Of a DNA stretch of 64,000 nt, positions 1 to 64,000 are shown piece after piece; position 1 is the first letter of the stretch; every line of letters begins with the position of its first letter. Origin of the DNA: Xanthomonas sacchari. GTDB taxonomy: Bacteria; Pseudomonadota; Gammaproteobacteria; Xanthomonadales; Xanthomonadaceae. The stretch covers positions 1,779,001-1,843,000 of the forward strand of contig NZ_CP100647.1 in assembly GCF_024266585.1 (NCBI RefSeq), written 5' to 3'. Position numbers and translations under genes: made by a program. The notes beneath the pieces are model-generated. The model made no database searches. It was not told the DNA's origin and saw only the letters and a list, made by a program, of their open reading frames with translations.

Positions 1-381
1 AAAATCAGGCTTCAAGTGAGATATCCAGATGAGGCAAAGGAGAACGTTTCCGATCTCGTGAAAACGGCTGTTGATAAGAAGGATCCCGAAGCGATATTTG
101 AACTTACGGATTTGCTGGCGACTCAGTCGCCTGAAGCAAATTTAGGCCCATTCGAAGCCGTTGCTGGCGATGAAACCTCCGCGTATGCCTGGGGAATCGT
201 TGCGTGTCAGATGGGTGCGGATTGTGGTGCTGGATCTGCAGTGGTTGATGGGTATTGCTTGAATGGTGCCTGCGCCTCGAATTACGAGCAATTGGTTCGG
301 AATAACTTGTTGCCAAAAGGAGAAGGTGAGAGGTTGAATAAAAAAATAGAGTACATAAATTCTGTGATCGGGCGTAAATAG
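1..381 (+). CDS. Cys-containing protein of unknown function, 5' partial
   Basis: The frame is open from the first base of the window, so the protein is probably cut at its N-terminus; a GTG at 16 is the first possible start inside the window. The visible part is about 126 residues, hydrophilic, with no membrane segment. A cluster of four cysteines (pattern C-x5-C-x9-C-x4-C) sits in the middle, in the stretch around ACQMGADCGAG. I do not recognise a characterised family; small proteins with this Cys/Gly-rich pattern occur as hypothetical proteins in Xanthomonadaceae. The base composition is visibly poorer in GC than the rest of the window, which fits accessory DNA. It ends 19 bases before the next gene and may be co-transcribed with it. 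Confidence 0.55.
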   Translation, partial: KIRLQVRYPDEAKENVSDLVKTAVDKKDPEAIFELTDLLATQSPEANLGPFEAVAGDETSAYAWGIVACQMGADCGAGSAVVDGYCLNGACASNYEQLVRNNLLPKGEGERLNKKIEYINSVIGRK

Positions 382-400
382 AAACCACAAGGAGCTTGGT

Positions 401-856
401 GTGCTTACTTCAAAGTCTCGTTGGATTCTGTCATTTCTGCTGTTGCTGAGTTTCGTAGCGATTGCTGCAGTTGTGACAATCGATTCAAGGAATGCTCCTT
501 ACAATTCTGTGGGATCCGCCCAAAATGTCGGGGAAAGCGATATTCCGGAAGTTCGCCAGGCTGGCATGTTGGCGTTGGTCGGCATGTATCGTGTGACGAA
601 AGGCGTTACTTCGCTGCCTAATGGCTCCGTTGTTACAGTGATTTGGAGTGACGGTTCTCGTGAAAAGGCGACCATCGTGTGCCAAAATGGTACTCCTTGT
701 GTGCAGCCCATTCCTGGCAGTTTAAAAGATAGTCCCGGTGGTGGTGAGGGCGGCGGCGCTGGAGGTGGGGGTGGTAGCGGCGCCGGAGGCGGTGGCAGCG
801 TAGGGGGAGGCGGTAGCGTGACTGTCGGACCTTCTATTCCTATCAAGAATAATTAG
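401..856 (+). CDS. membrane-anchored protein with glycine-rich tail, unknown function
   Basis: 151 residues starting at GTG 401, preceded by an AAGGAG ribosome site at about 389-394. Residues 8-26 form one hydrophobic segment (uncleaved anchor or signal). The middle is a small polar domain with two cysteines, and residues about 112-140 are almost entirely Gly with a few Ser/Ala, a flexible low-complexity tail. I do not recognise the family. The anchor and topology point to an envelope protein with the Gly-rich tail in the periplasm. It follows the Cys-rich protein closely and is followed by a terminator-like hairpin, so the two probably form one short transcript. Confidence 0.6.
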   Translation: MLTSKSRWILSFLLLLSFVAIAAVVTIDSRNAPYNSVGSAQNVGESDIPEVRQAGMLALVGMYRVTKGVTSLPNGSVVTVIWSDGSREKATIVCQNGTPCVQPIPGSLKDSPGGGEGGGAGGGGGSGAGGGGSVGGGGSVTVGPSIPIKNN

Positions 857-882
857 CTGATGTAATTGGGATGCATCGATTC

Positions 883-916
883 GGCGGCTGCCACTAAACA
901 GGTGGTGGCCGTTTTT
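883..916 (+). terminator. intrinsic terminator after the glycine-rich protein gene
   Basis: A GC-rich stem (CGGCTGCCACT pairing with AGGTGGTGGCCG, including G-T pairs) with a short A-rich loop is followed by five T. It lies 27 bases after the stop at 856. Confidence 0.6.
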
Positions 917-976
917 CATATATCACATGGCGCCTGCCGCAACGGCGAGAAACCCAAGCGGACTATCGGCGACTAT

Positions 977-1103
977 CGGGTCAGTTTCACTTATCAGTCG
1001 ATTTGGATGCCTTGTGTGGGCAATTTGAGGGCCTAATGCGTTGCGTAGTCCCGACTTGGACCGTGTAGCGGGTCAGTTTCAATTAGAAAGTCAACCTGGC
1101 CCC
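977..1103 (+). repeat. degenerate GGTCAG-TTCACTTAT motifs (left group)
   Basis: The intergenic stretch 917-1179 has no convincing gene. It contains CGGGTCAGTTTCACTTATCA at 977-996, a second copy CGGGTCAGTTTCAATTAG at 1069-1086, and a partial inverted copy (AACCTGGCCCCGTT) at about 1090-1103. Related copies lie on the other side of the next gene. They look like remnants of a dispersed repeat or insertion-element end. Confidence 0.5.
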
Positions 1104-1179
1104 GTTCCTGCCGGGGATGCTACCTACCTCTTGAAAGCACGCCGGAGCCGCTGTACCTTCACTGTTACAGGGGGGCGTG

Positions 1180-2286
1180 ATGATCGAGTTTAAGAGGTCT
1201 GGCTCTGGGCTTCTAATACCAGAGCAACTTGAGCTACATAAAAAGAGGTCCAGTCGTCTTGCTACGCTCGTAAACAGCGTGGGACTGAGTATGGTCGTCA
1301 ACTTATTTATGATTTTGATTCAACTCGTAACTGTGTGGATTTTGTGGAAGACCTATCAAGATACGGTCGTCCCTAATCGCCAGAAAGAGCTATTGTCAGA
1401 ACAGGTGGCTCAGCTCGAATTAGAGCACACCCGTCGTACTAAGGAAGTAGTCCTTACGCGACAGCGCGTGCAGTCTCTAAACAATGAGCTGCAAGCGCGA
1501 CATATGGAGTTGACTAAACTCGCGACAGAGCATCAGTATCTTCTTGCCGAAGCTGCTACTGCCCGGGCGAACGCGGAACACGCTCGACTTTCTGAAGCTA
1601 CTGCGAAGATTTCTGCAAACAAGGCACAGTCAGGGCTCGAAGCTTCGCAATGGAGTATCTACTATCAGAATGCATCTGTGGTTCTCATGCTTCCCCATAT
1701 GATCATGATCAGAAAGTTGGGTGAGATAAAGCGTGCAAGCATCGGAGCTGAGGATGGCAAGGCCGCGTTCCATGATTATCTTGAGCACGTTGAAAGCATC
1801 TGGCCAAATATGAATAGTGACGCCGAGCTAATTGCGCGCGAGCTACGCAAAGACGAAACAAAGTTCTATCCAAAATGGATGAAAGAAGAGTTTGCATCAT
1901 ACTTCATTAAAGAGGCCGGAAACTTGTCCTGCCAAAGGCCTGATTTCGTTGCAATCAAGGCAGAAGTTGACAAGAAGTTTGATGCTGCAGCGGCGACCGC
2001 CATGGCGGAAAAAAAGAAGGAGCAAGCAGAGAGGCAAGCCGTTATAGATGAAGCAATGAGGCGGAGAGTGGCAATTCCATATCCCGATAGCGTCAAGAGT
2101 TATGAAATTAGGGTTGCTGTCAGCGATGCCACCTACAAGATGATCGATGAGATTGAAGAGCGCTTACGGAAATCAATCGAGAAATGCAACGGCCAATTCG
2201 ATCCGATTGGTGATAAATTCTTTGCTGGCAAAGGTGTTTCGCAGCCTACTATGCCCGGTAGCGTGTTTGAGGAGTTCAAAAGATAG
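1180..2286 (+). CDS. membrane-anchored coiled-coil protein, unknown function
   Basis: 368 residues from ATG 1180 (a GTG at 1177 is an alternative; the G-run at 1170-1175 suits 1180 better). One strong transmembrane segment lies at about residues 36-58. It is followed by a long region rich in Glu, Leu, Ala, Arg and Gln (about 65-155) with heptad character, probably coiled coil, then a mixed alpha-rich C-terminal half with a second Lys/Glu/Ala-rich helix near 265-290. No catalytic motif or known family is recognised. Composition is clearly less GC-rich than the metabolic genes to the right, and copies of a degenerate repeat flank the gene on both sides, suggesting acquisition by transfer. The topology (short N-terminus inside, long helix after the membrane) is an inference. 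Confidence 0.6.
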   Translation: MIEFKRSGSGLLIPEQLELHKKRSSRLATLVNSVGLSMVVNLFMILIQLVTVWILWKTYQDTVVPNRQKELLSEQVAQLELEHTRRTKEVVLTRQRVQSLNNELQARHMELTKLATEHQYLLAEAATARANAEHARLSEATAKISANKAQSGLEASQWSIYYQNASVVLMLPHMIMIRKLGEIKRASIGAEDGKAAFHDYLEHVESIWPNMNSDAELIARELRKDETKFYPKWMKEEFASYFIKEAGNLSCQRPDFVAIKAEVDKKFDAAAATAMAEKKKEQAERQAVIDEAMRRRVAIPYPDSVKSYEIRVAVSDATYKMIDEIEERLRKSIEKCNGQFDPIGDKFFAGKGVSQPTMPGSVFEEFKR

Positions 2287-2306
2287 AGCCGCTACCGTCC
2301 CAATTA

Positions 2307-2457
2307 ACGGGGCATGTTCACTTATGGATTGAGTTGGGTGCTTTGCGCAAGCGGTTGAATTCAGCAGCCGCCGAGGGGCGCTCAATGAAGGGTTGGGCCT
2401 CGCTCGCATCATTAGGATGGGCCACCTTGAAGACTAACGGGGTCAGGTTCACTTATC
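2307..2457 (+). repeat. degenerate GGTCAG-TTCACTTAT motifs (right group)
   Basis: Two more copies of the motif lie here: ACGGGGCATGTTCACTTAT at 2307-2325 and CGGGGTCAGGTTCACTTATC at 2438-2457, in the same orientation as the copies at 977 and 1069. I see no gene in 2287-2933. Confidence 0.5.
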
Positions 2458-2835
2458 GTTGAGTGGATGCTTGTTAGTTACGATTGCCGGTATGGTTTGG
2501 TCGGACTCGTTGCCGCGAAAGCTGAAGAAGAACCCAGTGCCAGTTCCGGCAGAGCCATCCAAGTAGCTCGTTTCGATGCGAGCCGTAGAGTGAACGAGTT
2601 GTTCTGAAGGACTAGGCAATATAATTTCTCTGCGGCCTAACTATTATTCGGCAAAAAAATTTTGTGTAACAGGGTGGCTCGCTGATGTCGCTAACTTTCG
2701 AAGCAATGCCCGTCTGAAATCAATCTTTCAACGCTCCCGCTGTCGCATAATCCCCGCGTCTAATCATACTGCCATTCGTCAGTGCATCCCCGCACCAGAC
2801 TGACGCTATCACTTGTTGACGCCCGTCAAAAGTTA

Positions 2836-2866
2836 AAGGCCGCTCGGCGTGACCGCCGGCGGCCTT
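2836..2866 (-). terminator. bidirectional-looking hairpin downstream of nixL
   Basis: Inverted repeat AAGGCCGC...GCGGCCTT with an inner CGGCG/CGCCG extension, about 70 bases beyond the stop of the GH35 gene on the minus strand. The minus-strand 3' side is TAACTTTTG, an imperfect T-tract. It probably ends the N-glycan operon. Confidence 0.6.
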
Positions 2867-2933
2867 AATTTGTAGACAAGTTGTTTGATCACGCGCCATC
2901 CGTATTTACCGGGCGGCGCGCTCCGCGGATAAG

Positions 2934-4784
2934 TCAGTTACTGGGCGTACTCCAAACCTGCCTCGTAACTCCCCGCACGCTCGCATCCGCCGCGCTATCC
3001 AAGTCAAACACAATCACGCTATTGCCGCCCTTCCGCTGCCAAGGCGCCGGAAAATACAACGCCCGCTGCGGCCCGATATTCCAGTGCCTTCCCAGGTTAT
3101 GGCCGTTGGCCCAGGCGAAGCCTTTGCCGAAGACCTGCATGTCCAGGAACGTATCGGCAGGCGTGCCGATCTTGAGCGTGCCGCGGTGGAAGGCCGGGCC
3201 ATCGATCTTGGCGGTGGTCCAGCCGGTGAGCTTGCTCAGGTCGTCCATCGGGAGAGGGAAGGTCTGCCAGCCGGTGAGGGGCTTGCCGTCGAGCAGCACG
3301 GGGTCGACCAGGCCGGCGTGCCCGTCGGGGAGGTGGGCGCCGTAGTTGATGCGGCCGGTGTTCTCCACCAGCACGTCGAGAGTGTGGGGGCCGGCGGGGA
3401 TGTCTACGTCCACCGCCACTTGCTGCAGGCGGCGCTCGGCGCTGCCGGCCAGTGTGCGGTCGACGTAGACGCGGGCGTAGTCGCGCACCTCGCCCAGGTA
3501 CAGGCTGCCCTTGCGCGGGCCGGTGACGGTGGTGCGATAGAGGATGTAGCCGTAGGCCTGGCCGTAGCGCTCCATCGGCTGCGGGGTGTCGGTGGTGGCG
3601 GCCGGGGCGGGCAGGTTGTCCCAGAGCGAGGCGGATTCGCGCAGTGGCGTGGCGGGTAGTTCGGCGAAGCGGATCGGCTTGGGCAGCGCCGGCGGGGCGA
3701 CGCCGGTGACGCGCTGGATGGCGTCGCGGAACAGGGTGAACTTGGGGGTGGGGCGGCCGGCTTCGTCGAGCACGGCGTCGTAGTCGTAGCTGGTGGTCTG
3801 CGGGGCGTAGTGGTCGCTGGGGTTCTTCTGGAAGTTGGCGCCATTCATGAAGCCGAAGCTGGTGCCGCCGACGAACATGTAGATGTTGGCGGAATGGCCC
3901 TGACGCAGGATCCATTCGAATTCGCTGGCCTGCTTGGCGCCGTCGGTCACGGCGTGCTTGCTGCCCCACTGGTCGAACCAGCCGGCCCAGTATTCGCCGA
4001 CCATCTGCGGTTGCCCGGGGCGGAACTTGGCCAGGGTCTCGAAGGCGTTCTTGGCGTCGCCGGGGGCGAAGTTCACCACGGCCAGGGTGTCGGGCAGGGT
4101 GCCGTTGGCGAGTACGTCGGGGCCGTCGGCGGTGAACAGCAGTGCTTTGTCGAAGCCGGCGTGGACGAACATGTCGCGGTTGAGGCGCATGTAGGCGTGG
4201 TCGTCGCCGTAGGAGCCGTATTCGTTCTCCACCTGCACGGCGACGATCGGGCCGCCGTTGCCGTTGAGTTGCGGTTTGACCTGGGCGGCGAGTGCGTCCA
4301 GGTAGGCCTGGCTGGCGGCAAGGAAGCGCGGGTCCTGGCTGCGTACGCGCATGCCGGGTTCGGCGAACAGCCACGCCGGATAGCCGCCGGCTTCCCACTC
4401 GGCGCACACGTACGGGCCGGGCCGCAAGATCACGTTGAGGCCTTGCGCGGCGGCTTCGTCGACGAAGGCGGCGATGTCGTTGTTGCCGCTGAAGTCGAAC
4501 TGGCCCGGCCGCGGTTCCACCAGGTTCCAGAACACGTAGGTCTCCACCGTGTTCAGGCCCATCGCGCGCGCTTTCTGCAGGCGGTCCTTCCAGTAGGCGC
4601 GGGGGATGCGCTGGAAGTGGATGGCGCCGGAAATGACCTGGTACGGCTTGCCGTCGCGGATGAAGTGATCGCCCTGGGTGGCGAAGGCGGGCCAGGCGGC
4701 GCTGCTGTCGGCAGCGCGCACGTGGGTGGCGGGCAGGGCGAACGCCAGGGCGAGGGCGAGAGCGGCGAGGGTCGTACGCGGCAT
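2934..4784 (-). CDS. nixL: GH35 beta-galactosidase (NixL type)
   Basis: 616 residues from ATG 4784. The frame is open further upstream, but only this start puts a Sec signal peptide (about 1-24, ending THVRA) at the N-terminus. Glycoside hydrolase family 35: the TIM barrel carries VENEYG at 185-190 (acid/base Glu188) and VGEYWAGW (nucleophile Glu264); beta-sandwich domains follow. Family members release terminal beta-linked galactose. Plant complex N-glycans carry Lewis-a antennae (Gal beta-1,3), a fitting substrate. It is the last gene of the GH125-GH92-GH35 run, matching nixJ-K-L order in X. campestris, so the gene name rests on family plus position. It is probably periplasmic. A second, diverged GH35 lies about 8 kb upstream in the same cluster. 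Confidence 0.9.
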   Translation of the reverse strand: MPRTTLAALALALAFALPATHVRAADSSAAWPAFATQGDHFIRDGKPYQVISGAIHFQRIPRAYWKDRLQKARAMGLNTVETYVFWNLVEPRPGQFDFSGNNDIAAFVDEAAAQGLNVILRPGPYVCAEWEAGGYPAWLFAEPGMRVRSQDPRFLAASQAYLDALAAQVKPQLNGNGGPIVAVQVENEYGSYGDDHAYMRLNRDMFVHAGFDKALLFTADGPDVLANGTLPDTLAVVNFAPGDAKNAFETLAKFRPGQPQMVGEYWAGWFDQWGSKHAVTDGAKQASEFEWILRQGHSANIYMFVGGTSFGFMNGANFQKNPSDHYAPQTTSYDYDAVLDEAGRPTPKFTLFRDAIQRVTGVAPPALPKPIRFAELPATPLRESASLWDNLPAPAATTDTPQPMERYGQAYGYILYRTTVTGPRKGSLYLGEVRDYARVYVDRTLAGSAERRLQQVAVDVDIPAGPHTLDVLVENTGRINYGAHLPDGHAGLVDPVLLDGKPLTGWQTFPLPMDDLSKLTGWTTAKIDGPAFHRGTLKIGTPADTFLDMQVFGKGFAWANGHNLGRHWNIGPQRALYFPAPWQRKGGNSVIVFDLDSAADASVRGVTRQVWSTPSN

Positions 4785-4883
4785 GAGGGATCTCGGAAGA
4801 GGCGATGCGGATGCAACGCAACAGACAACACGAAGCGCGCGCCGCAATGCAACCGGTCGCACGCACAAGGGCGGTGATGGGGA

Positions 4884-4918
4884 ATCAACCAATCCCGATT
4901 CCCCAATCCCCATTCTCC
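4884..4918. repeat. ATTCCC-type low-complexity repeat
   Basis: The short spacer between the GH35 and GH92 genes holds a run of AATCCC/ATTCCCC units, the same simple repeat that is much longer at 42.45-42.77 kb. Confidence 0.6.
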
Positions 4919-4922
4919 GCCG

Positions 4923-7265
4923 TCAAACGAACGACGGCGGCAAATCGTCCTTGCCCGCACCGAAGGCGGTGTTGGGCTTGGGCCCCATCTCCAGCTCCAG
5001 CGTGCCGCCGGCGGCGAGGTCGGCATGGCGCAGCCAGCTGCGGGTGTAGGGCTTGCCGTTCCAGCGGGCGCGTTGGATGTAGACGTTGGCCGGGCTGTTG
5101 CCGTGGGCGACGATGCGCAGGGTGCGGCCGTGGCCCACGTCCAGTTCGGCGCGCTTGAACAGCGGGCTGCCCAGCACGTAGTTGGCGCTGACCGGGTCGA
5201 CCGCGTACAGGCCCAGTGCGCTGAGCACGAACCAGGCGCTCATCTGCCCGCAGTCCTCGTTGCCGGACAGGCCGTTGGGTGCGTCGTGGTATTGCTCGCG
5301 CAGCAGCCGCCGCACCATCGCCTGGGTCTTGTACGGCTGCCCGGCGTAGGCGTAGAGGTAGGCGACGTGGTGGCTGGGTTCGTTGCCGTGCGCGTACTGG
5401 CCGACCATGCCGTCGATGTCCGGCGGTGCGTCCGCCGGCAGCTCGGAGCTGGTGGTGAACAGTTCGTCGAGCTTGGCGACGAAGTGATCGCGGCCGCCGA
5501 ACAGCTCCATGTAGCCGTACAGGTCGTGCTGGTTGAGGAAGGTGGCCTGCCAGGCGTTGGACTCGGTGAAGTCGCGCCACTGCGCGCTGTGGCCCATCGC
5601 GCGCGGATCGAACGGGGTGGCCCACTGGCCGTCGCTCAGCCGCGGCTGCACGAAACGGCTCTCGCGGTTGAACACGTTGCGGTACTGCCGCGAGCGTTCG
5701 CGCAGGCGCTTGGCATCGTCGTCGGCGCCCACCGCCTGCGCCAAGTGCGCCACCGCCCAGTCGTCGTAGGCGAATTCCAGGGTGCGGCTGACCGATTCGT
5801 CGACCTTGTCGCAGGGGATGTAGCCCATCGACCGGTACAACCCCAGGCCGTGCACGTCGTCGTCCATCGCGCGCTTGCGCCAGGCCGGGTACGCCGCCTT
5901 CCAGTCGATGCCGGTGAAGCCCTTGGCATGCGCTTCGGCCAGCACCACCGCGGAGTGGTAGCCGATCATGCAGTCGGTCTCCACGCCCTGCAGCGGCCAG
6001 ATCGCGACGCCTTGCGGGGATTCGTGGGCGCCGCGCACCAGGCACTGCACCAGGTCGGGCACGCGCTCGGGCTGCACCAGGGTCAGCAAGGGATGCAGGG
6101 CGCGGTAGGTGTCCCACAGCGAGTAGGTGCTGTAGTTGTGGTAGCCGGCCGGCGCCTGGTGCACCTGCAGGTCCATGCCGCGGTAGCGGCCGTCGGTGTC
6201 GCTGAACAGGGTCGGCGCGATCAGGCTGTGGTACAGCGCGGTGTAGAAGATGCGGCGCTGCGCGTCGTCGTCGCTGTCGATGCGCACCCGCCCCAGTTCC
6301 TTTTCCCATTCGGCCACGGCGGCGGCATGCACGCGGGCGAAGTCGAAGTCGGGCAGTTCCGCGTCGAGGTTGGCCAGGGCGTTCTCGGCGCTGACCGCGG
6401 AAATGCCGACCTTGACCAGCAGCGGCGCCTGCGCGGCATCGGGGTAGTGCAGGGCCAGTTTCAGCCGGTTGCCGTCGGCGCTGCGCGCGCTCGCGGCCAG
6501 CGGCTGGTCGTCGGCGTACAGCTGCGCGCTGGCGAAGGGCCGCGACAGGCGCATGGCGAAGTAGATGTAGCGGCCCTTGGCCCACTGGTAGACGCGGCGG
6601 CCGCCGGTGACGGTCTGCGCATCGACCAGGCGCAGGCTGGCGTCCTCGACGCGGGTGGGGATGTCGGGCTTGTCCTGCATGCCGTGGCACAGGTCCAGCA
6701 GCAGGTGCGCCGGCTTGCCCTTGGGGAAGTGGTAGCGGTGCAGGCCGGCGCGCGCGGTGGCGGTCAGCTCGGCATGCACGCCGCTGTCCTTCAGGCGCAC
6801 GCGGTAGTAGCCGGGCGAGGCGGCTTCGTCGGCGTGGTCGTAGCGCGAGCGGTAGCCGGCGTCGGGGTTCTCGCGCGTGCCGGGCTGCAGCTTCACCTCG
6901 CCCACGGCCGGCACCACCAGGAAATCGAGCATGTCGCCGACGCCGGTGCCGGACAGGTGGGTGTGCGAGAAGCCCATGATCGAGCCGTCGTCGGCGTGGT
7001 AGCCGGAGCAGGCGTCCCAGTCGGCGTTGTAGGTATCCGGGCTCAGTTGCACCATGCCGAACGGCAGCGTGGCGCCGGGGAAGGTGTGGCCATGGCCGCC
7101 GGTGCCGATGAATACGTCGACGTTGCGGGTGAGGTCGGCCTTGGCGCGCGCATCGGCCGGCAGCGCGTAGTTGCCGGCGCGTGCCTGCGCCAGGCGCGCG
7201 ATGCCGCTGCTGCCGAACAGGGCCAGGGCGATGGCGCCCTGCAGGAAACCGCGTCGTGTGGCCAT
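4923..7265 (-). CDS. nixK: GH92 alpha-mannosidase (NixK type), Tat-exported
   Basis: 780 residues from ATG 7265. The N-terminus has a twin-arginine signal (TRRGFLQ, Arg4-Arg5) followed by a hydrophobic stretch ending near RLAQARA, so the enzyme is probably exported folded by Tat. The body is glycoside hydrolase family 92, with the family's GTGGHGHTFPGA and GFSHTHLSGTG motifs, its W-D-T-Y-R segment and the C-terminal GNEDCGQMSAW block. GH92 enzymes are calcium-dependent exo-alpha-mannosidases. In X. campestris NixK removes the alpha-1,3-mannose first, opening the way for the GH3 xylosidase. Length is typical. It follows the GH125 gene in the same operon, separated by a 129-base spacer with an inverted palindrome pair. 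Confidence 0.93.
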   Translation of the reverse strand: MATRRGFLQGAIALALFGSSGIARLAQARAGNYALPADARAKADLTRNVDVFIGTGGHGHTFPGATLPFGMVQLSPDTYNADWDACSGYHADDGSIMGFSHTHLSGTGVGDMLDFLVVPAVGEVKLQPGTRENPDAGYRSRYDHADEAASPGYYRVRLKDSGVHAELTATARAGLHRYHFPKGKPAHLLLDLCHGMQDKPDIPTRVEDASLRLVDAQTVTGGRRVYQWAKGRYIYFAMRLSRPFASAQLYADDQPLAASARSADGNRLKLALHYPDAAQAPLLVKVGISAVSAENALANLDAELPDFDFARVHAAAVAEWEKELGRVRIDSDDDAQRRIFYTALYHSLIAPTLFSDTDGRYRGMDLQVHQAPAGYHNYSTYSLWDTYRALHPLLTLVQPERVPDLVQCLVRGAHESPQGVAIWPLQGVETDCMIGYHSAVVLAEAHAKGFTGIDWKAAYPAWRKRAMDDDVHGLGLYRSMGYIPCDKVDESVSRTLEFAYDDWAVAHLAQAVGADDDAKRLRERSRQYRNVFNRESRFVQPRLSDGQWATPFDPRAMGHSAQWRDFTESNAWQATFLNQHDLYGYMELFGGRDHFVAKLDELFTTSSELPADAPPDIDGMVGQYAHGNEPSHHVAYLYAYAGQPYKTQAMVRRLLREQYHDAPNGLSGNEDCGQMSAWFVLSALGLYAVDPVSANYVLGSPLFKRAELDVGHGRTLRIVAHGNSPANVYIQRARWNGKPYTRSWLRHADLAAGGTLELEMGPKPNTAFGAGKDDLPPSFV

Positions 7266-7312
7266 GGTGCTGTCCTCGGGGTGTGCGGCGGTGCGGTGGG
7301 GGGTGTTTGCTG

Positions 7313-7380
7313 TTGTGGGAGGGACTTCAGTCCCGACGGGCCTTGCCGAAGAAGCGTCGGGACTGAAGTCCCTCCCACAA
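7313..7380. repeat. inverted pair of GGGACTTCAGTCCC palindromic repeats
   Basis: Two copies of the roughly 25-base element with core GGGACTTCAGTCCC face each other across about 15 bases between the GH125 and GH92 genes. Together they can form a long hairpin in the transcript. This is the usual doublet form of REP-like elements; similar doublets are at 21797 and 34851. Confidence 0.85.
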
Positions 7381-7394
7381 ATACAGTGATGGCG

Positions 7395-8837
7395 TCAGGC
7401 CTTCAGCAACTGCGGCTTGCGCTGGTGCAGGTCGATGATCAGTTCGCCGAACAGGGTGTTGGCCCAGGCGAACCAGGGGCGGGTGAAGGTGCTCGGGTTG
7501 TCCTTGTCGAAGGCTTCGTGCATGAAGCCGGTGCCGGCGTCGGTGGTCTTGAGCCACTGCAGGCACTGGCGGATCTGCGCGTCGTCGTCGCTGGCCAGGG
7601 CGTACTGCATCAGCGACATCGGCCAGATCGTGCCCAGGCCGCTGTGCGGGCTGCCCACGCCTTCGGCGGCGCGGCCGCGATAGAAGTACGGGTTGCGCTC
7701 GCTCCAGGCCAGTTGCCGGGTGCGCAGGAACAGCGGATCGCGGCGATCGCAGCAGCCCAGGTAGGCCAGGCTCAGCAGGCCGGGGGCGTTGGCGTCGTCG
7801 ATGAACAACTGGTTGCCGTAGCCGTCCACTTCATAGGCCCAGAACGGTTGGCCGTCGGCGTCGCGCATCTGCCCGAACTGACGGGTGGCGGTCTCGACCT
7901 GGTCGGCCAGAGCGCGGCACTCGCCGGCGAAGGCGGCGTCGTGGTGCAGTGCCTCGCTCATCGTCGCCAGTTGCCGCAGCGAGGTCACCGCGAACAGGTT
8001 GGCGGGGACGAACAGCGGATACAGGCAGGCATCGTCGGACGGGCGGAACATCGAGTGGATCATGCCGTTGGGGCGGGTCGGCTGCCCGTAGCCGTCCAGC
8101 ACCAGAGTCTCGGTGGCCAGCGGCGAGGGCCGCTGGAAACTGTACGGGCCGCGGCCGTGCAGGCGCTGCTGTTCGCGGAAGGTGCGCACCACCACGTGCA
8201 TGGCCTCGCGCCAGTCGTCGTCGAACGGCGCGGCATCGCCGCTGGCGCGCCAATACTCGTGCGCCAGGCGGATCGGATAGCACAGCGAATCCACTTCCCA
8301 CTTGCGCTCGCCGACGCCGGGCTTCATCTCGGTGATGTCGGCCACCGACCACTTCAGGCGCTGGCTGGTGCCGTCGGGCAGGAAGGCGTTGGCGTAGGGA
8401 TCCAGGCGGATGCAGGCGGCCTGGCGCTGGATCAGCCCATGGAACATGCGCCGCAGCGCCGGGTCGCGCTTGGCCAGCGGCACGTAGGGGTGCACCTGCG
8501 CGGAAGAATCGCGTAGCCACATCGCCTCGATGTCGCCGGTGATGACGAAGGTATCCGGCTTGCCGTTGCGGGTGCCGGTCTCGACCGTGGTATCGAGGGT
8601 GTTGGGGTAGCAGTTCTCGAACAGCCAGGCCAGGCGCGGGTCGCCGATGCCGGCCTTGACCGTGCGCAGCTGGCGCTCGACCGCGGTGCTGACGAAGCGG
8701 CGCTTGCCCGGCGGCGGCCGCTTGCTGGGCAGGGCGGCAGAGGCCGATGCCGCGGCGGCGGCCGGCAATGCCCCGCTCAGCAGCGCGGCGCCGGCGCTGG
8801 CGCCGAGGAAGTGGAGAATGTCGCGGCGGGTGGGCAT
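7395..8837 (-). CDS. nixJ: GH125 exo-alpha-1,6-mannosidase (NixJ type), Tat signal
   Basis: 480 residues from ATG 8837. The frame extends upstream, but this start gives a twin-arginine signal (MPTRRDILHFLG, Arg4-Arg5) and a hydrophobic Ala-rich segment. The rest is glycoside hydrolase family 125: RFVSTAVE near the N-terminus, GDIEAMWLRDSSAQ in the (alpha/alpha)6 barrel, and the conserved Asp/Glu-containing C-terminal blocks such as GFMHEAFDKDNP. GH125 enzymes are inverting alpha-1,6-mannosidases. In X. campestris NixJ removes the alpha-1,6-mannose of the core after NixK and NixI have acted. A promoter-like region precedes it, so it probably heads the GH125-GH92-GH35 transcript, separate from the cassette upstream. 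Confidence 0.93.
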   Translation of the reverse strand: MPTRRDILHFLGASAGAALLSGALPAAAAASASAALPSKRPPPGKRRFVSTAVERQLRTVKAGIGDPRLAWLFENCYPNTLDTTVETGTRNGKPDTFVITGDIEAMWLRDSSAQVHPYVPLAKRDPALRRMFHGLIQRQAACIRLDPYANAFLPDGTSQRLKWSVADITEMKPGVGERKWEVDSLCYPIRLAHEYWRASGDAAPFDDDWREAMHVVVRTFREQQRLHGRGPYSFQRPSPLATETLVLDGYGQPTRPNGMIHSMFRPSDDACLYPLFVPANLFAVTSLRQLATMSEALHHDAAFAGECRALADQVETATRQFGQMRDADGQPFWAYEVDGYGNQLFIDDANAPGLLSLAYLGCCDRRDPLFLRTRQLAWSERNPYFYRGRAAEGVGSPHSGLGTIWPMSLMQYALASDDDAQIRQCLQWLKTTDAGTGFMHEAFDKDNPSTFTRPWFAWANTLFGELIIDLHQRKPQLLKA

Positions 8838-8925
8838 GGCCTGGAACGCTCCGTGGAATCGACGAACGCTCCCCGCGCAGGGCCGGCACCGGGAGGCGCC
8901 GGCCGCGGCCGGGAGGGTAGGCTGA

Positions 8926-8944
8926 TGGTACCTATAACGGACCA
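8926..8944 (-). promoter_or_regulatory. candidate operator/promoter of the nixJKL operon
   Basis: The imperfect dyad TGGTACCTATAACGGACCA (TGGT-N11-ACCA) overlaps a minus-strand -10-like TTATAG (8937-8932), about 90 bases upstream of the GH125 start. TGGT...ACCA dyads are typical of HutC-type GntR regulators. The -35 is weak. This is an inference from one site. Confidence 0.3.
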
Positions 8945-9007
8945 ATTTGCGACGACCTTACAACGTGTGGCCGTCCGATGCATCCTGCGACCGCACAACC
9001 GTCCGGC

Positions 9008-10450
9008 TCAGTGGGGGTGGTGCGCGCCGTGCCAGTGCATCGGTCCCGAGCACACGCACTCGCCGTCGTCGTCGCCGTTGCCGGCATGGCCGAACAGGGC
9101 CTCCAGCAGCCGCCGCGACGGGCTCCATTCGCCGATGGCCGGGTGGATCAGCATCGCCTTGCAGGCCTCCAGGTGGCTGCCGCTGAGCGCGGCGTCGATG
9201 GCGGCGTGCTCGTAGGCCTTGACCGTGCGCACCAGGCCCTGGATCGCCTCGGGCATCGGCCGTGCCGGCAGCGGGGTGATGCGGTCGCGTTCGATGGTGG
9301 AGGAGATTTCCACGATGTCGTCGTCGGCCAGTTCGGCCATGCAGCCCTGGTTGCGCACGTTGACCACGTGCCGCCCCGGCAGCGCGCCGGTCAGTGCGCT
9401 CATCACGTCCACGGCGATGCGGTGGTAGCCGGTGCTGGCGCGGAACGGGTCCGGCTGCGGCGCGAGGTCGTCGGCGAAGGCCGAGCCGGCCTCGGCCTCC
9501 AGCCGCATGTACGAGCCGGAGCGCTGCTGCAGGTAGGCGGCGTAGGTCTGCACCGCGCCGCTGCCGTCGCCGGCGTTGAGGCGGCTGCGCAGGTCGGCGA
9601 TCAGGGTGTGGTTGAGCTGTTCGATCTCGCTGCCGCGGCTGGCGCCGCTGGCGCGCTGGTTCTCCAGGGCGCGACTACGCTCGTAGTAGAAGTACAGGTA
9701 TTCGGTGGGGATCAGTCGCAGCGTGCGCAGCATGTCGAAGTCGAACAGCGGCGCCAGGTACAGCTGGCGCAGGATCGCATCGTCGGCCAGGATGCGGTCG
9801 AGCACGTCCTCGCCGCGCACGCGCACCGCGCGGATCCAACCCAGGTGGTTGAGGCCGACGTACTCGCAGTCCACGTCCGCGGGCGGTTCGCCGAGCGCGC
9901 GGGCGATGTTGTGGAACAGCTCCACCGGCGTGTCGCAGATGCCGACCACGCGCGCGCGGGTGTGGCGGCTGATGGCCTGGGTGATCAACCCGGCCGGGTT
10001 GGTGAAGCTGACCAGCCAGGCGTCGGGGCTGAGCCGCTCCACCATCCGCGCCTGCTCGATCGCCACCGGCACCGTGCGCAGCGCCTTGGCGACGCCGCCG
10101 GGGCCGGTGGTTTCCTGCCCGGCGTAGCCGTGGCGGATGATGGTGTGCTCGTCGGTGGCGCGCTGATGGATGCCGCCGATGCGGATGCTGTTGAGCACGA
10201 AGTGCGCGCCGTCGATCGCCGCTTCCGCCGAGCTGGCCGCGTTGACCTGCAGCTCGCCGCCGAACTCGGCGACCACCGCGCGGCCCAGCGCGACCATCAA
10301 CGCCAGCCGATCCTGGTCCGGATCGTAGAGCACGATCTCGCGCGCGCCGAGCGCTTCGGCGGCATCGTTGACGCCGTACACCACCAGCGGCGCGCGCACG
10401 CCGCCACCGCCGATCAGGGCGAGTTTACGGTTGGGAGAGGAACTGCTCAT
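9008..10450 (-). CDS. GH4 NAD-dependent (phospho-)glycosidase
   Basis: 480 residues from ATG 10450. No signal peptide, so cytoplasmic. The N-terminus is a Rossmann fold (ALIGGGGVRAP). Family 4 hallmarks are present: SFTNPAGL (Asn151), the metal-site Cys172 in ICDTP, and His202 in GLNHLGW. GH4 enzymes use NAD+ and Mn2+ and cleave through a 3-keto intermediate; this branch is usually annotated 6-phospho-beta-glucosidase, but specificity cannot be read from sequence. It overlaps the upstream PfkB kinase by 26 bases, so the two products are made together and kinase-then-glycosidase is the obvious order. The C-terminus ends in a Cys/His-rich tail (CVCSGPMHWHGAHHPH) that may bind metal. It is not part of the published nixE-L set. 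Confidence 0.85.
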   Translation of the reverse strand: MSSSSPNRKLALIGGGGVRAPLVVYGVNDAAEALGAREIVLYDPDQDRLALMVALGRAVVAEFGGELQVNAASSAEAAIDGAHFVLNSIRIGGIHQRATDEHTIIRHGYAGQETTGPGGVAKALRTVPVAIEQARMVERLSPDAWLVSFTNPAGLITQAISRHTRARVVGICDTPVELFHNIARALGEPPADVDCEYVGLNHLGWIRAVRVRGEDVLDRILADDAILRQLYLAPLFDFDMLRTLRLIPTEYLYFYYERSRALENQRASGASRGSEIEQLNHTLIADLRSRLNAGDGSGAVQTYAAYLQQRSGSYMRLEAEAGSAFADDLAPQPDPFRASTGYHRIAVDVMSALTGALPGRHVVNVRNQGCMAELADDDIVEISSTIERDRITPLPARPMPEAIQGLVRTVKAYEHAAIDAALSGSHLEACKAMLIHPAIGEWSPSRRLLEALFGHAGNGDDDGECVCSGPMHWHGAHHPH

Positions 10451-11360
10451 GGAGACTCCTGAGACGTGGGGGATCGGGAAGGCCGTCGAGCGCGCCGAGC
10501 GCGGTGCAGCAGGCGGCGCCGCACAGGCAGCCGCGCTGCGCGCAGGCATCGAGGGAAACGTGGTCCAGCAGCGCGTCGATGAAGCCGGCATCGAAGGCGT
10601 CGCCGGCGCCGGTGGTGTCCTGCACGGCGACCACGGGCGCGGCGACCAGTCGCGCGCCGGCCGCATCCACCACGCAGGCGCCGGCGCCGCCGAGCTTGAT
10701 CGTCACCTGCGCCAGGCCCAGCGCCTGCGCCCAGGCGCGGCAGGACGCGGCATCGTCGCCCGTGCAGCCGGCCAGTGCCGCCTCCTTCTGGTTGGGCAGG
10801 AAGTGATCGACCGCGCGGCAGGTGGCGTGGTTGTCCGGATCGCCCAGCCATGCCGGGTTGAAGCCCACGTCCAGCGAGGTGCTGCAACCGGCCGCGCGCA
10901 ATGCCGGCAACAGCGTGCGCGCCAGCGCCGCCGGCAGCGGCAGGGCGAAGTGCACGTGGCGCGCGGCGCGCATCGCCTCCAGCGCGGCGGCGCTGCGCAG
11001 CAGCGGTTCCAGCTCGGCATTGGCGCCGGGGTAGGTGAAGAATGAGCGGTCCTCGCGCAGCGACACGCTGGCGGTGACGCCGGTGCCGGCGGGATGGTCG
11101 ACCAGGCCCTCGGTGCCGACACCGAAATCGCCCAGGCGCTGCGCGAACCAGGCGCGGTCGCCGGCGCCGATCGCGCCGATCAGCGTGACCTTGCGCCCAA
11201 GCCGGGCCAGGCCGCAGGCGGTGTTGACGGTGCCGCCGCCGAGATCGCGATGGTAGTGCCGCGCCATCGCTTCCTCGCCCGGCCCGGGCCAGGTGGTGAA
11301 GCCGCTGAAGATGTGGTCGAGATAGACCTCGCCGACCACCGCGACGTCGTGCGTTTTCAT
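10425..11360 (-). CDS. PfkB/ribokinase-family sugar kinase
   Basis: 311 residues from ATG 11360, whose ATGA overlaps the stop of the permease gene; another ATG lies five codons upstream. PfkB family: GGGTVNTACGLARLG near residue 40 (sugar-binding motif 1) and DTTGAGDAFDAGF at 248-260 with catalytic base Asp254 and the anion hole GAGD. Cytoplasmic ATP-dependent kinase. The family includes ribokinase, fructokinase, KDG kinase and FrlD (fructoselysine 6-kinase). Context (permease before, GH4 after, all overlapping) says it phosphorylates the imported glycoside so that GH4 can act. Which sugar is not visible. Confidence 0.88.
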   Translation of the reverse strand: MKTHDVAVVGEVYLDHIFSGFTTWPGPGEEAMARHYHRDLGGGTVNTACGLARLGRKVTLIGAIGAGDRAWFAQRLGDFGVGTEGLVDHPAGTGVTASVSLREDRSFFTYPGANAELEPLLRSAAALEAMRAARHVHFALPLPAALARTLLPALRAAGCSTSLDVGFNPAWLGDPDNHATCRAVDHFLPNQKEAALAGCTGDDAASCRAWAQALGLAQVTIKLGGAGACVVDAAGARLVAAPVVAVQDTTGAGDAFDAGFIDALLDHVSLDACAQRGCLCGAACCTALGALDGLPDPPRLRSLHEQFLSQP

Positions 11361-12733
11361 TGCTGGAAGGGCCATGCTGCCTCGCGTTTGGCCTGGATGA
11401 GATAGAGCGCGGTGCCCGCGCACAGCGCCAGCACCGCCGCCAGCAGCCGCGGCAGCGGACTGGTGGCCAGCAGCGCCAGCCAGCCGCAGACGCTGATCAG
11501 CAGCGGCCACGGATACAGCGGCATGGCGAAGCTGGCGCGACGCCGCGGCCGTCGCCGCAGCAGCACCACCGCCAGGCATTGCGCCAGGAACTGGAACAGG
11601 ATCTGGATGATCATCAGCGTGGCGATCAGGTCGTCCAGCGACAGCGGGCAGGCCAGCGCCGAGGTGATGCCGACGAACAGCAGCGACACGGTGGGGAAGC
11701 GCCCGCGCGGGTGCAGCCGCGCGAACACGCCGAAGAACTGGCCGGCCGCCGCCGCCGCATACGGCACCCGCGAATAGCCCAGCAGCACCACCAGCGCCGA
11801 GCCCCAACTGGCGAGCACGATCAGCGCCACCGCCACGGTGCTGCCGGCGGGGCCGTAGATGACCTGCATGAAGTCGGCCACCACCGCCTTGGACTGCGCC
11901 GCCTGCCGCCACGGCAGCACGCCCAGCACGGTCACGTTCAAGCCCAGGTACAGCACCGCCACGATCGGAATCGACCACAGCACCGCACGCGGAATCGTGC
12001 GGCGCGGCTTGCGGATCTCGCCGCCGAGCATGCACACGTTGTTGTAGCCGCCGTAGTCGTACACCGCGATCAGCGCCACCGCACCGAAGCCCAGCCAGAA
12101 GCCGTGCGGCGAGGCCGGCCGCGCCTGCAGGAACTCGCGCGCCAGCGCCATGTCGAAATGCAGCGCGCCGCTGAGCACGATCCACAGGCAGGCGGCGATC
12201 ACCACCGCGCTGACCAGCAGCGACAGCAACTGCACCGAGCGCACCTGCCGGTACAGCAGCGCGGTGTTGAAAAGGCACAGCGCCATGGCGATGCCGGTGA
12301 GCGCGGTGTGGCTCAGCCCGGGCATCAGGTAGGCCAGGTACTGCGCGCAGCCGACCGCGGCCGCGGCCACCGACAGCGGCGCGGTCAGCAGCGTCTGCCA
12401 CAGGTACAGGAAGCCGAACAGGCGCCCGGCGCGGTCGCGGCCATAGGCCTCGCGCAGGTAGTGGTACGGCCCGCCCGAGCGCGGAATCGCCGCGCCCAGT
12501 TCGGCCCACACCAGGCCGTCGCACAGGCACAGCAGCGCGCCGACCACCCAGCCCAGCAGCACCGCCGGCCCGGCCAGCGCCGACAGCGCCAGCGGGATGG
12601 TGATGAACGGGCCGATCCCGATCATGTTGAGTAGGTTGGCCGACAGCGCGCTCCAGAACCCCAGCGTGCGCGGCGGCGCGCCCTGGTCCGTGGCGGACGG
12701 GGAGGGCGCGACGGGGGCGGCGAGCGACGTCAT
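11357..12733 (-). CDS. APC-superfamily permease
   Basis: 458 residues from ATG 12733, which overlaps the GH35 stop (ATGA); an ATG two codons upstream is possible. About twelve hydrophobic segments. The first contains NMIGIGPFITIP, the unwound TM1 glycine motif of amino acid/polyamine/organocation (APC) transporters, and the loop motif LVWAELGAAIPRSGGPYHYLR is the classical APC TM2 signature. Members move amino acids, amines or modified amino acids such as fructoselysine (FrlA). An amino-acid-type carrier between a galactosidase and a sugar kinase is unusual and suggests an amino-acid-linked sugar as cargo (inference). Inner membrane. Confidence 0.85.
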   Translation of the reverse strand: MTSLAAPVAPSPSATDQGAPPRTLGFWSALSANLLNMIGIGPFITIPLALSALAGPAVLLGWVVGALLCLCDGLVWAELGAAIPRSGGPYHYLREAYGRDRAGRLFGFLYLWQTLLTAPLSVAAAAVGCAQYLAYLMPGLSHTALTGIAMALCLFNTALLYRQVRSVQLLSLLVSAVVIAACLWIVLSGALHFDMALAREFLQARPASPHGFWLGFGAVALIAVYDYGGYNNVCMLGGEIRKPRRTIPRAVLWSIPIVAVLYLGLNVTVLGVLPWRQAAQSKAVVADFMQVIYGPAGSTVAVALIVLASWGSALVVLLGYSRVPYAAAAAGQFFGVFARLHPRGRFPTVSLLFVGITSALACPLSLDDLIATLMIIQILFQFLAQCLAVVLLRRRPRRRASFAMPLYPWPLLISVCGWLALLATSPLPRLLAAVLALCAGTALYLIQAKREAAWPFQQ

Positions 12734-14649
12734 GTGCATGCACGATCCTGCGGGGAGGGAGGGGGAACGAAGGCCTGCGTTGCAGGCGTGGGCACCAGGC
12801 CGTCGGCACAGCGCACCAGGCCCGGCTGCAGGCGGTGCAGATCGAGCACCAGCACCTGGTTGGCCCCGGCGCGCAGCCAGGCGCCCGGGCAGTACAGGCA
12901 CTGCTGCGGGCCGATGTCCCAATAGCGGCCGAGCAGGCGCCCGTTGACCCACAGATAGCCCTTGCGCCAGTCGCGCATGTCCAGGTGCACGTCGCCGGGC
13001 CGGTCCAGGGTGAACGCGGTGGCGAAGAACAGGCCCGGGCGTTGCGGCGGCGTCTGCAGCTTGCGCAGCGACGGCGTCGGGTCCGTGTCCAGCGCCAGCC
13101 CGCGTACCTCCCAGCCGTGCAGGTCCTGGCCATCGAGCCGCACCGGACCGAGCAGCCCCTTGCGATCGCCCAGCGCCGGGCCGAAGTTGATGTGGCCGAA
13201 GCTGTCGACCAGCACGTCCAGCTCGCGCGTTTGCTTCTGCGCATCGGGCAGGCGCAGGTGCGGCGCGCTGTGCAGGCGCGGATGCCGCATCCGCGACACA
13301 TGGCCCAGCTCGCGCCCGTCCAGATGCACCACCGCGTAGTCGTGGACCTGCCCGAGGTGCAGCGTCCGGCCCGGCGCGATCTGCCGCCGATACAGCACCA
13401 GTCCCTGGTCCTGGCCGAGCAGGCGCTGGTTGTCGCTGGGGATCTCGGTCTGCAGCGCGGGGCCGAGGTTGTCCCACAGTGCGGCCACGGGCTCGGCCTG
13501 CACCGCGTCGAAGTGTGCGCGGCGCGGTGCGGCCGGTGGCGGCGGCGGTGGCGTTTCCGCTTGCGCAGCGATGATCTTGCGCAGCGCGAAGTACGCCGGC
13601 GTGGCGCGGCCGGCCTCGTCGATCGGCGCGCCATAGTCGTAGCTGGTCAGCGCCGGCTGGAATTGCGAGCCGTCGTCTTCGGCATTGGCGCCGGCGCTGA
13701 GGCCGAAATTGGTACCGCCGTGCGCCACGTACAGGTTGAACGAATAGCCGGCGGCGGCGATGCGGCGCAGCAGGGGCGCGTAGTCGCGGCGCGCGAACTG
13801 CGGCTCGCCCCAATGCGTCAGCCAGCCCGGGTAGCCCTCGGACACCCACACCGGCGCCTGCCCGGCGAAGGCCGTGGCCGCCTGCAGATCGTGCAGGTCG
13901 GGACCATCCAGTCCCAGCGCCGCGCCGGGCAGCATGGCCTGGCGTCGGCGCAGATCCTTGAGCCCTTCGGCCAGCGAGAACGGCCCGTCGATGCCATGTG
14001 CCCGCCACAGCGCGGCCAGCGCCTGCAGATAGCCGACGTCGCTGCCGTGCATCGAATACTCGTTCTCGATCTGCAGCATCAGCACCGGCCCGCCGACACT
14101 GGCCATCAACGGCGCGATGCGCGGCGCGATCGCCCCGATGTAGCGTTCCACCGCGGCCATGTAGCGCGCATCGTGGCGATCGCGCAGGCGGATGTCTGGC
14201 GTGCGCAGCAGATACGGCGGCAGCCCGCCCAGCGTCCATTCCGCGCACACGTACGGCCCCGGCCGCAGATACACCCACAGTCCCTCCTGCTGGCATAGCC
14301 GGATGAACCCGACGAAATCGCGCTCGCCGCTGTCCAGGTCGAACTGCCCGGGTGCCGTTTCCAGCGCATTCCACATCAAGTACAGCGCGATGGTATTCAG
14401 CCCCATCGCCTTGGCCATGCGGATGCGATGCAGCCAATCCGCCTTTGCGATCCGCAGTGGATGCAGCTCCCCACTCCGGATCTGCCACGGTTGCCCGTCC
14501 AGCGTGAAACGCCCCTGCGCGAAGCCGAATGCGTGCGGCCGCCCGTCCGGCACCAGTGCTGATGCCGGTACCGCCGCGCGCAGCATCGGCATCGCCGCCA
14601 ATCCCAACGGCGCGAGCAACCCGAATCGGCAGAATGCGCGGCGTTTCAT
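12730..14649 (-). CDS. second GH35 beta-galactosidase, cassette copy
   Basis: 639 residues from ATG 14649. N-terminal MKRRAFCRFGLLAPLG resembles a Tat or Sec signal with a twin Arg at 3-4. GH35: LQIENEYS with acid/base Glu197 and WVSEGYPGW with nucleophile Glu271; GPYVCAEW at 131-138. Beta-sandwich domains follow, with a proline run near residue 365. It shares the general GH35 plan with the nixL product but differs throughout (for example SEGYPGW against GEYWAGW), so it is not a recent duplicate. It heads a tightly overlapping run GH35-permease-kinase-GH4 and probably trims a galactoside outside the cytoplasm before import. Confidence 0.88.
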   Translation of the reverse strand: MKRRAFCRFGLLAPLGLAAMPMLRAAVPASALVPDGRPHAFGFAQGRFTLDGQPWQIRSGELHPLRIAKADWLHRIRMAKAMGLNTIALYLMWNALETAPGQFDLDSGERDFVGFIRLCQQEGLWVYLRPGPYVCAEWTLGGLPPYLLRTPDIRLRDRHDARYMAAVERYIGAIAPRIAPLMASVGGPVLMLQIENEYSMHGSDVGYLQALAALWRAHGIDGPFSLAEGLKDLRRRQAMLPGAALGLDGPDLHDLQAATAFAGQAPVWVSEGYPGWLTHWGEPQFARRDYAPLLRRIAAAGYSFNLYVAHGGTNFGLSAGANAEDDGSQFQPALTSYDYGAPIDEAGRATPAYFALRKIIAAQAETPPPPPPAAPRRAHFDAVQAEPVAALWDNLGPALQTEIPSDNQRLLGQDQGLVLYRRQIAPGRTLHLGQVHDYAVVHLDGRELGHVSRMRHPRLHSAPHLRLPDAQKQTRELDVLVDSFGHINFGPALGDRKGLLGPVRLDGQDLHGWEVRGLALDTDPTPSLRKLQTPPQRPGLFFATAFTLDRPGDVHLDMRDWRKGYLWVNGRLLGRYWDIGPQQCLYCPGAWLRAGANQVLVLDLHRLQPGLVRCADGLVPTPATQAFVPPPSPQDRACT

Positions 14650-14659
14650 TGCGCGCTCC

Positions 14660-14720
14660 AGCAGGACCGTTGCAGTTGTAGTTGCAGTTGCAGTTGCCGT
14701 GGTTGTTGCTGTTGCTTTTC
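14660..14720. repeat. GTTGCA microsatellite
   Basis: A run of near-perfect GTTGCA/GTTGTA hexamers followed by GTTGTT units, directly upstream of the second GH35 gene. It is open to slippage and lies where its ribosome site or promoter would be. Confidence 0.7.
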
Positions 14721-14744
14721 AGCTTTTGCCTTTCCCGGGTCCCC

Positions 14745-15075
14745 TCCGTAGCGGCGGAGCTGGCGGGTCAAACCCCCCGGAGGGGGGCGGCGCACAGGGA
14801 TGTGCGCCGTTTTCGGCCGGGGCAGGGCTCGCCGGGAAAAGGCGAAGCACTGCTTCGCCCCGGCGGGCGGGCTGGCGCCGTGAGGCGACTGCCCCGGACT
14901 TGGCTGCGAAGCAGACAAGCCCCGTCCGAAAATCCCGCCAGCGGAGCGGACCCGCGTAGCGGGCGCGAAGGCGGGGTGTGCTTGATCAGCCATTCGGCTG
15001 CTGTGAAGCGGCTTCTTTTGGTTACTTTTCTTTGCACAAGCAAAGAAAAGTAACTCGCCGCCAGGCGAAAGCTGT
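14745..15075. repeat. mosaic non-coding repeat with a perfect 15-bp inverted repeat
   Basis: This stretch is made of small palindromes and ends with GTTACTTTTCTTTGC (15021-15035) and its exact inverse (15040-15054) around a 4-base loop. Similar mosaics recur in intergenic DNA of Xanthomonas and relatives. Long frames that run through it on the minus strand translate to low-complexity peptide and are not genes. The hairpin with T-rich arms can also work as a terminator. Confidence 0.65.
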
Positions 15076-15084
15076 TGCTTTTGA

Positions 15085-15500
15085 TGGCTAACCCAGGTGA
15101 CACCGGTAAAGCCCGTCGGGACTGAAGTCCCTCCCACAAGAGCCATAGTCCAGGCTTTGTCGGTAGAGCCTGCCGCGGCTGGAGCCGCTTCTACAACAGT
15201 TGCGTCGTGCGTTGCTTGAGTGGGCTGCCGATGCAACCTGATCCAGGCAGCATCGGTAAAGCCCGTCGGGACTGAAGTCCCTCCCACAAGAGCCATAGTC
15301 CAGGCTTTGTCGGTAGAGCCTGTCGCGGCTGAAGCCGCCCCTACGACAGTCGCTACGTGCGTTGATCGGGTGGGCTGCCGATGCAGCCTGATCCAGGCCG
15401 CATCGGTAACGCCCGTCGGGACTGAAGTCCCTCCCACAAAAGGCCTGATCCACGCGGAGTCGGTAAGGCCTGTCGGGACTGAAGCAGCTCCCACAGAGAT
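15085..15500. repeat. tandem array of ~150-bp units carrying both palindromic elements
   Basis: Copies of the GGGACTTCAGTCCC element recur at 15115, 15265 and 15415 (period exactly 150), each followed about 30 bases on by a GTCGGTAGAGCCTG stretch and a copy of the GCGGCTTCAGCCGC type element. A fourth, shorter and diverged copy begins at 15472. The array sits between the cassette TBDR gene and the second GH35 gene. Confidence 0.85.
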
Positions 15501-15547
15501 CCTGGCACCTCTCCGCGATGGCATCCCAGTGCGCACGTCGCCGCGCC

Positions 15548-18529
15548 CTAGAACGCGTACTTGACGGTCAACAACGTCATCATGCCGGCGTCGACGATGT
15601 CCGACACCGCCAGATTGTGCCGGCCCACATGCCCCCAGTAGCTGTATTCCTTGGTGAGATTGGAGATCGACAGATCCACATTCACCCCGTTGTCGAACCG
15701 ATAGCCCGCGTGCAGGTCCACCCGCCGCGTCGGACGTGCCCACAGGTCGTCCCACGGCGCGTTCTGGTGCAGGAAGTCGTAGTTCAGCAGATAGGAACTG
15801 CTGAAGTGGTAGCTCAGGTTCACCGAGAACTTCGAGTGCTCGTAGAACAGCTCCAGATTGGCCATCGCATTCGGCGCCGACTGCATCTGTTCGTCTTCGA
15901 AGCCGACCATGCCCAGATCGGCATGCGCATGCTGGCGCGTGGCGTTGGCACTGACGCCCAGCCCGTCGAACGGCGCCGGCAGGTCCTGGAAGCGCTGCCG
16001 CGCGCTGACCTCCACGCCGTACACGCGGCCGTCGCCGCCGTTGGTCGGCATCTGGTAGAACACCGTGCCGCTGCCGCTGGTGCCCGAATTGGCCTGGCCG
16101 GAGCCGGCGTCGTAGATGTAGTGGTGCAGGCGCTTGTAGAAGCCGGCCACGGAGAAGAACCCGCCATGGTCGGTCGCCCACTCGCCGGAGAGGTCCAGGT
16201 TGGTCGAGGTGATCGCCTTCAGGTCCGGATTGCCCTGGGTGATGGTGGTGATCGGCGGCACGGCGTTGGAGACGCTGATCTGGCTGCCGCCGCCCAACTG
16301 CACGAATGCCGGCCGCGTATAGCTGGTCCACAGCGCCGCGCGGTAGGTGGTGGCGCTGTCCGGGCGCCAGGTCAGGAACACGCTCGGCAGCGGCTGGTCG
16401 TAGTGCGTGCTGTTGGCGGCGAAGTAGCCGACCTGCTGGTTGCCGTCGCTGTCGGTGGGCGTGGTCCAGAAGGTGTTGTGGATGCTGGTGTGCTCGAAGC
16501 GCACCCCCGGCACCACTTCCAGGCTGCCGAAGGAGAAGGTCGTCATCGCGTAGGCGGCGCTGACCGCCTCGGTGCCGCGCATCGTGTTGCAGTTCCAGTT
16601 GTTGACGTAGAACGCGCTGCCGCAGGTGTCCAGGTCGTCGTCGGTGAGGTGGTTGGCGATGACCTGCGCCACCGCGCCTTCGCTGACCCGCGGCGTGGCC
16701 CAGTGGTACTTGCCGGGGAAGATCGCCGCGTAGCCGCCGTTGAAGATGCCCAGGTCGCCCAGCGTGCTGGCGTCGGGCACTGGCCCGGTCCACCAGTCGC
16801 GGTTGCTGTAGTGGCGGCTGCTCTTGCTGTACTTCACGCCGAACTGCAGCGTGGTCAGCGCGCCGTCGGCGAAGTCGTAGCGCGCGTCGAACTTGGCGCC
16901 GCCCTTCTTCTGCCCGGAGTAGATCTTGGTCGATTCGCCGTAGCTGCTGGCGTACAGCGAGGGGATGTTGTTGACCTGCGCCAGCAGCGCCGGGGTCAGC
17001 TGTGGATAGGGGAAGGCGCCGCTGCCGTAGCGCATCAGGCTGCTGCCGGAGTAGGCGAAGTTGGCCTGGCTGAACTTGTCCTCGCGCCCGTCGATCTCGA
17101 TATGGTCGGGGCGGTCGTTGTCGCCGAAGCTGTAGAACAGGTTCGGCGACAGCGTCCAGTTGCCGGCGGTCTTGCGCGCGCCCACCTGGAAGGTGGCCAG
17201 GTCGGCGATTTCCGGGTTGGTCTCGTACCAGAAGCGTGCGGCGATGCGGTTGATGTTGGGCGAATACACGCCCGGCGTGGCGCTCGGCACGAAGCTGACG
17301 TCCTGCGGCAGCAACTGCACGAAGGTGGTGCCCTGGTCGGTCTTGGCGTAGGCATAGGTGGCGCGCGCATACACCGACAGGGTCTCGTCCACGTTCCAGT
17401 CGAAGGCGGCGTTGCCGCCGTAGCGGCGCTCCCAGCCGGCGACCACGCCGACGTTCATGCCGGTGCTGGTCAGGTTGTCCTGCGGCGCGTAGCCGGCGGC
17501 GTTGCTGCCGTCGGCATTGGCGTGCAGGAAGCGCCAGGAGCCGTCGTTGAGCGCGCTGGTGGCCGCGGCGACCTCGCTGTTGGTCGAGGTGCGGTAGTCG
17601 TAGTAGGCGCTGGCGTAGAAGCCGAACTGCTGCTCGTCGCCGAACTTGCGCTGGAAATCGCCGGCCAGGCCACCGCCGAGGCCGTCGCCGCCGTAGTCGC
17701 GGGCGCGGCTTTCGACGCGGCCGCTGGCGGTGATGCTGCCGCTGCTGGCGTCCTTGAAGTCGTAGGCGGTGGGCGTGCGGAAATCCAGGGTGCCGCCGAT
17801 CGCGTCGCCGTCCATGTCGGCGGTGGAGGTCTTGTTGGCGACGATGGTCTGCAGGCCCGACGGCGGCAGCAGGCTCAACTGCACGCTGCGGCTGTACGGC
17901 ATGCCCTGGGCGACGGTGACGCCGTCGATCAGGTTGACGTTGTATTCGGAGGGCAGGCCGCGCACCGAGGCGAACATGCCTTCGCCGCGGGCGGCGCCGT
18001 CGACGCCGCCGAAGTAGCCCGAGCCGCTGTAGGTGATGTTGATGCCGGCGATCAAACCCAGCGCCTCGGCGACATTGTGCACGGCGGTGTGCTCGAGATC
18101 GTTGGCCGACAGCACGTCCACCGTGTTCGACGCGTTCATCTTCAACGTGCTGGCGTCGTAGCGGTTGACCGCCACGCTGATCGTCTGCAACTGCTTGGCC
18201 TCGTCCAGCGCGATCGACACCGTGGCGGCGCCGCTGTCGGCGACCTGCACGGTGGTTTCCGGGGCGCTGAAGCCGGGATAGTCCAGTTGCAGCGCGTACT
18301 GCCCGGCCGGCACGTCGGCGATGACGAAGCGGCCCTGCGCGTCGGTGACGGCGCTGAGCGCGGTGCCGGCGATGGCGACCTTGGCGTGCGCGGCGGGCTT
18401 GCCGCTGCTGCGCTCCTTGAGTTCGCCCTGCACGGTGCCGGCCAGCGCAGGTGCGGTGGCGGCGAGGCCGGTGATGGCCAGAATGGCGGCGCACAGCGCC
18501 TTGCGCTTGCAATACGGATGGGTTGCCAC
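15548..18529 (-). CDS. TonB-dependent receptor with carboxypeptidase-like N-terminal domain
   Basis: 993 residues; a GTG start is followed by a Sec signal peptide ending near APALA. Next comes a small beta-sandwich carboxypeptidase-regulatory-like domain (about 30-110, with DAQGRFVIADVPAGQY), then the plug (NVAEALGLIAGI, VRGLPSEYNVNLIDG) and a 22-strand barrel ending in aromatic Phe. This is the large Oar-like TBDR class common in Xanthomonas carbohydrate loci. It sits in the outer membrane and, given its position upstream of the GH35-APC-PfkB-GH4 run, is the likely entry gate for that pathway's substrate. The repeat array separates it from those genes, so co-transcription is uncertain. Confidence 0.9.
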   Translation of the reverse strand: MATHPYCKRKALCAAILAITGLAATAPALAGTVQGELKERSSGKPAAHAKVAIAGTALSAVTDAQGRFVIADVPAGQYALQLDYPGFSAPETTVQVADSGAATVSIALDEAKQLQTISVAVNRYDASTLKMNASNTVDVLSANDLEHTAVHNVAEALGLIAGINITYSGSGYFGGVDGAARGEGMFASVRGLPSEYNVNLIDGVTVAQGMPYSRSVQLSLLPPSGLQTIVANKTSTADMDGDAIGGTLDFRTPTAYDFKDASSGSITASGRVESRARDYGGDGLGGGLAGDFQRKFGDEQQFGFYASAYYDYRTSTNSEVAAATSALNDGSWRFLHANADGSNAAGYAPQDNLTSTGMNVGVVAGWERRYGGNAAFDWNVDETLSVYARATYAYAKTDQGTTFVQLLPQDVSFVPSATPGVYSPNINRIAARFWYETNPEIADLATFQVGARKTAGNWTLSPNLFYSFGDNDRPDHIEIDGREDKFSQANFAYSGSSLMRYGSGAFPYPQLTPALLAQVNNIPSLYASSYGESTKIYSGQKKGGAKFDARYDFADGALTTLQFGVKYSKSSRHYSNRDWWTGPVPDASTLGDLGIFNGGYAAIFPGKYHWATPRVSEGAVAQVIANHLTDDDLDTCGSAFYVNNWNCNTMRGTEAVSAAYAMTTFSFGSLEVVPGVRFEHTSIHNTFWTTPTDSDGNQQVGYFAANSTHYDQPLPSVFLTWRPDSATTYRAALWTSYTRPAFVQLGGGSQISVSNAVPPITTITQGNPDLKAITSTNLDLSGEWATDHGGFFSVAGFYKRLHHYIYDAGSGQANSGTSGSGTVFYQMPTNGGDGRVYGVEVSARQRFQDLPAPFDGLGVSANATRQHAHADLGMVGFEDEQMQSAPNAMANLELFYEHSKFSVNLSYHFSSSYLLNYDFLHQNAPWDDLWARPTRRVDLHAGYRFDNGVNVDLSISNLTKEYSYWGHVGRHNLAVSDIVDAGMMTLLTVKYAF

Positions 18530-19168
18530 GTGTCACCTCGCTGATCGTGATCGATGCGGGCACGCGCCGAAGGCGACGCGCCGCTGCGTTCCTGGAAGGC
18601 AGACACGGTGGACGGAAGGCGCGCGCGCTCGGACCGCACGCCGGGCGGCGTGCGAACAGGACAAGACAAGCGAACGGCGACCGACGCGTGGCGTCTGCCG
18701 GCTGGGCGGACCGTTAAACGGCGATCAGTGGCGTGGCGGCGAGTAGCCGGCGATGCATTTGGAGCGCGAACGCAGCGCGCTCAGCTTGTAGCGACGGGTC
18801 ATGCGCAGCGGCCCCCGTGCGTGCCCGCGCGGCGCGCGGACGACAGGCAGGGCGCCGGAACTCCGGCGAGGCATCGATCCTGGCTGCGACGACTGCATGA
18901 CATGGCACATCACCCCTGGAACTGCCCTGGAAAACGCCGCAGTTGCTGCGGCGTTCGGCGCGTCTGGCATCGTCGATGCGTGGCACCGACGTGTTATCGA
19001 TACCGCTGTCCCGGAAGACTGTCAAGAGGTTGTGAAAAATAAATTCAGACGGTGCCGCGATACGGGCGCGTGGGGGGCGCGGCAACGGGAGGGCGGCGGG
19101 CAGTTACGCTGCACCGCCGCAGACGCTGGCGCATTTCGTAGACAGGGGGCCGCAGGCGGCCCTGTCGC
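18530..19168 (-). other. long leader/intergenic region of the cassette TBDR gene
   Basis: About 640 bases without a convincing gene. If the promoter at 18997-19025 is used, the TBDR transcript has a leader of roughly 460 bases, GC-rich and with several short inverted repeats. No known riboswitch is recognised. Confidence 0.45.
18997..19025 (-). promoter_or_regulatory. promoter with overlapping LacI-like operator, upstream of cassette TBDR
   Basis: On the minus strand TTGACA (19025-19020) is followed after 17 bases by TATCGA (19002-18997). The -10 lies in the palindrome TATCGATA (18995-19002) inside GGTATCGATAAC, a form typical of LacI-family operators. Derived by eye; no regulator gene is adjacent. 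Confidence 0.5.
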
Positions 19169-21898
19169 TCACCTCGGCAGGGCCATGCGCCCGCTGATCG
19201 AGAAGGCGGCGTCTTCGCCGGCGGCGCCGGTGCCGGGCTGGCCGCCGCCGACGAACAGCCGGTAGTCGCCGGCCTCGACTGCGCGCTGGCCGCTGCGGTC
19301 GACGTCGCTGAGCTGGCGCGCATCCAGCGCAAAGCTCAACGTGCGCGCCTCGCCTGGCTGCAGATGCACCCGCTGGAAGCCGACCAGGCTGCGCAGCGGC
19401 GACTGCGCGCGCTGCGGGTACTGCAGGTACACCTGCACCACCTCGTCGCCGGCGCGTGCGCCGGTATTGCGCACGGTGGTGCTCACCTGCAGCGGCTGGC
19501 CGGCCTGCAGCGTCGCGGCCGACAGCCGTGGCGCGTCGTAGGCGAACCGGGTGTAGCTGAGGCCGTAGCCGAACGGGAACAGCGGCTCGCCCTTGAAGTA
19601 GCGGTAGGTGCGGCCCTTCATGTCGTAGCTGACGTAGGGCGGCAGGTCCTTGGTCGAGCGGTAGAAGGTCACCGGCAGGCGCCCGCCGGGATTGATGTCG
19701 CCGGCCAGCGCCTGGGCGATCGCGGTGCCGCCGGACTGGCCCGGATACCAGGCGGCGATGATCGCGTCGGCGTGCTGCTTGGCCCAGTTCAACGCCACTG
19801 CGCTGCCGCTCATCAGCACCACGACCAGCGGCTTGCCGCTGGCCTTGGCCCGTTCCAGCAAGGCCTGCTGCGCCGCCGGCAGGGCCAGGTCGTTGCGGTC
19901 GCCGCCATCGAAGCCGGGCACGTCGATGCGCAGTTCCTCGCCTTCCACGTCCGGCGAGAGGCCGACGAAGGCCACCACCGCGTCGGCCTGCGCCACCGCG
20001 CGTTCGGCTTCGGCCAGTTGCAGCGCCGGCGGCGCCAGCCACTCCAGGCGCAGGCCCTGGTCCTGGCCGCGATGCTCCAGTTCCAGGCGGATGCGGCGCG
20101 GTCGCGCGTCGTCGAAGTGCAGCACGGCCTCGACGTTGCGGCCATCGGCGTTGTGCATGCCGGCCGGCAGGTGCTTGTCTTCGGCGTTGCCGGCGATCAC
20201 CAGCTGGTCGTCGACGTACAGGCGCACCGGGTCGTGGCCGGCGCAGTCGAAGCAGCGCGCCACCCGCACCGCCAGGGTGTAGTCGCCCGGGCCGGGCGGC
20301 AGCAGTTCGCCGCTCCAGCGCACCGAGTAGCGGTCCTTGTCCACGCCCTTGGCCGGCGCCACGTGGTCCCAGTTGAAGCCGACCACGCGGTCCTGGCGCT
20401 GCACGCGCGGCGTCCCGGCCAGGTCCGGGTTGTCGAAGTATTCGCCCCGCAGCCCGGGCTTGCCGTCGCTGCGCAGCGCGGTCTCGGGGATCATGCCGGG
20501 CACGCCCGCGGCCAGTGGCGCGCCCTGCGCATAGGCGACCTGGGCGGCGCCGAAGCGCGTGCGCAGGCCCTGCAGCGGCGTCACCGGCTGCACCGAGGTG
20601 CCCTGGTAGTTGGCTTCCAGCGCGGCCAGCGCGTCGGCATTGGGGCCGAGCACGGCCAGGCGCAGGCCCGGGCGCAGCGGCAGGGTGGCGTCGGCGTTCT
20701 TCAGCAGCACCAGCGACTGCTGCGCGGCCTGCAGCGCCAGCGCGCGGTGCGCGGCGTTGTCGATGTCCTTGGCGCCCAGCCGCGCATACGGATCGTGGCG
20801 CGGCGGCTGCAGTTCGCCGAGCCGGTAGCGCGCGGCGAACAGGCGCACCAGCGAGCGGTCGAGCAGGGCCTCGTCGGCCTCGCCGCGGTCGAAGGCCAGG
20901 CCGAGCTCGCGGTAGGCGAAGCCGCAGTTCAGGTCGTGCCCGGCCTTGAGCGCGGCCGCGGAAGACCCGGCGTTGTCGGCGCGGTAGTAATGGAACTGGG
21001 TCATGTCGTCGATCGCATCGCAATCGGATACGACGAAACCCTTGAAGCCCCAGTCGCCGCGCACGCGGCCGTTGATCAGCCAGTCGGCGGCGCAGGCGGG
21101 CGTGCCGTGCAGGGCGTTGTACGCGCACATCACCGAGCCGGCCTGGCCGTCGACGATGGCGGCACGGAACGCCGGCGAGTAGGTGGCCTCGAAATCGTGC
21201 GGCGACACATCCACGTCGAAGCCGTGGCGGCCCGGTTCCGGCCCGCTGTGCACGGCCAGGTGCTTGGGCGTGGCGATGGTGCGCGGGTGCGCCGGATCGT
21301 CGCCCTGCAGGCCGCGGATGAAGCCGACCGCCAGCCGCCCGGTGAGGTAGGGATCCTCGCCGTAGGTCTCCATGCCGCGGCCCCAGCGTGGGTCGCGGAA
21401 GATGTTGATGTTGGGCGACCAGATGGTCAGCCCGGCGTAGCGCGGATGGTCCTTGCCGGGGCCGCCGGCGAGGTTGAACTTGGCCCGCGCCTCGGTGGAG
21501 GTGACGGTGCCGACGTCGTGCAGCAGCTCGGGGTTCCAGGTCGCGGCCAGGCCGATCGCCTGCGGGAACACCGTGGCCTCGCCGTTGCGGGCTATGCCGT
21601 GCAGGCCCTCGCTCCACCACTCGTAGGCCGGCACGCCCAGGCGCGGAATCGCCGGCGCGTCGTTCATCGCCTGCGCGATCTTCTCGGCGCGGGTCATCTT
21701 CGCCACCAGCGCGGCGGCGCGGTCCTCGGCCTCGTCGGCGTGGGCGAGCGGGGCGGCGAGCAGGCCGATCGCGCACAGCGCCAGGTAGATGCGCCTTTGT
21801 GGGAGGGACTTCAGTCCCGACGTGGCATTACCGGTAAAGCGTCGGGACTGAAGTCCCTCCCACAAGGTGACGCCCGCACGCGACATCTCCCTGCCCAT
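19169..21898 (-). CDS. nixI: GH3 beta-xylosidase/glucosidase with PA14 insert (NixI type)
   Basis: 909 residues from ATG 21898, which overlaps the GH2 stop (ATGA). The first 35 residues are odd: residues about 11-34 are encoded by an inverted pair of palindromic repeats, and only then comes the hydrophobic signal core (IYLALCAIGLLAAPLAHA). GH3 barrel: WWSEGLHG, KHLAVHSGPE, and nucleophile Asp292 in VVSDCDAI. A PA14 domain (starting GLRGEYFDNPD) is inserted in the second domain, and a fibronectin-III-like domain ends the protein. In X. campestris NixI cleaves the beta-1,2-xylose of plant N-glycans after NixK. Periplasmic or secreted. No ATG/GTG/TTG start exists between the repeat and the signal core. 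Confidence 0.9.
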   Translation of the reverse strand: MGREMSRAGVTLWEGLQSRRFTGNATSGLKSLPQRRIYLALCAIGLLAAPLAHADEAEDRAAALVAKMTRAEKIAQAMNDAPAIPRLGVPAYEWWSEGLHGIARNGEATVFPQAIGLAATWNPELLHDVGTVTSTEARAKFNLAGGPGKDHPRYAGLTIWSPNINIFRDPRWGRGMETYGEDPYLTGRLAVGFIRGLQGDDPAHPRTIATPKHLAVHSGPEPGRHGFDVDVSPHDFEATYSPAFRAAIVDGQAGSVMCAYNALHGTPACAADWLINGRVRGDWGFKGFVVSDCDAIDDMTQFHYYRADNAGSSAAALKAGHDLNCGFAYRELGLAFDRGEADEALLDRSLVRLFAARYRLGELQPPRHDPYARLGAKDIDNAAHRALALQAAQQSLVLLKNADATLPLRPGLRLAVLGPNADALAALEANYQGTSVQPVTPLQGLRTRFGAAQVAYAQGAPLAAGVPGMIPETALRSDGKPGLRGEYFDNPDLAGTPRVQRQDRVVGFNWDHVAPAKGVDKDRYSVRWSGELLPPGPGDYTLAVRVARCFDCAGHDPVRLYVDDQLVIAGNAEDKHLPAGMHNADGRNVEAVLHFDDARPRRIRLELEHRGQDQGLRLEWLAPPALQLAEAERAVAQADAVVAFVGLSPDVEGEELRIDVPGFDGGDRNDLALPAAQQALLERAKASGKPLVVVLMSGSAVALNWAKQHADAIIAAWYPGQSGGTAIAQALAGDINPGGRLPVTFYRSTKDLPPYVSYDMKGRTYRYFKGEPLFPFGYGLSYTRFAYDAPRLSAATLQAGQPLQVSTTVRNTGARAGDEVVQVYLQYPQRAQSPLRSLVGFQRVHLQPGEARTLSFALDARQLSDVDRSGQRAVEAGDYRLFVGGGQPGTGAAGEDAAFSISGRMALPR
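21797..21865. repeat. palindromic repeat doublet inside the GH3 coding start
   Basis: Two inverted copies of the GGGACTTCAGTCCC element flank a 21-base linker. They lie in frame and free of stops between the GH3 start codon and its signal-peptide core. Confidence 0.85.
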
Positions 21899-24597
21899 CA
21901 CTTCGCCTCCGCCGGCTCGGCGGGCGCGCCCGCCAGGGTCCCGCCCAGGTCGCGCACCTGCAGCGCCGCGCGCAGTTGCTCCAGCCTGGCGTTGCTGTGC
22001 ACGCGCACGGTCAGCGGTTCGCCCGGCAGCAGGTCGAAGGCGTTGTCGGACAGGGTCACGTCGAGGTCGCCGAAGCTCAGCCATACCTGCGCGGCGAGCG
22101 TGGCGCTGCTCAGGGTCAGCGCGTAGCCGTCGCCGTCGGCGCGCAACTCGGTGCGGATGTCGGCTTGCGGCCATTGCAGGCGCTTGGCCGCGTCGAAGTA
22201 CACCAGGTTGCGCGACAGCACGCGCTCGCCGTCGAGCAACTCGAACACCGCCACGCTGCGGCGCGGATCGGCGCGGCGCAGCAACTGCGCATCGCTGAAG
22301 CTGGCCACGCGCACGCTGGACAGCGGCGCCAGGGTCACCGGCTTCTCGGTCTTGCTCAGCACCTTGCCGGACAGGTCCATGACCCGCATGCGCCAGCGCG
22401 CGGCCAGCGGCGTGGTGCGGTCGGAGACCAGCGACACCGTGGTCTGGCCCTGGTCGTTGCGCAGCGCGGCGATCAGTTCCGGCGCATAGAAGCGGCGCGC
22501 GTGGTACTGCAGCGCCTTCCAGCGGCCGAAGTAGTCCAGGCTCGACCACGAGGCGCCGGGCCAGACGTCGTTGAGCTGCCAGTACAGCGAGCCCATCGAC
22601 TGCGGCCGCGATGCGCGCAGGTGCTCGGCGGCCAGGGCGATGCCCTCGGCCTGCATGATCTGGCTCAGGTAGACGAAGCTGGGGAAATCCTTGGGCTCGC
22701 CGAAGGCGCGGCGGATGTACAGCAGCAGGCGCTGGTTGCCGTTGCCCTTGTCGAACTTCTGGTGCGCGCGCATCACCGGCGATTCCGGGCGCAGGTCGCC
22801 GGGTTCGGCGAAGGCGCGGATGGTGCGCATCTCCGGGAACGACTGCAGGCCGTACTCGGACATGAAGCGCGGGGTCACGTTGAGGTACTCGGTGACCGGC
22901 AGCGCCGGGCCGCCCCAGACCTTCCAGTAGTGCATGTCGCCGTCGTCGGGCTGGTCGGCGGCGCCGTCGAAATCGGTGCCCGGCGAGGTTGCCCAGTACG
23001 GGGTGTCGCTGTCGTACTTCTGCACCGCCTCGCGCAACACCGTGCCGAACAGCGTGGTCATGCCGCGCACGATGCGCTCGCGCTCTTCCGGGTCGATCGA
23101 CTGCTTGAAGGTGATGCGGTCGCCCCAGTTCTCCCAACCGGTCTGCACTTCGTTGTTGCCGCACCAGAGGACGATGCTGGGATGGTCGCCCAGGCGCCTG
23201 ACCTGTTCCTCGGCCTCGGCGCGGGTGTTCTCGCGGAAGGCCACGTCGTAGGGCGGGATGGCGCCGCCGAACATGAAGTCCTGCCAGATCATGATGCCCA
23301 GGCGGTCGGCGTCCTCGTAGAAGCTGTCCGGCTGGTAATGGCCGCCGCCCCACATGCGCAGCATGTTCATGTTGGCGTCGCGCGCGGACTGCAGGAAGCC
23401 GCGCATGCGCGCGGCATCGACGCGGGTCGGGAAGCTGTCGAACGGGATCAGGTTGGCGCCCTTGGCGAACACCGGGATGCCGTTGACCACAAGGGCGAAA
23501 CTCTTGCCCCATTGGTCCTTCTCGCGGCGCAGTTCGACGCTGCGCAGGCCGGTGACGCGCTGCGCGTCCAGGCGTTCGCCGGCGGCATCGCGCAACTGCG
23601 CCTTGAACGTGTACAGGTCCTGGCGGCCGTAGCCGGCCGGGAACCAGCGCTGCGGCTTGGCGATGCGTACCGGCACGGTCAGGGTGTTGGCGCCGGGGTC
23701 GACGACCGTGCGCTGGGTGAACTGGCCGACGCGCTGGCCATCGGGGCCGAGGACCTCGAGGTCCAACTGCACGTCGCCGCTGCGGCTGGCCTGCACCTGC
23801 AGTTGCGCCAGCAGCTGCGCCGCGTCGGCGTCGACGCGCTGCTGGGCGATGCGCAGGCCGTCCACGCGCAGGTCGTCCCAGGCCTCCAGGCGCACGCCCT
23901 GCCAGATGCCGGCGGTGACGATGCGCGGGCCCCAGTCCCAGCCGAAGTTGTACGGCGCCTTGCGCACGTAGGTGGAGCTGTGCCGCGCCACCGGCTCGTC
24001 GCCGAACGCCGAGTCGTAGGCGCCGGGCAGCGCATACGGCTGCTTGGACAGCCACGGCTGGATCTTCTTGATCGGCGAGGCGATGCGCACTTCCAGCAGA
24101 TTGTCGCCGCGCTTGAGCAGCGGCTTGGCGTCCACCCGCCACTGCCGGAACATGTTGTCGGCGGCGAGCAGCTTCTTGCCGTTGAGGTAGACCTCGGCGA
24201 AGGTGTCCAGACCGTCGAACACCAGCTCCACGTGGGTGCGCGCCAGCAGCGCCGCGTCCGCCCGGAAGTGGGTCTGGTACTGCCAGTCGCTCAGTCCGGC
24301 CCACTGGATCTGCGCTTCGTTGTCGCGGTAGAACGGATCGGGCACCACCCCGGCGGCGATCAGGTCGGTCTGCACCGTGCCCGGCACCTGCGCCGGCAGC
24401 CATTGCGCCGCCTTCGGGTGCGCCTTGGCGTTGGCATCGCCCGGCGCCAGCCGCACCTGCCAGCCCTGTTGCAGCGACAGCGTCGCCGGCGCCGCCGCCT
24501 GTCCCAGCGCCGGCAAGGCCAGCGCCAGCAGCAGCCCGAGGCGGGCAGGAAGGCGCGTACGCGGCGCGGAACGGGGGCGGCGGGGCGGCTGGGTCAT
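21898..24597 (-). CDS. nixH: GH2 beta-mannosidase (NixH type)
   Basis: 899 residues from ATG 24597, 16 bases after the GH20 stop. Sec signal about 1-35 (GLLLALALPALGQAAA). Glycoside hydrolase family 2: N-terminal jelly roll (DTFAEVYLNGKKL at 131-143), immunoglobulin-like domain, TIM barrel with WCGNNE (acid/base Glu483) and MSEYGLQSFPE (nucleophile Glu581), then C-terminal beta domains. The overall layout and the LRMWGGGHYQPD motif are those of beta-mannosidases. In N-glycan breakdown it removes the core Man-beta-1,4-GlcNAc residue once both alpha-mannoses and the xylose are gone. Its position between the GH20 and GH3 genes fits nixH. Confidence 0.9.
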   Translation of the reverse strand: MTQPPRRPRSAPRTRLPARLGLLLALALPALGQAAAPATLSLQQGWQVRLAPGDANAKAHPKAAQWLPAQVPGTVQTDLIAAGVVPDPFYRDNEAQIQWAGLSDWQYQTHFRADAALLARTHVELVFDGLDTFAEVYLNGKKLLAADNMFRQWRVDAKPLLKRGDNLLEVRIASPIKKIQPWLSKQPYALPGAYDSAFGDEPVARHSSTYVRKAPYNFGWDWGPRIVTAGIWQGVRLEAWDDLRVDGLRIAQQRVDADAAQLLAQLQVQASRSGDVQLDLEVLGPDGQRVGQFTQRTVVDPGANTLTVPVRIAKPQRWFPAGYGRQDLYTFKAQLRDAAGERLDAQRVTGLRSVELRREKDQWGKSFALVVNGIPVFAKGANLIPFDSFPTRVDAARMRGFLQSARDANMNMLRMWGGGHYQPDSFYEDADRLGIMIWQDFMFGGAIPPYDVAFRENTRAEAEEQVRRLGDHPSIVLWCGNNEVQTGWENWGDRITFKQSIDPEERERIVRGMTTLFGTVLREAVQKYDSDTPYWATSPGTDFDGAADQPDDGDMHYWKVWGGPALPVTEYLNVTPRFMSEYGLQSFPEMRTIRAFAEPGDLRPESPVMRAHQKFDKGNGNQRLLLYIRRAFGEPKDFPSFVYLSQIMQAEGIALAAEHLRASRPQSMGSLYWQLNDVWPGASWSSLDYFGRWKALQYHARRFYAPELIAALRNDQGQTTVSLVSDRTTPLAARWRMRVMDLSGKVLSKTEKPVTLAPLSSVRVASFSDAQLLRRADPRRSVAVFELLDGERVLSRNLVYFDAAKRLQWPQADIRTELRADGDGYALTLSSATLAAQVWLSFGDLDVTLSDNAFDLLPGEPLTVRVHSNARLEQLRAALQVRDLGGTLAGAPAEPAEAK

Positions 24598-24613
24598 GCG
24601 AGGGTCTCCGTGG

Positions 24614-27106
24614 TCAGTGCGCGGCGTTGGGGGGCGCCTGCGCAGCGGTGTCGATCAAATGGACGGCGCCGATGGCGTAGTACGGCCCGGCGATGGGCGC
24701 GGTGGAGCGCAGGCACAGATCGTGCACGCCGGTCTGCTTGGGCAGCCGCGCTTCCAGCGCGAACTGGTCGCCCAGGGTCTTGCCGCGCGGCAGCGGCAGC
24801 CGCGCCAGCAGCTTGCCCTTGCAGTCGCCCAGGCGCACTTCGAACTCGCCGCGCGGGCTGTGCGCCGGGTAGCGCTTGACCTTGGCCTGGTCGTGCGCCA
24901 GCCCGTAATTGCGCGCCAGGCGCGCGGCGTCGATGCGGATGCGGTCGATGCCGTCCAGGCGCGCGTCGGCGTAGCGCCAGCAGCTGGTGAACAGGTCGAT
25001 GTTGAACACCGGCGTGTCCTGGTCGGCCAGGTCCGGCAGCAGCGGCACGCGCAGGCCCAGTTCGCCGCCGGCGCACGAGCCCAGGCCCTGGGTGTCGCGG
25101 CTGAGCAGGTTGGCGCGGTCGAGGATGCGGCTGCGCGGCGCGGCCAGCAGGCGGCCATCGTCGGCGTAGGTGGCCGCGCGCACGGTCACCGGCAGGGTCA
25201 CCGCGAACGGTGCGGTGTAGCGTGGCGAGTCGGCCTTGGGCTCGCTGCCGTCGGTGGTGTAGCGGAAGCTGCCGAACTTGGCCTGGTTGTCCAGCACCAC
25301 GGTGGCCTGGCCGCCGTCCAGCACGGCGTTGTCGCCGCCCTGCAGCGCGATGTCCGGGGCGAAGGCGCCGTCGCCGTAGGCGATGCCCTGGCTGCGGTAG
25401 CGATCCAACTGCGCCGGCAGGCGCTGCAGGAAACCGTTCCAGTCGCGCGCGGCCATCGGCGACCAGCCGGCCTCGGCCACCGCGCTCAGCCGCGGGAACA
25501 ACGCATGGTCGATATGCCAGGCGGAGGGGATGTACTCGCTCCACAGCGCCGCCTGCACGCCGAGCACGTGCTTGCTCTCCTCGGCGTTGAGCGCGGCCGG
25601 CACCGGATCGAAGCCGTAGACCTTCTGCAGCGGCAGCGTCGCCAGGCGGCCGTTGGGCTCGTCGTTGCGTGCGCTCTGCAGGTTGTCCAGGTACATCCAG
25701 CCGGCCGGTGCCAGCACCACGTCGTGGCCCTGCTTGGCGGCGGCCACGGCGCCGTCCACGCCGCGCCAGGACATCACCGAGGCGCTGGCCGGCAGGCCGC
25801 CTTCCAGGATCTCGTCCCAGCCGATCAGGCGCCGCTGGTGCTGGGTCAGGTAATCGGCCAGTTGCTGGTTGAACCAGCCCTGCAACGCATGCGCATCCTT
25901 GATGCCGAGCTTGCGCATCTGCGCGCGCACCGCCGGCGAGTGTTCCCACTGGTCCTTGACCGCTTCGTCGCCACCGATGTGGATGTACGGCGAGGGGAAC
26001 AGTTGCAGCACTTCGTCCAGCACGCCGCGGATGAAGGTCATGCTCTTGTCGTTGGTGTTGAACAGGTACGGATTGACGCCCCAGTCCACCGACACCTTGG
26101 GCCGCTGCCGGGTCACCCCGACCAGTTCCGGATACGCCGCCACCGCCGCCTGCGCGTGCCCGGGCATGTCCAGCTCCGGCACGATGGTGATGTGGCGTTC
26201 GGCGGCATAGGCCACCAGGTCGCGGATCTGGTCCTGGGTGTAGAAGCCGCCGTAGCGATCGGGCAGGCCGTGGGTGCCGGCGCCGGGCGGGGTGCGCCAG
26301 GCGCCGATCTCGGTGAGCTTGGGATAGCGCTTGATCTCGATGCGCCAGCCCTGGTCGTCGGTCAGGTGCAGGTGCAGCACGTTGAGCTTGTGCTGGGCCA
26401 TCGCGTCGAGCAGGCGCTTGACCGTGTCCGGGCCATGGAAGTGCCGCGCCACGTCGAGCAGCACGCCGCGCCAGCCGAAGCGCGGCCAATCGCGGATATG
26501 CACCTGCGGCACGTCGACCTCGCCCTTGCCGGCATCGGGCGTCATCAGCTGCCAGGCGCTGATCGCGCCGTAGAACAGGCCGCGCTCCTCGCGCGCCTGG
26601 ATCAGCATGGTGCGCGGGTCCACGTCCAGCGTGTAGCCCTCGGCCTGCGCCACCTCGGTATTGGGATTGAGCTGCAGGCGGATGCTGCCGTCGGCGGGGA
26701 TGGTCTCCGCGCGCACTTCCAGCGACAGTCCGCGGGTCTTGCTCAGCAGTTGCGACAGTTGCTGGGCCACGCGCTGCGCGCCGGGGTCGTCGGTCGGCAC
26801 CGACAGTACGGCGCCGGTGCCGATGGTCAGGGTGCCGCCGTCGCGCTCGGCCTTGGCCGGCGCCGGGATCAGCGGCAGCGGCGTCTTGTCGTCGTCGTCA
26901 TCGTGTTTCGGGGCCGGCGGCGGCGCTGCGGCGGGCTTGGCCGCCGCTGTCGGAGCGGGCGGCGGCGCGCGGTCGCAGCCGCCGAGCAAACTGCCACAGG
27001 CGAGCAGGGACAACCCCAGCCAGGCGTTGCGGGAAGCCGCCGCGATGCGCGCGGCGGCGGGCATCGGGCGGTGCGGCAATCGGGGGTGTGCACCCACTGC
27101 AGTCAT
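24614..27106 (-). CDS. nixG: GH20 beta-N-acetylhexosaminidase lipoprotein (NixG type)
   Basis: 830 residues from ATG 27106 (Met15 is an alternative start). A lipoprotein signal ends in the lipobox LLGGC (Cys44), then a proline/alanine linker, so the enzyme is membrane-anchored, probably at the outer membrane. An N-terminal GH20b domain precedes the GH20 barrel with HIGGDEA (catalytic pair Asp380-Glu381) and LTDDQGWR; a chitobiase-like C-terminal domain follows. It removes terminal beta-GlcNAc from N-glycan antennae or chitobiose products. Position between the GH18 and GH2 genes fits nixG. Confidence 0.92.
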   Translation of the reverse strand: MTAVGAHPRLPHRPMPAAARIAAASRNAWLGLSLLACGSLLGGCDRAPPPAPTAAAKPAAAPPPAPKHDDDDDKTPLPLIPAPAKAERDGGTLTIGTGAVLSVPTDDPGAQRVAQQLSQLLSKTRGLSLEVRAETIPADGSIRLQLNPNTEVAQAEGYTLDVDPRTMLIQAREERGLFYGAISAWQLMTPDAGKGEVDVPQVHIRDWPRFGWRGVLLDVARHFHGPDTVKRLLDAMAQHKLNVLHLHLTDDQGWRIEIKRYPKLTEIGAWRTPPGAGTHGLPDRYGGFYTQDQIRDLVAYAAERHITIVPELDMPGHAQAAVAAYPELVGVTRQRPKVSVDWGVNPYLFNTNDKSMTFIRGVLDEVLQLFPSPYIHIGGDEAVKDQWEHSPAVRAQMRKLGIKDAHALQGWFNQQLADYLTQHQRRLIGWDEILEGGLPASASVMSWRGVDGAVAAAKQGHDVVLAPAGWMYLDNLQSARNDEPNGRLATLPLQKVYGFDPVPAALNAEESKHVLGVQAALWSEYIPSAWHIDHALFPRLSAVAEAGWSPMAARDWNGFLQRLPAQLDRYRSQGIAYGDGAFAPDIALQGGDNAVLDGGQATVVLDNQAKFGSFRYTTDGSEPKADSPRYTAPFAVTLPVTVRAATYADDGRLLAAPRSRILDRANLLSRDTQGLGSCAGGELGLRVPLLPDLADQDTPVFNIDLFTSCWRYADARLDGIDRIRIDAARLARNYGLAHDQAKVKRYPAHSPRGEFEVRLGDCKGKLLARLPLPRGKTLGDQFALEARLPKQTGVHDLCLRSTAPIAGPYYAIGAVHLIDTAAQAPPNAAH

Positions 27107-27224
27107 CGGTCTACCTCAAGCGATCGAGATGCATATCGTAGAGGCTGTGGGGTAGCCTGAGGTGAGCGCGGCGCGTTCGCCGCGCGCCGCATGCATCCGT
27201 CCGCATCGCGCGCGCGACGGCCGG

Positions 27225-28280
27225 TCAGCGCGCCGCGGTCGGCAGTTCGTCCCAGACCTTGGGATCCTCGGCGCCCAGCACCCAGCAGCTGAAGCCTTCC
27301 AGGCCGTACTGCTTGACCAGGTCGTAGCGGGCGCGGAAGCTGCGCGCGTCCGGGCGGAACACCCATTCGCGCATGTCGTCGCGGTAGAAATAGAACCACG
27401 ACTCCTGTTCCACCGGGTCCCATTGCACGGTGGCGTTCTGCTCCACCGCCAGCGGGAACGACTCGTCGGCGTCGATGTAGTCGGCGGCGATGTTCGACGC
27501 CTCGGTGCCGTCGGGCTTGACCGGATTGCCGGTGTACCAGCGGTAGCCGTAGGTGGCGATGCCCAGCGACAGCTTGTCCTTCGGCACCTGGGTCAGCGCG
27601 TAGTCCAGGTGCTTCTTCATCCACACCATGCCGTCCACCGGGCCGGGCGTGGTCCAGCGGGTGTGCTGGTCGTAGGTCATCAGGCTGATCAGGTCGGCCG
27701 AGGCGCTCAGCGCCTTGAGGTCGTAGGCGCCGCGCCAGTACTCCCACATCCACTTGGAGAACGCGCCGCCTTCGGCATAGCCCGGCGCGTTCGGCACCAC
27801 CGCCACCGACAGCTTGAAGCCGGCCTTGTGCAGCGCCTCGGCGGTCTGCTTGACCATCAGCGAGTAGGCGTCGCGGTCGGTCCAGGCGATGTTCTCGAAA
27901 TCGAACTGGAAGCCTTCATAGCCGTGCTTGCGGCCGTGGATCAGCAGCGCCGCGATCATGCGCTGCTTGGCGTCCTCGTCGTGCAGCAGCTTGTGGAAGC
28001 CCTCGCGGCCGGTGGTCATCGACAGGATCGGCATGACCCGCAGCTTGTGCTGCTTGGCGATCTCGTACAGGTACATGTTCGGGGTGCCGTTGACCAGGCC
28101 GGTCTGGTCCACGCCGTACCAGGTCGGCACCACCACGTCGATCTTGTCGAGGTGGGCCAGGAACGAGTTGGTCGATTTCTGCGTGTTCATCAGATAGAAC
28201 AACGCGGTCGGGTTCTTGGCCATGGCCGGCCCGCAGGCCAGGGCGAGGGCGAACAGCAGCCCTGCGAAACGCTTCATCAT
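27225..28280 (-). CDS. nixF: GH18 endo-beta-N-acetylglucosaminidase (NixF type)
   Basis: 351 residues from ATG 28280, overlapping the GH29 stop (ATGA). Sec signal MMKRFAGLLFALALACGPAMA (about 1-21). Single GH18 barrel of the YaaH/ENGase-like branch. The usual DxxDxDxE signature reads EGFQFDFE: Asp127 and catalytic Glu129 are kept, the two outer Asp are Glu and Gln. MTYDQH and the C-terminal GFSCWVLGAEDP fit the family. Expected to cut the chitobiose core of N-glycans, freeing the glycan and leaving one GlcNAc on Asn. The assignment by order (nixF) is strong; activity is inferred. Confidence 0.87.
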   Translation of the reverse strand: MMKRFAGLLFALALACGPAMAKNPTALFYLMNTQKSTNSFLAHLDKIDVVVPTWYGVDQTGLVNGTPNMYLYEIAKQHKLRVMPILSMTTGREGFHKLLHDEDAKQRMIAALLIHGRKHGYEGFQFDFENIAWTDRDAYSLMVKQTAEALHKAGFKLSVAVVPNAPGYAEGGAFSKWMWEYWRGAYDLKALSASADLISLMTYDQHTRWTTPGPVDGMVWMKKHLDYALTQVPKDKLSLGIATYGYRWYTGNPVKPDGTEASNIAADYIDADESFPLAVEQNATVQWDPVEQESWFYFYRDDMREWVFRPDARSFRARYDLVKQYGLEGFSCWVLGAEDPKVWDELPTAAR

Positions 28281-29971
28281 CGGGAGGGATCCGTTGGCGG
28301 GGTGGAGGAAGACAGGGCGATGCGGAACACGTAGGCGTGTTCGCCCACCGGCTTGGCCGGCAGGCGCAGGTGCAGGCCGTCGGCGCGCTGCTCGAATGGC
28401 ACCGGCTTGCCGTCGGCGAGCAGGGTGACGCTGCGCACGCCGTCGGCCGGCTTCAGCGAGCGGATCACCGCCTTGCCGTCGGCCGGCCAGCCCAGCTCGA
28501 TCGCGTACAGCGCGCCGTGGCCGGTGGTGAAGCGGAAGTCCTCGGGCGTGTACGGCTTGGTCTTGGTGTCCTGGAAGGTGCCGCCGACCACTTCGGTGGG
28601 GCCTTCGCCGTAGCTGCGCCACGGCGTGCTGTCGTAGATCGCCTCGCCGTTGGTCTTGAGCCACTTGCCGATCGACAGCAGGATCGCGCGCTCGGTGTCC
28701 GGGATCGAGCCGTCGGCACGCGGCCCGATGTTGAGCATCAGGTTGCCGTTCTTGCTGACCACGTCCACCAGCATGTGGATGATGAAGGTCGGGGTCTTGT
28801 AGGTGTCGTTCTCGACATAGCCCCACGAGGCGTTGCTGACCGAGGTGTCGGTCTGCCAGTGGGTGGGATGGATGCCGGTGAGCTGGCCGCGCTCGATATC
28901 CAGCGTGCCGGCCCCTTCGGGGAAGGCGCCGAGCTTGTAGTTGACCACCACGCCGCCCTTGGCCGCGCCGTGGTTGTAGTAGTACGAGAGCATGGTCGGC
29001 AGCGTGCCGCGGAAGGTCGGGTGCGCGATCCACCAGTCGAAATAGATCAGGTCCGGGTCGTAGCGGTCGATCAATTCGGTGGTGCGCGCCAGCCAGTCGT
29101 CCAGCCAGGCCTGCGAGACCGGGGTCCAGTCGTTGTGCACGTCGGCGTCGTCCTTGCCCGGCAGGCGGACCTGCGCCGGGCCGTACAGGCCGGCGTAGCG
29201 CGGGTCGTTGACGTCGGAGTCGAACTGGCGGCCGCCGTCGAAGAACCAGTCGTGCTCGGCGCGGTGCGAGGACAGGCCGAAATGCAGGCCCTGCGCGCGG
29301 ATCGCCTTGGACAGCTCGCCGATCACGTCGCGGCGTGGGCCCATCTTGGTCGCGGTCCAGTCCGACAGTTGCGAGTCGTACATCGCGAAGCCGTCGTGGT
29401 GCTCGGCCACCGGCACCACGTAGCGGGCGCCGGCGTCGCGGAACAGCGCGGCCCAGGCCTGCGGATCGAACTTGGGCGCGGTGAACAGCGGGATCAGGTC
29501 CTTGTAGCCGAAGCGCGACTGCGGGCCGTAGGTCTCGCGGTGATGCAGGTAGTCCTTGCTGCCCTGCTGGTACATGTTGCGCGAGTACCACTCGTTGCCG
29601 AAGGCCGGCACCGAGAACACGCCCCAGTGGATGAAGATGCCGAACTTGGCGTTGTCGTACCAGGACGGCGAGCGGTACTGCTTGAGCGAGGTCCAGTCGG
29701 GCCGGAACGGTCCGCCGCGCGCGCCGTCGTTGGCTTCGCGCACCAGCCGCGCGCGTTCGGGCGCGTACTTGGCGGTGGCCTGCAGCCACTGCTGGTCGAT
29801 CTGTTCGGGACTGAGGGTGGTGGCGGTGGGCGCCGTTGGCGACGGCGCGTCCGCGGCGCCGGCGGGCAGGGCCGTCAGCGCGAGCATGAGGGCCAGTGCG
29901 CTGGCCAGGGTCTGGCGTGCGGCTCCGGCGTGGCGGGATCGGTCCGCACGGGGGCGGGTCTCGGTCGTCAT
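28277..29971 (-). CDS. nixE: GH29 alpha-L-fucosidase (NixE type)
   Basis: 564 residues from ATG 29971. A long N-region precedes a hydrophobic signal core (TLASALALMLALTALPAGAA). GH29 barrel: FGIFIHWGVFSVP at 110-122, EHHDGFAMYDS at 190-200, and nucleophile Asp312 in LIYFDWW. A C-terminal beta-sandwich follows. Family members release alpha-1,3/4-fucose, which plant N-glycans carry on the core GlcNAc (alpha-1,3) and on Lewis-a antennae (alpha-1,4). First glycosidase after the TBDR and, by order, nixE. Confidence 0.91.
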   Translation of the reverse strand: MTTETRPRADRSRHAGAARQTLASALALMLALTALPAGAADAPSPTAPTATTLSPEQIDQQWLQATAKYAPERARLVREANDGARGGPFRPDWTSLKQYRSPSWYDNAKFGIFIHWGVFSVPAFGNEWYSRNMYQQGSKDYLHHRETYGPQSRFGYKDLIPLFTAPKFDPQAWAALFRDAGARYVVPVAEHHDGFAMYDSQLSDWTATKMGPRRDVIGELSKAIRAQGLHFGLSSHRAEHDWFFDGGRQFDSDVNDPRYAGLYGPAQVRLPGKDDADVHNDWTPVSQAWLDDWLARTTELIDRYDPDLIYFDWWIAHPTFRGTLPTMLSYYYNHGAAKGGVVVNYKLGAFPEGAGTLDIERGQLTGIHPTHWQTDTSVSNASWGYVENDTYKTPTFIIHMLVDVVSKNGNLMLNIGPRADGSIPDTERAILLSIGKWLKTNGEAIYDSTPWRSYGEGPTEVVGGTFQDTKTKPYTPEDFRFTTGHGALYAIELGWPADGKAVIRSLKPADGVRSVTLLADGKPVPFEQRADGLHLRLPAKPVGEHAYVFRIALSSSTPPTDPSR

Positions 29972-30030
29972 GGAACGGCACTCCTTGTTACGGAAGACGA
30001 TGCCGGCGCCGCCGCGCCGGACACGAAACA

Positions 30031-30060
30031 GCGCGCCACCGTGGAGGGACGGTGGCGCGC
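30031..30060 (-). terminator. hairpin between the TBDR and GH29 genes
   Basis: A 12-bp perfect stem (GCGCGCCACCGT and its inverse) with a 6-base loop, followed on the minus strand by TGTTTCG. The stem is strong but the T-tract poor, so it may attenuate or protect the upstream TBDR message rather than end transcription fully. Confidence 0.55.
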
Positions 30061-30070
30061 CGGTGTTACA

Positions 30071-32731
30071 TCAGAACTTGAAGTTCAGCTGAGCCTGGTA
30101 GCCGCGGCCGTTCTTGTACATGCCGATCGGCGCGTACTTGACCTCGTTGTACCAGTAGTAGGTCGAGTCGAGCAGGTTGGTCGCGCTGAAGCTCACGCTC
30201 ATCCAGTCGTTGATCTCGTACGAGGCGGTCAGATCCAGCTGCTTGTACTCGTCGGTGAACACCTGCGAGTTCAGGCGGCCGACCTGGGTGAAGTACTTGG
30301 AGCGGTAGCTGTAGTTCACGCGCACCATCCACGGACCGTTTTCCCAGTAGGGGATCACGTTGTAGGTGTTCTTCGACAGGTACGGCAGGTTCAGGCCGGT
30401 GCTGGCGTCGGCGGTGGCGTAGGTGTAGTTCGCCTGCAGGCCGAAGCCGTAGCCGAACGCCTGCTGGTAGTTCAGCGAGGCGCCCTTGACCTTGGCGTCG
30501 GAGGCATTGACCGGCGAGCTCACCGTGTACAGGCCGCTCACCCCGGACACCGCATCGGTCAGCTGCTGCTGCGTGGTGGTGGTGACGATGTACGAGCTGA
30601 TGTCGCGGTAGAACAGTTCCGCCGACAGCATGCTGGACGGGGCGAAGTACCACTCGGCGGCCAGATCGTAGTTGGTCGACTCGTAGGGCTTCAGGTCCGG
30701 GTTGCCGCCGCTGGCGGTCAGGTTGCCGTTGCTGCTGTTGATGGTGAACGAGCCGGCCAGGTCGCCGTAGCGCGGACGCGCCATCACCTTGGCCACGGAG
30801 AAGCGCAGCACCTTGTCGGTGTCCAGATCGTAGGCCAGGTTGAAGCTCGGCAGCGGCTTGTAGTACTGCTTGGTTACCTGGGTCTGGTTGTAGGTGGCGC
30901 CGCCGTCATTGCTCTGCCAGTACAGCGACTTGTCCTTGGTGTCCACGTAGCGCACACCCAGGTTGCCGCGCCACGCGCCGGACTCGAAGTTCAGCTGCGC
31001 GTACAGGTCGCTGGTGATTTCCTTGACGTCGAACGAGGAGCCGTAGTCGATCTTGTACGGACCTTGCGGCTGGCCGCGCAGGTAGCTGATCACCGAGTTG
31101 AGGTTGGCGGTCGACCAGTTGGTCAGGTCGCCGCTGGCGCCCAGGCCGTCGTACAGGCCGCTCGGGGTGGTGCCCGGGCTGAAGTCGGTCAGCGACACCG
31201 CGTTGGTGGTGTTGATGCGGTTGCCGCGGGCGTCGACGCCGTTGTCGTGGTTGATGTACTTGTAGCCGAGCTGCAGCTTGTTCAGCGGACCCCAGTCCAG
31301 GTCGCGCGCGGCGTCGAACTGGAAGTACTTCTCCTTGTCCGTGCTCTTGGCGTAGTAGATGCCGCCGGCCTGCATCGCCGAGGCGGCGGTGGAGCCGGGC
31401 GCCAGGCCGGCCGGCGAGCCGACCAGGCCCCAGTTGGCGGCGCTGCCGTTGTCGTAGTTGACGTCGGTGTGGCTGCCGTCGTAACCGAAGTTGTAGCCGC
31501 CGTCCTTCAGCAGGAACTTCATCAGGTATTCGGGGCTCTTGCCGCCGGTGGCCTCGGTGGCGCCGGCCTGGGTGGTGAACACCCACTTGTCGCCGTAGAA
31601 GTCGTGGCGCAGGTTCAGGCTCTTGGTGGTGACGGTGCTTTCGCGGTAGTTGGTGTCCAACTGCGCGTACGGCTGCCTGCCGTTGCCGGCGCCGTCGGTG
31701 ACCGTGGCCTGGGTGATGTAGCCGTTCTGCACCGTGGCGCTGGTGATCTTGTCCTGGTCGCCGCAACCCGGACAGACGTAGCGCGATTCGCTGAAGTTGT
31801 TGTACTTGCCCTTGATGTAGATGCCGGTCAGGTTGAACTCGTTCTGATCGTTCGGCTTCCACTGCAGCGCGCCCTGCAGGCCGTTGCGCTCGCGGGTCTG
31901 CTGGAAGAAGGCACTGTTGATGCCCACCGGAATCTTGGCGGTGGCGACGTTACCACCGTCGCCGGAGATGCGCGCGGTCGGCGGGATGCCGGCGCCGGTG
32001 TTGTAGCCGAAGAACTCGATGCCGGCGCGCGACAGGTCCTGCTTGTCGTGGGTGGCGGAGATCAACGCACCGAAGGTCTCGTCGTCGTTCTTCCAGCTCC
32101 ACAGCGCCGAGCCGCGCGGATTGCCTTCTTCCGAACGGTCGTTGTAGTTGTAGCCGATCGAGCCGCGGATGGTGTTCTTCGGCAGGTCCAGCGGCTTGCG
32201 GGTGTGCACGATCACGGTGCCGCCGATCGAGCCTTCGTCGATGCGCGCTTCCGGGGTCTTGTAGACCTCCATCAGGCCGATGATTTCCGGCGACAGCAGG
32301 GTGTAGTTGAAGGTGCGGCCGCTGGTGTCGGTCGGGTTGCCGCCCCAGTCGCCCGAGGCGATGGTCTGGCCATTGAGCAGCACGCGGTTCAGCGCCGGGT
32401 CGGTGCCGTTGATGCTGACCTTCTCGCCTTCGCCGAACTGGCGGTCCACGCTGATGCCCGGCAGGTGCGCCAGCGACTCGGCGGCATTGGTGTCCGGGAA
32501 CTTGCCGATGTCTTCGGCGCTGATCGCATCGACGATGGAGTTGGCCGAGCGCTTCACCGACTGGCTCTTCTCCAGCGAGGCGCGGTAGCCGGTGACGGTG
32601 ATGGCATCGAGTTGCTGGACGTTCTTGGAATCCGCGCTGGCGGAAGCGGGCGCTTCCTGCGCGGCGGCGTTACCGGACAGGTACAGCGCGGCCATGATGC
32701 TGATGGCTAAGGTAGTGGTGCGGCTATTCAT
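30071..32731 (-). CDS. TonB-dependent receptor of the N-glycan operon
   Basis: 886 residues from ATG 32731. Sec signal ends near NAAA. A TonB box DAITVTGYR lies at about 42-50; then the plug (AESLAHLPGISVDRQ, RVLLNGQ, GSIGGTV) and a barrel ending ..LNFKF with terminal Phe. The long extracellular loops are typical of carbohydrate TBDRs. It is the first gene of the nix operon and is the likely outer-membrane gate for N-glycan oligosaccharides or glycopeptides. The spacer upstream, shared with the divergent glucokinase gene, carries palindromic operators. Confidence 0.92.
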   Translation of the reverse strand: MNSRTTTLAISIMAALYLSGNAAAQEAPASASADSKNVQQLDAITVTGYRASLEKSQSVKRSANSIVDAISAEDIGKFPDTNAAESLAHLPGISVDRQFGEGEKVSINGTDPALNRVLLNGQTIASGDWGGNPTDTSGRTFNYTLLSPEIIGLMEVYKTPEARIDEGSIGGTVIVHTRKPLDLPKNTIRGSIGYNYNDRSEEGNPRGSALWSWKNDDETFGALISATHDKQDLSRAGIEFFGYNTGAGIPPTARISGDGGNVATAKIPVGINSAFFQQTRERNGLQGALQWKPNDQNEFNLTGIYIKGKYNNFSESRYVCPGCGDQDKITSATVQNGYITQATVTDGAGNGRQPYAQLDTNYRESTVTTKSLNLRHDFYGDKWVFTTQAGATEATGGKSPEYLMKFLLKDGGYNFGYDGSHTDVNYDNGSAANWGLVGSPAGLAPGSTAASAMQAGGIYYAKSTDKEKYFQFDAARDLDWGPLNKLQLGYKYINHDNGVDARGNRINTTNAVSLTDFSPGTTPSGLYDGLGASGDLTNWSTANLNSVISYLRGQPQGPYKIDYGSSFDVKEITSDLYAQLNFESGAWRGNLGVRYVDTKDKSLYWQSNDGGATYNQTQVTKQYYKPLPSFNLAYDLDTDKVLRFSVAKVMARPRYGDLAGSFTINSSNGNLTASGGNPDLKPYESTNYDLAAEWYFAPSSMLSAELFYRDISSYIVTTTTQQQLTDAVSGVSGLYTVSSPVNASDAKVKGASLNYQQAFGYGFGLQANYTYATADASTGLNLPYLSKNTYNVIPYWENGPWMVRVNYSYRSKYFTQVGRLNSQVFTDEYKQLDLTASYEINDWMSVSFSATNLLDSTYYWYNEVKYAPIGMYKNGRGYQAQLNFKF

Positions 32732-33166
32732 TGGCTAAACCTCTGGGTGAGTACTTGGGCATGAGGTGCCAACCGATGTTCCGGCGTGCTGGCCGCTGCC
32801 CGGCCTTGTGGATGGCGCCGCGCCTGGTGGCGCTGCGCGGATCGCATCTCGATGCGCGTCGTCCGGTCGCTGACGCGGAAGTAGCCAACCGGCGGCATCG
32901 AGGGCGCCGGTTCTTCCTGTGTTCCTGCAGGTAACAACCAAGTCCAGCAATGAAGCAGTGCACCGTGTTGCCTGATCCGGGTGCGGCTGCGCCCGTGCCC
33001 GGCATCGGGCGTGGTCTCGTCGGTTCGGGGGATGCCGGTCGCAGCGTCAGCGCGCGTCCTGCCACTTGGCGCGGGAGGAGCGGCGAAGCGTCGCTGTGTC
33101 TGAATCCCCTGAACGTGGCATGTCTTGAAGTTGTAAAACTTGTGTGAGCCGAGTCTGTCGTAGCGC

Positions 33167-33180
33167 TGACAGCGTTGTCA
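33167..33180 (-). promoter_or_regulatory. LacI-type operator, TBDR side
   Basis: TGACAGCGTTGTCA, one mismatch from a perfect palindrome; the minus strand reads TTGACAACGCTGTCA, with a -35-like TTGACA. It matches the perfect copy at 33522. Confidence 0.55.
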
Positions 33181-33521
33181 ACACCCGTTTCACACGATTT
33201 TGACGATCGCAATCGAGCCTGGCCGGGGTAGCTTTCCCGAGGCTTTCGCGGCCTCTCGGAGGCCTGCTCTAGGTGCTTGTCTACAAAAGAAAACATCGCC
33301 CGGGGCGGTGGCGGGACCCGCGCCGAGGTCGGGAGGCCCCGCCGCGGCAAGGGGCTGCCGGGTTAATCGACGTGTGGCAAAAATTTGTGCGATGCGGCGA
33401 AATTTTGCGACGGGTGTTCACCCATGCAATGTGTCTTTGTGGTCGACCATACGCACTGCAAGGCGATCCGCCCCATGACGTCGGCCTGGTGAAGACAAAA
33501 CGACAAACTGGTGAAATTCAT

Positions 33522-33539
33522 CTTGACAACGTTGTCAAG
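33522..33539 (+). promoter_or_regulatory. perfect 18-bp palindromic LacI-type operator upstream of the sugar kinase
   Basis: CTTGACAACGTTGTCAAG is fully palindromic with a central CG, the form of LacI-family sites, and contains a TTGACA -35. It lies 65 bases upstream of the kinase start. X. campestris controls GlcNAc genes with the LacI-type NagR; whether this is its box is inference. Confidence 0.65.
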
Positions 33540-33604
33540 GTGGTCCGACACTCGATCAATAGGCCGAATCGGCGTGCGCCTGCTCTGGCGCAACGGGAGA
33601 AGAC

Positions 33605-34627
33605 GTGTCCGCAAGCAGTTCATCAGTGGCAGCGGCCGTGCCGCGCGCCGAGCCCTTCATTGCTGCCGATGTCGGCGGAACCCATGTCCGGATCGGCCTG
33701 GTCGCGCGCGCTGCAGGCGCTGGCCCGGCGCCGTCGGTCGACGTGCTGGACTATCGCAAGTATCGCTGCGCCGATTATCCCGGCCTGGCCGAAATCATCG
33801 GCGAGTTCCTCGCTCAGGTGCAGGGGCCGAAGCCGACCCGCGGCGTGATCGCCAGCGCCGGTTATGCGCTCGAGGATGGACGCGTCATCACCACCAATCT
33901 GCCGTGGACGCTGTCGCCGCCGGAGATCCGCGAAAGGCTGGGCCTGAAGGCGCTGCATCTGGTCAACGATTTCGAGGCGGTGGCGTATGCCGCGGCGTCG
34001 ATGGACGCCAGCGAAGTGCTGCATCTGACCGGGCCGCGCACGGCGCAGCGCGGGCCGGCGCTGGTGATCGGCCCGGGCACCGGCCTCGGCGCTGCGGTAT
34101 GGATCCCGACCCACGGCGGCGCCGTGGTGCTGGCCACCGAGGCCGGCCACGCCGCGCTGCCGATCGGCAACGACCTGGAAATGGCCTTGGCGCAGCGGCT
34201 GCTGCGCGACCGTTCCTATGTGCCGATGGAGCATTTCCTGTCCGGCCCGGGCCTGCTCAATCTCTATCGCGTGTTGTGCGAACTGCGTGGCGCCACGCCC
34301 GCGCTTGCCGTACCGAGCGACATTACCGCGGCCGCGCTGGCCGGCAACGATCCGCTGGCGCACGAGGCGCTGTCCGCGTTCTGCGGCCTGCTCGGCAGCG
34401 TGGTCGGCGACATGGCCCTGCTGTACGGCGTGCAGGGCGGCATCTATCTGGCCGGCGGCTTCCTGCCGCAGATCGGTGCCTTCCTGTCCGCCAGTCCGTT
34501 CGTCGAGCGCTACTTGAACAAGGGCGCGATGCGTCCGGCGCTGGAACAGATTCCGGTGAAGCTGGTCGAGCATGGCCAGCTCGGGGTGATCGGCGCGGCG
34601 AACTGGTTCCTGCAGCAGCGCCACTGA
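33605..34627 (+). CDS. glk: glucokinase-family sugar kinase (glucose or GlcNAc)
   Basis: 340 residues from GTG 33605 with GGGAGAAG just upstream. Glucokinase family (ATPase fold): ADVGGTHVRIG (phosphate 1 loop, about 20-30), LVNDFEAVAYA with the catalytic Asp, GPGTGLGAAVW, and TEAGHAALPI. Cytoplasmic; phosphorylates a free hexose. X. campestris uses glucokinase-like proteins as GlcNAc kinases (NagK-II), and the position divergent from the N-glycan operon with shared operators suggests it acts on sugars released there, so glk is a family label, not a proven substrate. Confidence 0.85.
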   Translation: MSASSSSVAAAVPRAEPFIAADVGGTHVRIGLVARAAGAGPAPSVDVLDYRKYRCADYPGLAEIIGEFLAQVQGPKPTRGVIASAGYALEDGRVITTNLPWTLSPPEIRERLGLKALHLVNDFEAVAYAAASMDASEVLHLTGPRTAQRGPALVIGPGTGLGAAVWIPTHGGAVVLATEAGHAALPIGNDLEMALAQRLLRDRSYVPMEHFLSGPGLLNLYRVLCELRGATPALAVPSDITAAALAGNDPLAHEALSAFCGLLGSVVGDMALLYGVQGGIYLAGGFLPQIGAFLSASPFVERYLNKGAMRPALEQIPVKLVEHGQLGVIGAANWFLQQRH

Positions 34628-34850
34628 GGCGCCGGGCGCGGCTTCGCCGACACCGGTCGTGTCCGGCGGCTGGCGTGCGCGCCGAGCGCATCGCGCAGGC
34701 TTGTCTAGGGCATGCCAACGGCGCCTGTGCCACCGCCAGCGCGTCTACAGGGCACTGCTGATACGACGGGACGTGTCTTGTGGGGACGGCTTCAGGCGCG
34801 CCCCTGGGTCGCGGCTTAACCGCACCTCCAAACACTCCGTGACGCGCCCT

Positions 34851-34915
34851 GTAGGAGCGGCTTCAGCCGCGACGGGCGTTCCCGGTAAGCCTGTCGCGGC
34901 TGAAGCCGCTCCTAC
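34851..34915. repeat. inverted pair of GCGGCTTCAGCCGC palindromic repeats
   Basis: Two facing copies of the GTAGGAGCGGCTTCAGCCGC element with a short linker, in the 503-base convergent spacer between the sugar kinase and rsmE. I see no gene in that spacer. Confidence 0.85.
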
Positions 34916-35130
34916 GCGACTACGTCATGCGTGGCAGAAGCAGGTTATTAGAGGTGCCCTACAGGCTGGGGCGCAGTCGCAGCGGGTAGCTGCATCCGTT
35001 CCGATACATACATATAAGTAGGAAGCACGCCGACCGATGTCCAGGGGGCGTCGCGTCGCCTCCCGTGGCGCGCCAACGCCCGCGGCGCTTCGGGCATCGC
35101 GTCGCCGTTTCCCTGATCGCGTGCGCTGAC

Positions 35131-35862
35131 CTACAGGTCGCCGTGATGCGCCTGCAGTGCCGCGATCGCGGCCAGGCCGGCGGTTTCGGTGCGCAGGATG
35201 CGCGGGCCCAGGCGCAGGCCGACGAAGCCGGCCGCCTGCAGCGTGGCGCGGTCGCGCGGCGACCAGCCGCCTTCCGGGCCGATCGCGATGGCCGCTGCGC
35301 CGCCGTCGAGCTGCAGCGTGCGCAGCCGCTGTTCGCCCTGCGGATCGAGGGTGAGTTTCAGCGTCGTGGCGGCCACCGCCGCCGCGGCCTCGGCCAGCGC
35401 CAGCGGCGCGCTCAGTTGCGGCACGCGCGCGCGGCCGGACTGTTCGCAGGCCGAGATCACCACGCTGCGCCAGTGCGCCACGCGCTTGTCCACCCGCGCC
35501 GCATCCAGCTTCACTTCGGTGCGTTCGGCCCACACCGGCACGATCGCGGCGACGCCGAGCTCGGTGGCCTTCTGCAGGATCAGGTCCATCTTCTCCCCGC
35601 GCGCCACGCCCTGCAGCAGGGTGATCGCCAGCGGCGACTCGTTGTCCGCCGGTCGCGCCGCGGCGATGCGTACGCTGGCGTTGCGCTTGCCGGTCTGCAG
35701 CAGTTCGGCGTCGTAATCGCAGCCGTCGCCGTTGAACAGCACGCACGGATCGCCTTCGCGCAGCCGCAGCACGCGCAGCAGGTGGTTGGCGACGTCCTCC
35801 GGCAGCGTCACCTCGGCGCCGGCGTGCAGCGGCAGGTCCACATGGCAGCGGGTCAGGCGCAT
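35131..35862 (-). CDS. rsmE: 16S rRNA m3U1498 methyltransferase RsmE
   Basis: 243 residues from ATG 35862, overlapping the end of bioA by 10 bases. N-terminal PUA-like domain (MRLTRCHVD.., HLLRVLRLREGD), then the SPOUT knot with QKATELGV, the SAM-binding IGPEGGW, and LRTETAGL near the C-terminus. It methylates N3 of U1498 in 16S rRNA. Length matches the family. Overlap with bioA suggests translational coupling. Confidence 0.95.
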   Translation of the reverse strand: MRLTRCHVDLPLHAGAEVTLPEDVANHLLRVLRLREGDPCVLFNGDGCDYDAELLQTGKRNASVRIAAARPADNESPLAITLLQGVARGEKMDLILQKATELGVAAIVPVWAERTEVKLDAARVDKRVAHWRSVVISACEQSGRARVPQLSAPLALAEAAAAVAATTLKLTLDPQGEQRLRTLQLDGGAAAIAIGPEGGWSPRDRATLQAAGFVGLRLGPRILRTETAGLAAIAALQAHHGDL

Positions 35863-37244
35863 GCCACCGCCTCGTCGATCGCCGCCAGCGTGGTCTCGGC
35901 CAGCAGCGCCAGCTGCGCGGCGTCCACGCAGTACGGCGGCATCCAGTACAGCACGTCGCCGAGCGGGCGCAGCACCACCCCGCGTTGCAGCGCGGCGCGA
36001 TAGGCGTGCAGGCCGACCCGCGCGGAGGCGGGGAAGGGCGTGCGTTTGTCGCCGTCGTGGGTGAGTTCGAAGGCCACCACCATGCCGGCCTGGCGCACGT
36101 CGGCGACGTGCGGATGCTCGGCGAACGGCGCCGACAGCGCGCGCATGGTCTCGGCGGTGCTGCGGTTGCGCGCGATCACGTCGTCCTCCTGCAGGATCCG
36201 CAGCGATGCCAGCGCCGCCGCGCAGGCCAGCGGGTTGCCGGTGTAGCTGTGCGAATGCAGGAACGCGCGCTCGCGGCTGTCGTCGAGGAAGGCGTCGTAC
36301 AGGTGCTGGGTGGCCAGCACCGCCGACAGCGGCAGGAAGCCGCCGGTCAGGCCCTTGGACAGGCACAGCAGGTCCGGCATCACCCCGGCCTGCTCGCAGG
36401 CGAACAGGGTGCCGGTGCGGCCGAAGCCGGTGGCGATCTCGTCGGCGATCAGGAACGCGCCGTTGGCGTCGCACAGTTCGCGCGCCCGGCGCAGATAGGC
36501 CGGGTCGTGCATGCGCATGCCGCCGGCGCACTGCAGGCGTGGTTCCAGGATCACCGCGCAGATCTCGCCGGGATGGCGGTCGAACAGGTCGGCCAGCGCA
36601 TCGGCGGCGGCATCGGCGCGTTCGCGCGCGCTCTGCCCGGGTGCGGCCTGGTAGGCATCGGGCGAGGGCGCGAACAGCGCCTCGGCCAGCAGCGGCGCGT
36701 ACACCCGCCGGTACAGCGGGATGTCGCCGACCGCCAGCGCCCCGATGGTCTCGCCGTGGTAGCCGTTCTCCAGCGCGACGAAGCGGGTGCGCCCCGGCTC
36801 GCCGCGGTTCTGGAAATAGTGGAAGGCCATCTTCAGCGCCACTTCCACGCCGGCCGAGCCGTTGTCGGCATAGAACACCTTGGCCAGCGGCGCGCGGCCC
36901 TCCTGGCGCGGCGCCAGCGCCAGCAGCTGTTCGGCCAGCAGCACCGCCGGTTCGTGGCTGAAACCGGCCAGCATCACTTGTTCCAGCTGGGTGGCCTGGG
37001 CGGCGATGGCCGCGGCGATGCGCGGCTCGCCGTGGCCGAACAGGTTGGTCCACCAACTGCTGACCGCATCCAGGTAGCGGCGGCCGCCGTGGTCGATCAG
37101 CCAGGCGCCTTCGCCGCGGGCGATCGGCAGCAGGGGCAGGGTGTCGGGGTGCTCGCGCATCTGCGTGCACGGGTGCCAAAGCACGGCCAGGTCGCGCTGG
37201 CGCCACGCGTCGGCCATCTGTGCTGCGGTCAGGTCTGATAGCAT
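35853..37244 (-). CDS. bioA: adenosylmethionine-8-amino-7-oxononanoate aminotransferase
   Basis: 463 residues from ATG 37244. Class-III PLP aminotransferase: HPCTQM near the N-terminus and DAVSSWWTNLFGH are characteristic of BioA. NGYHGET, DEIATGFGRTGTLFACEQAG and the PLP lysine in LSKGLTGG follow, then HSHSYTGNPLAC. Converts KAPA to DAPA in biotin synthesis with SAM as amino donor. The other bio genes are not in the window. It is divergent from nudE, with a 74-base spacer. Confidence 0.96.
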   Translation of the reverse strand: MLSDLTAAQMADAWRQRDLAVLWHPCTQMREHPDTLPLLPIARGEGAWLIDHGGRRYLDAVSSWWTNLFGHGEPRIAAAIAAQATQLEQVMLAGFSHEPAVLLAEQLLALAPRQEGRAPLAKVFYADNGSAGVEVALKMAFHYFQNRGEPGRTRFVALENGYHGETIGALAVGDIPLYRRVYAPLLAEALFAPSPDAYQAAPGQSARERADAAADALADLFDRHPGEICAVILEPRLQCAGGMRMHDPAYLRRARELCDANGAFLIADEIATGFGRTGTLFACEQAGVMPDLLCLSKGLTGGFLPLSAVLATQHLYDAFLDDSRERAFLHSHSYTGNPLACAAALASLRILQEDDVIARNRSTAETMRALSAPFAEHPHVADVRQAGMVVAFELTHDGDKRTPFPASARVGLHAYRAALQRGVVLRPLGDVLYWMPPYCVDAAQLALLAETTLAAIDEAVACA

Positions 37245-37318
37245 TTCGCGCTCATGAACAGGTTCTTCGCTCCGCGCATTCTATCGACCGACGCCGCCCG
37301 GCGCCGCAGGGTGCCGGC

Positions 37319-37873
37319 GTGACCCGTCCGTTACCGATCATCCATGCGGTGCGCGAGCGCAGCGAATCGGCCACCGAGCGCCGGGTCGAGGAGCTGGACC
37401 TGGAGTTCAGTAACGGCGAACGCCGCGTGTTCCACCGGCTCAAGGCGCCGGGCCATGGCGCGGTGGTAGTGGTGCCGATGCTGGATGCGCAGACCGTGCT
37501 GCTGGTGCGCGAATACGCCGCCGGCGTGCACCGCTACGAGTTGGGCCTGGTCAAGGGCCGCATCGATGCCGGCGAGACCCCGCTGCAGGCGGCCGACCGC
37601 GAACTCAAGGAAGAGGCCGGCTACGGCGCGCGGCAGTTGCGCGTGCTGCGCGCGATGACCCTGGCGCCGACCTACATGAGCCACCAGTCGTGGCTGGTGC
37701 TGGCGCAAGATCTTTATCCCGAACGACTAGCCGGCGACGAGCCGGAGGAATTGGAAGTGGTGCCCTGGAAACTGGCTGAATTGGATCAACTGATGTTGCG
37801 TGAGGATTTCTCCGAGGGGCGTTCGCTGGCGGCGCTGTTCATTGCCCGCGAGTGGCTGGGTCGCGCCGAATGA
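37319..37873 (+). CDS. nudE: NudE-type Nudix ADP-compound hydrolase
   Basis: 184 residues from GTG 37319 with an AGGG site about 8 bases upstream; the open frame extends further but into the bioA control region. The Nudix box (G-x5-E-x7-REL-x-EEAG) is complete, from GRIDAGE to RELKEEAGYG. EYAAGVHRYELGLVKGR before it is typical of NudE, which hydrolyses ADP-ribose, NADH and AP3A. Its stop overlaps the cysQ start (ATGA), as in other gammaproteobacteria where nudE and cysQ are neighbours. Confidence 0.88.
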   Translation: MTRPLPIIHAVRERSESATERRVEELDLEFSNGERRVFHRLKAPGHGAVVVVPMLDAQTVLLVREYAAGVHRYELGLVKGRIDAGETPLQAADRELKEEAGYGARQLRVLRAMTLAPTYMSHQSWLVLAQDLYPERLAGDEPEELEVVPWKLAELDQLMLREDFSEGRSLAALFIAREWLGRAE

Positions 37874-38670
37874 TCCGTCTGACCAGTGATTTGCGCGAAA
37901 CCGTGATCGCCATCGCCATCGATGCCGCCGCGGCGATCATGTCGGTCTACGCCACCGGCTTCGAGGTGGAGCACAAGGCCGACACCAGCCCGTTGACCCA
38001 GGCCGATCTGGCCGCGCACCAGATCATCGTCGAGGGCCTGGAACGGCTGACCCCGGACCTGCCGGTGCTGTCCGAGGAATCGGCGCAGATCCCGTGGGAG
38101 GTGCGCGAGCACTGGACCACCTACTGGCTGGTGGACCCGCTCGACGGCACCCGCGAATTCGTCAAGCGCAACGGCGAGTTCAGCGTGAACATCGCCCTGA
38201 TCCACCAGGGCGCGCCGGTGTTCGGCGTGGTCCAGGCGCCGGTGGACGGCCGCGTCTGGCACGCGGTGCGCGGCGAGCAGGCGTACCGCCGCGAAGGCTT
38301 CCGCGATACCGCATTGAACACGCGGCGGCCGGCCACCGCGCCGCTGCGGGTGGCGGCGAGCCGCTCGCACCGCGATGCGCGCACCGATGCGCTGCTGCAG
38401 CGCATGGGCGAGATCGAACTGGTCGCACAGGGCTCCTCGCTGAAGTTCTGCCGGATCGCCGACGGCGACCTGGACGTGTACCCGCGCTTCGGCCCGACCT
38501 CCGAGTGGGACACCGCCGCCGGGCAGTGCGTGCTGCAGGCCGCCGGCGGCGCGCTGCTGGCCGCCGCCACCGGCAAGCCGTTCCGCTACAACCGCCGCGA
38601 ATCGCTGCTCAACGGCGATTTCGTGGCGCTGGGCGATGCGGCGCTGCCCTGGCGCGACTGGCTGGGCTGA
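37870..38670 (+). CDS. cysQ: 3'(2'),5'-bisphosphate nucleotidase CysQ
   Basis: 266 residues from ATG 37870. Inositol-monophosphatase-like fold: LSEES, DPLDGTREF (metal site), and GSSLKFCRIADGDLDVYPR with TSEWDTAAG (second metal site Asp). Removes the 3' phosphate of PAP formed in sulfate assimilation and sulfotransferase reactions. Coupled to nudE by an ATGA overlap. A PAPS-dependent sulfotransferase is encoded about 20 kb away. Confidence 0.95.
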   Translation: MIRLTSDLRETVIAIAIDAAAAIMSVYATGFEVEHKADTSPLTQADLAAHQIIVEGLERLTPDLPVLSEESAQIPWEVREHWTTYWLVDPLDGTREFVKRNGEFSVNIALIHQGAPVFGVVQAPVDGRVWHAVRGEQAYRREGFRDTALNTRRPATAPLRVAASRSHRDARTDALLQRMGEIELVAQGSSLKFCRIADGDLDVYPRFGPTSEWDTAAGQCVLQAAGGALLAAATGKPFRYNRRESLLNGDFVALGDAALPWRDWLG

Positions 38671-38757
38671 GCCGCGTCGCGAGCGCGCGCTGCACGGCGT
38701 GCGCTCTGCCACACTAGGCGGCAGGCGGCGACGGTGCCGTCGCATCGGACCCTGCCC

Positions 38758-39576
38758 GTGACTCCAGCCCGCTACGACCTTCCCGCCCTGCTCGACATCA
38801 TGGCGCGCCTGCGCGATCCCGCGCAGGGCTGCCCGTGGGACCTGGAGCAGGACTTCGCCAGCATCGCCGCCTACACGATCGAAGAAGCCTACGAAGTGGC
38901 CGATGCGATCGATCGCCAGGACCTGGCCGGGCTGAAGGACGAACTCGGCGATCTGCTGCTGCAGGTGGTGTTCCATGCGCAGATGGCGCGCGAGCAGGGC
39001 GCATTCGGCTTCGACGACGTGGTCGCGGCGATCTGCGACAAGATGGTGCGGCGCCACCCGCACGTGTTCGGCGACAGCCAGGTGGCCGATGCCCAGCAGC
39101 AGACGCTGAAGTGGGAAGAGATCAAGCGCGCCGAGCGCGCTGCCGCCGGCGAGCGCGACGGCTCGGCACTGGCCGGCATCGCGCGCGGCCTGCCGGAATG
39201 GCAGCGCGCACTGAAGCTGCAGTCGCGCGCGGCGCGGGTCGGCTTCGACTGGCCCGGCCCGGCGCCGGTGCTGGACAAGGTGCAGGAAGAGCTGGAGGAA
39301 GTGCGCGCGGAACTGGCGCATGGCGCCGCGGCGGATCCGGCGCGGTTGCAGGACGAGATCGGCGACCTGCTGTTCGTCTGCGCCAACCTGGCGCGGCACG
39401 CCAAGGTCGACGTCGGCGCCGCGCTGCGCCACGCCAACCACAAGTTCGAGCGCCGCTTCCGCGCGATGGAGCGGTTGGCGCAGCAGGACGGTGGCGCGCT
39501 GGATGGCCTGGGCCTGGCGCAGCAGGAGGCGTACTGGCAGCGCGCCAAGGACGAAGAACGCGCCGCGGCCGGATGA
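38758..39576 (+). CDS. mazG: nucleoside triphosphate pyrophosphohydrolase MazG
   Basis: 272 residues from GTG 38758; GTG 38734 is an alternative adding eight residues. Two MazG domains: the first begins [16 protein letters not shown], with [11 protein letters not shown] and [13 protein letters not shown] (ExxE...ExxD metal motif); the second has [10 protein letters not shown] and [16 protein letters not shown]. Hydrolyses NTPs to NMP and pyrophosphate, limiting damaged nucleotides. Overlaps the next gene by four bases. Confidence 0.95.
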
Positions 39577-39896
39577 AGACCCTGCTGCTGTTCGCGCTGA
39601 CCGCGGTCGCGGAAATCGTCGGTTGCTACCTTCCTTATCTCTGGTTGCGCGAACAGCGCAGCGCCTGGCTGCTGTTGCCGGCCGCAGGTAGCCTGGCGGC
39701 CTTCGTCTGGCTGCTGACCCTGCACCCGGCCGCCAGCGGCCGCGTCTATGCGGCCTACGGCGGCGTCTATGTCGCTGTTGCGCTGCTGTGGCTGTGGACC
39801 GTGCAGGGCATGCGCCCCACGCGCTGGGACCTGCTCGGCGCCGGCCTGTGCCTGGCCGGCATGGCCGTGATCATGTTCGCGCCGCGGCAGGCCTGA
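39573..39896 (+). CDS. YnfA/UPF0060-family small membrane protein
   Basis: 107 residues from ATG 39573, overlapping the mazG stop. Four hydrophobic segments; [21 protein letters not shown] at the N-terminus and [16 protein letters not shown] are the family's signatures. The family resembles small multidrug-resistance proteins, but its transport role is unproven. Its last five codons and stop are also the start of a tandem repeat unit that continues downstream. Confidence 0.92.
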
Positions 39897-40530
39897 GGCC
39901 GCTCCCACAGGCGCTCGCGGCGAACGCGGCGGGTGCCCTGTGGGAGGGACTTCAGTCCCGACGCATTGCGTCATCGGAACGCGCGCCACATTGCGCGTCG
40001 TGGCCGCATGACAGTTGAGCCCCCGCAGGACTCGTCCCGGCGTGATGGGCGGTGCCTTGCGGCCGCGAGACATGTCTTCTTCGCACCGCGGCAGGGCTGA
40101 GGCAGCTCCCATAGGGACTTGCGGCGAACTCGGCCTGTGCCCTGTGGGAGGGACTTCAGTCCCGACGCATTGCGTCATCGGAACGCACGCCACGTCGCGC
40201 GTCGTGGCCGCATGGCGGTCGATTCCCGCAGGGCACGTCCCAGCGTGATGGGCGGTGCCCTGCAGCCGCGAGACGCGTCATCGTTGCGCCGCGGCAGTCC
40301 TGAGGCCGTTCCCACACGCGCTTGCGGCGAACGCGGCGGGTGCCCTGTGGGAGGGACTTCAGTCCCGACGCATTGTGTCATCGGAACGCACGCCACGTCG
40401 CGCGTCGTGGCCGCATGGCGGTCGATTCCCGCAGGGCACGTCCCAGCGTGATGGGCGGTGCCCCGCAGCCGCGAGACGCGTCATCGTTGCGCCGCGGCAG
40501 GGCTGAGGCCGCTCCCGCAGGCGCTTGCCG
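39880..40530. repeat. tandem array of ~204-bp units starting at the YnfA-like gene's stop
   Basis: The GGGACTTCAGTCCC element recurs at about 39939, 40143 and 40346 (spacing 204 and 203), each in the same larger unit that includes GCATTG[CT]GTCATCGGAACGC and GTGATGGGCGGTGCC. The unit's first bases (GCGCCGCGGCAG-CTGAGGC) coincide with the end of the membrane-protein gene; a fourth incomplete unit ends near 40530. No gene is seen in 39897-40678. Confidence 0.88.
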
Positions 40531-40678
40531 CATCGCGGACATGCCTGGTGCGGCGCTGCCCTCTCCTGCATGAGTACCCCCAACGTCTGCACCCGCGTGC
40601 CATGGCTGCGGGCTGCGAGCGGACGCCCACGTTCCCGGCGTATGCTGGACGCCTGCGTCGCCTCGGGAGGGCCATCGC

Positions 40679-40981
40679 ATGCGCCGTTTCGCCAGCTTTC
40701 GCGAGTTCTACCCGTTCTATCTGAGCGAGCACCGCCATCCGCTGTCGCGGCGGCTGCATTTCGTCGGCAGTCTCGGCGTGCTGGCGAGTCTGCTGTTGGC
40801 GCTGTGCACCGGCCAGCCGCGCTGGCTGTGGGCGGCGCCGGTCTGCGGCTACGGCTGCGCCTGGATCGGCCATTTCGTGTTCGAGAAGAACCGCCCCGCC
40901 ACCTTCAGGCACCCGCTGTACTCGTTCGCCGGCGACTGGATGATGTTCAAGGACATGCTGCTCGGCCGCATCCGCTGGTGA
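40679..40981 (+). CDS. DUF962/Mpo1-like protein
   Basis: 100 residues from ATG 40679. Family markers: EHRHPLSRRLHFVGS, WIGHFVFEKNRPATF and HPLYSFAGDW, with two or three hydrophobic segments between. Yeast Mpo1 is an iron-dependent dioxygenase of 2-hydroxy fatty acids, with conserved histidines matching those here (in EHRH, LH and GHF). Bacterial function is not established. Inner-membrane protein. Followed by the SPFH operon after 67 bases. Confidence 0.88.
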   Translation: MRRFASFREFYPFYLSEHRHPLSRRLHFVGSLGVLASLLLALCTGQPRWLWAAPVCGYGCAWIGHFVFEKNRPATFRHPLYSFAGDWMMFKDMLLGRIRW

Positions 40982-41004
40982 CCGGCGCCTGCGCGAACGC
41001 TCGC

Positions 41005-41010
41005 TATACT
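41005..41010 (+). promoter_or_regulatory. -10-like TATACT upstream of the SPFH gene
   Basis: CGCTATACT lies 39 bases before the start codon; the -35 is weak. A good GGAG ribosome site precedes the ATG. Confidence 0.4.
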
Positions 41011-41048
41011 GCGGATTCGATTCCTTTTCTGGTTAATGGAGCAACCTG

Positions 41049-42011
41049 ATGCCGTCCACCTTCTTTCTCACGCTGGTGATCCTGTTCTTCGGCGTGGTGG
41101 TGCTGTTCAAGACCGTGCGCATGGTGCCGCAGGGATTCCAGTGGACGGTGGAGCGCTTCGGTCGCTACACCCACACCCTGTCGCCTGGCCTGCACTTTTT
41201 GATTCCGTGGGTCTATGGCGTGGGCCGCAAGGTCAACATGATGGAGCAGGTGCTGGACGTGCCCAGCCAGGACGTCATCACCAAGGACAACGCGGTGGTG
41301 CGCGTGGACGGGGTGGTGTTCTTTCAGGTGCTGGATGCCGCCAAGGCCGCGTATGAAGTGTCGAATCTGGAGATCGCCACCATCGCCCTGGTGCAGACCA
41401 ACATCCGCACCGTGATCGGCTCGATGGACCTGGACGAGTCGCTGAGCCAGCGCGAGACCATCAATGCGCAACTGTTGAACGTGGTCGACCATGCCACCAA
41501 TCCGTGGGGCATCAAGGTCACCCGCATCGAGATCCGCGACATCCAGCCGCCGCGCGACCTGGTCGATGCGATGGCCCGGCAGATGAAGGCCGAGCGCGAG
41601 AAGCGCGCGCAGATCCTCGAGGCGGAGGGCTCGCGGCAGTCGGAGATCCTGCGCGCCGACGGCGAGAAGCAGGCGGCGGTGCTGGAGGCCGAAGGCCGCA
41701 AGGAGGCGGCGTTCCGCGACGCCGAGGCGCGCGAGCGCCTGGCCGAGGCCGAAGCGCGGGCGACGGCGATGGTGTCCAAGGCGATCGCCGAAGGCGACGT
41801 GCAGGCCATCAACTACTTCATCGCGCAGAAGTACGTGGAGGCGTTCAAGGAACTGGCCACCGCGCCGAACCAGAAGTTCGTGCTGATGCCGATGGAGTCC
41901 AGCGGCATCATCGGCTCGATCGCCGGCATCGCCGAGCTGGCGCGCGAGGCGTTGAACAAGCAGGCCACCCCGCCGGCAGTGCCGCGCGTGCCGCCGCGCA
42001 CCGGAGTCTGA
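41049..42011 (+). CDS. SPFH/band-7 (stomatin-like, QmcA type) membrane protein
   Basis: 320 residues from ATG 41049. One N-terminal membrane segment (about 4-22), SPFH/band-7 domain (GFQWTVERFGRYTHTLSPGLH..., QEVITKDN-like QDVITKDNAVV), then an Ala/Glu/Arg-rich coiled coil (about 180-245) and a Pro-rich tail. Such proteins form large membrane cages or microdomains, often with NfeD partners; the nfeD-like gene follows after three bases. E. coli QmcA is the closest known relative. Confidence 0.94.
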   Translation: MPSTFFLTLVILFFGVVVLFKTVRMVPQGFQWTVERFGRYTHTLSPGLHFLIPWVYGVGRKVNMMEQVLDVPSQDVITKDNAVVRVDGVVFFQVLDAAKAAYEVSNLEIATIALVQTNIRTVIGSMDLDESLSQRETINAQLLNVVDHATNPWGIKVTRIEIRDIQPPRDLVDAMARQMKAEREKRAQILEAEGSRQSEILRADGEKQAAVLEAEGRKEAAFRDAEARERLAEAEARATAMVSKAIAEGDVQAINYFIAQKYVEAFKELATAPNQKFVLMPMESSGIIGSIAGIAELAREALNKQATPPAVPRVPPRTGV

Positions 42012-42014
42012 GTC

Positions 42015-42446
42015 ATGCGCATTGAGGTGGTGGCCTGGGGCGCCCTGACCTTGTTGCTGTTCGCGGCCGAATCGCTGGCGCCGGGCGCCTTCATGCTGTG
42101 GATGGGCTTCGCCGCCGCGGCGGTGTTCCTCGCCGTGCTGGTGCTGCCGGACATCTCCCTGCTGCTGCAGGTCGGCGCGTTCGTGCTACTGAGCTTCGTC
42201 TCGATCCAGGTGTACCGCACCTGGTTCCGCAACCGCGGCCGGACCAGCGACCAACCGCTGCTCAACCGCCGTGCCGAGCAACTGATCGGCCGCGTGGTGA
42301 CCCTGGACCAGCCGATCCAGGGCGGCCGCGGCCGCGCCAAGGTCGACGACGCCTTCTGGGTCGTCGGCGGCCCCGACCTGCCGGCCGGCAGCACCGTGCG
42401 CATCGTCGGCGTGGACGGCATGACGCTGCTGGTCCAGGCGGCTTGA
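42015..42446 (+). CDS. NfeD-like membrane protein
   Basis: 143 residues from ATG 42015. Three or four hydrophobic segments (about 5-75), then a C-terminal OB-fold (about 85-143, LIGRVVTLDQPIQGGRGRAKVDDAFWVV). This is the short NfeD form paired with SPFH proteins and is thought to bind or stabilise them. Probably translated from the same message as the SPFH gene. Confidence 0.92.
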   Translation: MRIEVVAWGALTLLLFAAESLAPGAFMLWMGFAAAAVFLAVLVLPDISLLLQVGAFVLLSFVSIQVYRTWFRNRGRTSDQPLLNRRAEQLIGRVVTLDQPIQGGRGRAKVDDAFWVVGGPDLPAGSTVRIVGVDGMTLLVQAA

Positions 42447-42802
42447 AAGCGGCGATTGGGGATTCGGGATTGGAGATTGGTGCCGCGAGTGCGCGGCACC
42501 TCTGCCTTCCCAATCTTCCTGCGCGTAGGAGCGGCGATCAAGCGCGAGTCCTTCGGCTCAGGACGGCCGCTCTTGCGAATCCCAAATCCCGATTCCCCAA
42601 TCCCCGGCCCTTCTGCGGGTCGCGGCTGAAGCCGCTGCTACGGTAGCGGCGATCGAGCGCCAGTCCTTCGGATCCAGGACAGCCGCTCTTACGATTCCCC
42701 ATTCCCGATTCCCGATTCCCGATTCCCCATTCCCGATTCCCGATTCCCCAATCCCGGCTCCCTGCCAGCGATAATGGGGGACTTTTCTCACGGACCCGCG
42801 CC
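42447..42802. repeat. ATTCCC simple-sequence tracts and degenerate palindromes upstream of gcvT
   Basis: The 356-base spacer is filled with runs of GATTCCC/ATTCCCC units on one strand (about 42580-42605 and 42690-42755), their complement at 42453-42480, and altered GTAGGAGCGGC-type elements between. No glycine riboswitch is recognised. The gcvT promoter must lie in the last bases or inside this. Confidence 0.75.
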
Positions 42803-43909
<1,107 letters not shown>

Positions 43910-44001
43910 GTTCCGTCCGCCGCGCGCGACTTCTTCCCTAAGCTCGCGGTTCGCTACACTAGACCCCCATCCTCGATACCGTCTTCTTCCGGAGCAGCCC
44001 C

Positions 44002-44397
44002 ATGAGCGAGATCCCTGGCGACCTCAAATTCCTCAAGTCCCACGAGTGGGCCCGCGTCGAGGGCAACGGTCGCGTGACCATCGGCATCTCCGACCATGCC
44101 CAGGGCCTGCTCGGCGACCTGGTCTACGTCGAGCTGCCGAATGTCGGCGATCACGTCGAAGCCGGCAACGGCGTGGCGGTGGTGGAGTCGGTCAAGGCCG
44201 CCTCGGACGTGTACAGCCCGCTGAGCGGCAAGGTGGTCGAGGTCAACACCGCGCTGAGCGACAAGCCGGAGACGATCAACGAGGACGCCTACGGCGAAGG
44301 CTGGATCCTGGTGCTGGAAGCGGACGACGCCGAGCAGTTGAACGAACTGCTGTCGCCGGACGAGTACGCCGAACTGCTCGAGGAGGACGGCCACTGA
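44002..44397 (+). CDS. gcvH: glycine cleavage system H protein
   Basis: 131 residues from ATG 44002. Lipoyl-domain hammerhead with the lipoylation lysine in [13 protein letters not shown] (Lys65), preceded by [18 protein letters not shown]. Carries the aminomethyl group between the P, T and L proteins. Length typical. A clear intrinsic terminator follows 24 bases after the stop. Confidence 0.97.
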
Positions 44398-44421
44398 GCC
44401 GACCGCCCGTCGCGACACCCG

Positions 44422-44451
44422 AACCGGCCGCCCAGTGCGGCCGGTTTCTTT
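44422..44451 (+). terminator. intrinsic terminator of gcvH
   Basis: Perfect 10-bp stem AACCGGCCGC/GCGGCCGGTT with a 5-base loop, then TCTTTTT. Confidence 0.92.
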
Positions 44452-45300
44452 TTGGGCGTCGCGCGCCGCGGTCGCCGCGTCGTCGGCGGGTCGGCTCGCC
44501 ATTCTCCGCATCGCCATCCCGGCAACCCGTCGCCGACGTCGCGGCGCACGCCAATGCGAAGACCGCGTGAGGTCGGTGCCGTCCAGCAGCGCGGGGGCAA
44601 CGTGTTCGCCACGCGCTGCGGCAGCCGCTGCGCGCGAGCTGCGCAGCGCGCGGTACCGGTCTCCCGGCGCGGCGCAGGAGCGGGTCGGGATGCACGCACG
44701 GTGCGGGTCGGCGAGGAGCGGGCAGCGGCGATGTGGCGCGCACCGCGCACGTCGCAGATGCGCGACGGAAAGGTGCGTGCCGGCGCCAGTCGACGATCGG
44801 TGCGACCTGCGCCGGTCGACGCGCCACGCGACGACGTCGAGGAAGGCATGACGTGGAGGTGGGCGAGGGGTGTCGTCCGCGTTGCGCTGTGTCGGCGGCA
44901 CGTGTGCAGGTGGTGTCGCGATGGCGCGATGCGCCGCGTCTCGGCGACGCGCTACGCGATGCATCGCACGCCTAGTGGCCGCCGCACGACGCGAAAAAGT
45001 TTGCGCACTTTTGCGCATTTGCACTTGCGCGATGCCGGAACCGCACGCGGTCGCGAAATTTTTTTTCAGCTAGCGGACAGGCTGGCGCGCACGCCTGACG
45101 TTCCCGTCGACGCGTCGCCGATGCCTGTCCGCAGCGCGAGGGCGGTACCGCGTCGTTGCAGAAAACGCGGAAATTTCCCTGCTTTTTTTGCATGCGTCGT
45201 TTTCCCCGCGACGCCGGCAGCGGCGATCGGCGCTGCCGGCACGGCGGTCGGCGCGGCATGCCGCGGTCGCGCGGCGCGCACCAGTCGAAAAAAAATTGCG
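44452..45300. other. gene-poor GC-rich spacer with A/T tracts
   Basis: No convincing gene in about 850 bases; frames present are arginine-rich and lack family features. Notable items are the 10-bp inverted repeat GCGGACAGGC (45073-45082) / GCCTGTCCGC (45123-45132) and homopolymer tracts of 7-8 A or T near 45059, 45182 and 45290, which could give intrinsic bends. Confidence 0.5.
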
Positions 45301-45308
45301 CGGAAGTG

Positions 45309-45337
45309 TTGACAGTAAAAAAAACCGTGATTAGGTT
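45309..45337 (+). promoter_or_regulatory. strong sigma-70-like promoter with UP-type A-tract
   Basis: Consensus TTGACA (45309-45314), 17-base spacer containing A8, and TAGGTT (45332-45337). An A8 tract (about 45289-45296) lies where an UP element would be. Predicted start about 45344. Confidence 0.7.
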
Positions 45338-45343
45338 TCGCCC

Positions 45344-45515
45344 AGCAGACGTTGCTGCGCAAGCGAGTGAATCGGATCGACATCAAAACGCGAAGCACAA
45401 CTTGGACATCCGCCAGGAACCCGAAGATGGTGGAGTTGGAGTCGCTTCCCTCCGAGAAACGCAACGTCTCCCCTGGCATCGCACCCGTATCGACATCCGG
45501 TACGGGTGTTTCTGT
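45344..45515 (+). ncRNA. candidate structured small RNA (or leader with terminator)
   Basis: From the predicted start to the terminator is about 170 bases with no open frame of note. AGACGTTGC (45347-45355) pairs exactly with GCAACGTCT (45461-45469), closing the RNA; inside, AAGCGA (45361-45366) pairs with TCGCTT (45442-45447). A terminator follows: CACCCGTA (45482-45489) with TACGGGTG (45501-45508), then TTTCTGT. It does not match 6S, 4.5S or any RNA I know. Read-through could make it the leader of the H1-like gene 110 bases on. Confidence 0.5.
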
Positions 45516-45626
45516 ATCCGATCCGGCCCGCAGCGCGCGCCGGCGGTTCCCGCAGGCGGAGCATCGCCGCGAGGTTGCTTTAACTGGGCATTTTCAATCC
45601 ATAGTTCACTGACGAGGAGCCATCCC

Positions 45627-46067
45627 ATGGCCACGAAAAAAGCTGCGAAAAAGCCGGCCGCTAAGAAGGCGGTCAAGAAGACTGCCGCCAAGAAGCCGGC
45701 AGCGAAGAAGGTTTCGGTAAAGAAGGCGGTCAAGAAGGTCGCCAAGAAGGTGGCCAAGAAGGTCGCCAAGGTGAAGAAGGCGGTCAAGAAGGCCGTTGCC
45801 AAGAAGGCGGTGAAGAAGACCGCGAAGAAGGCCGCCACCAAGAAGACCGCGAAGAAGGCCGTCGCCAAGAAGGCGGTGAAGAAGACCGCGAAGAAGGCTG
45901 CGACCAAGAAGACCGCGGCGAAGAAGACGGTGAAGAAGGCGGCTGCGAAGAAGCCGGCCGCGAAGAAGGCCACCGCCAAGAAGACCGTGGCGAAGAAGAA
46001 GCCGGCCGCTCGCAAGAAGAAGGCCGCTCCGGTCGCGCTGCCGGCCACGCCCGCGCCGCTGATCTGA
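45627..46067 (+). CDS. histone H1-like lysine/alanine-rich DNA-binding protein
   Basis: 146 residues from ATG 45627 with GAGGAG just upstream. Almost wholly Lys, Ala, Thr and Val in AAKK/VKKA/TAKK units, ending in the neutral tail [12 protein letters not shown]. This resembles eukaryotic H1 C-terminal tails and bacterial H1-like proteins (AlgP/AlgR3 of Pseudomonas, HctB, BpH1). Expected to bind and compact DNA. Unit repetition in the DNA makes copy-number variation between strains likely. Preceded by the candidate small RNA and followed by a terminator. Confidence 0.9.
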
Positions 46068-46090
46068 TCCATCCCGATCGCTGTTCCTAG

Positions 46091-46127
46091 ACTCTCTCCC
46101 CGGTGCCCAGCGGGGAGGGAGTTTTTT
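46091..46127 (+). terminator. intrinsic terminator of the H1-like gene
   Basis: Stem ACTC-T-CTCCCC pairing with GGGGAG-G-GAGT around a short loop, followed by TTTTTT. Confidence 0.9.
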
Positions 46128-46164
46128 ATTGGCGGCGTCCTGCCGTGCGCGCTCGCAGCCTGCG

Positions 46165-46189
46165 TTGTGGGAGGGACTTCAGTCCCGAC
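46165..46189 (+). repeat. single GGGACTTCAGTCCC palindromic element
   Basis: A lone copy, unlike the doublets elsewhere. It lies 38 bases after the H1-gene terminator. Confidence 0.8.
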
Positions 46190-47292
46190 GCGAGAGTGCC
46201 TCCGCCCGACGATCCCTCGGCGTCCGTCTTCTCGATCCACGCAGATGGTCCTCCGTGCCCTGCTTGCCAGGTCGCGAGGTGGACATCGCGCCTGTGCTTA
46301 TCGCATCGGCAACGGGCGCGGCACGCCGCGTCAGCTCCGTGCCGCGGCCGGCGCCTGCGGGGATGGCCACGCATCCACCGGATTTCCCTGGCATGCAGGT
46401 GCTGCCTCGGCAGCCACGTGAGTACCGGGAGGAGCCGACAGTCGGCTTCGGCGAATGACTTACGCGACAGCGATACTTGGGTCACGACACGACGGTAGGC
46501 GGCAGCCAAGGGCGGCGCATCGCGTTCAATGAACCGACCCGGACGTGGATCGACCGATCGCCGGGATCGGGGCCGCTGCGGCAACCGCGACGCGCCTGGC
46601 ATCCGTTGACCCGGCCAAGGGGGGGGCGTGCGCAACGCGCCAGCGCGTCGTGCCGTGACAGTCGACACCTCATCGCTCTTTCCGCGCATTGCGTGGACCA
46701 CGGGGATGCTCCAACCACCTGTTTTCGCGACACTCGAGCCGGATGCAGCTTTTCCGTAGGAGCGGCTGCAGCCGCGACGGACATTCCCGGTAACGTCCGT
46801 GGCGGCTGAAGCCCCTCGTACGGGACACGTCTCGTCGTCATTGGCGGTGCCCTGCAGGCGCGATCTGCGCATGCGCGCTGCCCAGCGCACGCGTGCGACA
46901 GTGCACCGGGCTGCCGGCACGCTGGCGGCCGCCTGCGGCGACGCGGGGTGCCGTGCCCAGCGTCGCGGGATCGTGGACGCCGCCGAGAGGACGCGGTGGG
47001 CGCCCTGCACGCGATCGTGGAGGCGACGGCGCGCCAGCGCCGTGCTTCACGCGGGCGCTCGGACAGCCGCTGTCGTCGGGGCGACGCAGTCACTGATCGC
47101 GCGGCGTGGCATGACGTCGGCCGTTGCAGCAGCATCGGGTGACGCGATCGCGCGCCGTATCGCTGCGTCGTCGCAACTGCGACAGGGCGGCATCCCAGCG
47201 TCGGAGCAGGGTGGGGCTGTACAGCGCAGCGTCGCAGACAGCAGAAAGGCGGCTTGCGCCGCCTTCTGCGAGGATGCCGCCGGCGCGCGCGC
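46190..47292. other. gene-free spacer
   Basis: About 1.1 kb between the H1-like gene and the convergent serine hydrolase gene. I find no frame with protein-family features; the only clear content is a palindromic-repeat doublet at 46756. Confidence 0.5.
46756..46821. repeat. inverted pair of GCGGCTGCAGCCGC-type elements
   Basis: GTAGGAGCGGCTGCAGCCGC and a facing, more diverged copy with a GACGGACATTCCCGGTAACGTC linker. Same doublet class as at 34851 and 52684. Confidence 0.8.
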
Positions 47293-48681
47293 TCAGTGCG
47301 GCGAGGCCACCGACTTGGACGAGGACGCGCCCTTCTTGTCCTTCGGGTCCGGGCGCTCGGCCATCAGGTTGTCGCTGCCGAAGTCGGTGTCCACGTCCAG
47401 CCAGCGCTGCGCCGGCAGGCCGATCGCGCGGTCGAGCACGGTCGGCAGCAGGCCCGAGGGCAGGCCGCTTTCGCCGTTCCACAGAATCGCCACGGCAAAG
47501 TCGCGTTCCGGCACCAGCGCGATCAGGCCGCGGTAGCCCTGTACCGCGCCGGCATGGAAGATCACCTGGTGGCCGGAGTAGTCGAACACGCGCCAGCCCA
47601 GTGCGTAGCTCGCCGAGTTGACCCGGGCGCGGCGCCAGCCCGAGCGCATCTCGCCCGGGGTGAGGATCAGCGGCGCGTGCAGCGTCGCCAGCAGCGGCTC
47701 CGGCAGCACGTCCGGGCGATGCCCGGTCTGCGCGATCAGCCACTGCGCCATGTCGCTGATGCTGGCGTTGACGCCGGCAGCGGGCGCCAGACGGTAGTAG
47801 GTCGGCTTGGGCGTCAGCGAGACCCAGCCGTTGCGGCTGCGCACGTGTGGGCGCGCCCAGCGCGGGCTGGCCTGGATGCCGGCCAGGCCCATGCTGGCGT
47901 CGTTCATGCCCAGCGGCTTGAAGATGCGGCGTTCCACCGACTGCTCGTAGAAGCTGCCGGACGCGGCGAACACCACGTCGCCGATCAGGCTGAAGGCGAC
48001 GTTCTGGTAGGCGTAGCACTCGCCCGGCGCGCACTTCAGCGGCGCATAGGCCAGCTTGTGGCTGAGGGTGTAGTAGTCGAGGTTGGATTCGACGTCGCGG
48101 TCGTAGGCGTTGAAGGTGAGGCCGACGCGGTGGCTGAGCAGGTCGGCGACGTTCAACTGGCGCGTGGCCACCGGGTCGCTGAGCTGGAAGCCCGGGACAT
48201 AGTCGACCACCTTGCTGTCCCAGCGCAGGGTGCCGTCGTTGACCAGCAGGCCGGCCATGGTGCCGGCGAACGCCTTGGACAGCGAGGCCAGGCGGAACAC
48301 GGTGTGCGCATCGACCGGCTCGGGGCGGTTGACGTCGGTGACGCCGTAGCCGCGCGCGCTGAGCACCTGGCCGTTGTGCACGATGGCCATCGCCAGCCCG
48401 GGCACGCGCTCGCCGTAGGTCAGTTGTTCGGCGGCCGACTCCAGTGCGGCCACGTCGAAGCCCCTGGCCAGCGGCAGCACCTGGCTCTGGGTCAGCGACG
48501 CGCGGTAGGGCAGCGGCTGGGTCGGCGAGGTGTAGCGCGTGGCTTCGGTATGCAACGGCGGCGGCAGCGGTTGTGCGGGCGCCGGCGTCTGTGCGGTGGA
48601 GGACATCGCAAAGGGCAGCAATGCCCCGAGCAACCCGGTTGCCACCGGTCGAAGGAGCCGGTGCCTGCTGTTCTGTGTCAT
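47293..48681 (-). CDS. periplasmic serine hydrolase, class C beta-lactamase/DD-peptidase family
   Basis: 462 residues from ATG 48681; an upstream extension lacks signal features. Sec signal about 1-30 (GLLGALLPFAMSSTAQ). Beta-lactamase (PF00144) fold: SxxK as SLSK in RLASLSKAFAG, YxN as YQN in CYAYQNVAF, and HAG in FHAGAVQGY in place of KTG. The HxG form is commoner in esterase or DD-peptidase relatives (EstB, PBP4*) than in true AmpC. Substrate unknown; a C-terminal Lys/Ser-rich tail is present. A resistance role should not be assumed. Confidence 0.88.
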   Translation of the reverse strand: MTQNSRHRLLRPVATGLLGALLPFAMSSTAQTPAPAQPLPPPLHTEATRYTSPTQPLPYRASLTQSQVLPLARGFDVAALESAAEQLTYGERVPGLAMAIVHNGQVLSARGYGVTDVNRPEPVDAHTVFRLASLSKAFAGTMAGLLVNDGTLRWDSKVVDYVPGFQLSDPVATRQLNVADLLSHRVGLTFNAYDRDVESNLDYYTLSHKLAYAPLKCAPGECYAYQNVAFSLIGDVVFAASGSFYEQSVERRIFKPLGMNDASMGLAGIQASPRWARPHVRSRNGWVSLTPKPTYYRLAPAAGVNASISDMAQWLIAQTGHRPDVLPEPLLATLHAPLILTPGEMRSGWRRARVNSASYALGWRVFDYSGHQVIFHAGAVQGYRGLIALVPERDFAVAILWNGESGLPSGLLPTVLDRAIGLPAQRWLDVDTDFGSDNLMAERPDPKDKKGASSSKSVASPH

Positions 48682-49012
48682 TGCGCCTGAGGCCTGTGAG
48701 GTGCTGCCGGCAACGATTCTAGCGCCGGATTTCTCGAATGCACAAACTGGGAGAAGATGAATAGGCATCGCCTTGATCCTGCTGGGGATTTCCCGTGTCG
48801 GACGGGGATTGCGCGGACCTGCCGGCGGGGCGATGGCGGGACTGCGGCGGACGCCGATGGACATGCAACCGGCGTGCCGCGCCAGGCGTACTTAGCCCCT
48901 CGCCCACCGGGAGAGGGGGTGGGGTGAGGGTGTGCCGTCCAGCAACACCGAGACCTGCTAGCGATGGTCGGCAAATCGCCGCCGCGCCACGACGCGCCGC
49001 GCAGCGCCCGCT
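48682..49012. other. spacer without a gene
   Basis: 331 bases between two minus-strand genes; no gene, clear terminator or known repeat is seen. The segment CCTCGCCCACCGGGAGAGGG near 48898 is a common short dispersed palindrome. Confidence 0.4.
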
Positions 49013-50611
49013 TCACCCCTCCCGCAGGACGGTACGCCCACGGATCAGATCGGCGGCGCGTTCGGCGATCATCATCGTCGGGCCATTGGTGTTGCCGCTG
49101 ACCAGGCGCGGCATCACCGAGGCATCGACCACGCGCAGGCCGTCGAGACCGCGCAGGCGCAACTGCGGGTCGACCACCGCCTGCGCGTCGCAGCCCATCC
49201 GGCAGGTGCCGATCGGGTGATAGATGGTTTCGGCCTTGGCGCGGATGAAGGCGATCAGCCCGGCGTCGTCCAGATCCTCGCGCGCCGGCAGCAGCGGTGC
49301 GCCGCGCCACGCATCGAACGCCGGCTGCCGCAGGATGTGCCGCGCCAGGCGCGCGCATTCCACCAGCATGCGCAGGTCGAAGCCGTCGGGGTCGCTCAGG
49401 TAGTTGGCCTGGATCCGGGCGGGCGTGCGCGGGTCGGCGTCGTTGAGCGCGATGCGGCCGCGGCTGCGCGGCTGCAGGTGGCAGGCGTGCAGGGTGAAGC
49501 CGTCGCCGGGCAGGCGGTTGCGGCCGTGGTCGTCGAGCATGGCCGGCACGAAGTGCAACTGGATGTCGGCGCGCGCGTCCGGGGCCAGCGGCGAGCGGAT
49601 GAAGCCGCCGGCCTCGGCGATGTTGCTGCTGCCGGCGCCGCGGTGCCCGCGCAGGAAATAGTCGAAGGCGATCTTGGCCTGGTTGCGGCGGTCGTAGCTG
49701 ATGCCCGGGCGGGTCCGGTACAGCGTGCAGACGTCCAGGTGGTCCTGCAGGTTGGCGCCGACCTGCGGCTGGTCCAGCTGCACCGCGATGCCGTGGCGGC
49801 GCAGCGCGGCGGCCGGGCCGATGCCCGAGAGCATCAGCAGCTGCGGCGAGTTCACCGCGCCGGCGCTGAGCAGCACCTCGCGCGCGGCGCGCGCCTGCAC
49901 CTCGCGGCCGTCCTGGGCATAGGCGACGCCGACCACGCGCCCGCCCTCGATCAGCAGGCGCAGCACCAGCGCGTCGGTGACCACCTGCAGGTTCTCCCGC
50001 GCGCGCGCCGGCGCCAGGTAGGCGACCGCGGCCGAGCAGCGTGCGCCGTCCTTCTGGGTGACCTGGTACAGGCCCACGCCCTGTTGCCGGGGGCCGTTGA
50101 AATCGGGGTTGTACGGAAAGCCCGCCTCCTGCGCAGCGGCCACGAACACGTCCGAGAGCGGGTTGTGGTAGCGCAGGTCGGAGACGTGCAGCGGGCCGTC
50201 GCCGCCATGCAGCGCATCGCCGCCGCGGCTGTTGCATTCGCTACGGCGGAAGTAGGGCAGCACGCCGCGCCAATCCCAGCCATCGGCGCCGCCGCTGGCC
50301 CAGTCGTCGTAGTCGGCGGGCACGCCGCGCACGTAGCACATCGCGTTGATCGAACTGGAACCGCCCAGCACCTTGCCGCGCGGCCACCACAGGCGGCGGT
50401 CGTCCAAGGCCGGCTCGGCCTCGGTGAGGTAGTTCCAGTTGAGGCGGCGGTTGTTGGCCAGGCGTGCCAGGCCAGCGGGCATGTGGATGAAGGGATTGCG
50501 GTCGCGCGGGCCGGCCTCGATCAGCAGCACCTTGCAGTGGCGGTCCTCGCTCAGGCGGTTGGCGAGCACGCAGCCGGCCGAGCCTGCGCCGATGATGATG
50601 TAGTCGTACAC
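49013..50611 (-). CDS. GMC-family FAD oxidoreductase (choline dehydrogenase-like)
   Basis: 532 residues from GTG 50611 with AAGGGAC upstream; ATG 50665 would add 18 residues before the FAD motif, which is less usual. YDYIIIGAGSAGCVLA is the Rossmann FAD loop; GMC signature 1 is in RGKVLGGSSSINAMCYVRG and signature 2 in GAVNSPQLLMLSGIGP. The C-terminal active-site His is in YHPIGTCRMG, with SGNTNGPTMMIAER at the end. Oxidises an alcohol; choline is only one possibility, and no betB or betI is nearby. Divergent from the transporter gene. Confidence 0.92.
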   Translation of the reverse strand: MYDYIIIGAGSAGCVLANRLSEDRHCKVLLIEAGPRDRNPFIHMPAGLARLANNRRLNWNYLTEAEPALDDRRLWWPRGKVLGGSSSINAMCYVRGVPADYDDWASGGADGWDWRGVLPYFRRSECNSRGGDALHGGDGPLHVSDLRYHNPLSDVFVAAAQEAGFPYNPDFNGPRQQGVGLYQVTQKDGARCSAAVAYLAPARARENLQVVTDALVLRLLIEGGRVVGVAYAQDGREVQARAAREVLLSAGAVNSPQLLMLSGIGPAAALRRHGIAVQLDQPQVGANLQDHLDVCTLYRTRPGISYDRRNQAKIAFDYFLRGHRGAGSSNIAEAGGFIRSPLAPDARADIQLHFVPAMLDDHGRNRLPGDGFTLHACHLQPRSRGRIALNDADPRTPARIQANYLSDPDGFDLRMLVECARLARHILRQPAFDAWRGAPLLPAREDLDDAGLIAFIRAKAETIYHPIGTCRMGCDAQAVVDPQLRLRGLDGLRVVDASVMPRLVSGNTNGPTMMIAERAADLIRGRTVLREG

Positions 50612-50820
50612 CCGCGGTGTCCCTTGAGTTCCTGGCGCCGACGCTAGTTGCCGAGGATAGAGCATATGCTCGGCGCGGCCCGCCGCCGGCCGCGGCGCGC
50701 GTGCGGCACGGGATGCGAGGGCCGCGCGCGCTGGCGGTGTTGCGGTGCATCAGCTACCGTGCGCGTTTTCCGACCCCGAAAATCGCCGATGTCCCGTTCC
50801 TGCGCCAGGGTCCGCCGCCG

Positions 50821-52164
50821 ATGAGCGCCGCCCCGCATGCCCCCGGCGCGCTGGCGCGGTTGCGCGGCGCCCTGCGCGATTCGCCGCCGCTGGCGTGGGC
50901 GTTCCTGTACTTCTTCTCGCTGCTCAGCGGCTACTACGTGCTGCGGCCGGTGCGCGAGGCGATGGGCGCCTCCGCCGACGTGGCCGCGGTGTTCCCGCCG
51001 GCGATGATCGCGTTCTTCGCGGCGCACGGCATGCCGCTGAAGGAATTCGCGCTGCAGGTGCTGTTCACCTGCACCTTCCTGATCATGCTGTTGCTGCAGC
51101 CGGTCTACGGCGCGCTGGTCAGCCGCTATCCGCGGCGGGTGTTCCTGCCGGTGGTGTACGGCTTCTTCATCGCCACGCTACTGCTGTTCTACGTGCTGTT
51201 CGACAGCGGCGTGCCCGGGCGCGGCATGGCCTTCTTCCTGTGGATTTCCGTATTCAACCTGTTCGCGGTGGCGGTGTTCTGGAGCTTCATGGCCGATGTC
51301 TTCAGCAATGCCGAAGCGCGCGCCTGCTACGGCTACATCGGCGCCGCCGGCACGCTCGGCGCGTTCCTGGGGCCGGTGATCGCCAGCAGCCTGGTCGAGC
51401 GCATCGGCATCGCCAACCTGATGCTGGTGTCGGCCGGCTTCCTGGTGATCAGCGTGATCTGCCTGCTGCGCCTGCGGCTGTGGGCGGTCGCCCGCGAGCG
51501 CGCGCGCGGCGTGGCCGGCGGCGAGGTGCCGATGGGCGGCGACGTGCTGGCCGGGTTGAAGCTGATCGCACGCGAACCGCTGCTGCGCTGGCTGGCGCTG
51601 ATGTCGGTGTTCGGGGTGGGCGTGGGCACCTTGCTGTACAACGAACAGGCGGCGATCGTGCGCCGCCTGTACACCGATGCGGCAGCCAGTACCGCCTTCT
51701 ACGCCAGCATCGACCTGGCGGTGAACGCGCTGACCCTGGTCCTGCAGTTGCTGGTCACCCGCGCGCTGCTGTCGCGCTTCGGCATCGGGCCGGCGCTGCT
51801 GATCCCCGGCTGCGCGATCCTGCTCGGCTACTCGGTGCTGGCGGTGTCGCCGCTGCCGATGCTGGTGGCGGTGGTGCAGGTGGTGACTCGCGCCGGCGAG
51901 TTCTCCCTGGCCAAGCCGGCCCGCGAGACCCTGTACACCCGGGTCGGCCGCGAATGGCGCTACAAGGCCGGCGCGGCGATCGATACGGTGATCTACCGCG
52001 GCAGCGACCTCAGCTTCGCCTGGCTGTACAAGCTGCTGTCGGGATTCGGCTCGCAGGTGGTGTTCGTCGCGGGCGTGCTGGCCGCGTCCGGCATGACCCT
52101 GGGCGCGTGGCGGCTGCTGCGCGAGGCGGCCAAGCTGCCGCCGGAACGCACGCCGCCACCGTGA
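50821..52164 (+). CDS. MFS-type transporter (nucleotide-transporter-like branch)
   Basis: 447 residues from ATG 50821, the start of the first conserved segment (AWAFLYFFSLLSGYYVLRPVREAMG). About twelve hydrophobic segments. The opening motif YFFxLLxGYYVLRPVRE and the domain repeat resemble the bacterial branch related to ATP/ADP translocases (NTT). Substrate unknown; often annotated simply as MFS transporter. Divergent from the GMC oxidoreductase, so a functional link is possible but unproven. Confidence 0.85.
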   Translation: MSAAPHAPGALARLRGALRDSPPLAWAFLYFFSLLSGYYVLRPVREAMGASADVAAVFPPAMIAFFAAHGMPLKEFALQVLFTCTFLIMLLLQPVYGALVSRYPRRVFLPVVYGFFIATLLLFYVLFDSGVPGRGMAFFLWISVFNLFAVAVFWSFMADVFSNAEARACYGYIGAAGTLGAFLGPVIASSLVERIGIANLMLVSAGFLVISVICLLRLRLWAVARERARGVAGGEVPMGGDVLAGLKLIAREPLLRWLALMSVFGVGVGTLLYNEQAAIVRRLYTDAAASTAFYASIDLAVNALTLVLQLLVTRALLSRFGIGPALLIPGCAILLGYSVLAVSPLPMLVAVVQVVTRAGEFSLAKPARETLYTRVGREWRYKAGAAIDTVIYRGSDLSFAWLYKLLSGFGSQVVFVAGVLAASGMTLGAWRLLREAAKLPPERTPPP

Positions 52165-52246
52165 GCCGGCACAGCGTGGCAGGGGGCTGGTCGCCCATCG
52201 GGACGGTGGCTATGCTGGCGCCCTGTCTCCTGTGCCGGATAGCACG

Positions 52247-52600
52247 ATGATCCTGTTGGCTTCGATCCTGGTGGGCGCGGTCGCGCTGCTGCACCTGTAC
52301 ATCCTGGTGTTGGAGATGGTGCTGTGGACGCGCCCGCTGGGCATGAAGGTGTTCCGCAACAGCCCGGAGAAGGCGCAGGCCACGCGCGTGCTGGCGGCCA
52401 ACCAGGGGCTCTACAACGGCTTCCTCGCCGCCGGCCTGGCCTGGGGTCTGCTCGCGCAGCGGGTCGACGTGATGCTGTTCTTCCTCGGCTGCGTGGTCGT
52501 GGCCGGCCTGTACGGCGGCTGGAGCGTCAGCCGCCGCATCGTGTTCGTGCAGGCGCTGCCGGCGGCGCTGGCGATCGTCGCGGTGCTGCTGGCGTACTGA
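52247..52600 (+). CDS. DUF1304 membrane protein
   Basis: 117 residues from ATG 52247; GTG 52232 is an alternative adding five residues. Four hydrophobic segments; LHLYILVLEMVLWTRPLG, RVLAANQGLYNGFLAAGL and the small Gly-rich third helix are the family's conserved parts. Function unknown. A TATGCT -10-like sequence lies about 35 bases upstream. Confidence 0.92.
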   Translation: MILLASILVGAVALLHLYILVLEMVLWTRPLGMKVFRNSPEKAQATRVLAANQGLYNGFLAAGLAWGLLAQRVDVMLFFLGCVVVAGLYGGWSVSRRIVFVQALPAALAIVAVLLAY

Positions 52601-52683
52601 GTCGCCGCCGCGTACGCGGCGCGTGCGATCTGCGTGCGCCGGCCCGCGCCGAGCGCCTCGTCATTCGCTCCAAGAAGTGTCGC

Positions 52684-52749
52684 GTAGGAGCGGTTTCAGC
52701 CGCGACGGGCGTCACCGGGAACGCCCGTCGCGGCTGACGTCGCTCCTAC
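52684..52749. repeat. inverted pair of GCGGTTTCAGCCGC-type elements
   Basis: Doublet of the GTAGGAGCGG element with a GACGGGCGTCACCGGGAACG linker, in the 407-base spacer 52601-53007. Apart from this and the terminator at 52957 I see nothing in that spacer. Confidence 0.8.
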
Positions 52750-52956
52750 GGTGAACGGGCGCCTTGCATCTACTTGATTGGGTGCGTGCGATGGTCGGTG
52801 TCCTCGCGCCGCACCGGTATGTCCGGCGGCGCGCGCCGTGTCGGCGCATGGTCGCCGCCAGCCGATCCGCGAGGCGCTGGGGCGGTCGGCCGACGTGCGG
52901 CAAGACCCCGTCCTTGGTGGCGTCCGCTGCCGGGATCGCCACCGGACCCTCAAACG

Positions 52957-52986
52957 CACGACGGCGGACCGAAGTCCGCCGTCGTG
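52957..52986 (-). terminator. terminator hairpin downstream of fadE
   Basis: Perfect 13-bp stem CACGACGGCGGAC/GTCCGCCGTCGTG with a CGAA loop, 21 bases past the fadE stop, followed on the minus strand by CGTTTGAG. The T-tract is weak. Confidence 0.7.
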
Positions 52987-53007
52987 GGTGTCGCATGGTC
53001 AGGACGA

Positions 53008-55494
53008 TCAGGCTGCTTCGCGCGAATGCCCATCGTCGGTCGCGGCTGCGGCACGCTGGTAGTAGCTCGCCGAGCGCAGTTCGTCGGTGTCGAAGTCGTC
53101 GACGCTGATCGTGTCCATGGTGATCTCGCGCAGCTCCTCCAACTGACGGCGCTCGTCGGCCGACAGCACGCCTTCGCGCACCGCCTCGTCCAACTGCGAG
53201 GCGAAGTCCAGCGCCTCGATGCCCTTGCTCTTGAGCGCCTTCAGGAACTTGCGCTCCACCGGCTCGGCCAGCACCGCCTTGGTCAGGTAGCTGGCGATGC
53301 GGCCGCCGGGGTTGTGCTCGCACGGGGTCAGGAACACGCCCTGGCCCAGGCGGTCGCGGGCTTCGTTGGGGGTCATCAGCAGCGCGGCGACGCGGTGGCC
53401 CAGGCGGTCGCCCGGCGCTTCGGCACGGCGGCCCCACGGGAAGATCAGTGCCCACATCAGCCAGCCGACCGGACGGATCGGGAAGTTGCGCAGCGCCGCC
53501 GACAGTGCCAGCTCGATCTTGTGCACGCTGTCGTGGAAGGCCCAGGCCAGCAGCGGCTGGTCGGTCGCCGGCGCGCCGTCGTCGTGGTAGCGCTTGAGCA
53601 TCGCGCTGGTCATGTAGATGTGGCTCAGCACGTCGCCCAGGCGCCCGGACAGCGACTCCTTGAACTTCAGCTTGCCGCCGAGCATCAGCATCGACACGTC
53701 GGCCATCAGCGCCAGGTTCGCCGAGTAGCGGTCGAGCTTGCGGAAGTAGCGGCGAGTGTAGGCGTCGCCCGGCGCGGCGCCGATGCGCGCGGCGGTCAGG
53801 CCGAACCACAGCGAACGCACCGCGTTGGAGATGGCGAAGCCGATGTGGCCGAACAGGTTGCGGTCGAAATCGTCGACGCCGGCCTGGTGGTCCGGGTTGC
53901 CGGCGGCCTTCATCTCCTTCATCACCCACGGATGGCACAGGATCGCGCCCTGGCCGAAGATCAGCAGGCTGCGGGTCATGATGTTGGCGCCTTCCACGGT
54001 GATCGCGATCGGCGCGGCCTGCCAGCTGCGGCCGGCGAAGTTGCGCGGGCCGAGGATGATGCCCTTGCCGCCGACCACGTCCATCACGTCGCTGATGACC
54101 TCGCGGCTCATCGTGGTGCAGTGGTACTTGGCGATCGCCGACGGCACCGACGGCACGTCGCCGCGGTCCACCGCCGCGGCGGTGGCCTGCGACAGCGCGC
54201 TGATCGCATAGGCCTTGCCGCCGATCCGCGCCAGCGCCTCTTCCACGCCTTCGAAGCGGCCGACCGACAGGCCGAACTGCTTGCGGATGCGCGCATACGC
54301 ACCGGTGACGACCGCGCCGAACTTGGCGCCGCCGCTGGCGGTGGAGGGCAGGGTGATCGAGCGGCCCACGGCCAGGCACTCGTTGAGCATGTTCCAGCCC
54401 TTGCCGACCATCTCCACGCCGCCGATCAGCTGGCTCAGCGGGATGAACACCTCGCGGCCGTGGATCGGCCCGTTCTGGAACGGCGAGTTCAGCGGGAAGT
54501 GGCGGCGGCCGATCTCGACCCCGGGGGTCTCGCGCGGCAGCAACGCCAGGGTGATGCCGATGTCCTTGGTGTCGCCGATCAGGCCGTCGGGGTCGTACAT
54601 GCGGAACGCCAGGCCGACCAGGGTCGCCACCGGGGCCAGGGTGATGTAGCGCTTGTCGAAGGTCAGCTTGACGCCGAGCACGTTGGCGCCGTTCCACTCG
54701 CCCTTGCAGACGATGCCGTAGTCGGGGATCGAGGTGGCGTCGGAGCCGGCGAACGGACCGGTCAGGCCGAAGCAGGGCACTTCCTGGCCCACCGCCAGGC
54801 GCGGCAGGTAGTAGTCCTTCTGCTCCTTGGAGCCGTAGTGCAGCAGCAGTTCGCCCGGCCCCAGCGAGTTGGGCACGCCGACGGTGGAGCTGACCACGCT
54901 CGAGACCGAGGCGATCTTCTGGATCACCTTGTGGTGGGCCAGCGCGGAGAAGCCGAGACCGCCGTATTCCTTCGGAATGATCATGCCGAAGAACTTGTTC
55001 TTCTTGATGAAGCTCCACAGCTCCGGCGGCAGGTCGGCGTGGACGTGGGTGATTTCCCAGTCGTTGGTCATCCGGCACAGCTCTTCGACCGGGCCATCGA
55101 GGAAGGCCTGCTCTTCGGCGGTCAGCTGCGGCTTGGGATAGTTCAGCAGCTTCTGCCAGTCCGGATCGCCGGTGAACAGTTCGCCTTCGAAGCCGACCGA
55201 GCCGGTCTCCAGCGCGATGCGCTCGGTCTGCGACAGCGGCGGCAGCACCTTGCGGAACACCTTCAGCATCGGTGCGGTGAGCAGCGGCTTGCGCACGAAC
55301 GGCAACAGCAGCGGCACTGCGACCACCGCCAGCACGACGGCCGCGACGATGGTGGCGACGTGGCTGGCGCCGAGCAGCCAGCACGCGACCAGCAGCGTGG
55401 CGCTCAACGCGGCCCAGACGGCGAGCCGCATGCGGTGATAGGCGGCGAACGCGCCGGCCAGCAACAACACGAGGAAGGGGGCAATGATGCTCAT
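53008..55494 (-). CDS. fadE: acyl-CoA dehydrogenase FadE
   Basis: 828 residues from ATG 55494, overlapping the hydrolase stop (ATGA). Two N-terminal membrane segments (about 1-65), then the acyl-CoA dehydrogenase core: FGMIIPKEYGGLGFSALAHH, FGLTGPFAGSD, and VEGANIMTRSLLIFGQGA with the catalytic region typical of the long FadE form (E. coli 814 residues). The extra C-terminal domain (DUF1974) is present. First oxidative step of beta-oxidation at the inner membrane. Operon with the alpha/beta hydrolase, under the divergent TetR control region. Confidence 0.95.
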   Translation of the reverse strand: MSIIAPFLVLLLAGAFAAYHRMRLAVWAALSATLLVACWLLGASHVATIVAAVVLAVVAVPLLLPFVRKPLLTAPMLKVFRKVLPPLSQTERIALETGSVGFEGELFTGDPDWQKLLNYPKPQLTAEEQAFLDGPVEELCRMTNDWEITHVHADLPPELWSFIKKNKFFGMIIPKEYGGLGFSALAHHKVIQKIASVSSVVSSTVGVPNSLGPGELLLHYGSKEQKDYYLPRLAVGQEVPCFGLTGPFAGSDATSIPDYGIVCKGEWNGANVLGVKLTFDKRYITLAPVATLVGLAFRMYDPDGLIGDTKDIGITLALLPRETPGVEIGRRHFPLNSPFQNGPIHGREVFIPLSQLIGGVEMVGKGWNMLNECLAVGRSITLPSTASGGAKFGAVVTGAYARIRKQFGLSVGRFEGVEEALARIGGKAYAISALSQATAAAVDRGDVPSVPSAIAKYHCTTMSREVISDVMDVVGGKGIILGPRNFAGRSWQAAPIAITVEGANIMTRSLLIFGQGAILCHPWVMKEMKAAGNPDHQAGVDDFDRNLFGHIGFAISNAVRSLWFGLTAARIGAAPGDAYTRRYFRKLDRYSANLALMADVSMLMLGGKLKFKESLSGRLGDVLSHIYMTSAMLKRYHDDGAPATDQPLLAWAFHDSVHKIELALSAALRNFPIRPVGWLMWALIFPWGRRAEAPGDRLGHRVAALLMTPNEARDRLGQGVFLTPCEHNPGGRIASYLTKAVLAEPVERKFLKALKSKGIEALDFASQLDEAVREGVLSADERRQLEELREITMDTISVDDFDTDELRSASYYQRAAAATDDGHSREAA

Positions 55495-56411
55495 GGGCGT
55501 GCTCCGGGGAGGTACTCGGTGACGGCGGACGATGCGCCGGCGCTGGCCGGTGGCAGGGCGTCCAGGTAGTGCAACACAGTGGCGGTAAATGCGGCGTTGT
55601 CGTCGCCGGCCAGCATATGCGTGGCTTCGGGCAGATGCGCATGCTGCGCGTGCGGCACCAGCGACAGGAATTCTTCGATGGTCTGCGGCGTGACCAGGTC
55701 GCTGCGCCCGCCGCTGATCAGCAGCAGCGGGCACTGCACGTGCGCGGCGGCCTGCGCGATCGCGCCCTGGTGCTGTTCGCTGTCGCGCGCCAGTTCCTCG
55801 ACCAGGCGCGGATCCCAGTGCCAGTACCAGCGGCCGTCGGCGTGCTGGCGCAGCACGCTGCGCAGCGCCTCGGGCGACTTGCGCGCGCGCTGCGGCAGGT
55901 AGGCGGCAATGGCGTCGGCCGCGGCGTCCAGGGTGGCGAAGCCCTGCGGATGCGCGGTCATGAACGCGAGGATGCGCTCGACCCCGGCCGGCTGCCAGCG
56001 CGGGGTAATGTCCACCAGCACCATCGCGCGGAACAGGCCCGGCCAGCGCGACTCGGCGATCAGCCCGAACAGCCCGCCCATCGAGGCGGCCACCAGCACA
56101 GGGGGCGGCGACATCTCGCCGGCGACCACGATCAGGTCGTCGGTGAACTGCTCGCCACGATAGGGCAGGTCCGCCGGGTTGCGGGCCGAATCGCCATGGC
56201 CGCGCGCGTCGTAGGCGACGCTGCGGTAGCCATGCGCCTGCAGCGCCGCGGCGGTCGCCGTCCAGGCGTGCCGGGTCTGCCCGAAACCATGCGCGAACAG
56301 CACCGATCCGGCCTCGCCGGGACCGGTGACGGTCGCGGCCAGCGTCAGCTCGCCGGCGCCGGACAGGGCGGCCGAGACGGCATGCGGGACGGTGGCGGCA
56401 GCGGAAACCAT
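55491..56411 (-). CDS. alpha/beta-hydrolase, TetR-controlled
   Basis: 306 residues from ATG 56411; ATG 56441 is an alternative. No clear signal peptide. Alpha/beta-hydrolase fold: oxyanion FAHGFGQTRHAW, RSVAYDARGHGDS, nucleophile elbow VAASMGGLFG (Ser in SMGG), Asp in SGGRSDLVT, and His in PEATHML. Ester or thioester substrate; linkage to fadE suggests fatty acyl esters or acyl-CoA (inference). The predicted promoter places the transcription start at the ATG, so the message may be leaderless. Confidence 0.88.
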   Translation of the reverse strand: MVSAAATVPHAVSAALSGAGELTLAATVTGPGEAGSVLFAHGFGQTRHAWTATAAALQAHGYRSVAYDARGHGDSARNPADLPYRGEQFTDDLIVVAGEMSPPPVLVAASMGGLFGLIAESRWPGLFRAMVLVDITPRWQPAGVERILAFMTAHPQGFATLDAAADAIAAYLPQRARKSPEALRSVLRQHADGRWYWHWDPRLVEELARDSEQHQGAIAQAAAHVQCPLLLISGGRSDLVTPQTIEEFLSLVPHAQHAHLPEATHMLAGDDNAAFTATVLHYLDALPPASAGASSAVTEYLPGARP

Positions 56412-56425
56412 ACGAGATAGTATGG
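56408..56425 (-). promoter_or_regulatory. TetR-type operator 1, over the hydrolase -10 and start
   Basis: CCATAC-GAGATA-GTATGG, perfect 6-bp arms. It covers the minus-strand -10 TACTAT and the hydrolase ATG. Confidence 0.75.
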
Positions 56426-56446
56426 TCGCCCTGCGCGGCATGTCAA
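56417..56446 (-). promoter_or_regulatory. promoter of the hydrolase-fadE operon
   Basis: Minus-strand TTGACA (56446-56441), 18-base spacer, TACTAT (56422-56417). Predicted start near 56410-56411, on or next to the ATG. Confidence 0.6.
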
Positions 56447-56461
56447 TACGATGCAGTATGG
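56444..56461 (-). promoter_or_regulatory. TetR-type operator 2, over the -35
   Basis: CAATAC-GATGCA-GTATGG, same layout as operator 1 with one arm mismatch; spacing centre to centre is 36 bases. Confidence 0.65.
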
Positions 56462-56511
56462 GTGCGAAAAGCCAATGCTGCCGGGCATTTGCGCCGGCCT
56501 TGTGAAGGCCA

Positions 56512-56538
56512 CATACTGCAACCGACGTCCCCGTATGG
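56512..56538 (+). promoter_or_regulatory. widely spaced operator half-sites before tetR
   Basis: CATACTGCA (56512-56520) is the inverse of the operator-2 half TGCAGTATG, and GTATGG follows at 56533-56538, 12 bases before the tetR ATG; probably autoregulation. Confidence 0.45.
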
Positions 56539-56550
56539 TTAAATCCACGG

Positions 56551-57162
56551 ATGAATACCGCGCCCGCTCCTTCCTCCGACGACGGCGCCGCTTCCGGCGG
56601 CGGCCGCAACAACCGGCTCAGCGCCGAAGACTGGGCGCAGGCCGCCCTGGACCTGATCGCCGAACAGGGCGTCAGCGCGGTGGCGGTGGAGCCGCTGGCG
56701 CGGCGCCTGGGCGTCACCAAGGGCAGCTTCTACTGGCACTTCCCGTCGCGCGATGCGTTGCTGCAGGCCGCGCTGGAGCGTTGGGAACTGGTCGAGCAGC
56801 AACAGGTGTTCGGCAGCCTGGAAGAAGTGCCGGATCCGCGTACGCGGCTGCGCGCGCTGTTCCAGCTGGTCGCGCACGAGGTCAAGCCGCACGTCATCTA
56901 CAGCGAGTTGCTGAAGGCGCTCGACCATCCCGCGGTGCGGCCGGTGATCGACCGGGTCTCGCAGCGGCGCATGGAGTATCTGATCGCCTCGTTCCGCCAG
57001 TCCGGACTCAGCCGCACCGACGCGCAGCACCGCGCGCGTCTGGCCTATGCCGCCTACGTCGGCTTCCTGCAGCTGTCGTTGCAGTTGCACCAGCCCAAGC
57101 AGGCGCGCGAGGACTTCGAGGCCTACGTCGAACACGTCATCGTGACCTTGATTCCGGGCTGA
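56551..57162 (+). CDS. TetR/AcrR-family regulator of the hydrolase-fadE operon
   Basis: 203 residues from ATG 56551. N-terminal helix-turn-helix (about 25-70): AALDLIAEQGVSAVAVEPLARRLGVTKGSFYWHF is the standard TetR HTH with the GSFYWHF recognition helix. The C-terminal ligand domain is not assigned to a subfamily. Divergent from the hydrolase-fadE operon with three matching operator motifs between; repression relieved by an acyl ligand is the likely logic. Its TGA overlaps the next ATG, so that gene may share its control. Confidence 0.92.
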   Translation: MNTAPAPSSDDGAASGGGRNNRLSAEDWAQAALDLIAEQGVSAVAVEPLARRLGVTKGSFYWHFPSRDALLQAALERWELVEQQQVFGSLEEVPDPRTRLRALFQLVAHEVKPHVIYSELLKALDHPAVRPVIDRVSQRRMEYLIASFRQSGLSRTDAQHRARLAYAAYVGFLQLSLQLHQPKQAREDFEAYVEHVIVTLIPG

Positions 57163-58454
57163 TGGCGCACGGTCCCGTCGCTGCCGACGCCCTGGAGGCC
57201 GTGCATCGGCATGTGGCCGCGGGCGACTACCGGGCTGCCGATGCGCTGTGCGAGCGCGCCTTGGACGCTGCGCCCGCCGATCTGGCGCTACGCCGCGCGC
57301 ATGCGCTGCTGCTGATGGACAGCGGCGCGTTCGCGCGCGCCGCCCACGCCTGGGCGCTGCTGGCGGCGGCCGAACCGAGTGTGGAGGCATGCAGCCGCAG
57401 CGCGATCTGCCTGGCCCGCCTCGGCGAGCATGCGCAGGCCGTGCCCGCGTTCGAGCGCGCCTTGCAGCTGGCCGCCGACGCGTTCCTGGTACGGCTGTGG
57501 TATGCCGAAAGCCTGGAGGCGCTCGGGCGCCACGACGAGGCGCTGCCGATGTACTTCGCGGCGGTGCGCACGGCGCAGGCCAAGGGGCGCTGGCTCGACC
57601 AGGCCAGTACCGCGCCCGAATTACGGACGCGCGTGGTCGCCGCGATGCAGCGGATCGATCAGGGGCGGCACGCGTTGTTTGTCGCCGCGATCCAGCCGTT
57701 GCTCGATCGCTTCGGCGAGACCGCGCTGCGCCGGGTGATGGCGGCATTGCGCATCTATCTCGGGCTGCAGGCGCGGCCTGCGGACGATGGCCAGCATCCG
57801 ACCTTCCTGTACGTCCCGGATCTGGATCCGTCGCCCTATCTGGGGGCTGCGCGCTTCCCCTGGTACGACCGGCTGCAGGACGCTGCCGCCGGGATCGTCG
57901 AGGAGGTGCACCAGGTCCTGGCGTCGCGGCAGTCGGTGCAACCGTTCCTGGATTTCAGCAACGGCGCGTCGCCGCAGGACTATCTCGTCGGCCAGCGCGG
58001 CGACGGCGCCTGGGATGCGTATTTCTTCTACCGGCACGGGCAGGCCTACCCGCAGAACCTGCAGCATTGCCCGCGCACGGCCGCCGCGTTGGCACAGGTG
58101 CCGTTGACCCGGATCGACGGGCATGCGCCGGAGGTCTTGTTCTCGATCCTGGCGCCCGGCACCACGATCAAGCCGCATTACGGCGTGACCAATGCGCGCG
58201 TGGTGACCCACCTGCCCTTGATCGTGCCGCCGGACTGCGCGCTCGAGGTCGCCGGCATCGCGCATGCCTGGGAGGTCGGGCGCCTGGTCACCTTCAACGA
58301 CACCTGCCTGCACCAGGCCTGGAACCGCAGCGAGCGGGTACGGGTGGTGACGATCCTGGACACCTGGCACCCGGATCTGGACGAAGCCGAGACGCAGGCG
58401 CTGCGGCAACTGGTCGAGACGATCGGCGCGTTCAACCTGCGCGCCGGCGTCTGA
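57162..58454 (+). CDS. TPR + aspartyl/asparaginyl beta-hydroxylase-like protein
   Basis: 430 residues from ATG 57162, whose A is the last base of the tetR stop. Residues 1-140 form TPR-like helical pairs. The C-terminal half is the aspartyl/asparaginyl beta-hydroxylase double-stranded beta-helix (PF05118): PHYGVTNARVVTHLPL with the first His near residue 338, and TCLHQAWNRSERVRVV with the second His and the 2-oxoglutarate Arg. The domain typically lacks the Asp of the usual HxD triad, as here. Cytoplasmic. May hydroxylate Asp/Asn in a protein or peptide; target unknown. Convergent with the 2OG oxygenase-sulfotransferase pair. Confidence 0.87.
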   Translation: MAHGPVAADALEAVHRHVAAGDYRAADALCERALDAAPADLALRRAHALLLMDSGAFARAAHAWALLAAAEPSVEACSRSAICLARLGEHAQAVPAFERALQLAADAFLVRLWYAESLEALGRHDEALPMYFAAVRTAQAKGRWLDQASTAPELRTRVVAAMQRIDQGRHALFVAAIQPLLDRFGETALRRVMAALRIYLGLQARPADDGQHPTFLYVPDLDPSPYLGAARFPWYDRLQDAAAGIVEEVHQVLASRQSVQPFLDFSNGASPQDYLVGQRGDGAWDAYFFYRHGQAYPQNLQHCPRTAAALAQVPLTRIDGHAPEVLFSILAPGTTIKPHYGVTNARVVTHLPLIVPPDCALEVAGIAHAWEVGRLVTFNDTCLHQAWNRSERVRVVTILDTWHPDLDEAETQALRQLVETIGAFNLRAGV

Positions 58455-58497
58455 GCGGCGCCGGCCGCGGTGCGCGTCGTGCGCTCCGCGGCGCAGC

Positions 58498-59064
58498 TCA
58501 GCGCTTGAACATGAGGTAGGTCGAGAGGATGTACTTGTCGTTGGAAACGGGCGGCTCGCCGACGTGCTGGTACATCCAGTAGGGCGGGAACATCAGCAGC
58601 CTGCCCGCGCGGGGCGCGGTTTCCACGTCGAGGTCGCAGAAGCGCGTGTTTCCGCCTTCGCCGACGTCGTTGAGGTACCACAGGAACACCAGGTAGCGCT
58701 CCGAGACCGCGTCGAGCGCGTCGAAGTGCGGCTGGAAGCGATCGGTGCCGCCCACCTGGTATTTCTTCAGGATCAGTCGGTCGATCGTCGGCCGGTACGG
58801 GATGGGCAGGGTCAGGCCCAGCTCCTGGTTGTAGCGGGCCAGGTAGTGCTCGATCCGGTCCAGGAAAAAGCCCAGGAAGGCCGGATCGGCGAGCTTGCCG
58901 ACGTCCAGCTCGGTCCAGTTGCTCTCGGCGAGCGCGGCGTGGAGCGTGCTGCCGTTGCGCAGGTGGTGCGCGCGGGACGATTCGAACCCGTCGATCAACT
59001 GCTGGCAGAACGGGATGGGCAGCGCGTCGTCGTAGCTGCGGATGTAGTCGCTCAGCGCTTTCAT
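58498..59064 (-). CDS. small 2OG-Fe(II) oxygenase (prolyl-hydroxylase-like)
   Basis: 188 residues from ATG 59064, overlapping the sulfotransferase stop (ATGA). Double-stranded beta-helix: FQPHFDAL gives His113-x-Asp115, WMYQHVGEPP gives His167, and Lys177 in DKYILSTYL is placed for 2-oxoglutarate in place of the usual Arg. FLWYLNDVGEGGNT is typical of prolyl-4-hydroxylase-like proteins. Substrate unknown. Coupling with the sulfotransferase suggests both act on one target. Confidence 0.88.
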   Translation of the reverse strand: MKALSDYIRSYDDALPIPFCQQLIDGFESSRAHHLRNGSTLHAALAESNWTELDVGKLADPAFLGFFLDRIEHYLARYNQELGLTLPIPYRPTIDRLILKKYQVGGTDRFQPHFDALDAVSERYLVFLWYLNDVGEGGNTRFCDLDVETAPRAGRLLMFPPYWMYQHVGEPPVSNDKYILSTYLMFKR

Positions 59065-60899
59065 GGGGTGCGCGCCTCCAGGTCATAGCCCCAATGTGTC
59101 GCGACCGGCTGCAGGATCGGCAGCGCACTGGCCAGCCAGGGCGCATAGGGATGCCAGCGGCCCACCGCGCGCTGGTTCACCGGTTCCACCACCTGCGCAT
59201 AACTGGGGGTGCTGATGTAGCCCTTGCGTGCGGCATGTTGCGAGAAATCGGCCAGGAACCCGGCCTGGTCGATGCCCAGGAAGTCGCCGATGCGTTGCAC
59301 CTGCGCAAGGAAATCGGCCACCGTTTCCTCGTACTTGAGGATCAGCAACTGCGGCTGCAGCAGCGCCTGATGGTGGATCCAGAAACGCATCGCGTTCACG
59401 TAGCTCTTGGCCAGGCGCTCGAGCGTGGAGCACAGCACCATGAAGGCCGGCGAGCGGAAGTTCTGCATGTAGCAGCTCAACAGCACGTCGCAGGGGTGTC
59501 GCAGGGCGAGGATGATCTTCGCGGCGGGGAACATGCGCATGATCACCGGCAGGCGCAACATGTTCAGCGGGTTCTTGTCGACCAGTTGCTGGCCGGGGGC
59601 CAGGGTCGCGACCTTGGCGACTTCCGCCCAGTACACCTGGCGCATTGCTGCGACCTGGTCCTGGTCCAGCGCGTCCAGGTCGTACGGGTAGCGCTTGCCC
59701 TGCGCCTCCATCCATTCGATGCAGCGCTGCAGGATCGCGCGTTCGTCCATCGACACGTAGCGCGGATGCGCATCGAGCATCTGTTCGAGCATGGTGGTGC
59801 CCGAGCGGGGAAAGCCGACGATGAACACCGGCGATGCGTCGCTGTCCGGCGCCGTGCCGTGCGGGTCCGTGGCGAACGGGTTGTCCAGCCACAGGCTGGA
59901 GATCTGCAGCGGTTCTTCGCCGGAGTGGGCGATTTCCGGAATGGTCTCGGCGGCGAGCTTGAACTGCAGAGCGTGCGCCTTCTCCAGCATGGCCATCGCC
60001 GCGGCGGGCTCGCCTTGCTTGTCGTCGATGCCGGCCAGCGCAAAGTAGGCGTTGGCCTCGATCTGCACCTGCGGTTGCAGGGCCAGCAGTTCGGTCGTGG
60101 CGGCGCGCGCGGCGGCGTAGTCCTTGCGGCGCAGCGCCAGCGCCGATTGCAGTTGCAGCAGGTCGATGCGGGTCTGCCGGTCGTCCTGCGCGGCGAGAGC
60201 GCTCGCCTGCTGCCACAGCGTCTCGGCCTGCGTGATGCGATTGGTGCGTTCGTGCAGCTGCGCCAGGCGGATCAGGTTGGAGAGCGACGGCGCCTGGCCG
60301 TGCTGCGCCTGCGACAGCAACGCCTCGGCCTCGTCGGTTCTGCCGACCTGGATCAGCGCACCGGCCAGGTCCTCGCGCAGGTCGTCGGGCAAGTGCGGCC
60401 ACACTGCTGGCGGCGGGAGCAGGGCGGCGGCCCGCTGCGCATCGCCGCACTCGAAGCAGGCGATGGCGGCGTGGATGCGTGCTTCCGGCTGCGCCGGATC
60501 CAGGTCGACCGCGTCCAGCAGGCGGTGCCGCGCACGCGCGATGTCGCCCATGTCCAGCAGCAGCAGGCCATGGTCGACCAGATAGTGGTAGGTCTGCGGC
60601 GCGAGGGCGAGCGCCTGCCGGTAGGCCTGGTCGGCGTCGGCATGCTCGCCAAGGGTACGCAGCGCCATGCCCAGATTGGCCCAGTGCGCCGACTCCTGCG
60701 GCTGCAGGCGGGTCAGGGTGCGGTAGTGCGTGGCCGCTCCGGCCACGTCGCCGCTCTGTTGCAGCGCCATCGCCAGCAGCGTGTGCCAGCCGGGATCGTG
60801 CGGCGCCGTGGCCAGTGCCTGCCGGCACAGGTCGCCTGCCGCGTCGGCCCAGCCTTGTTCGATGAGATGGATCGCGTATTGCAGCTGTGGTGCGTTCAT
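59061..60899 (-). CDS. TPR-containing sulfotransferase
   Basis: 612 residues from ATG 60899. The N-terminal ~320 residues are tandem TPR repeats (for example VAGAATHYRTLTRLQPQESA, DQAYRQALALAP). The C-terminal ~270 are a sulfotransferase: FIVGFPRSGTTMLEQML (5'-phosphosulfate loop, near residue 360) and LALRHPCDVLLSCYMQNF (3'-phosphate motif). PAPS-dependent; the fold is the one seen in tyrosylprotein and polysaccharide sulfotransferases, and TPRs suggest a protein or peptide target. Cytoplasmic by sequence. A strong terminator separates it from the TBDR gene upstream. Confidence 0.92.
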   Translation of the reverse strand: MNAPQLQYAIHLIEQGWADAAGDLCRQALATAPHDPGWHTLLAMALQQSGDVAGAATHYRTLTRLQPQESAHWANLGMALRTLGEHADADQAYRQALALAPQTYHYLVDHGLLLLDMGDIARARHRLLDAVDLDPAQPEARIHAAIACFECGDAQRAAALLPPPAVWPHLPDDLREDLAGALIQVGRTDEAEALLSQAQHGQAPSLSNLIRLAQLHERTNRITQAETLWQQASALAAQDDRQTRIDLLQLQSALALRRKDYAAARAATTELLALQPQVQIEANAYFALAGIDDKQGEPAAAMAMLEKAHALQFKLAAETIPEIAHSGEEPLQISSLWLDNPFATDPHGTAPDSDASPVFIVGFPRSGTTMLEQMLDAHPRYVSMDERAILQRCIEWMEAQGKRYPYDLDALDQDQVAAMRQVYWAEVAKVATLAPGQQLVDKNPLNMLRLPVIMRMFPAAKIILALRHPCDVLLSCYMQNFRSPAFMVLCSTLERLAKSYVNAMRFWIHHQALLQPQLLILKYEETVADFLAQVQRIGDFLGIDQAGFLADFSQHAARKGYISTPSYAQVVEPVNQRAVGRWHPYAPWLASALPILQPVATHWGYDLEARTP

Positions 60900-60916
60900 T
60901 CCGGTCTGCCAAAAAA

Positions 60917-60947
60917 GAGGGCCGCGCGAATGCTTCGCGCGGCCCTC
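60917..60947 (-). terminator. strong intrinsic terminator of the TBDR gene
   Basis: 14-bp perfect stem GAGGGCCGCGCGAA/TTCGCGCGGCCCTC with a 3-base loop and six T on the minus strand. It ends the TBDR message 30 bases after its stop and 18 bases before the sulfotransferase start. Confidence 0.92.
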
Positions 60948-60977
60948 GTCGTCACGTCAGGAGCGGACTGAGCGAGC

Positions 60978-63863
60978 TCAGAAGCTCATGCTGTAGCGAG
61001 CCCACAGGTAGCGGCCAACGGTGTCGAAGCTGTTCACGTCCGTGTTGGCGTTCAGCACGTTGTTCTGATACAGCATGGGCGGCTGCTTGTCGAACACGTT
61101 GTCCAGGCCCACTTCCACCTTCGAATTGAACCACGGCAGCGCGTAGTTCACGCTGACGCTGTGCAGGAAGTAGGAACCGTAGGGAACCACCACGTACGGC
61201 AGGCCGGCGTCGGCGCTGCGGTTCTGCGCCGGATCGGCGCTGCCGATGTCGAACGGACCGACGTAGCGCACGCGCCAGCTCGCGCCCAAGTCGCCCTTCT
61301 GCCAGTTCACGAACAGGCGGCCGCGGACACGCGAGTACAGGCCGTAGCTCTTGTTGTAGGTGCCGGCGATATGGGTCACCACGCCCGCCGGATCGGCCGG
61401 GTTGGTCTTGTTGTCGTAGCGCGCGATGTAGGTGCCGTCCAGGCCGAAGGTGTAGCTACCCCAGGCGGTGTCCGGCAGACGGTAGCGCAGCGCCAGATCC
61501 CAGCCCTTGGTATCCAGGCGGCCCAGGTTGACGATCGGCTCGCGGATGAAGTTCACCTGGCCGTCGGCATAGCGGTTGATGAAGCCGCAGAACGGGCTGT
61601 TGTTGTCGGTGTAGCAGATGTCGGCCACGGTCTGCGCATCGGCGCGGTTGATCGTGTCGTTCAGGTACAGGCGCCAGTAGTCCAGGCTGGCCGAGAAGCC
61701 CGGCAGCCATTCCGGGTCATAGACCACGCCCCAGTCGAACGACTTGCCCTGTTCCGGCTTCAGGTCGAAGCCCGCAGCGACCGAACCCGACCACACGCCG
61801 GTGGTCTGCGACATGCCGCTCGGGGTGATGCCGGTGGCGCCCGGGATGGCGGTCGCGCCGGCGCCGGCGCCGCACGCCGCTTCATGGTCGCGCGGGGTGC
61901 CGGTGCGGCCGTAGCCGAGGCAGGGATCGGCGAAATTCGGCGCATCGCCGCTGGCGCCGGCGTACAGGTTCTCGATCGTCGGCGCGCGGAACACCTCGGC
62001 GACCGTGCCGCGCAGCAGCAGGCTCTGGATCGGACGCCACTCCAGCTGGACCTTGCTGTTGGTGGTGTTGCCGAAGGTGTTGTAGTCCGAATAGCGCGAG
62101 CCCAGGGTCAGCGCCAGCAGGTGCGCGAACGGCACCTCGGACAGCAGCGGCACGTACAGTTCGGCGTACAGTTCCTTCACGTTGTACTTGCCGCTCAGCG
62201 GGGTGCCGCAGGCTTCCTGCGAGATGAAGCAGTTGCCGTTGGCATTGGCGATGGCGATGTAGTCGACCGCGTTCTTCTGGTACTCCTCGCGCCAGGACAC
62301 GCCCACCGCCAGCTGCGTGGCGCCGGCCGGCAGCGAGAACAGCTCGCCGCTGGCGTTGGCTTCGAAGCTGCGCATCTGGTAGGTGGTGGAGTAGGTCGGA
62401 CGCGCCTCGTACTTGCCGAGGGTCGCAATGGTCTGCGGGTCGTTGATGTTGAAGATGTTCAACGGGGTGCAGCCGGCGATCACCGCGCCGGCGCTGCCGC
62501 ACTTGACCACGCCATCGGTGTCGCGGAACGACGGGCCCAGCGCGTCGCGCAGGCCGGCGTAGTACACGTAGCCGTAGCTGGTGTTCTCGCGGGTGTAGTG
62601 GCCGTAGTTCATGGCCGCGTCCCACTTCCAGGTGCTGTCGCCGACGAAGCCTTCCAGACCGGCCACGACCTGGTCGGTGATGGTGCTGTAGTAGGAACGG
62701 CGCTGGCCCAGCGAGGTGAAGCGGGTCAGCAACTGGTTGTACTGGTTGCCGCCGTTGTCCGCACCGAAGTTGGTGCCGAACGGGTTGTAGAAGTTGTTGG
62801 CGGAGATCACCACCTTGTCGCCACGGGCGTCGAACGGCAGCGGCGCGATCGCGAAGTTGGAGCTGGTCTTGTTGTGGTAGACCTGGGCGAAGGCGTTGAT
62901 GCTGTCGGTGATCTGATAGTTGGCCAGGAAGAACGCGTTGGTGCGCTCCTGCGGCGTCATGATCAGGTTGGTGGCCTGGTAGTTGAAGGAGTCGGTCGCG
63001 CCGGAGTAGCAGCGATAATCCCCCTGCGAGGCGCCGGTCGCACCGGGCTTCAGGGTGACGGTGGAGCAGCCGCCGTACTGGGGACGCAGGGCGGCCGGCA
63101 CGGTGATGCGGCCACGCGGATTGCGGCTGGAGCCGAGCACGGTGACCGCGCCGCTGTACAGGTAGGTCGCGTCCTTGGAGTACTTGCGGTCGGCGGAGGA
63201 GATGCCGTCGAACTTGTTGTAGTTCAGGCCGACCATGATGTTGCCGCGATCGCCGACCTGACCGAAGGTCAGCGAGCCGCCGCTGCGCGCGCCGTCGTTC
63301 AGATGCGTCGCCTGACCGTAGTCGACGCTGACCGCCAGGCCTTCGAAGTCCTTGCGCAGGATGAAGTTGACCACGCCGGCCACGGCATCGGAGCCGTACA
63401 CCGCCGAGGCGCCGCTGGTCAGCACTTCGATGCGCTCCACGGCGCTGGCGGGGATCGAGTTGACGTCGTTGTTGACGACGCGACGGCCGTTGACCAGCAG
63501 CAGGGTGCGCTCGTCGCCGAGGCCGCGCAGGTCGACCGAGGACTTGCCGTCGCCGCCGCCGTTGTTGACCGCCGGGGTGGCCGGCGCGCCGGACATCGCC
63601 GGCAGTTCCTGGACCAGGTCGCCGAGGGTCAGCTTGCCGGTCTGCTCGATCGCGGCGCGATCGATCACGACCACCGGGCTGGCGGTCTCGGTTTCAACGC
63701 GGGCAACGCGCGAGCCGGTGACCTGGATGGTGTCCAGGGTCTTGGACGCATCGTTGGAGGAGCTGTCCTGGGCCACGGCCGCGCCGGTGCTGAGCAACGC
63801 GGTGGTGCCGGCAGCGAGGGCGCACGCGATCGCGTCGCGCAAGCGATGGGTCTTGCAATTCAT
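60978..63863 (-). CDS. TonB-dependent receptor next to the modification genes
   Basis: 961 residues from ATG 63863. Sec signal ends at AAVAQ; TonB box TLDTIQVTGSR at about 43-53; plug with TLGDLVQELPA, SSVDLRGLGDERTLLLVNGRR and VERIEVLTSGASAVYGSDAVAGVVNFILR; barrel ends WARYSMSF with terminal Phe. The plug motifs are those of the large Xanthomonas/Caulobacter/Sphingomonas TBDR group often found beside sulfotransferase or oxygenase genes. Outer membrane; ligand unknown. Upstream bases to 64000 are AT-richer and probably hold its promoter. Confidence 0.92.
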   Translation of the reverse strand: MNCKTHRLRDAIACALAAGTTALLSTGAAVAQDSSSNDASKTLDTIQVTGSRVARVETETASPVVVIDRAAIEQTGKLTLGDLVQELPAMSGAPATPAVNNGGGDGKSSVDLRGLGDERTLLLVNGRRVVNNDVNSIPASAVERIEVLTSGASAVYGSDAVAGVVNFILRKDFEGLAVSVDYGQATHLNDGARSGGSLTFGQVGDRGNIMVGLNYNKFDGISSADRKYSKDATYLYSGAVTVLGSSRNPRGRITVPAALRPQYGGCSTVTLKPGATGASQGDYRCYSGATDSFNYQATNLIMTPQERTNAFFLANYQITDSINAFAQVYHNKTSSNFAIAPLPFDARGDKVVISANNFYNPFGTNFGADNGGNQYNQLLTRFTSLGQRRSYYSTITDQVVAGLEGFVGDSTWKWDAAMNYGHYTRENTSYGYVYYAGLRDALGPSFRDTDGVVKCGSAGAVIAGCTPLNIFNINDPQTIATLGKYEARPTYSTTYQMRSFEANASGELFSLPAGATQLAVGVSWREEYQKNAVDYIAIANANGNCFISQEACGTPLSGKYNVKELYAELYVPLLSEVPFAHLLALTLGSRYSDYNTFGNTTNSKVQLEWRPIQSLLLRGTVAEVFRAPTIENLYAGASGDAPNFADPCLGYGRTGTPRDHEAACGAGAGATAIPGATGITPSGMSQTTGVWSGSVAAGFDLKPEQGKSFDWGVVYDPEWLPGFSASLDYWRLYLNDTINRADAQTVADICYTDNNSPFCGFINRYADGQVNFIREPIVNLGRLDTKGWDLALRYRLPDTAWGSYTFGLDGTYIARYDNKTNPADPAGVVTHIAGTYNKSYGLYSRVRGRLFVNWQKGDLGASWRVRYVGPFDIGSADPAQNRSADAGLPYVVVPYGSYFLHSVSVNYALPWFNSKVEVGLDNVFDKQPPMLYQNNVLNANTDVNSFDTVGRYLWARYSMSF

Positions 63864-64000
63864 TGGCTCTCTCTCCGAAAGGTGTATGTCAGCTGAGTTC
63901 TCCTGCGGAGGCGCCGAAAAAGCGATGCCAAAAACCGCGGGGTAAGCCGATGTTAACTTTGTCTTCAGAGAAATTAAAGAGTCGTTAATGGGCGTGTAAT
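63864..64000 (-). promoter_or_regulatory. upstream region of the TBDR gene
   Basis: AT-rich compared with its surroundings, with TTAACGACTCTTTAATTTCT and GTTAAC on the minus strand. It likely contains the promoter, but no convincing -35/-10 pair is chosen. Confidence 0.3.

What the first reader, a model, noticed from the sequence alone, without database searches (positions are those of the whole stretch)
9008..14649. APC permease + PfkB kinase + GH4 + GH35: a candidate glycosyl-amino-acid pathway
Four overlapping genes encode a periplasmic galactosidase, an amino-acid-type permease, a ribokinase-family kinase and an NAD-dependent GH4 glycosidase. A permease of the APC class followed by a PfkB kinase is the logic of the E. 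coli fructoselysine (frlA, frlD) pathway: import an amino-acid-linked sugar, phosphorylate it, cleave it. Here GH4 would replace the deglycase. Candidate cargoes in a plant pathogen are Gal-Hyp or Gal-Ser from cell-wall glycoproteins, or GlcNAc-Asn left by the GH18 enzyme next door. This combination is not part of the described nix system.
Basis: partly seen in the sequence, partly recalled or inferred. Interest (0 to 1): 0.85.

Follow-up and report, generated by a model that had tools for sequence, protein, structure and literature searches.

The report
Kinase-then-GH4 pathway, perhaps for glucosaminyl-inositol
Inside a plant-sugar-eating gene cluster of a Xanthomonas-like bacterium sits a small self-contained cassette that probably imports a sugar joined to something else, phosphorylates it and cuts it; relatives in other phyla hint that the cargo is glucosamine joined to inositol, not a sugar joined to an amino acid.

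Summary
Confirmed: GH35, APC permease, PfkB kinase and GH4 are four overlapping genes at 9008-14649. With the upstream TonB-dependent receptor they form a cassette inserted in the nix N-glycan cluster, already listed without a function for X. citri (PMC5700972). The trio occurs in the same 13 of 20 genomes of the genus; in three of six contexts examined it lies away from nix. APC-PfkB-GH4 recurs in Luteibacter, Azospirillaceae and Acidobacteriota, and a PfkB gene lies near 65 of 75 GH4 genes of one subfamily (R19/D173) that keeps the phosphosugar-type site. So import-phosphorylate-cleave is well supported, without direct proof. The proposed cargo is not: kinase and permease are not FrlD- or FrlA-like. 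Neighbours elsewhere suggest glucosaminyl-inositol: PIG-L de-N-acetylases (24 of 80 loci, 0 of 59 random windows), glucosamine-6-phosphate deaminase (3 of 80), and inositol genes, once overlapping APC (9 of 80 but 3 of 59 random windows, not significant alone; within Acidobacteriota IolD goes with GH4, p 0.0036). D173, shared with solved 6-phospho-alpha-glucosidases, fits an alpha bond. Plant GPI anchors would be a fitting source. Against: the window genome has no IolD and no PIG-L near the cassette. Nothing has been assayed.

The parts
9008..10450 (-). GH4, NAD-dependent phosphoglycosidase-like enzyme of the R19/D173 subfamily (480 aa)
   Evidence: Pfam; residues R19, R90, R97, D173; model pLDDT 89, closest solved structures 6-phospho-glucosidases
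10425..11375 (-). PfkB-family sugar kinase, 316 aa from 11375 or 311 aa from 11360; DTTGAGD motif present (read by eye)
   Evidence: Pfam; tree with the GH4-linked kinases
11357..12733 (-). APC-family permease (458 aa)
   Evidence: Pfam and NCBIfam
12730..14649 (-). GH35 beta-galactosidase-type enzyme (639 aa), N-terminus with a twin-arginine-like signal (read by eye, no predictor run)
   Evidence: Pfam; closest solved structures are beta-galactosidases
15548..18529 (-). TonB-dependent receptor of the cassette (993 aa)
   Evidence: Pfam; NCBIfam TonB-Xanth-Caul; beside the trio in 6 of 6 genus loci examined (cut by the locus end in L020) and in 2 Luteibacter loci
7395..8945 (-). GH125 alpha-mannosidase (NixJ by gene order), flanking nix gene; the start codon was not settled
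   Evidence: Pfam; order compared with PMC5700972 and PMC6718126
4923..7265 (-). GH92 alpha-mannosidase (NixK by gene order), flanking nix gene
   Evidence: Pfam
2934..4913 (-). second GH35 (NixL by gene order), flanking nix gene
   Evidence: Pfam
19169..21874 (-). GH3 (NixI by gene order), the other border of the inserted cassette
   Evidence: Pfam

Best explanation
The five genes are a PTS-independent import-phosphorylate-cleave unit. The receptor takes a conjugate through the outer membrane, GH35 trims a beta-galactose in the periplasm, the APC permease carries the remaining amine-bearing glycoside into the cell, PfkB phosphorylates its sugar (probably at O6), and GH4 then splits the phosphorylated alpha-glycoside by its NAD-dependent mechanism. 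The most likely glycoside is alpha-glucosaminyl-inositol, giving glucosamine-6-phosphate and inositol; in plants its source would be GPI anchors or related glycosylinositol lipids. Shown by computation: gene content, overlaps, conservation, subfamily residues, neighbours elsewhere. Inferred: the order of reactions, the sugar, the aglycone, the anomer. Guessed: that the source in this bacterium is the GPI anchor. Confidence: about 0.75 for phosphorylate-then-cleave, 0.6 for a glucosamine sugar, 0.42 for glucosaminyl-inositol, 0.2 for GPI anchors as the source here. The figure below is for the whole statement without the source; it was lowered from 0.48 after the redrawn control.
For: A PfkB gene lies within 1.6 kb of GH4 in 65 of 75 loci with R19/D173 and in 0 of 4 with Y19/N173, and these kinases fall together in a tree apart from seven E. 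coli kinases and IolC (SH-aLRT 88). The GH4 keeps 8 of 9 residues of the -1 subsite listed for ChbF (PMC13197890 passages), including R97, which MelA lacks. The ninth, N173, is D, as in the four solved 6-phospho-alpha-glucosidases shown and unlike the three solved beta enzymes shown. Glucosamine: PIG-L de-N-acetylase genes in 24 of 80 loci against 0 of 59 random windows, confirmed by Pfam in seven proteins; glucosamine-6-phosphate deaminase in 3 of 80, in L140 overlapping the GH4 reading frame by 4 bp. Inositol: iolG over cut-off overlapping the APC reading frame in Nitrospirillum L073, beside iolC-iolD; IolG at 68% behind GH4 and a PIG-L in L078; in Acidobacteriota, IolD in 3 of 10 GH4 carriers against 6 of 237 others (Fisher p 0.0036); seven iol-linked loci need at least 6 changes on the GH4 tree. 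Source: plant GPI cores carry a beta-galactose on the first mannose and alpha-GlcN-inositol (PMC7704450 passages); GH125 and GH92 lie next door.
Confidence: 0.42

Rival explanations
1. Same import-phosphorylate-cleave unit, but for another alpha-glycoside (for instance a hexosaminide with another aglycone, galactinol, or an ordinary alpha-linked disaccharide), with no inositol in the Xanthomonas case.
For: GH4 of the same subfamily stands beside a PTS EIICB gene in two enterobacterial loci (L068, L142) and beside sugar ABC transporter genes in rhizobia, where no iol match reached the threshold (L130, L139, L143, L147); the window genome has no IolD; iol nearness is not significant against random windows.
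Against: iolG inside the operon in L073 and L078 and the IolD association in Acidobacteriota.
Confidence: 0.32
2. One reading: a glycosyl-amino acid (GlcNAc-Asn, Gal-Hyp or Gal-Ser) is imported, phosphorylated and cleaved by GH4.
For: The permease belongs to an amino-acid carrier family; the cassette lies in an N-glycan cluster; an M17 aminopeptidase gene stands in 5 of 80 relative loci, though also in 2 of 59 random windows.
Against: No frl kinship; D173 suggests an alpha bond while GlcNAc-Asn and Gal-Hyp are beta-linked (recalled; Gal-Ser would fit alpha). In Lactobacillus casei the fucosyl-GlcNAc-Asn pathway uses a glycosylasparaginase (PMC6960285, abstract and section headings seen); no asparaginase was looked for in the loci.
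Confidence: 0.13
3. GH4 first cleaves an unphosphorylated glycoside and PfkB phosphorylates the freed sugar.
For: Some GH4 enzymes act without phosphate (recalled); MelA is annotated as a plain alpha-galactosidase.
Against: R90 and R97 are kept in 88 of 88 locus GH4s and in ChbF but are Q and T in MelA.
Confidence: 0.09

Closest known systems
E. coli chb system (PTS, ChbG deacetylase, ChbF GH4)
   Same: GH4 on a 6-phosphorylated glucosaminide; a deacetylase makes the free amine first (PMC13197890 passages); -1 subsite shared at 8 of 9 residues
   Different: Phosphorylation by PTS instead of a PfkB kinase; cargo is chitobiose; N173 instead of D173
E. coli frl system (FrlA, FrlD, FrlB)
   Same: APC permease plus PfkB kinase: import, phosphorylate, cleave
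   Different: FrlD and FrlA are only remote relatives; the cleaving enzyme FrlB is a deglycase, not GH4
nix N-glycan cluster of Xanthomonas
   Same: Genomic place; cassette genes listed for X. citri 306 between nixI and nixJ (PMC5700972)
   Different: Extra genes not in X. campestris nix by that paper; no function given there; in three of six genus contexts examined the cassette is elsewhere
6-phospho-alpha-glucosidases (GlvA type, 1u8x, 6dux)
   Same: CD at the 172-173 position, phosphosugar-type site
   Different: R19 in the glycine-rich loop, where the four shown have F or Y (alignment by eye); kinase neighbour

Membership tests
GH4 | Pfam GH4 N- and C-terminal domains over cut-off | tested here: met
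   139.3 and 144.8 bits, cut-offs 23.2 and 24.1
GH4 phosphoglycosidases | -1 subsite residues as listed for ChbF | tested here: met
   8 of 9 identical, N173 replaced by D
GH4 phosphoglycosidases | Activity on a 6-phosphoglycoside | not testable with these tools
   needs an assay
6-phospho-alpha-glucosidases (GlvA type) | CD motif | tested here: met
   D173
6-phospho-alpha-glucosidases (GlvA type) | Closest structural kin among GH4 | tested here: inconclusive
frl (fructoselysine) system | Kinase over the FrlD model cut-off | tested here: not met
   48.8 bits, cut-off 247
frl (fructoselysine) system | Permease over the FrlA model cut-off | tested here: not met
   96.2 bits, cut-off 800
frl (fructoselysine) system | SIS-type deglycase FrlB | tested here: not met
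   no SIS match among the five cassette proteins
myo-inositol catabolism (iol) | IolD in the genome | tested here: not met
   best 219.4 bits, cut-off 715, in the window genome; over cut-off in 25 of 30 relative genomes tested
nix N-glycan cluster | Position between nixI and nixJ | tested here: met
   gene order in window against PMC5700972 and PMC6718126
nix N-glycan cluster | Role in N-glycan processing | not testable with these tools
   three cassettes elsewhere in their genomes speak against a fixed role

The most novel reading that the evidence does not exclude
A widespread, undescribed bacterial pathway consumes the glucosaminyl-inositol core of GPI anchors and related lipids: trimming outside, uptake by APC, ABC or PTS carriers, PfkB (or PTS) phosphorylation, GH4 cleavage to glucosamine-6-phosphate and inositol. 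In Xanthomonas-like plant bacteria it is coupled to the N-glycan cluster, so that plant GPI-anchored glycoproteins would be stripped of both N-glycans and anchors.
Probability: 0.18. Interest if true: 0.85.

Novelty: new variant of a known kind. Interest (0 to 1): 0.6.

Why it matters
If right, it explains a gene set annotated only as celF, ribokinase and cation transporter in a plant pathogen, names a substrate for a distinct GH4 subfamily whose kinase-linked members occur in at least five phyla (Pseudomonadota, Acidobacteriota, Bacillota, Actinomycetota, Chloroflexota), shows a kinase standing in for the PTS ahead of GH4, and points to glycosylinositols (GPI anchors, plant and fungal inositol lipids) as bacterial food. 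Each step can be tested with a few purified enzymes.

Tried and rejected
Considered and set aside: frl-type pathway; GH35 as exo-glucosaminidase (closest solved structures are beta-galactosidases, 1.3e-109, against 2.5e-21 for 5gsm); a dedicated PIG-L or iol set in the window genome (IolD not over cut-off, one distant PIG-L). A SIS phosphosugar enzyme does exist in the window genome (39% to the Conexibacter one), but it may be GlmS-like and was not followed up.

Led nowhere: a conserved unknown gene in 7 Bacillota loci (L088:15435-17018) gave no Pfam match and no credible PDB sequence match, and a poor model (mean pLDDT 47). In the structural second look only GH4 and then lactate or malate dehydrogenase folds were listed among the 50 rows. 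A search of the window for one exact promoter pattern found nothing. Literature searches listed no paper whose title or abstract start describes this pathway; the library holds only openly licensed PMC papers. Dupoiron 2015, the main nix paper, is not held.

A control that changed a claim: my first 40 control windows were placed by hand at round coordinates when I already knew where iolD lies on some of those contigs, so their zero for iol genes (9 of 80 against 0 of 40, p 0.028) was partly by design. I redrew 60 windows by a seeded random script with no exclusion. One (L216) fell on the L076 locus itself and was dropped before counting; of the other 59, PIG-L is in 0, deaminase in 0, iolD/G/E in 3 (L225, L240, L253). 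The contigs are those seen, so they are still enriched for iolD-like genes, and four windows per contig favour small contigs. The expectation of about 0.1 iolD-bearing loci in 30 assumes one iolD per 5.5-Mb genome and is only a rough guide; 5 were seen.

The count of 9 iol loci includes weak matches in L118 (38%) and L145 (30-31%).
Full report
WHAT IS THERE. The four genes are real and intact. On the - strand, in transcription order, come GH35 (14649-12730), an APC permease (12733-11357), a PfkB kinase (11375 or 11360 to 10425) and GH4 (10450-9008). Overlaps are 4 bp, 4 bp (if PfkB starts at 11360) and 26 bp. A TonB-dependent receptor lies upstream at 15548-18529. The surroundings are a nix-type N-glycan cluster: GH3, GH2, GH20, GH18, GH29 and a receptor on one side, GH125, GH92 and a second GH35 on the other. 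That the organism is a Xanthomonas is inferred from this order and from PMC5700972; no tool named it.

PRIOR MENTION. PMC5700972 (section 7 read) says that X. citri 306, compared with X. [quoted passage not shown] By content and place that is this cassette. No function is given for it in that section. PMC6718126 (passages) gives the nix gene list in the same order.

A SELF-CONTAINED CASSETTE. GH4, APC and PfkB occur in the same 13 of 20 genomes of the genus, contiguous in all 13 by their coordinates; APC and PfkB matches at the thresholds used were absent from the 21 family and order relatives searched. Six of the 13 contexts were examined: three lie in nix (L017, L018, L020) and three show no nix gene within about 19 kb (L015, L016, L019), where the receptor, GH35, APC, PfkB and GH4 stand together in the same order. 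In L015 the flanks include a FadL-type protein and cytochrome oxidase genes. The unit therefore occurs as a whole outside nix.

CONSERVATION BEYOND THE GENUS. APC, PfkB and GH4 stand next to each other in this order in 13 of the 80 (L072-L080 and L082-L085): two Luteibacter (also with the receptor and GH35), two Azospirillaceae, one proteobacterial MAG and eight Acidobacteriota. The APC gene of L079 matches in two pieces. Five more loci have an APC gene nearby in another order. Elsewhere the PfkB-GH4 pair comes with ABC transporter genes (Bacillota; rhizobia; Actinomycetota by tblastn), and in two enterobacterial loci GH4 comes with a PTS EIICB gene and no PfkB match (L068, L142).

NOT AN FRL RELATIVE. 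Against NCBIfam the kinase scores 105.1 bits for ribokinase and 48.8 for FrlD; the permease scores 192.7 for a general amino-acid transporter subfamily and 96.2 for FrlA; none reaches its cut-off. BLAST gives 29% to RbsK, 28% to FrlD, 26% to FrlA. In a quick tree the GH4-linked kinases form one group apart from the seven E. coli kinases and IolC, with SH-aLRT 88; FrlD and KdgK sit on long branches, so their exact place is unsure.

CLUES TO THE CARGO: GLUCOSAMINE. Many loci contain a PIG-L protein, a family named for GlcNAc-PI de-N-acetylase, mostly large and with NPCBM-associated or CBM9 domains (Pfam on seven proteins); that they are secreted is my guess. By tblastn PIG-L is in 24 of 80 loci and in 0 of 59 random windows from 14 of the same genomes (p 3.6e-7, loci not independent), and also in 0 of the 40 hand-placed windows. 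Of five more Acidobacteriota loci fetched, four have it (L161-L164). The E. coli precedent is direct: ChbF does not act on GlcNAc6P-GlcNAc and needs ChbG to free the amine (PMC13197890 passages). A glucosamine-6-phosphate deaminase gene lies in 3 of 80 loci and 0 of 59 windows (p 0.26, not significant alone): NagB in L140, its frame overlapping that of GH4 by 4 bp and matching solved deaminases at 2.8e-53, NagB in L121 (40% to E. coli), and a SIS-type enzyme in L125 (8eol, glucosamine-6-phosphate deaminase, 9.9e-32; other phosphosugar isomerases score higher).

CLUES TO THE CARGO: INOSITOL. In Nitrospirillum (L073) an inositol dehydrogenase gene (IolG model, 419 bits, cut-off 355) directly precedes the APC gene, the frames overlapping by 4 bp; the divergent genes beside it exceed the iolC and iolD models. 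In L078 the order is receptor, APC, PfkB, GH4, PIG-L, IolG (68% identity to that IolG). IolD over cut-off is inside L125, L132 and L135. Inside Acidobacteriota, IolD over cut-off is in 3 of 10 GH4 carriers against 6 of 237 others (p 0.0036), about 13 and 7 kb from GH4 in two of the three. Seven iol-linked loci need at least 6 changes on the GH4 tree, so the link arose or was lost repeatedly. Against this: by tblastn iolD, iolG or iolE is in 9 of 80 loci but also in 3 of 59 random windows (p 0.24); one of the three, L240, is a real-looking iol cluster, the others are 22-24% matches that may be acetolactate synthases. Seven of the 10 Acidobacteriota carriers have no IolD over cut-off. The figure of 25 of 30 carrier genomes with IolD (3 of 14 named controls) may only reflect groups in which inositol use is common. 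Inositol is therefore the weaker half of the proposal and leans on operon structure in a few loci and on one phylum-wide test.

SYNTHESIS. De-N-acetylase and deaminase suggest that one half of the cargo is glucosamine; the iol genes suggest inositol for the other; D173 suggests an alpha bond. Alpha-glucosaminyl-inositol is the core of GPI anchors (Man-alpha-1,4-GlcN-alpha-1,6-inositol) and, from memory, also occurs in fungal inositol lipids and in mycothiol. Plant GPI anchors carry a beta-galactose on the first mannose (PMC7704450 passages). A beta-galactosidase in the cassette and alpha-mannosidases next door would fit its stepwise stripping. In Bacillota the pair stands with GH38, GH125 and phosphoesterase genes, which fits a mannosylated phosphodiester substrate but equally high-mannose glycoproteins. 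In the window genome there is no IolD over cut-off and no PIG-L near the cassette; with a GPI source the amine is already free, so no PIG-L would be needed, but this is an argument after the fact.

CONTROLS AND LIMITS. Everything is comparative. The first control windows were placed by hand with knowledge of iolD positions; the redrawn random ones are described under Tried and rejected. Loci are related; the scan favours GH4s like the query. Neighbourhood evidence from other phyla is carried over to the window by homology of GH4, PfkB and, in the nearest groups, APC. This receptor and GH35 are matched only in Luteibacter among the 80 loci; the Acidobacteriota loci have another receptor.

VERDICT. 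I file it as a new variant of a known kind: known families in a known logic, with a kinase in place of the PTS, a distinct GH4 subfamily and probably a new cargo. My searches listed no description of it in the held library.

Noticed in passing
L088:15435-17018 and six related genes (L087, L092, L093, L094, L096, L099): A well conserved protein of about 520-560 aa without Pfam or credible PDB sequence match beside PfkB-GH4 in Bacillota loci (7 of 80 loci, 0 of 59 random windows); the structure model was poor.
   Followed up: partly
L108, L117, L120 (Bipolaricaulota): GH4 of the Y19/N173 type without a PfkB match; a gene behind it has a BadF-type ATPase match (tested in L117), with GH130 (L120) and GH1 (L108) near: perhaps a parallel kinase-plus-GH4 route.
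   Followed up: partly
L068 and L142: R19/D173 GH4 beside a PTS EIICB gene with no PfkB match nearby, as if PTS and PfkB were interchangeable.
   Followed up: partly
L087, L088, L089, L092, L093, L094, L096: Bacillota loci combine PfkB-GH4 with several of GH38, GH125, M17 aminopeptidase and phosphoesterase genes, suggesting breakdown of a mannosylated, phosphate-containing glycoconjugate.
   Followed up: partly
window 14650-15547: A gap of about 900 bp between GH35 and the receptor gene, with short TTGCAG-like repeats next to GH35; in the relocated cassettes the two genes are nearly adjacent.
   Followed up: no
L079:5818-7069: The APC gene matches in two pieces, so it may be frameshifted in this MAG.
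   Followed up: no
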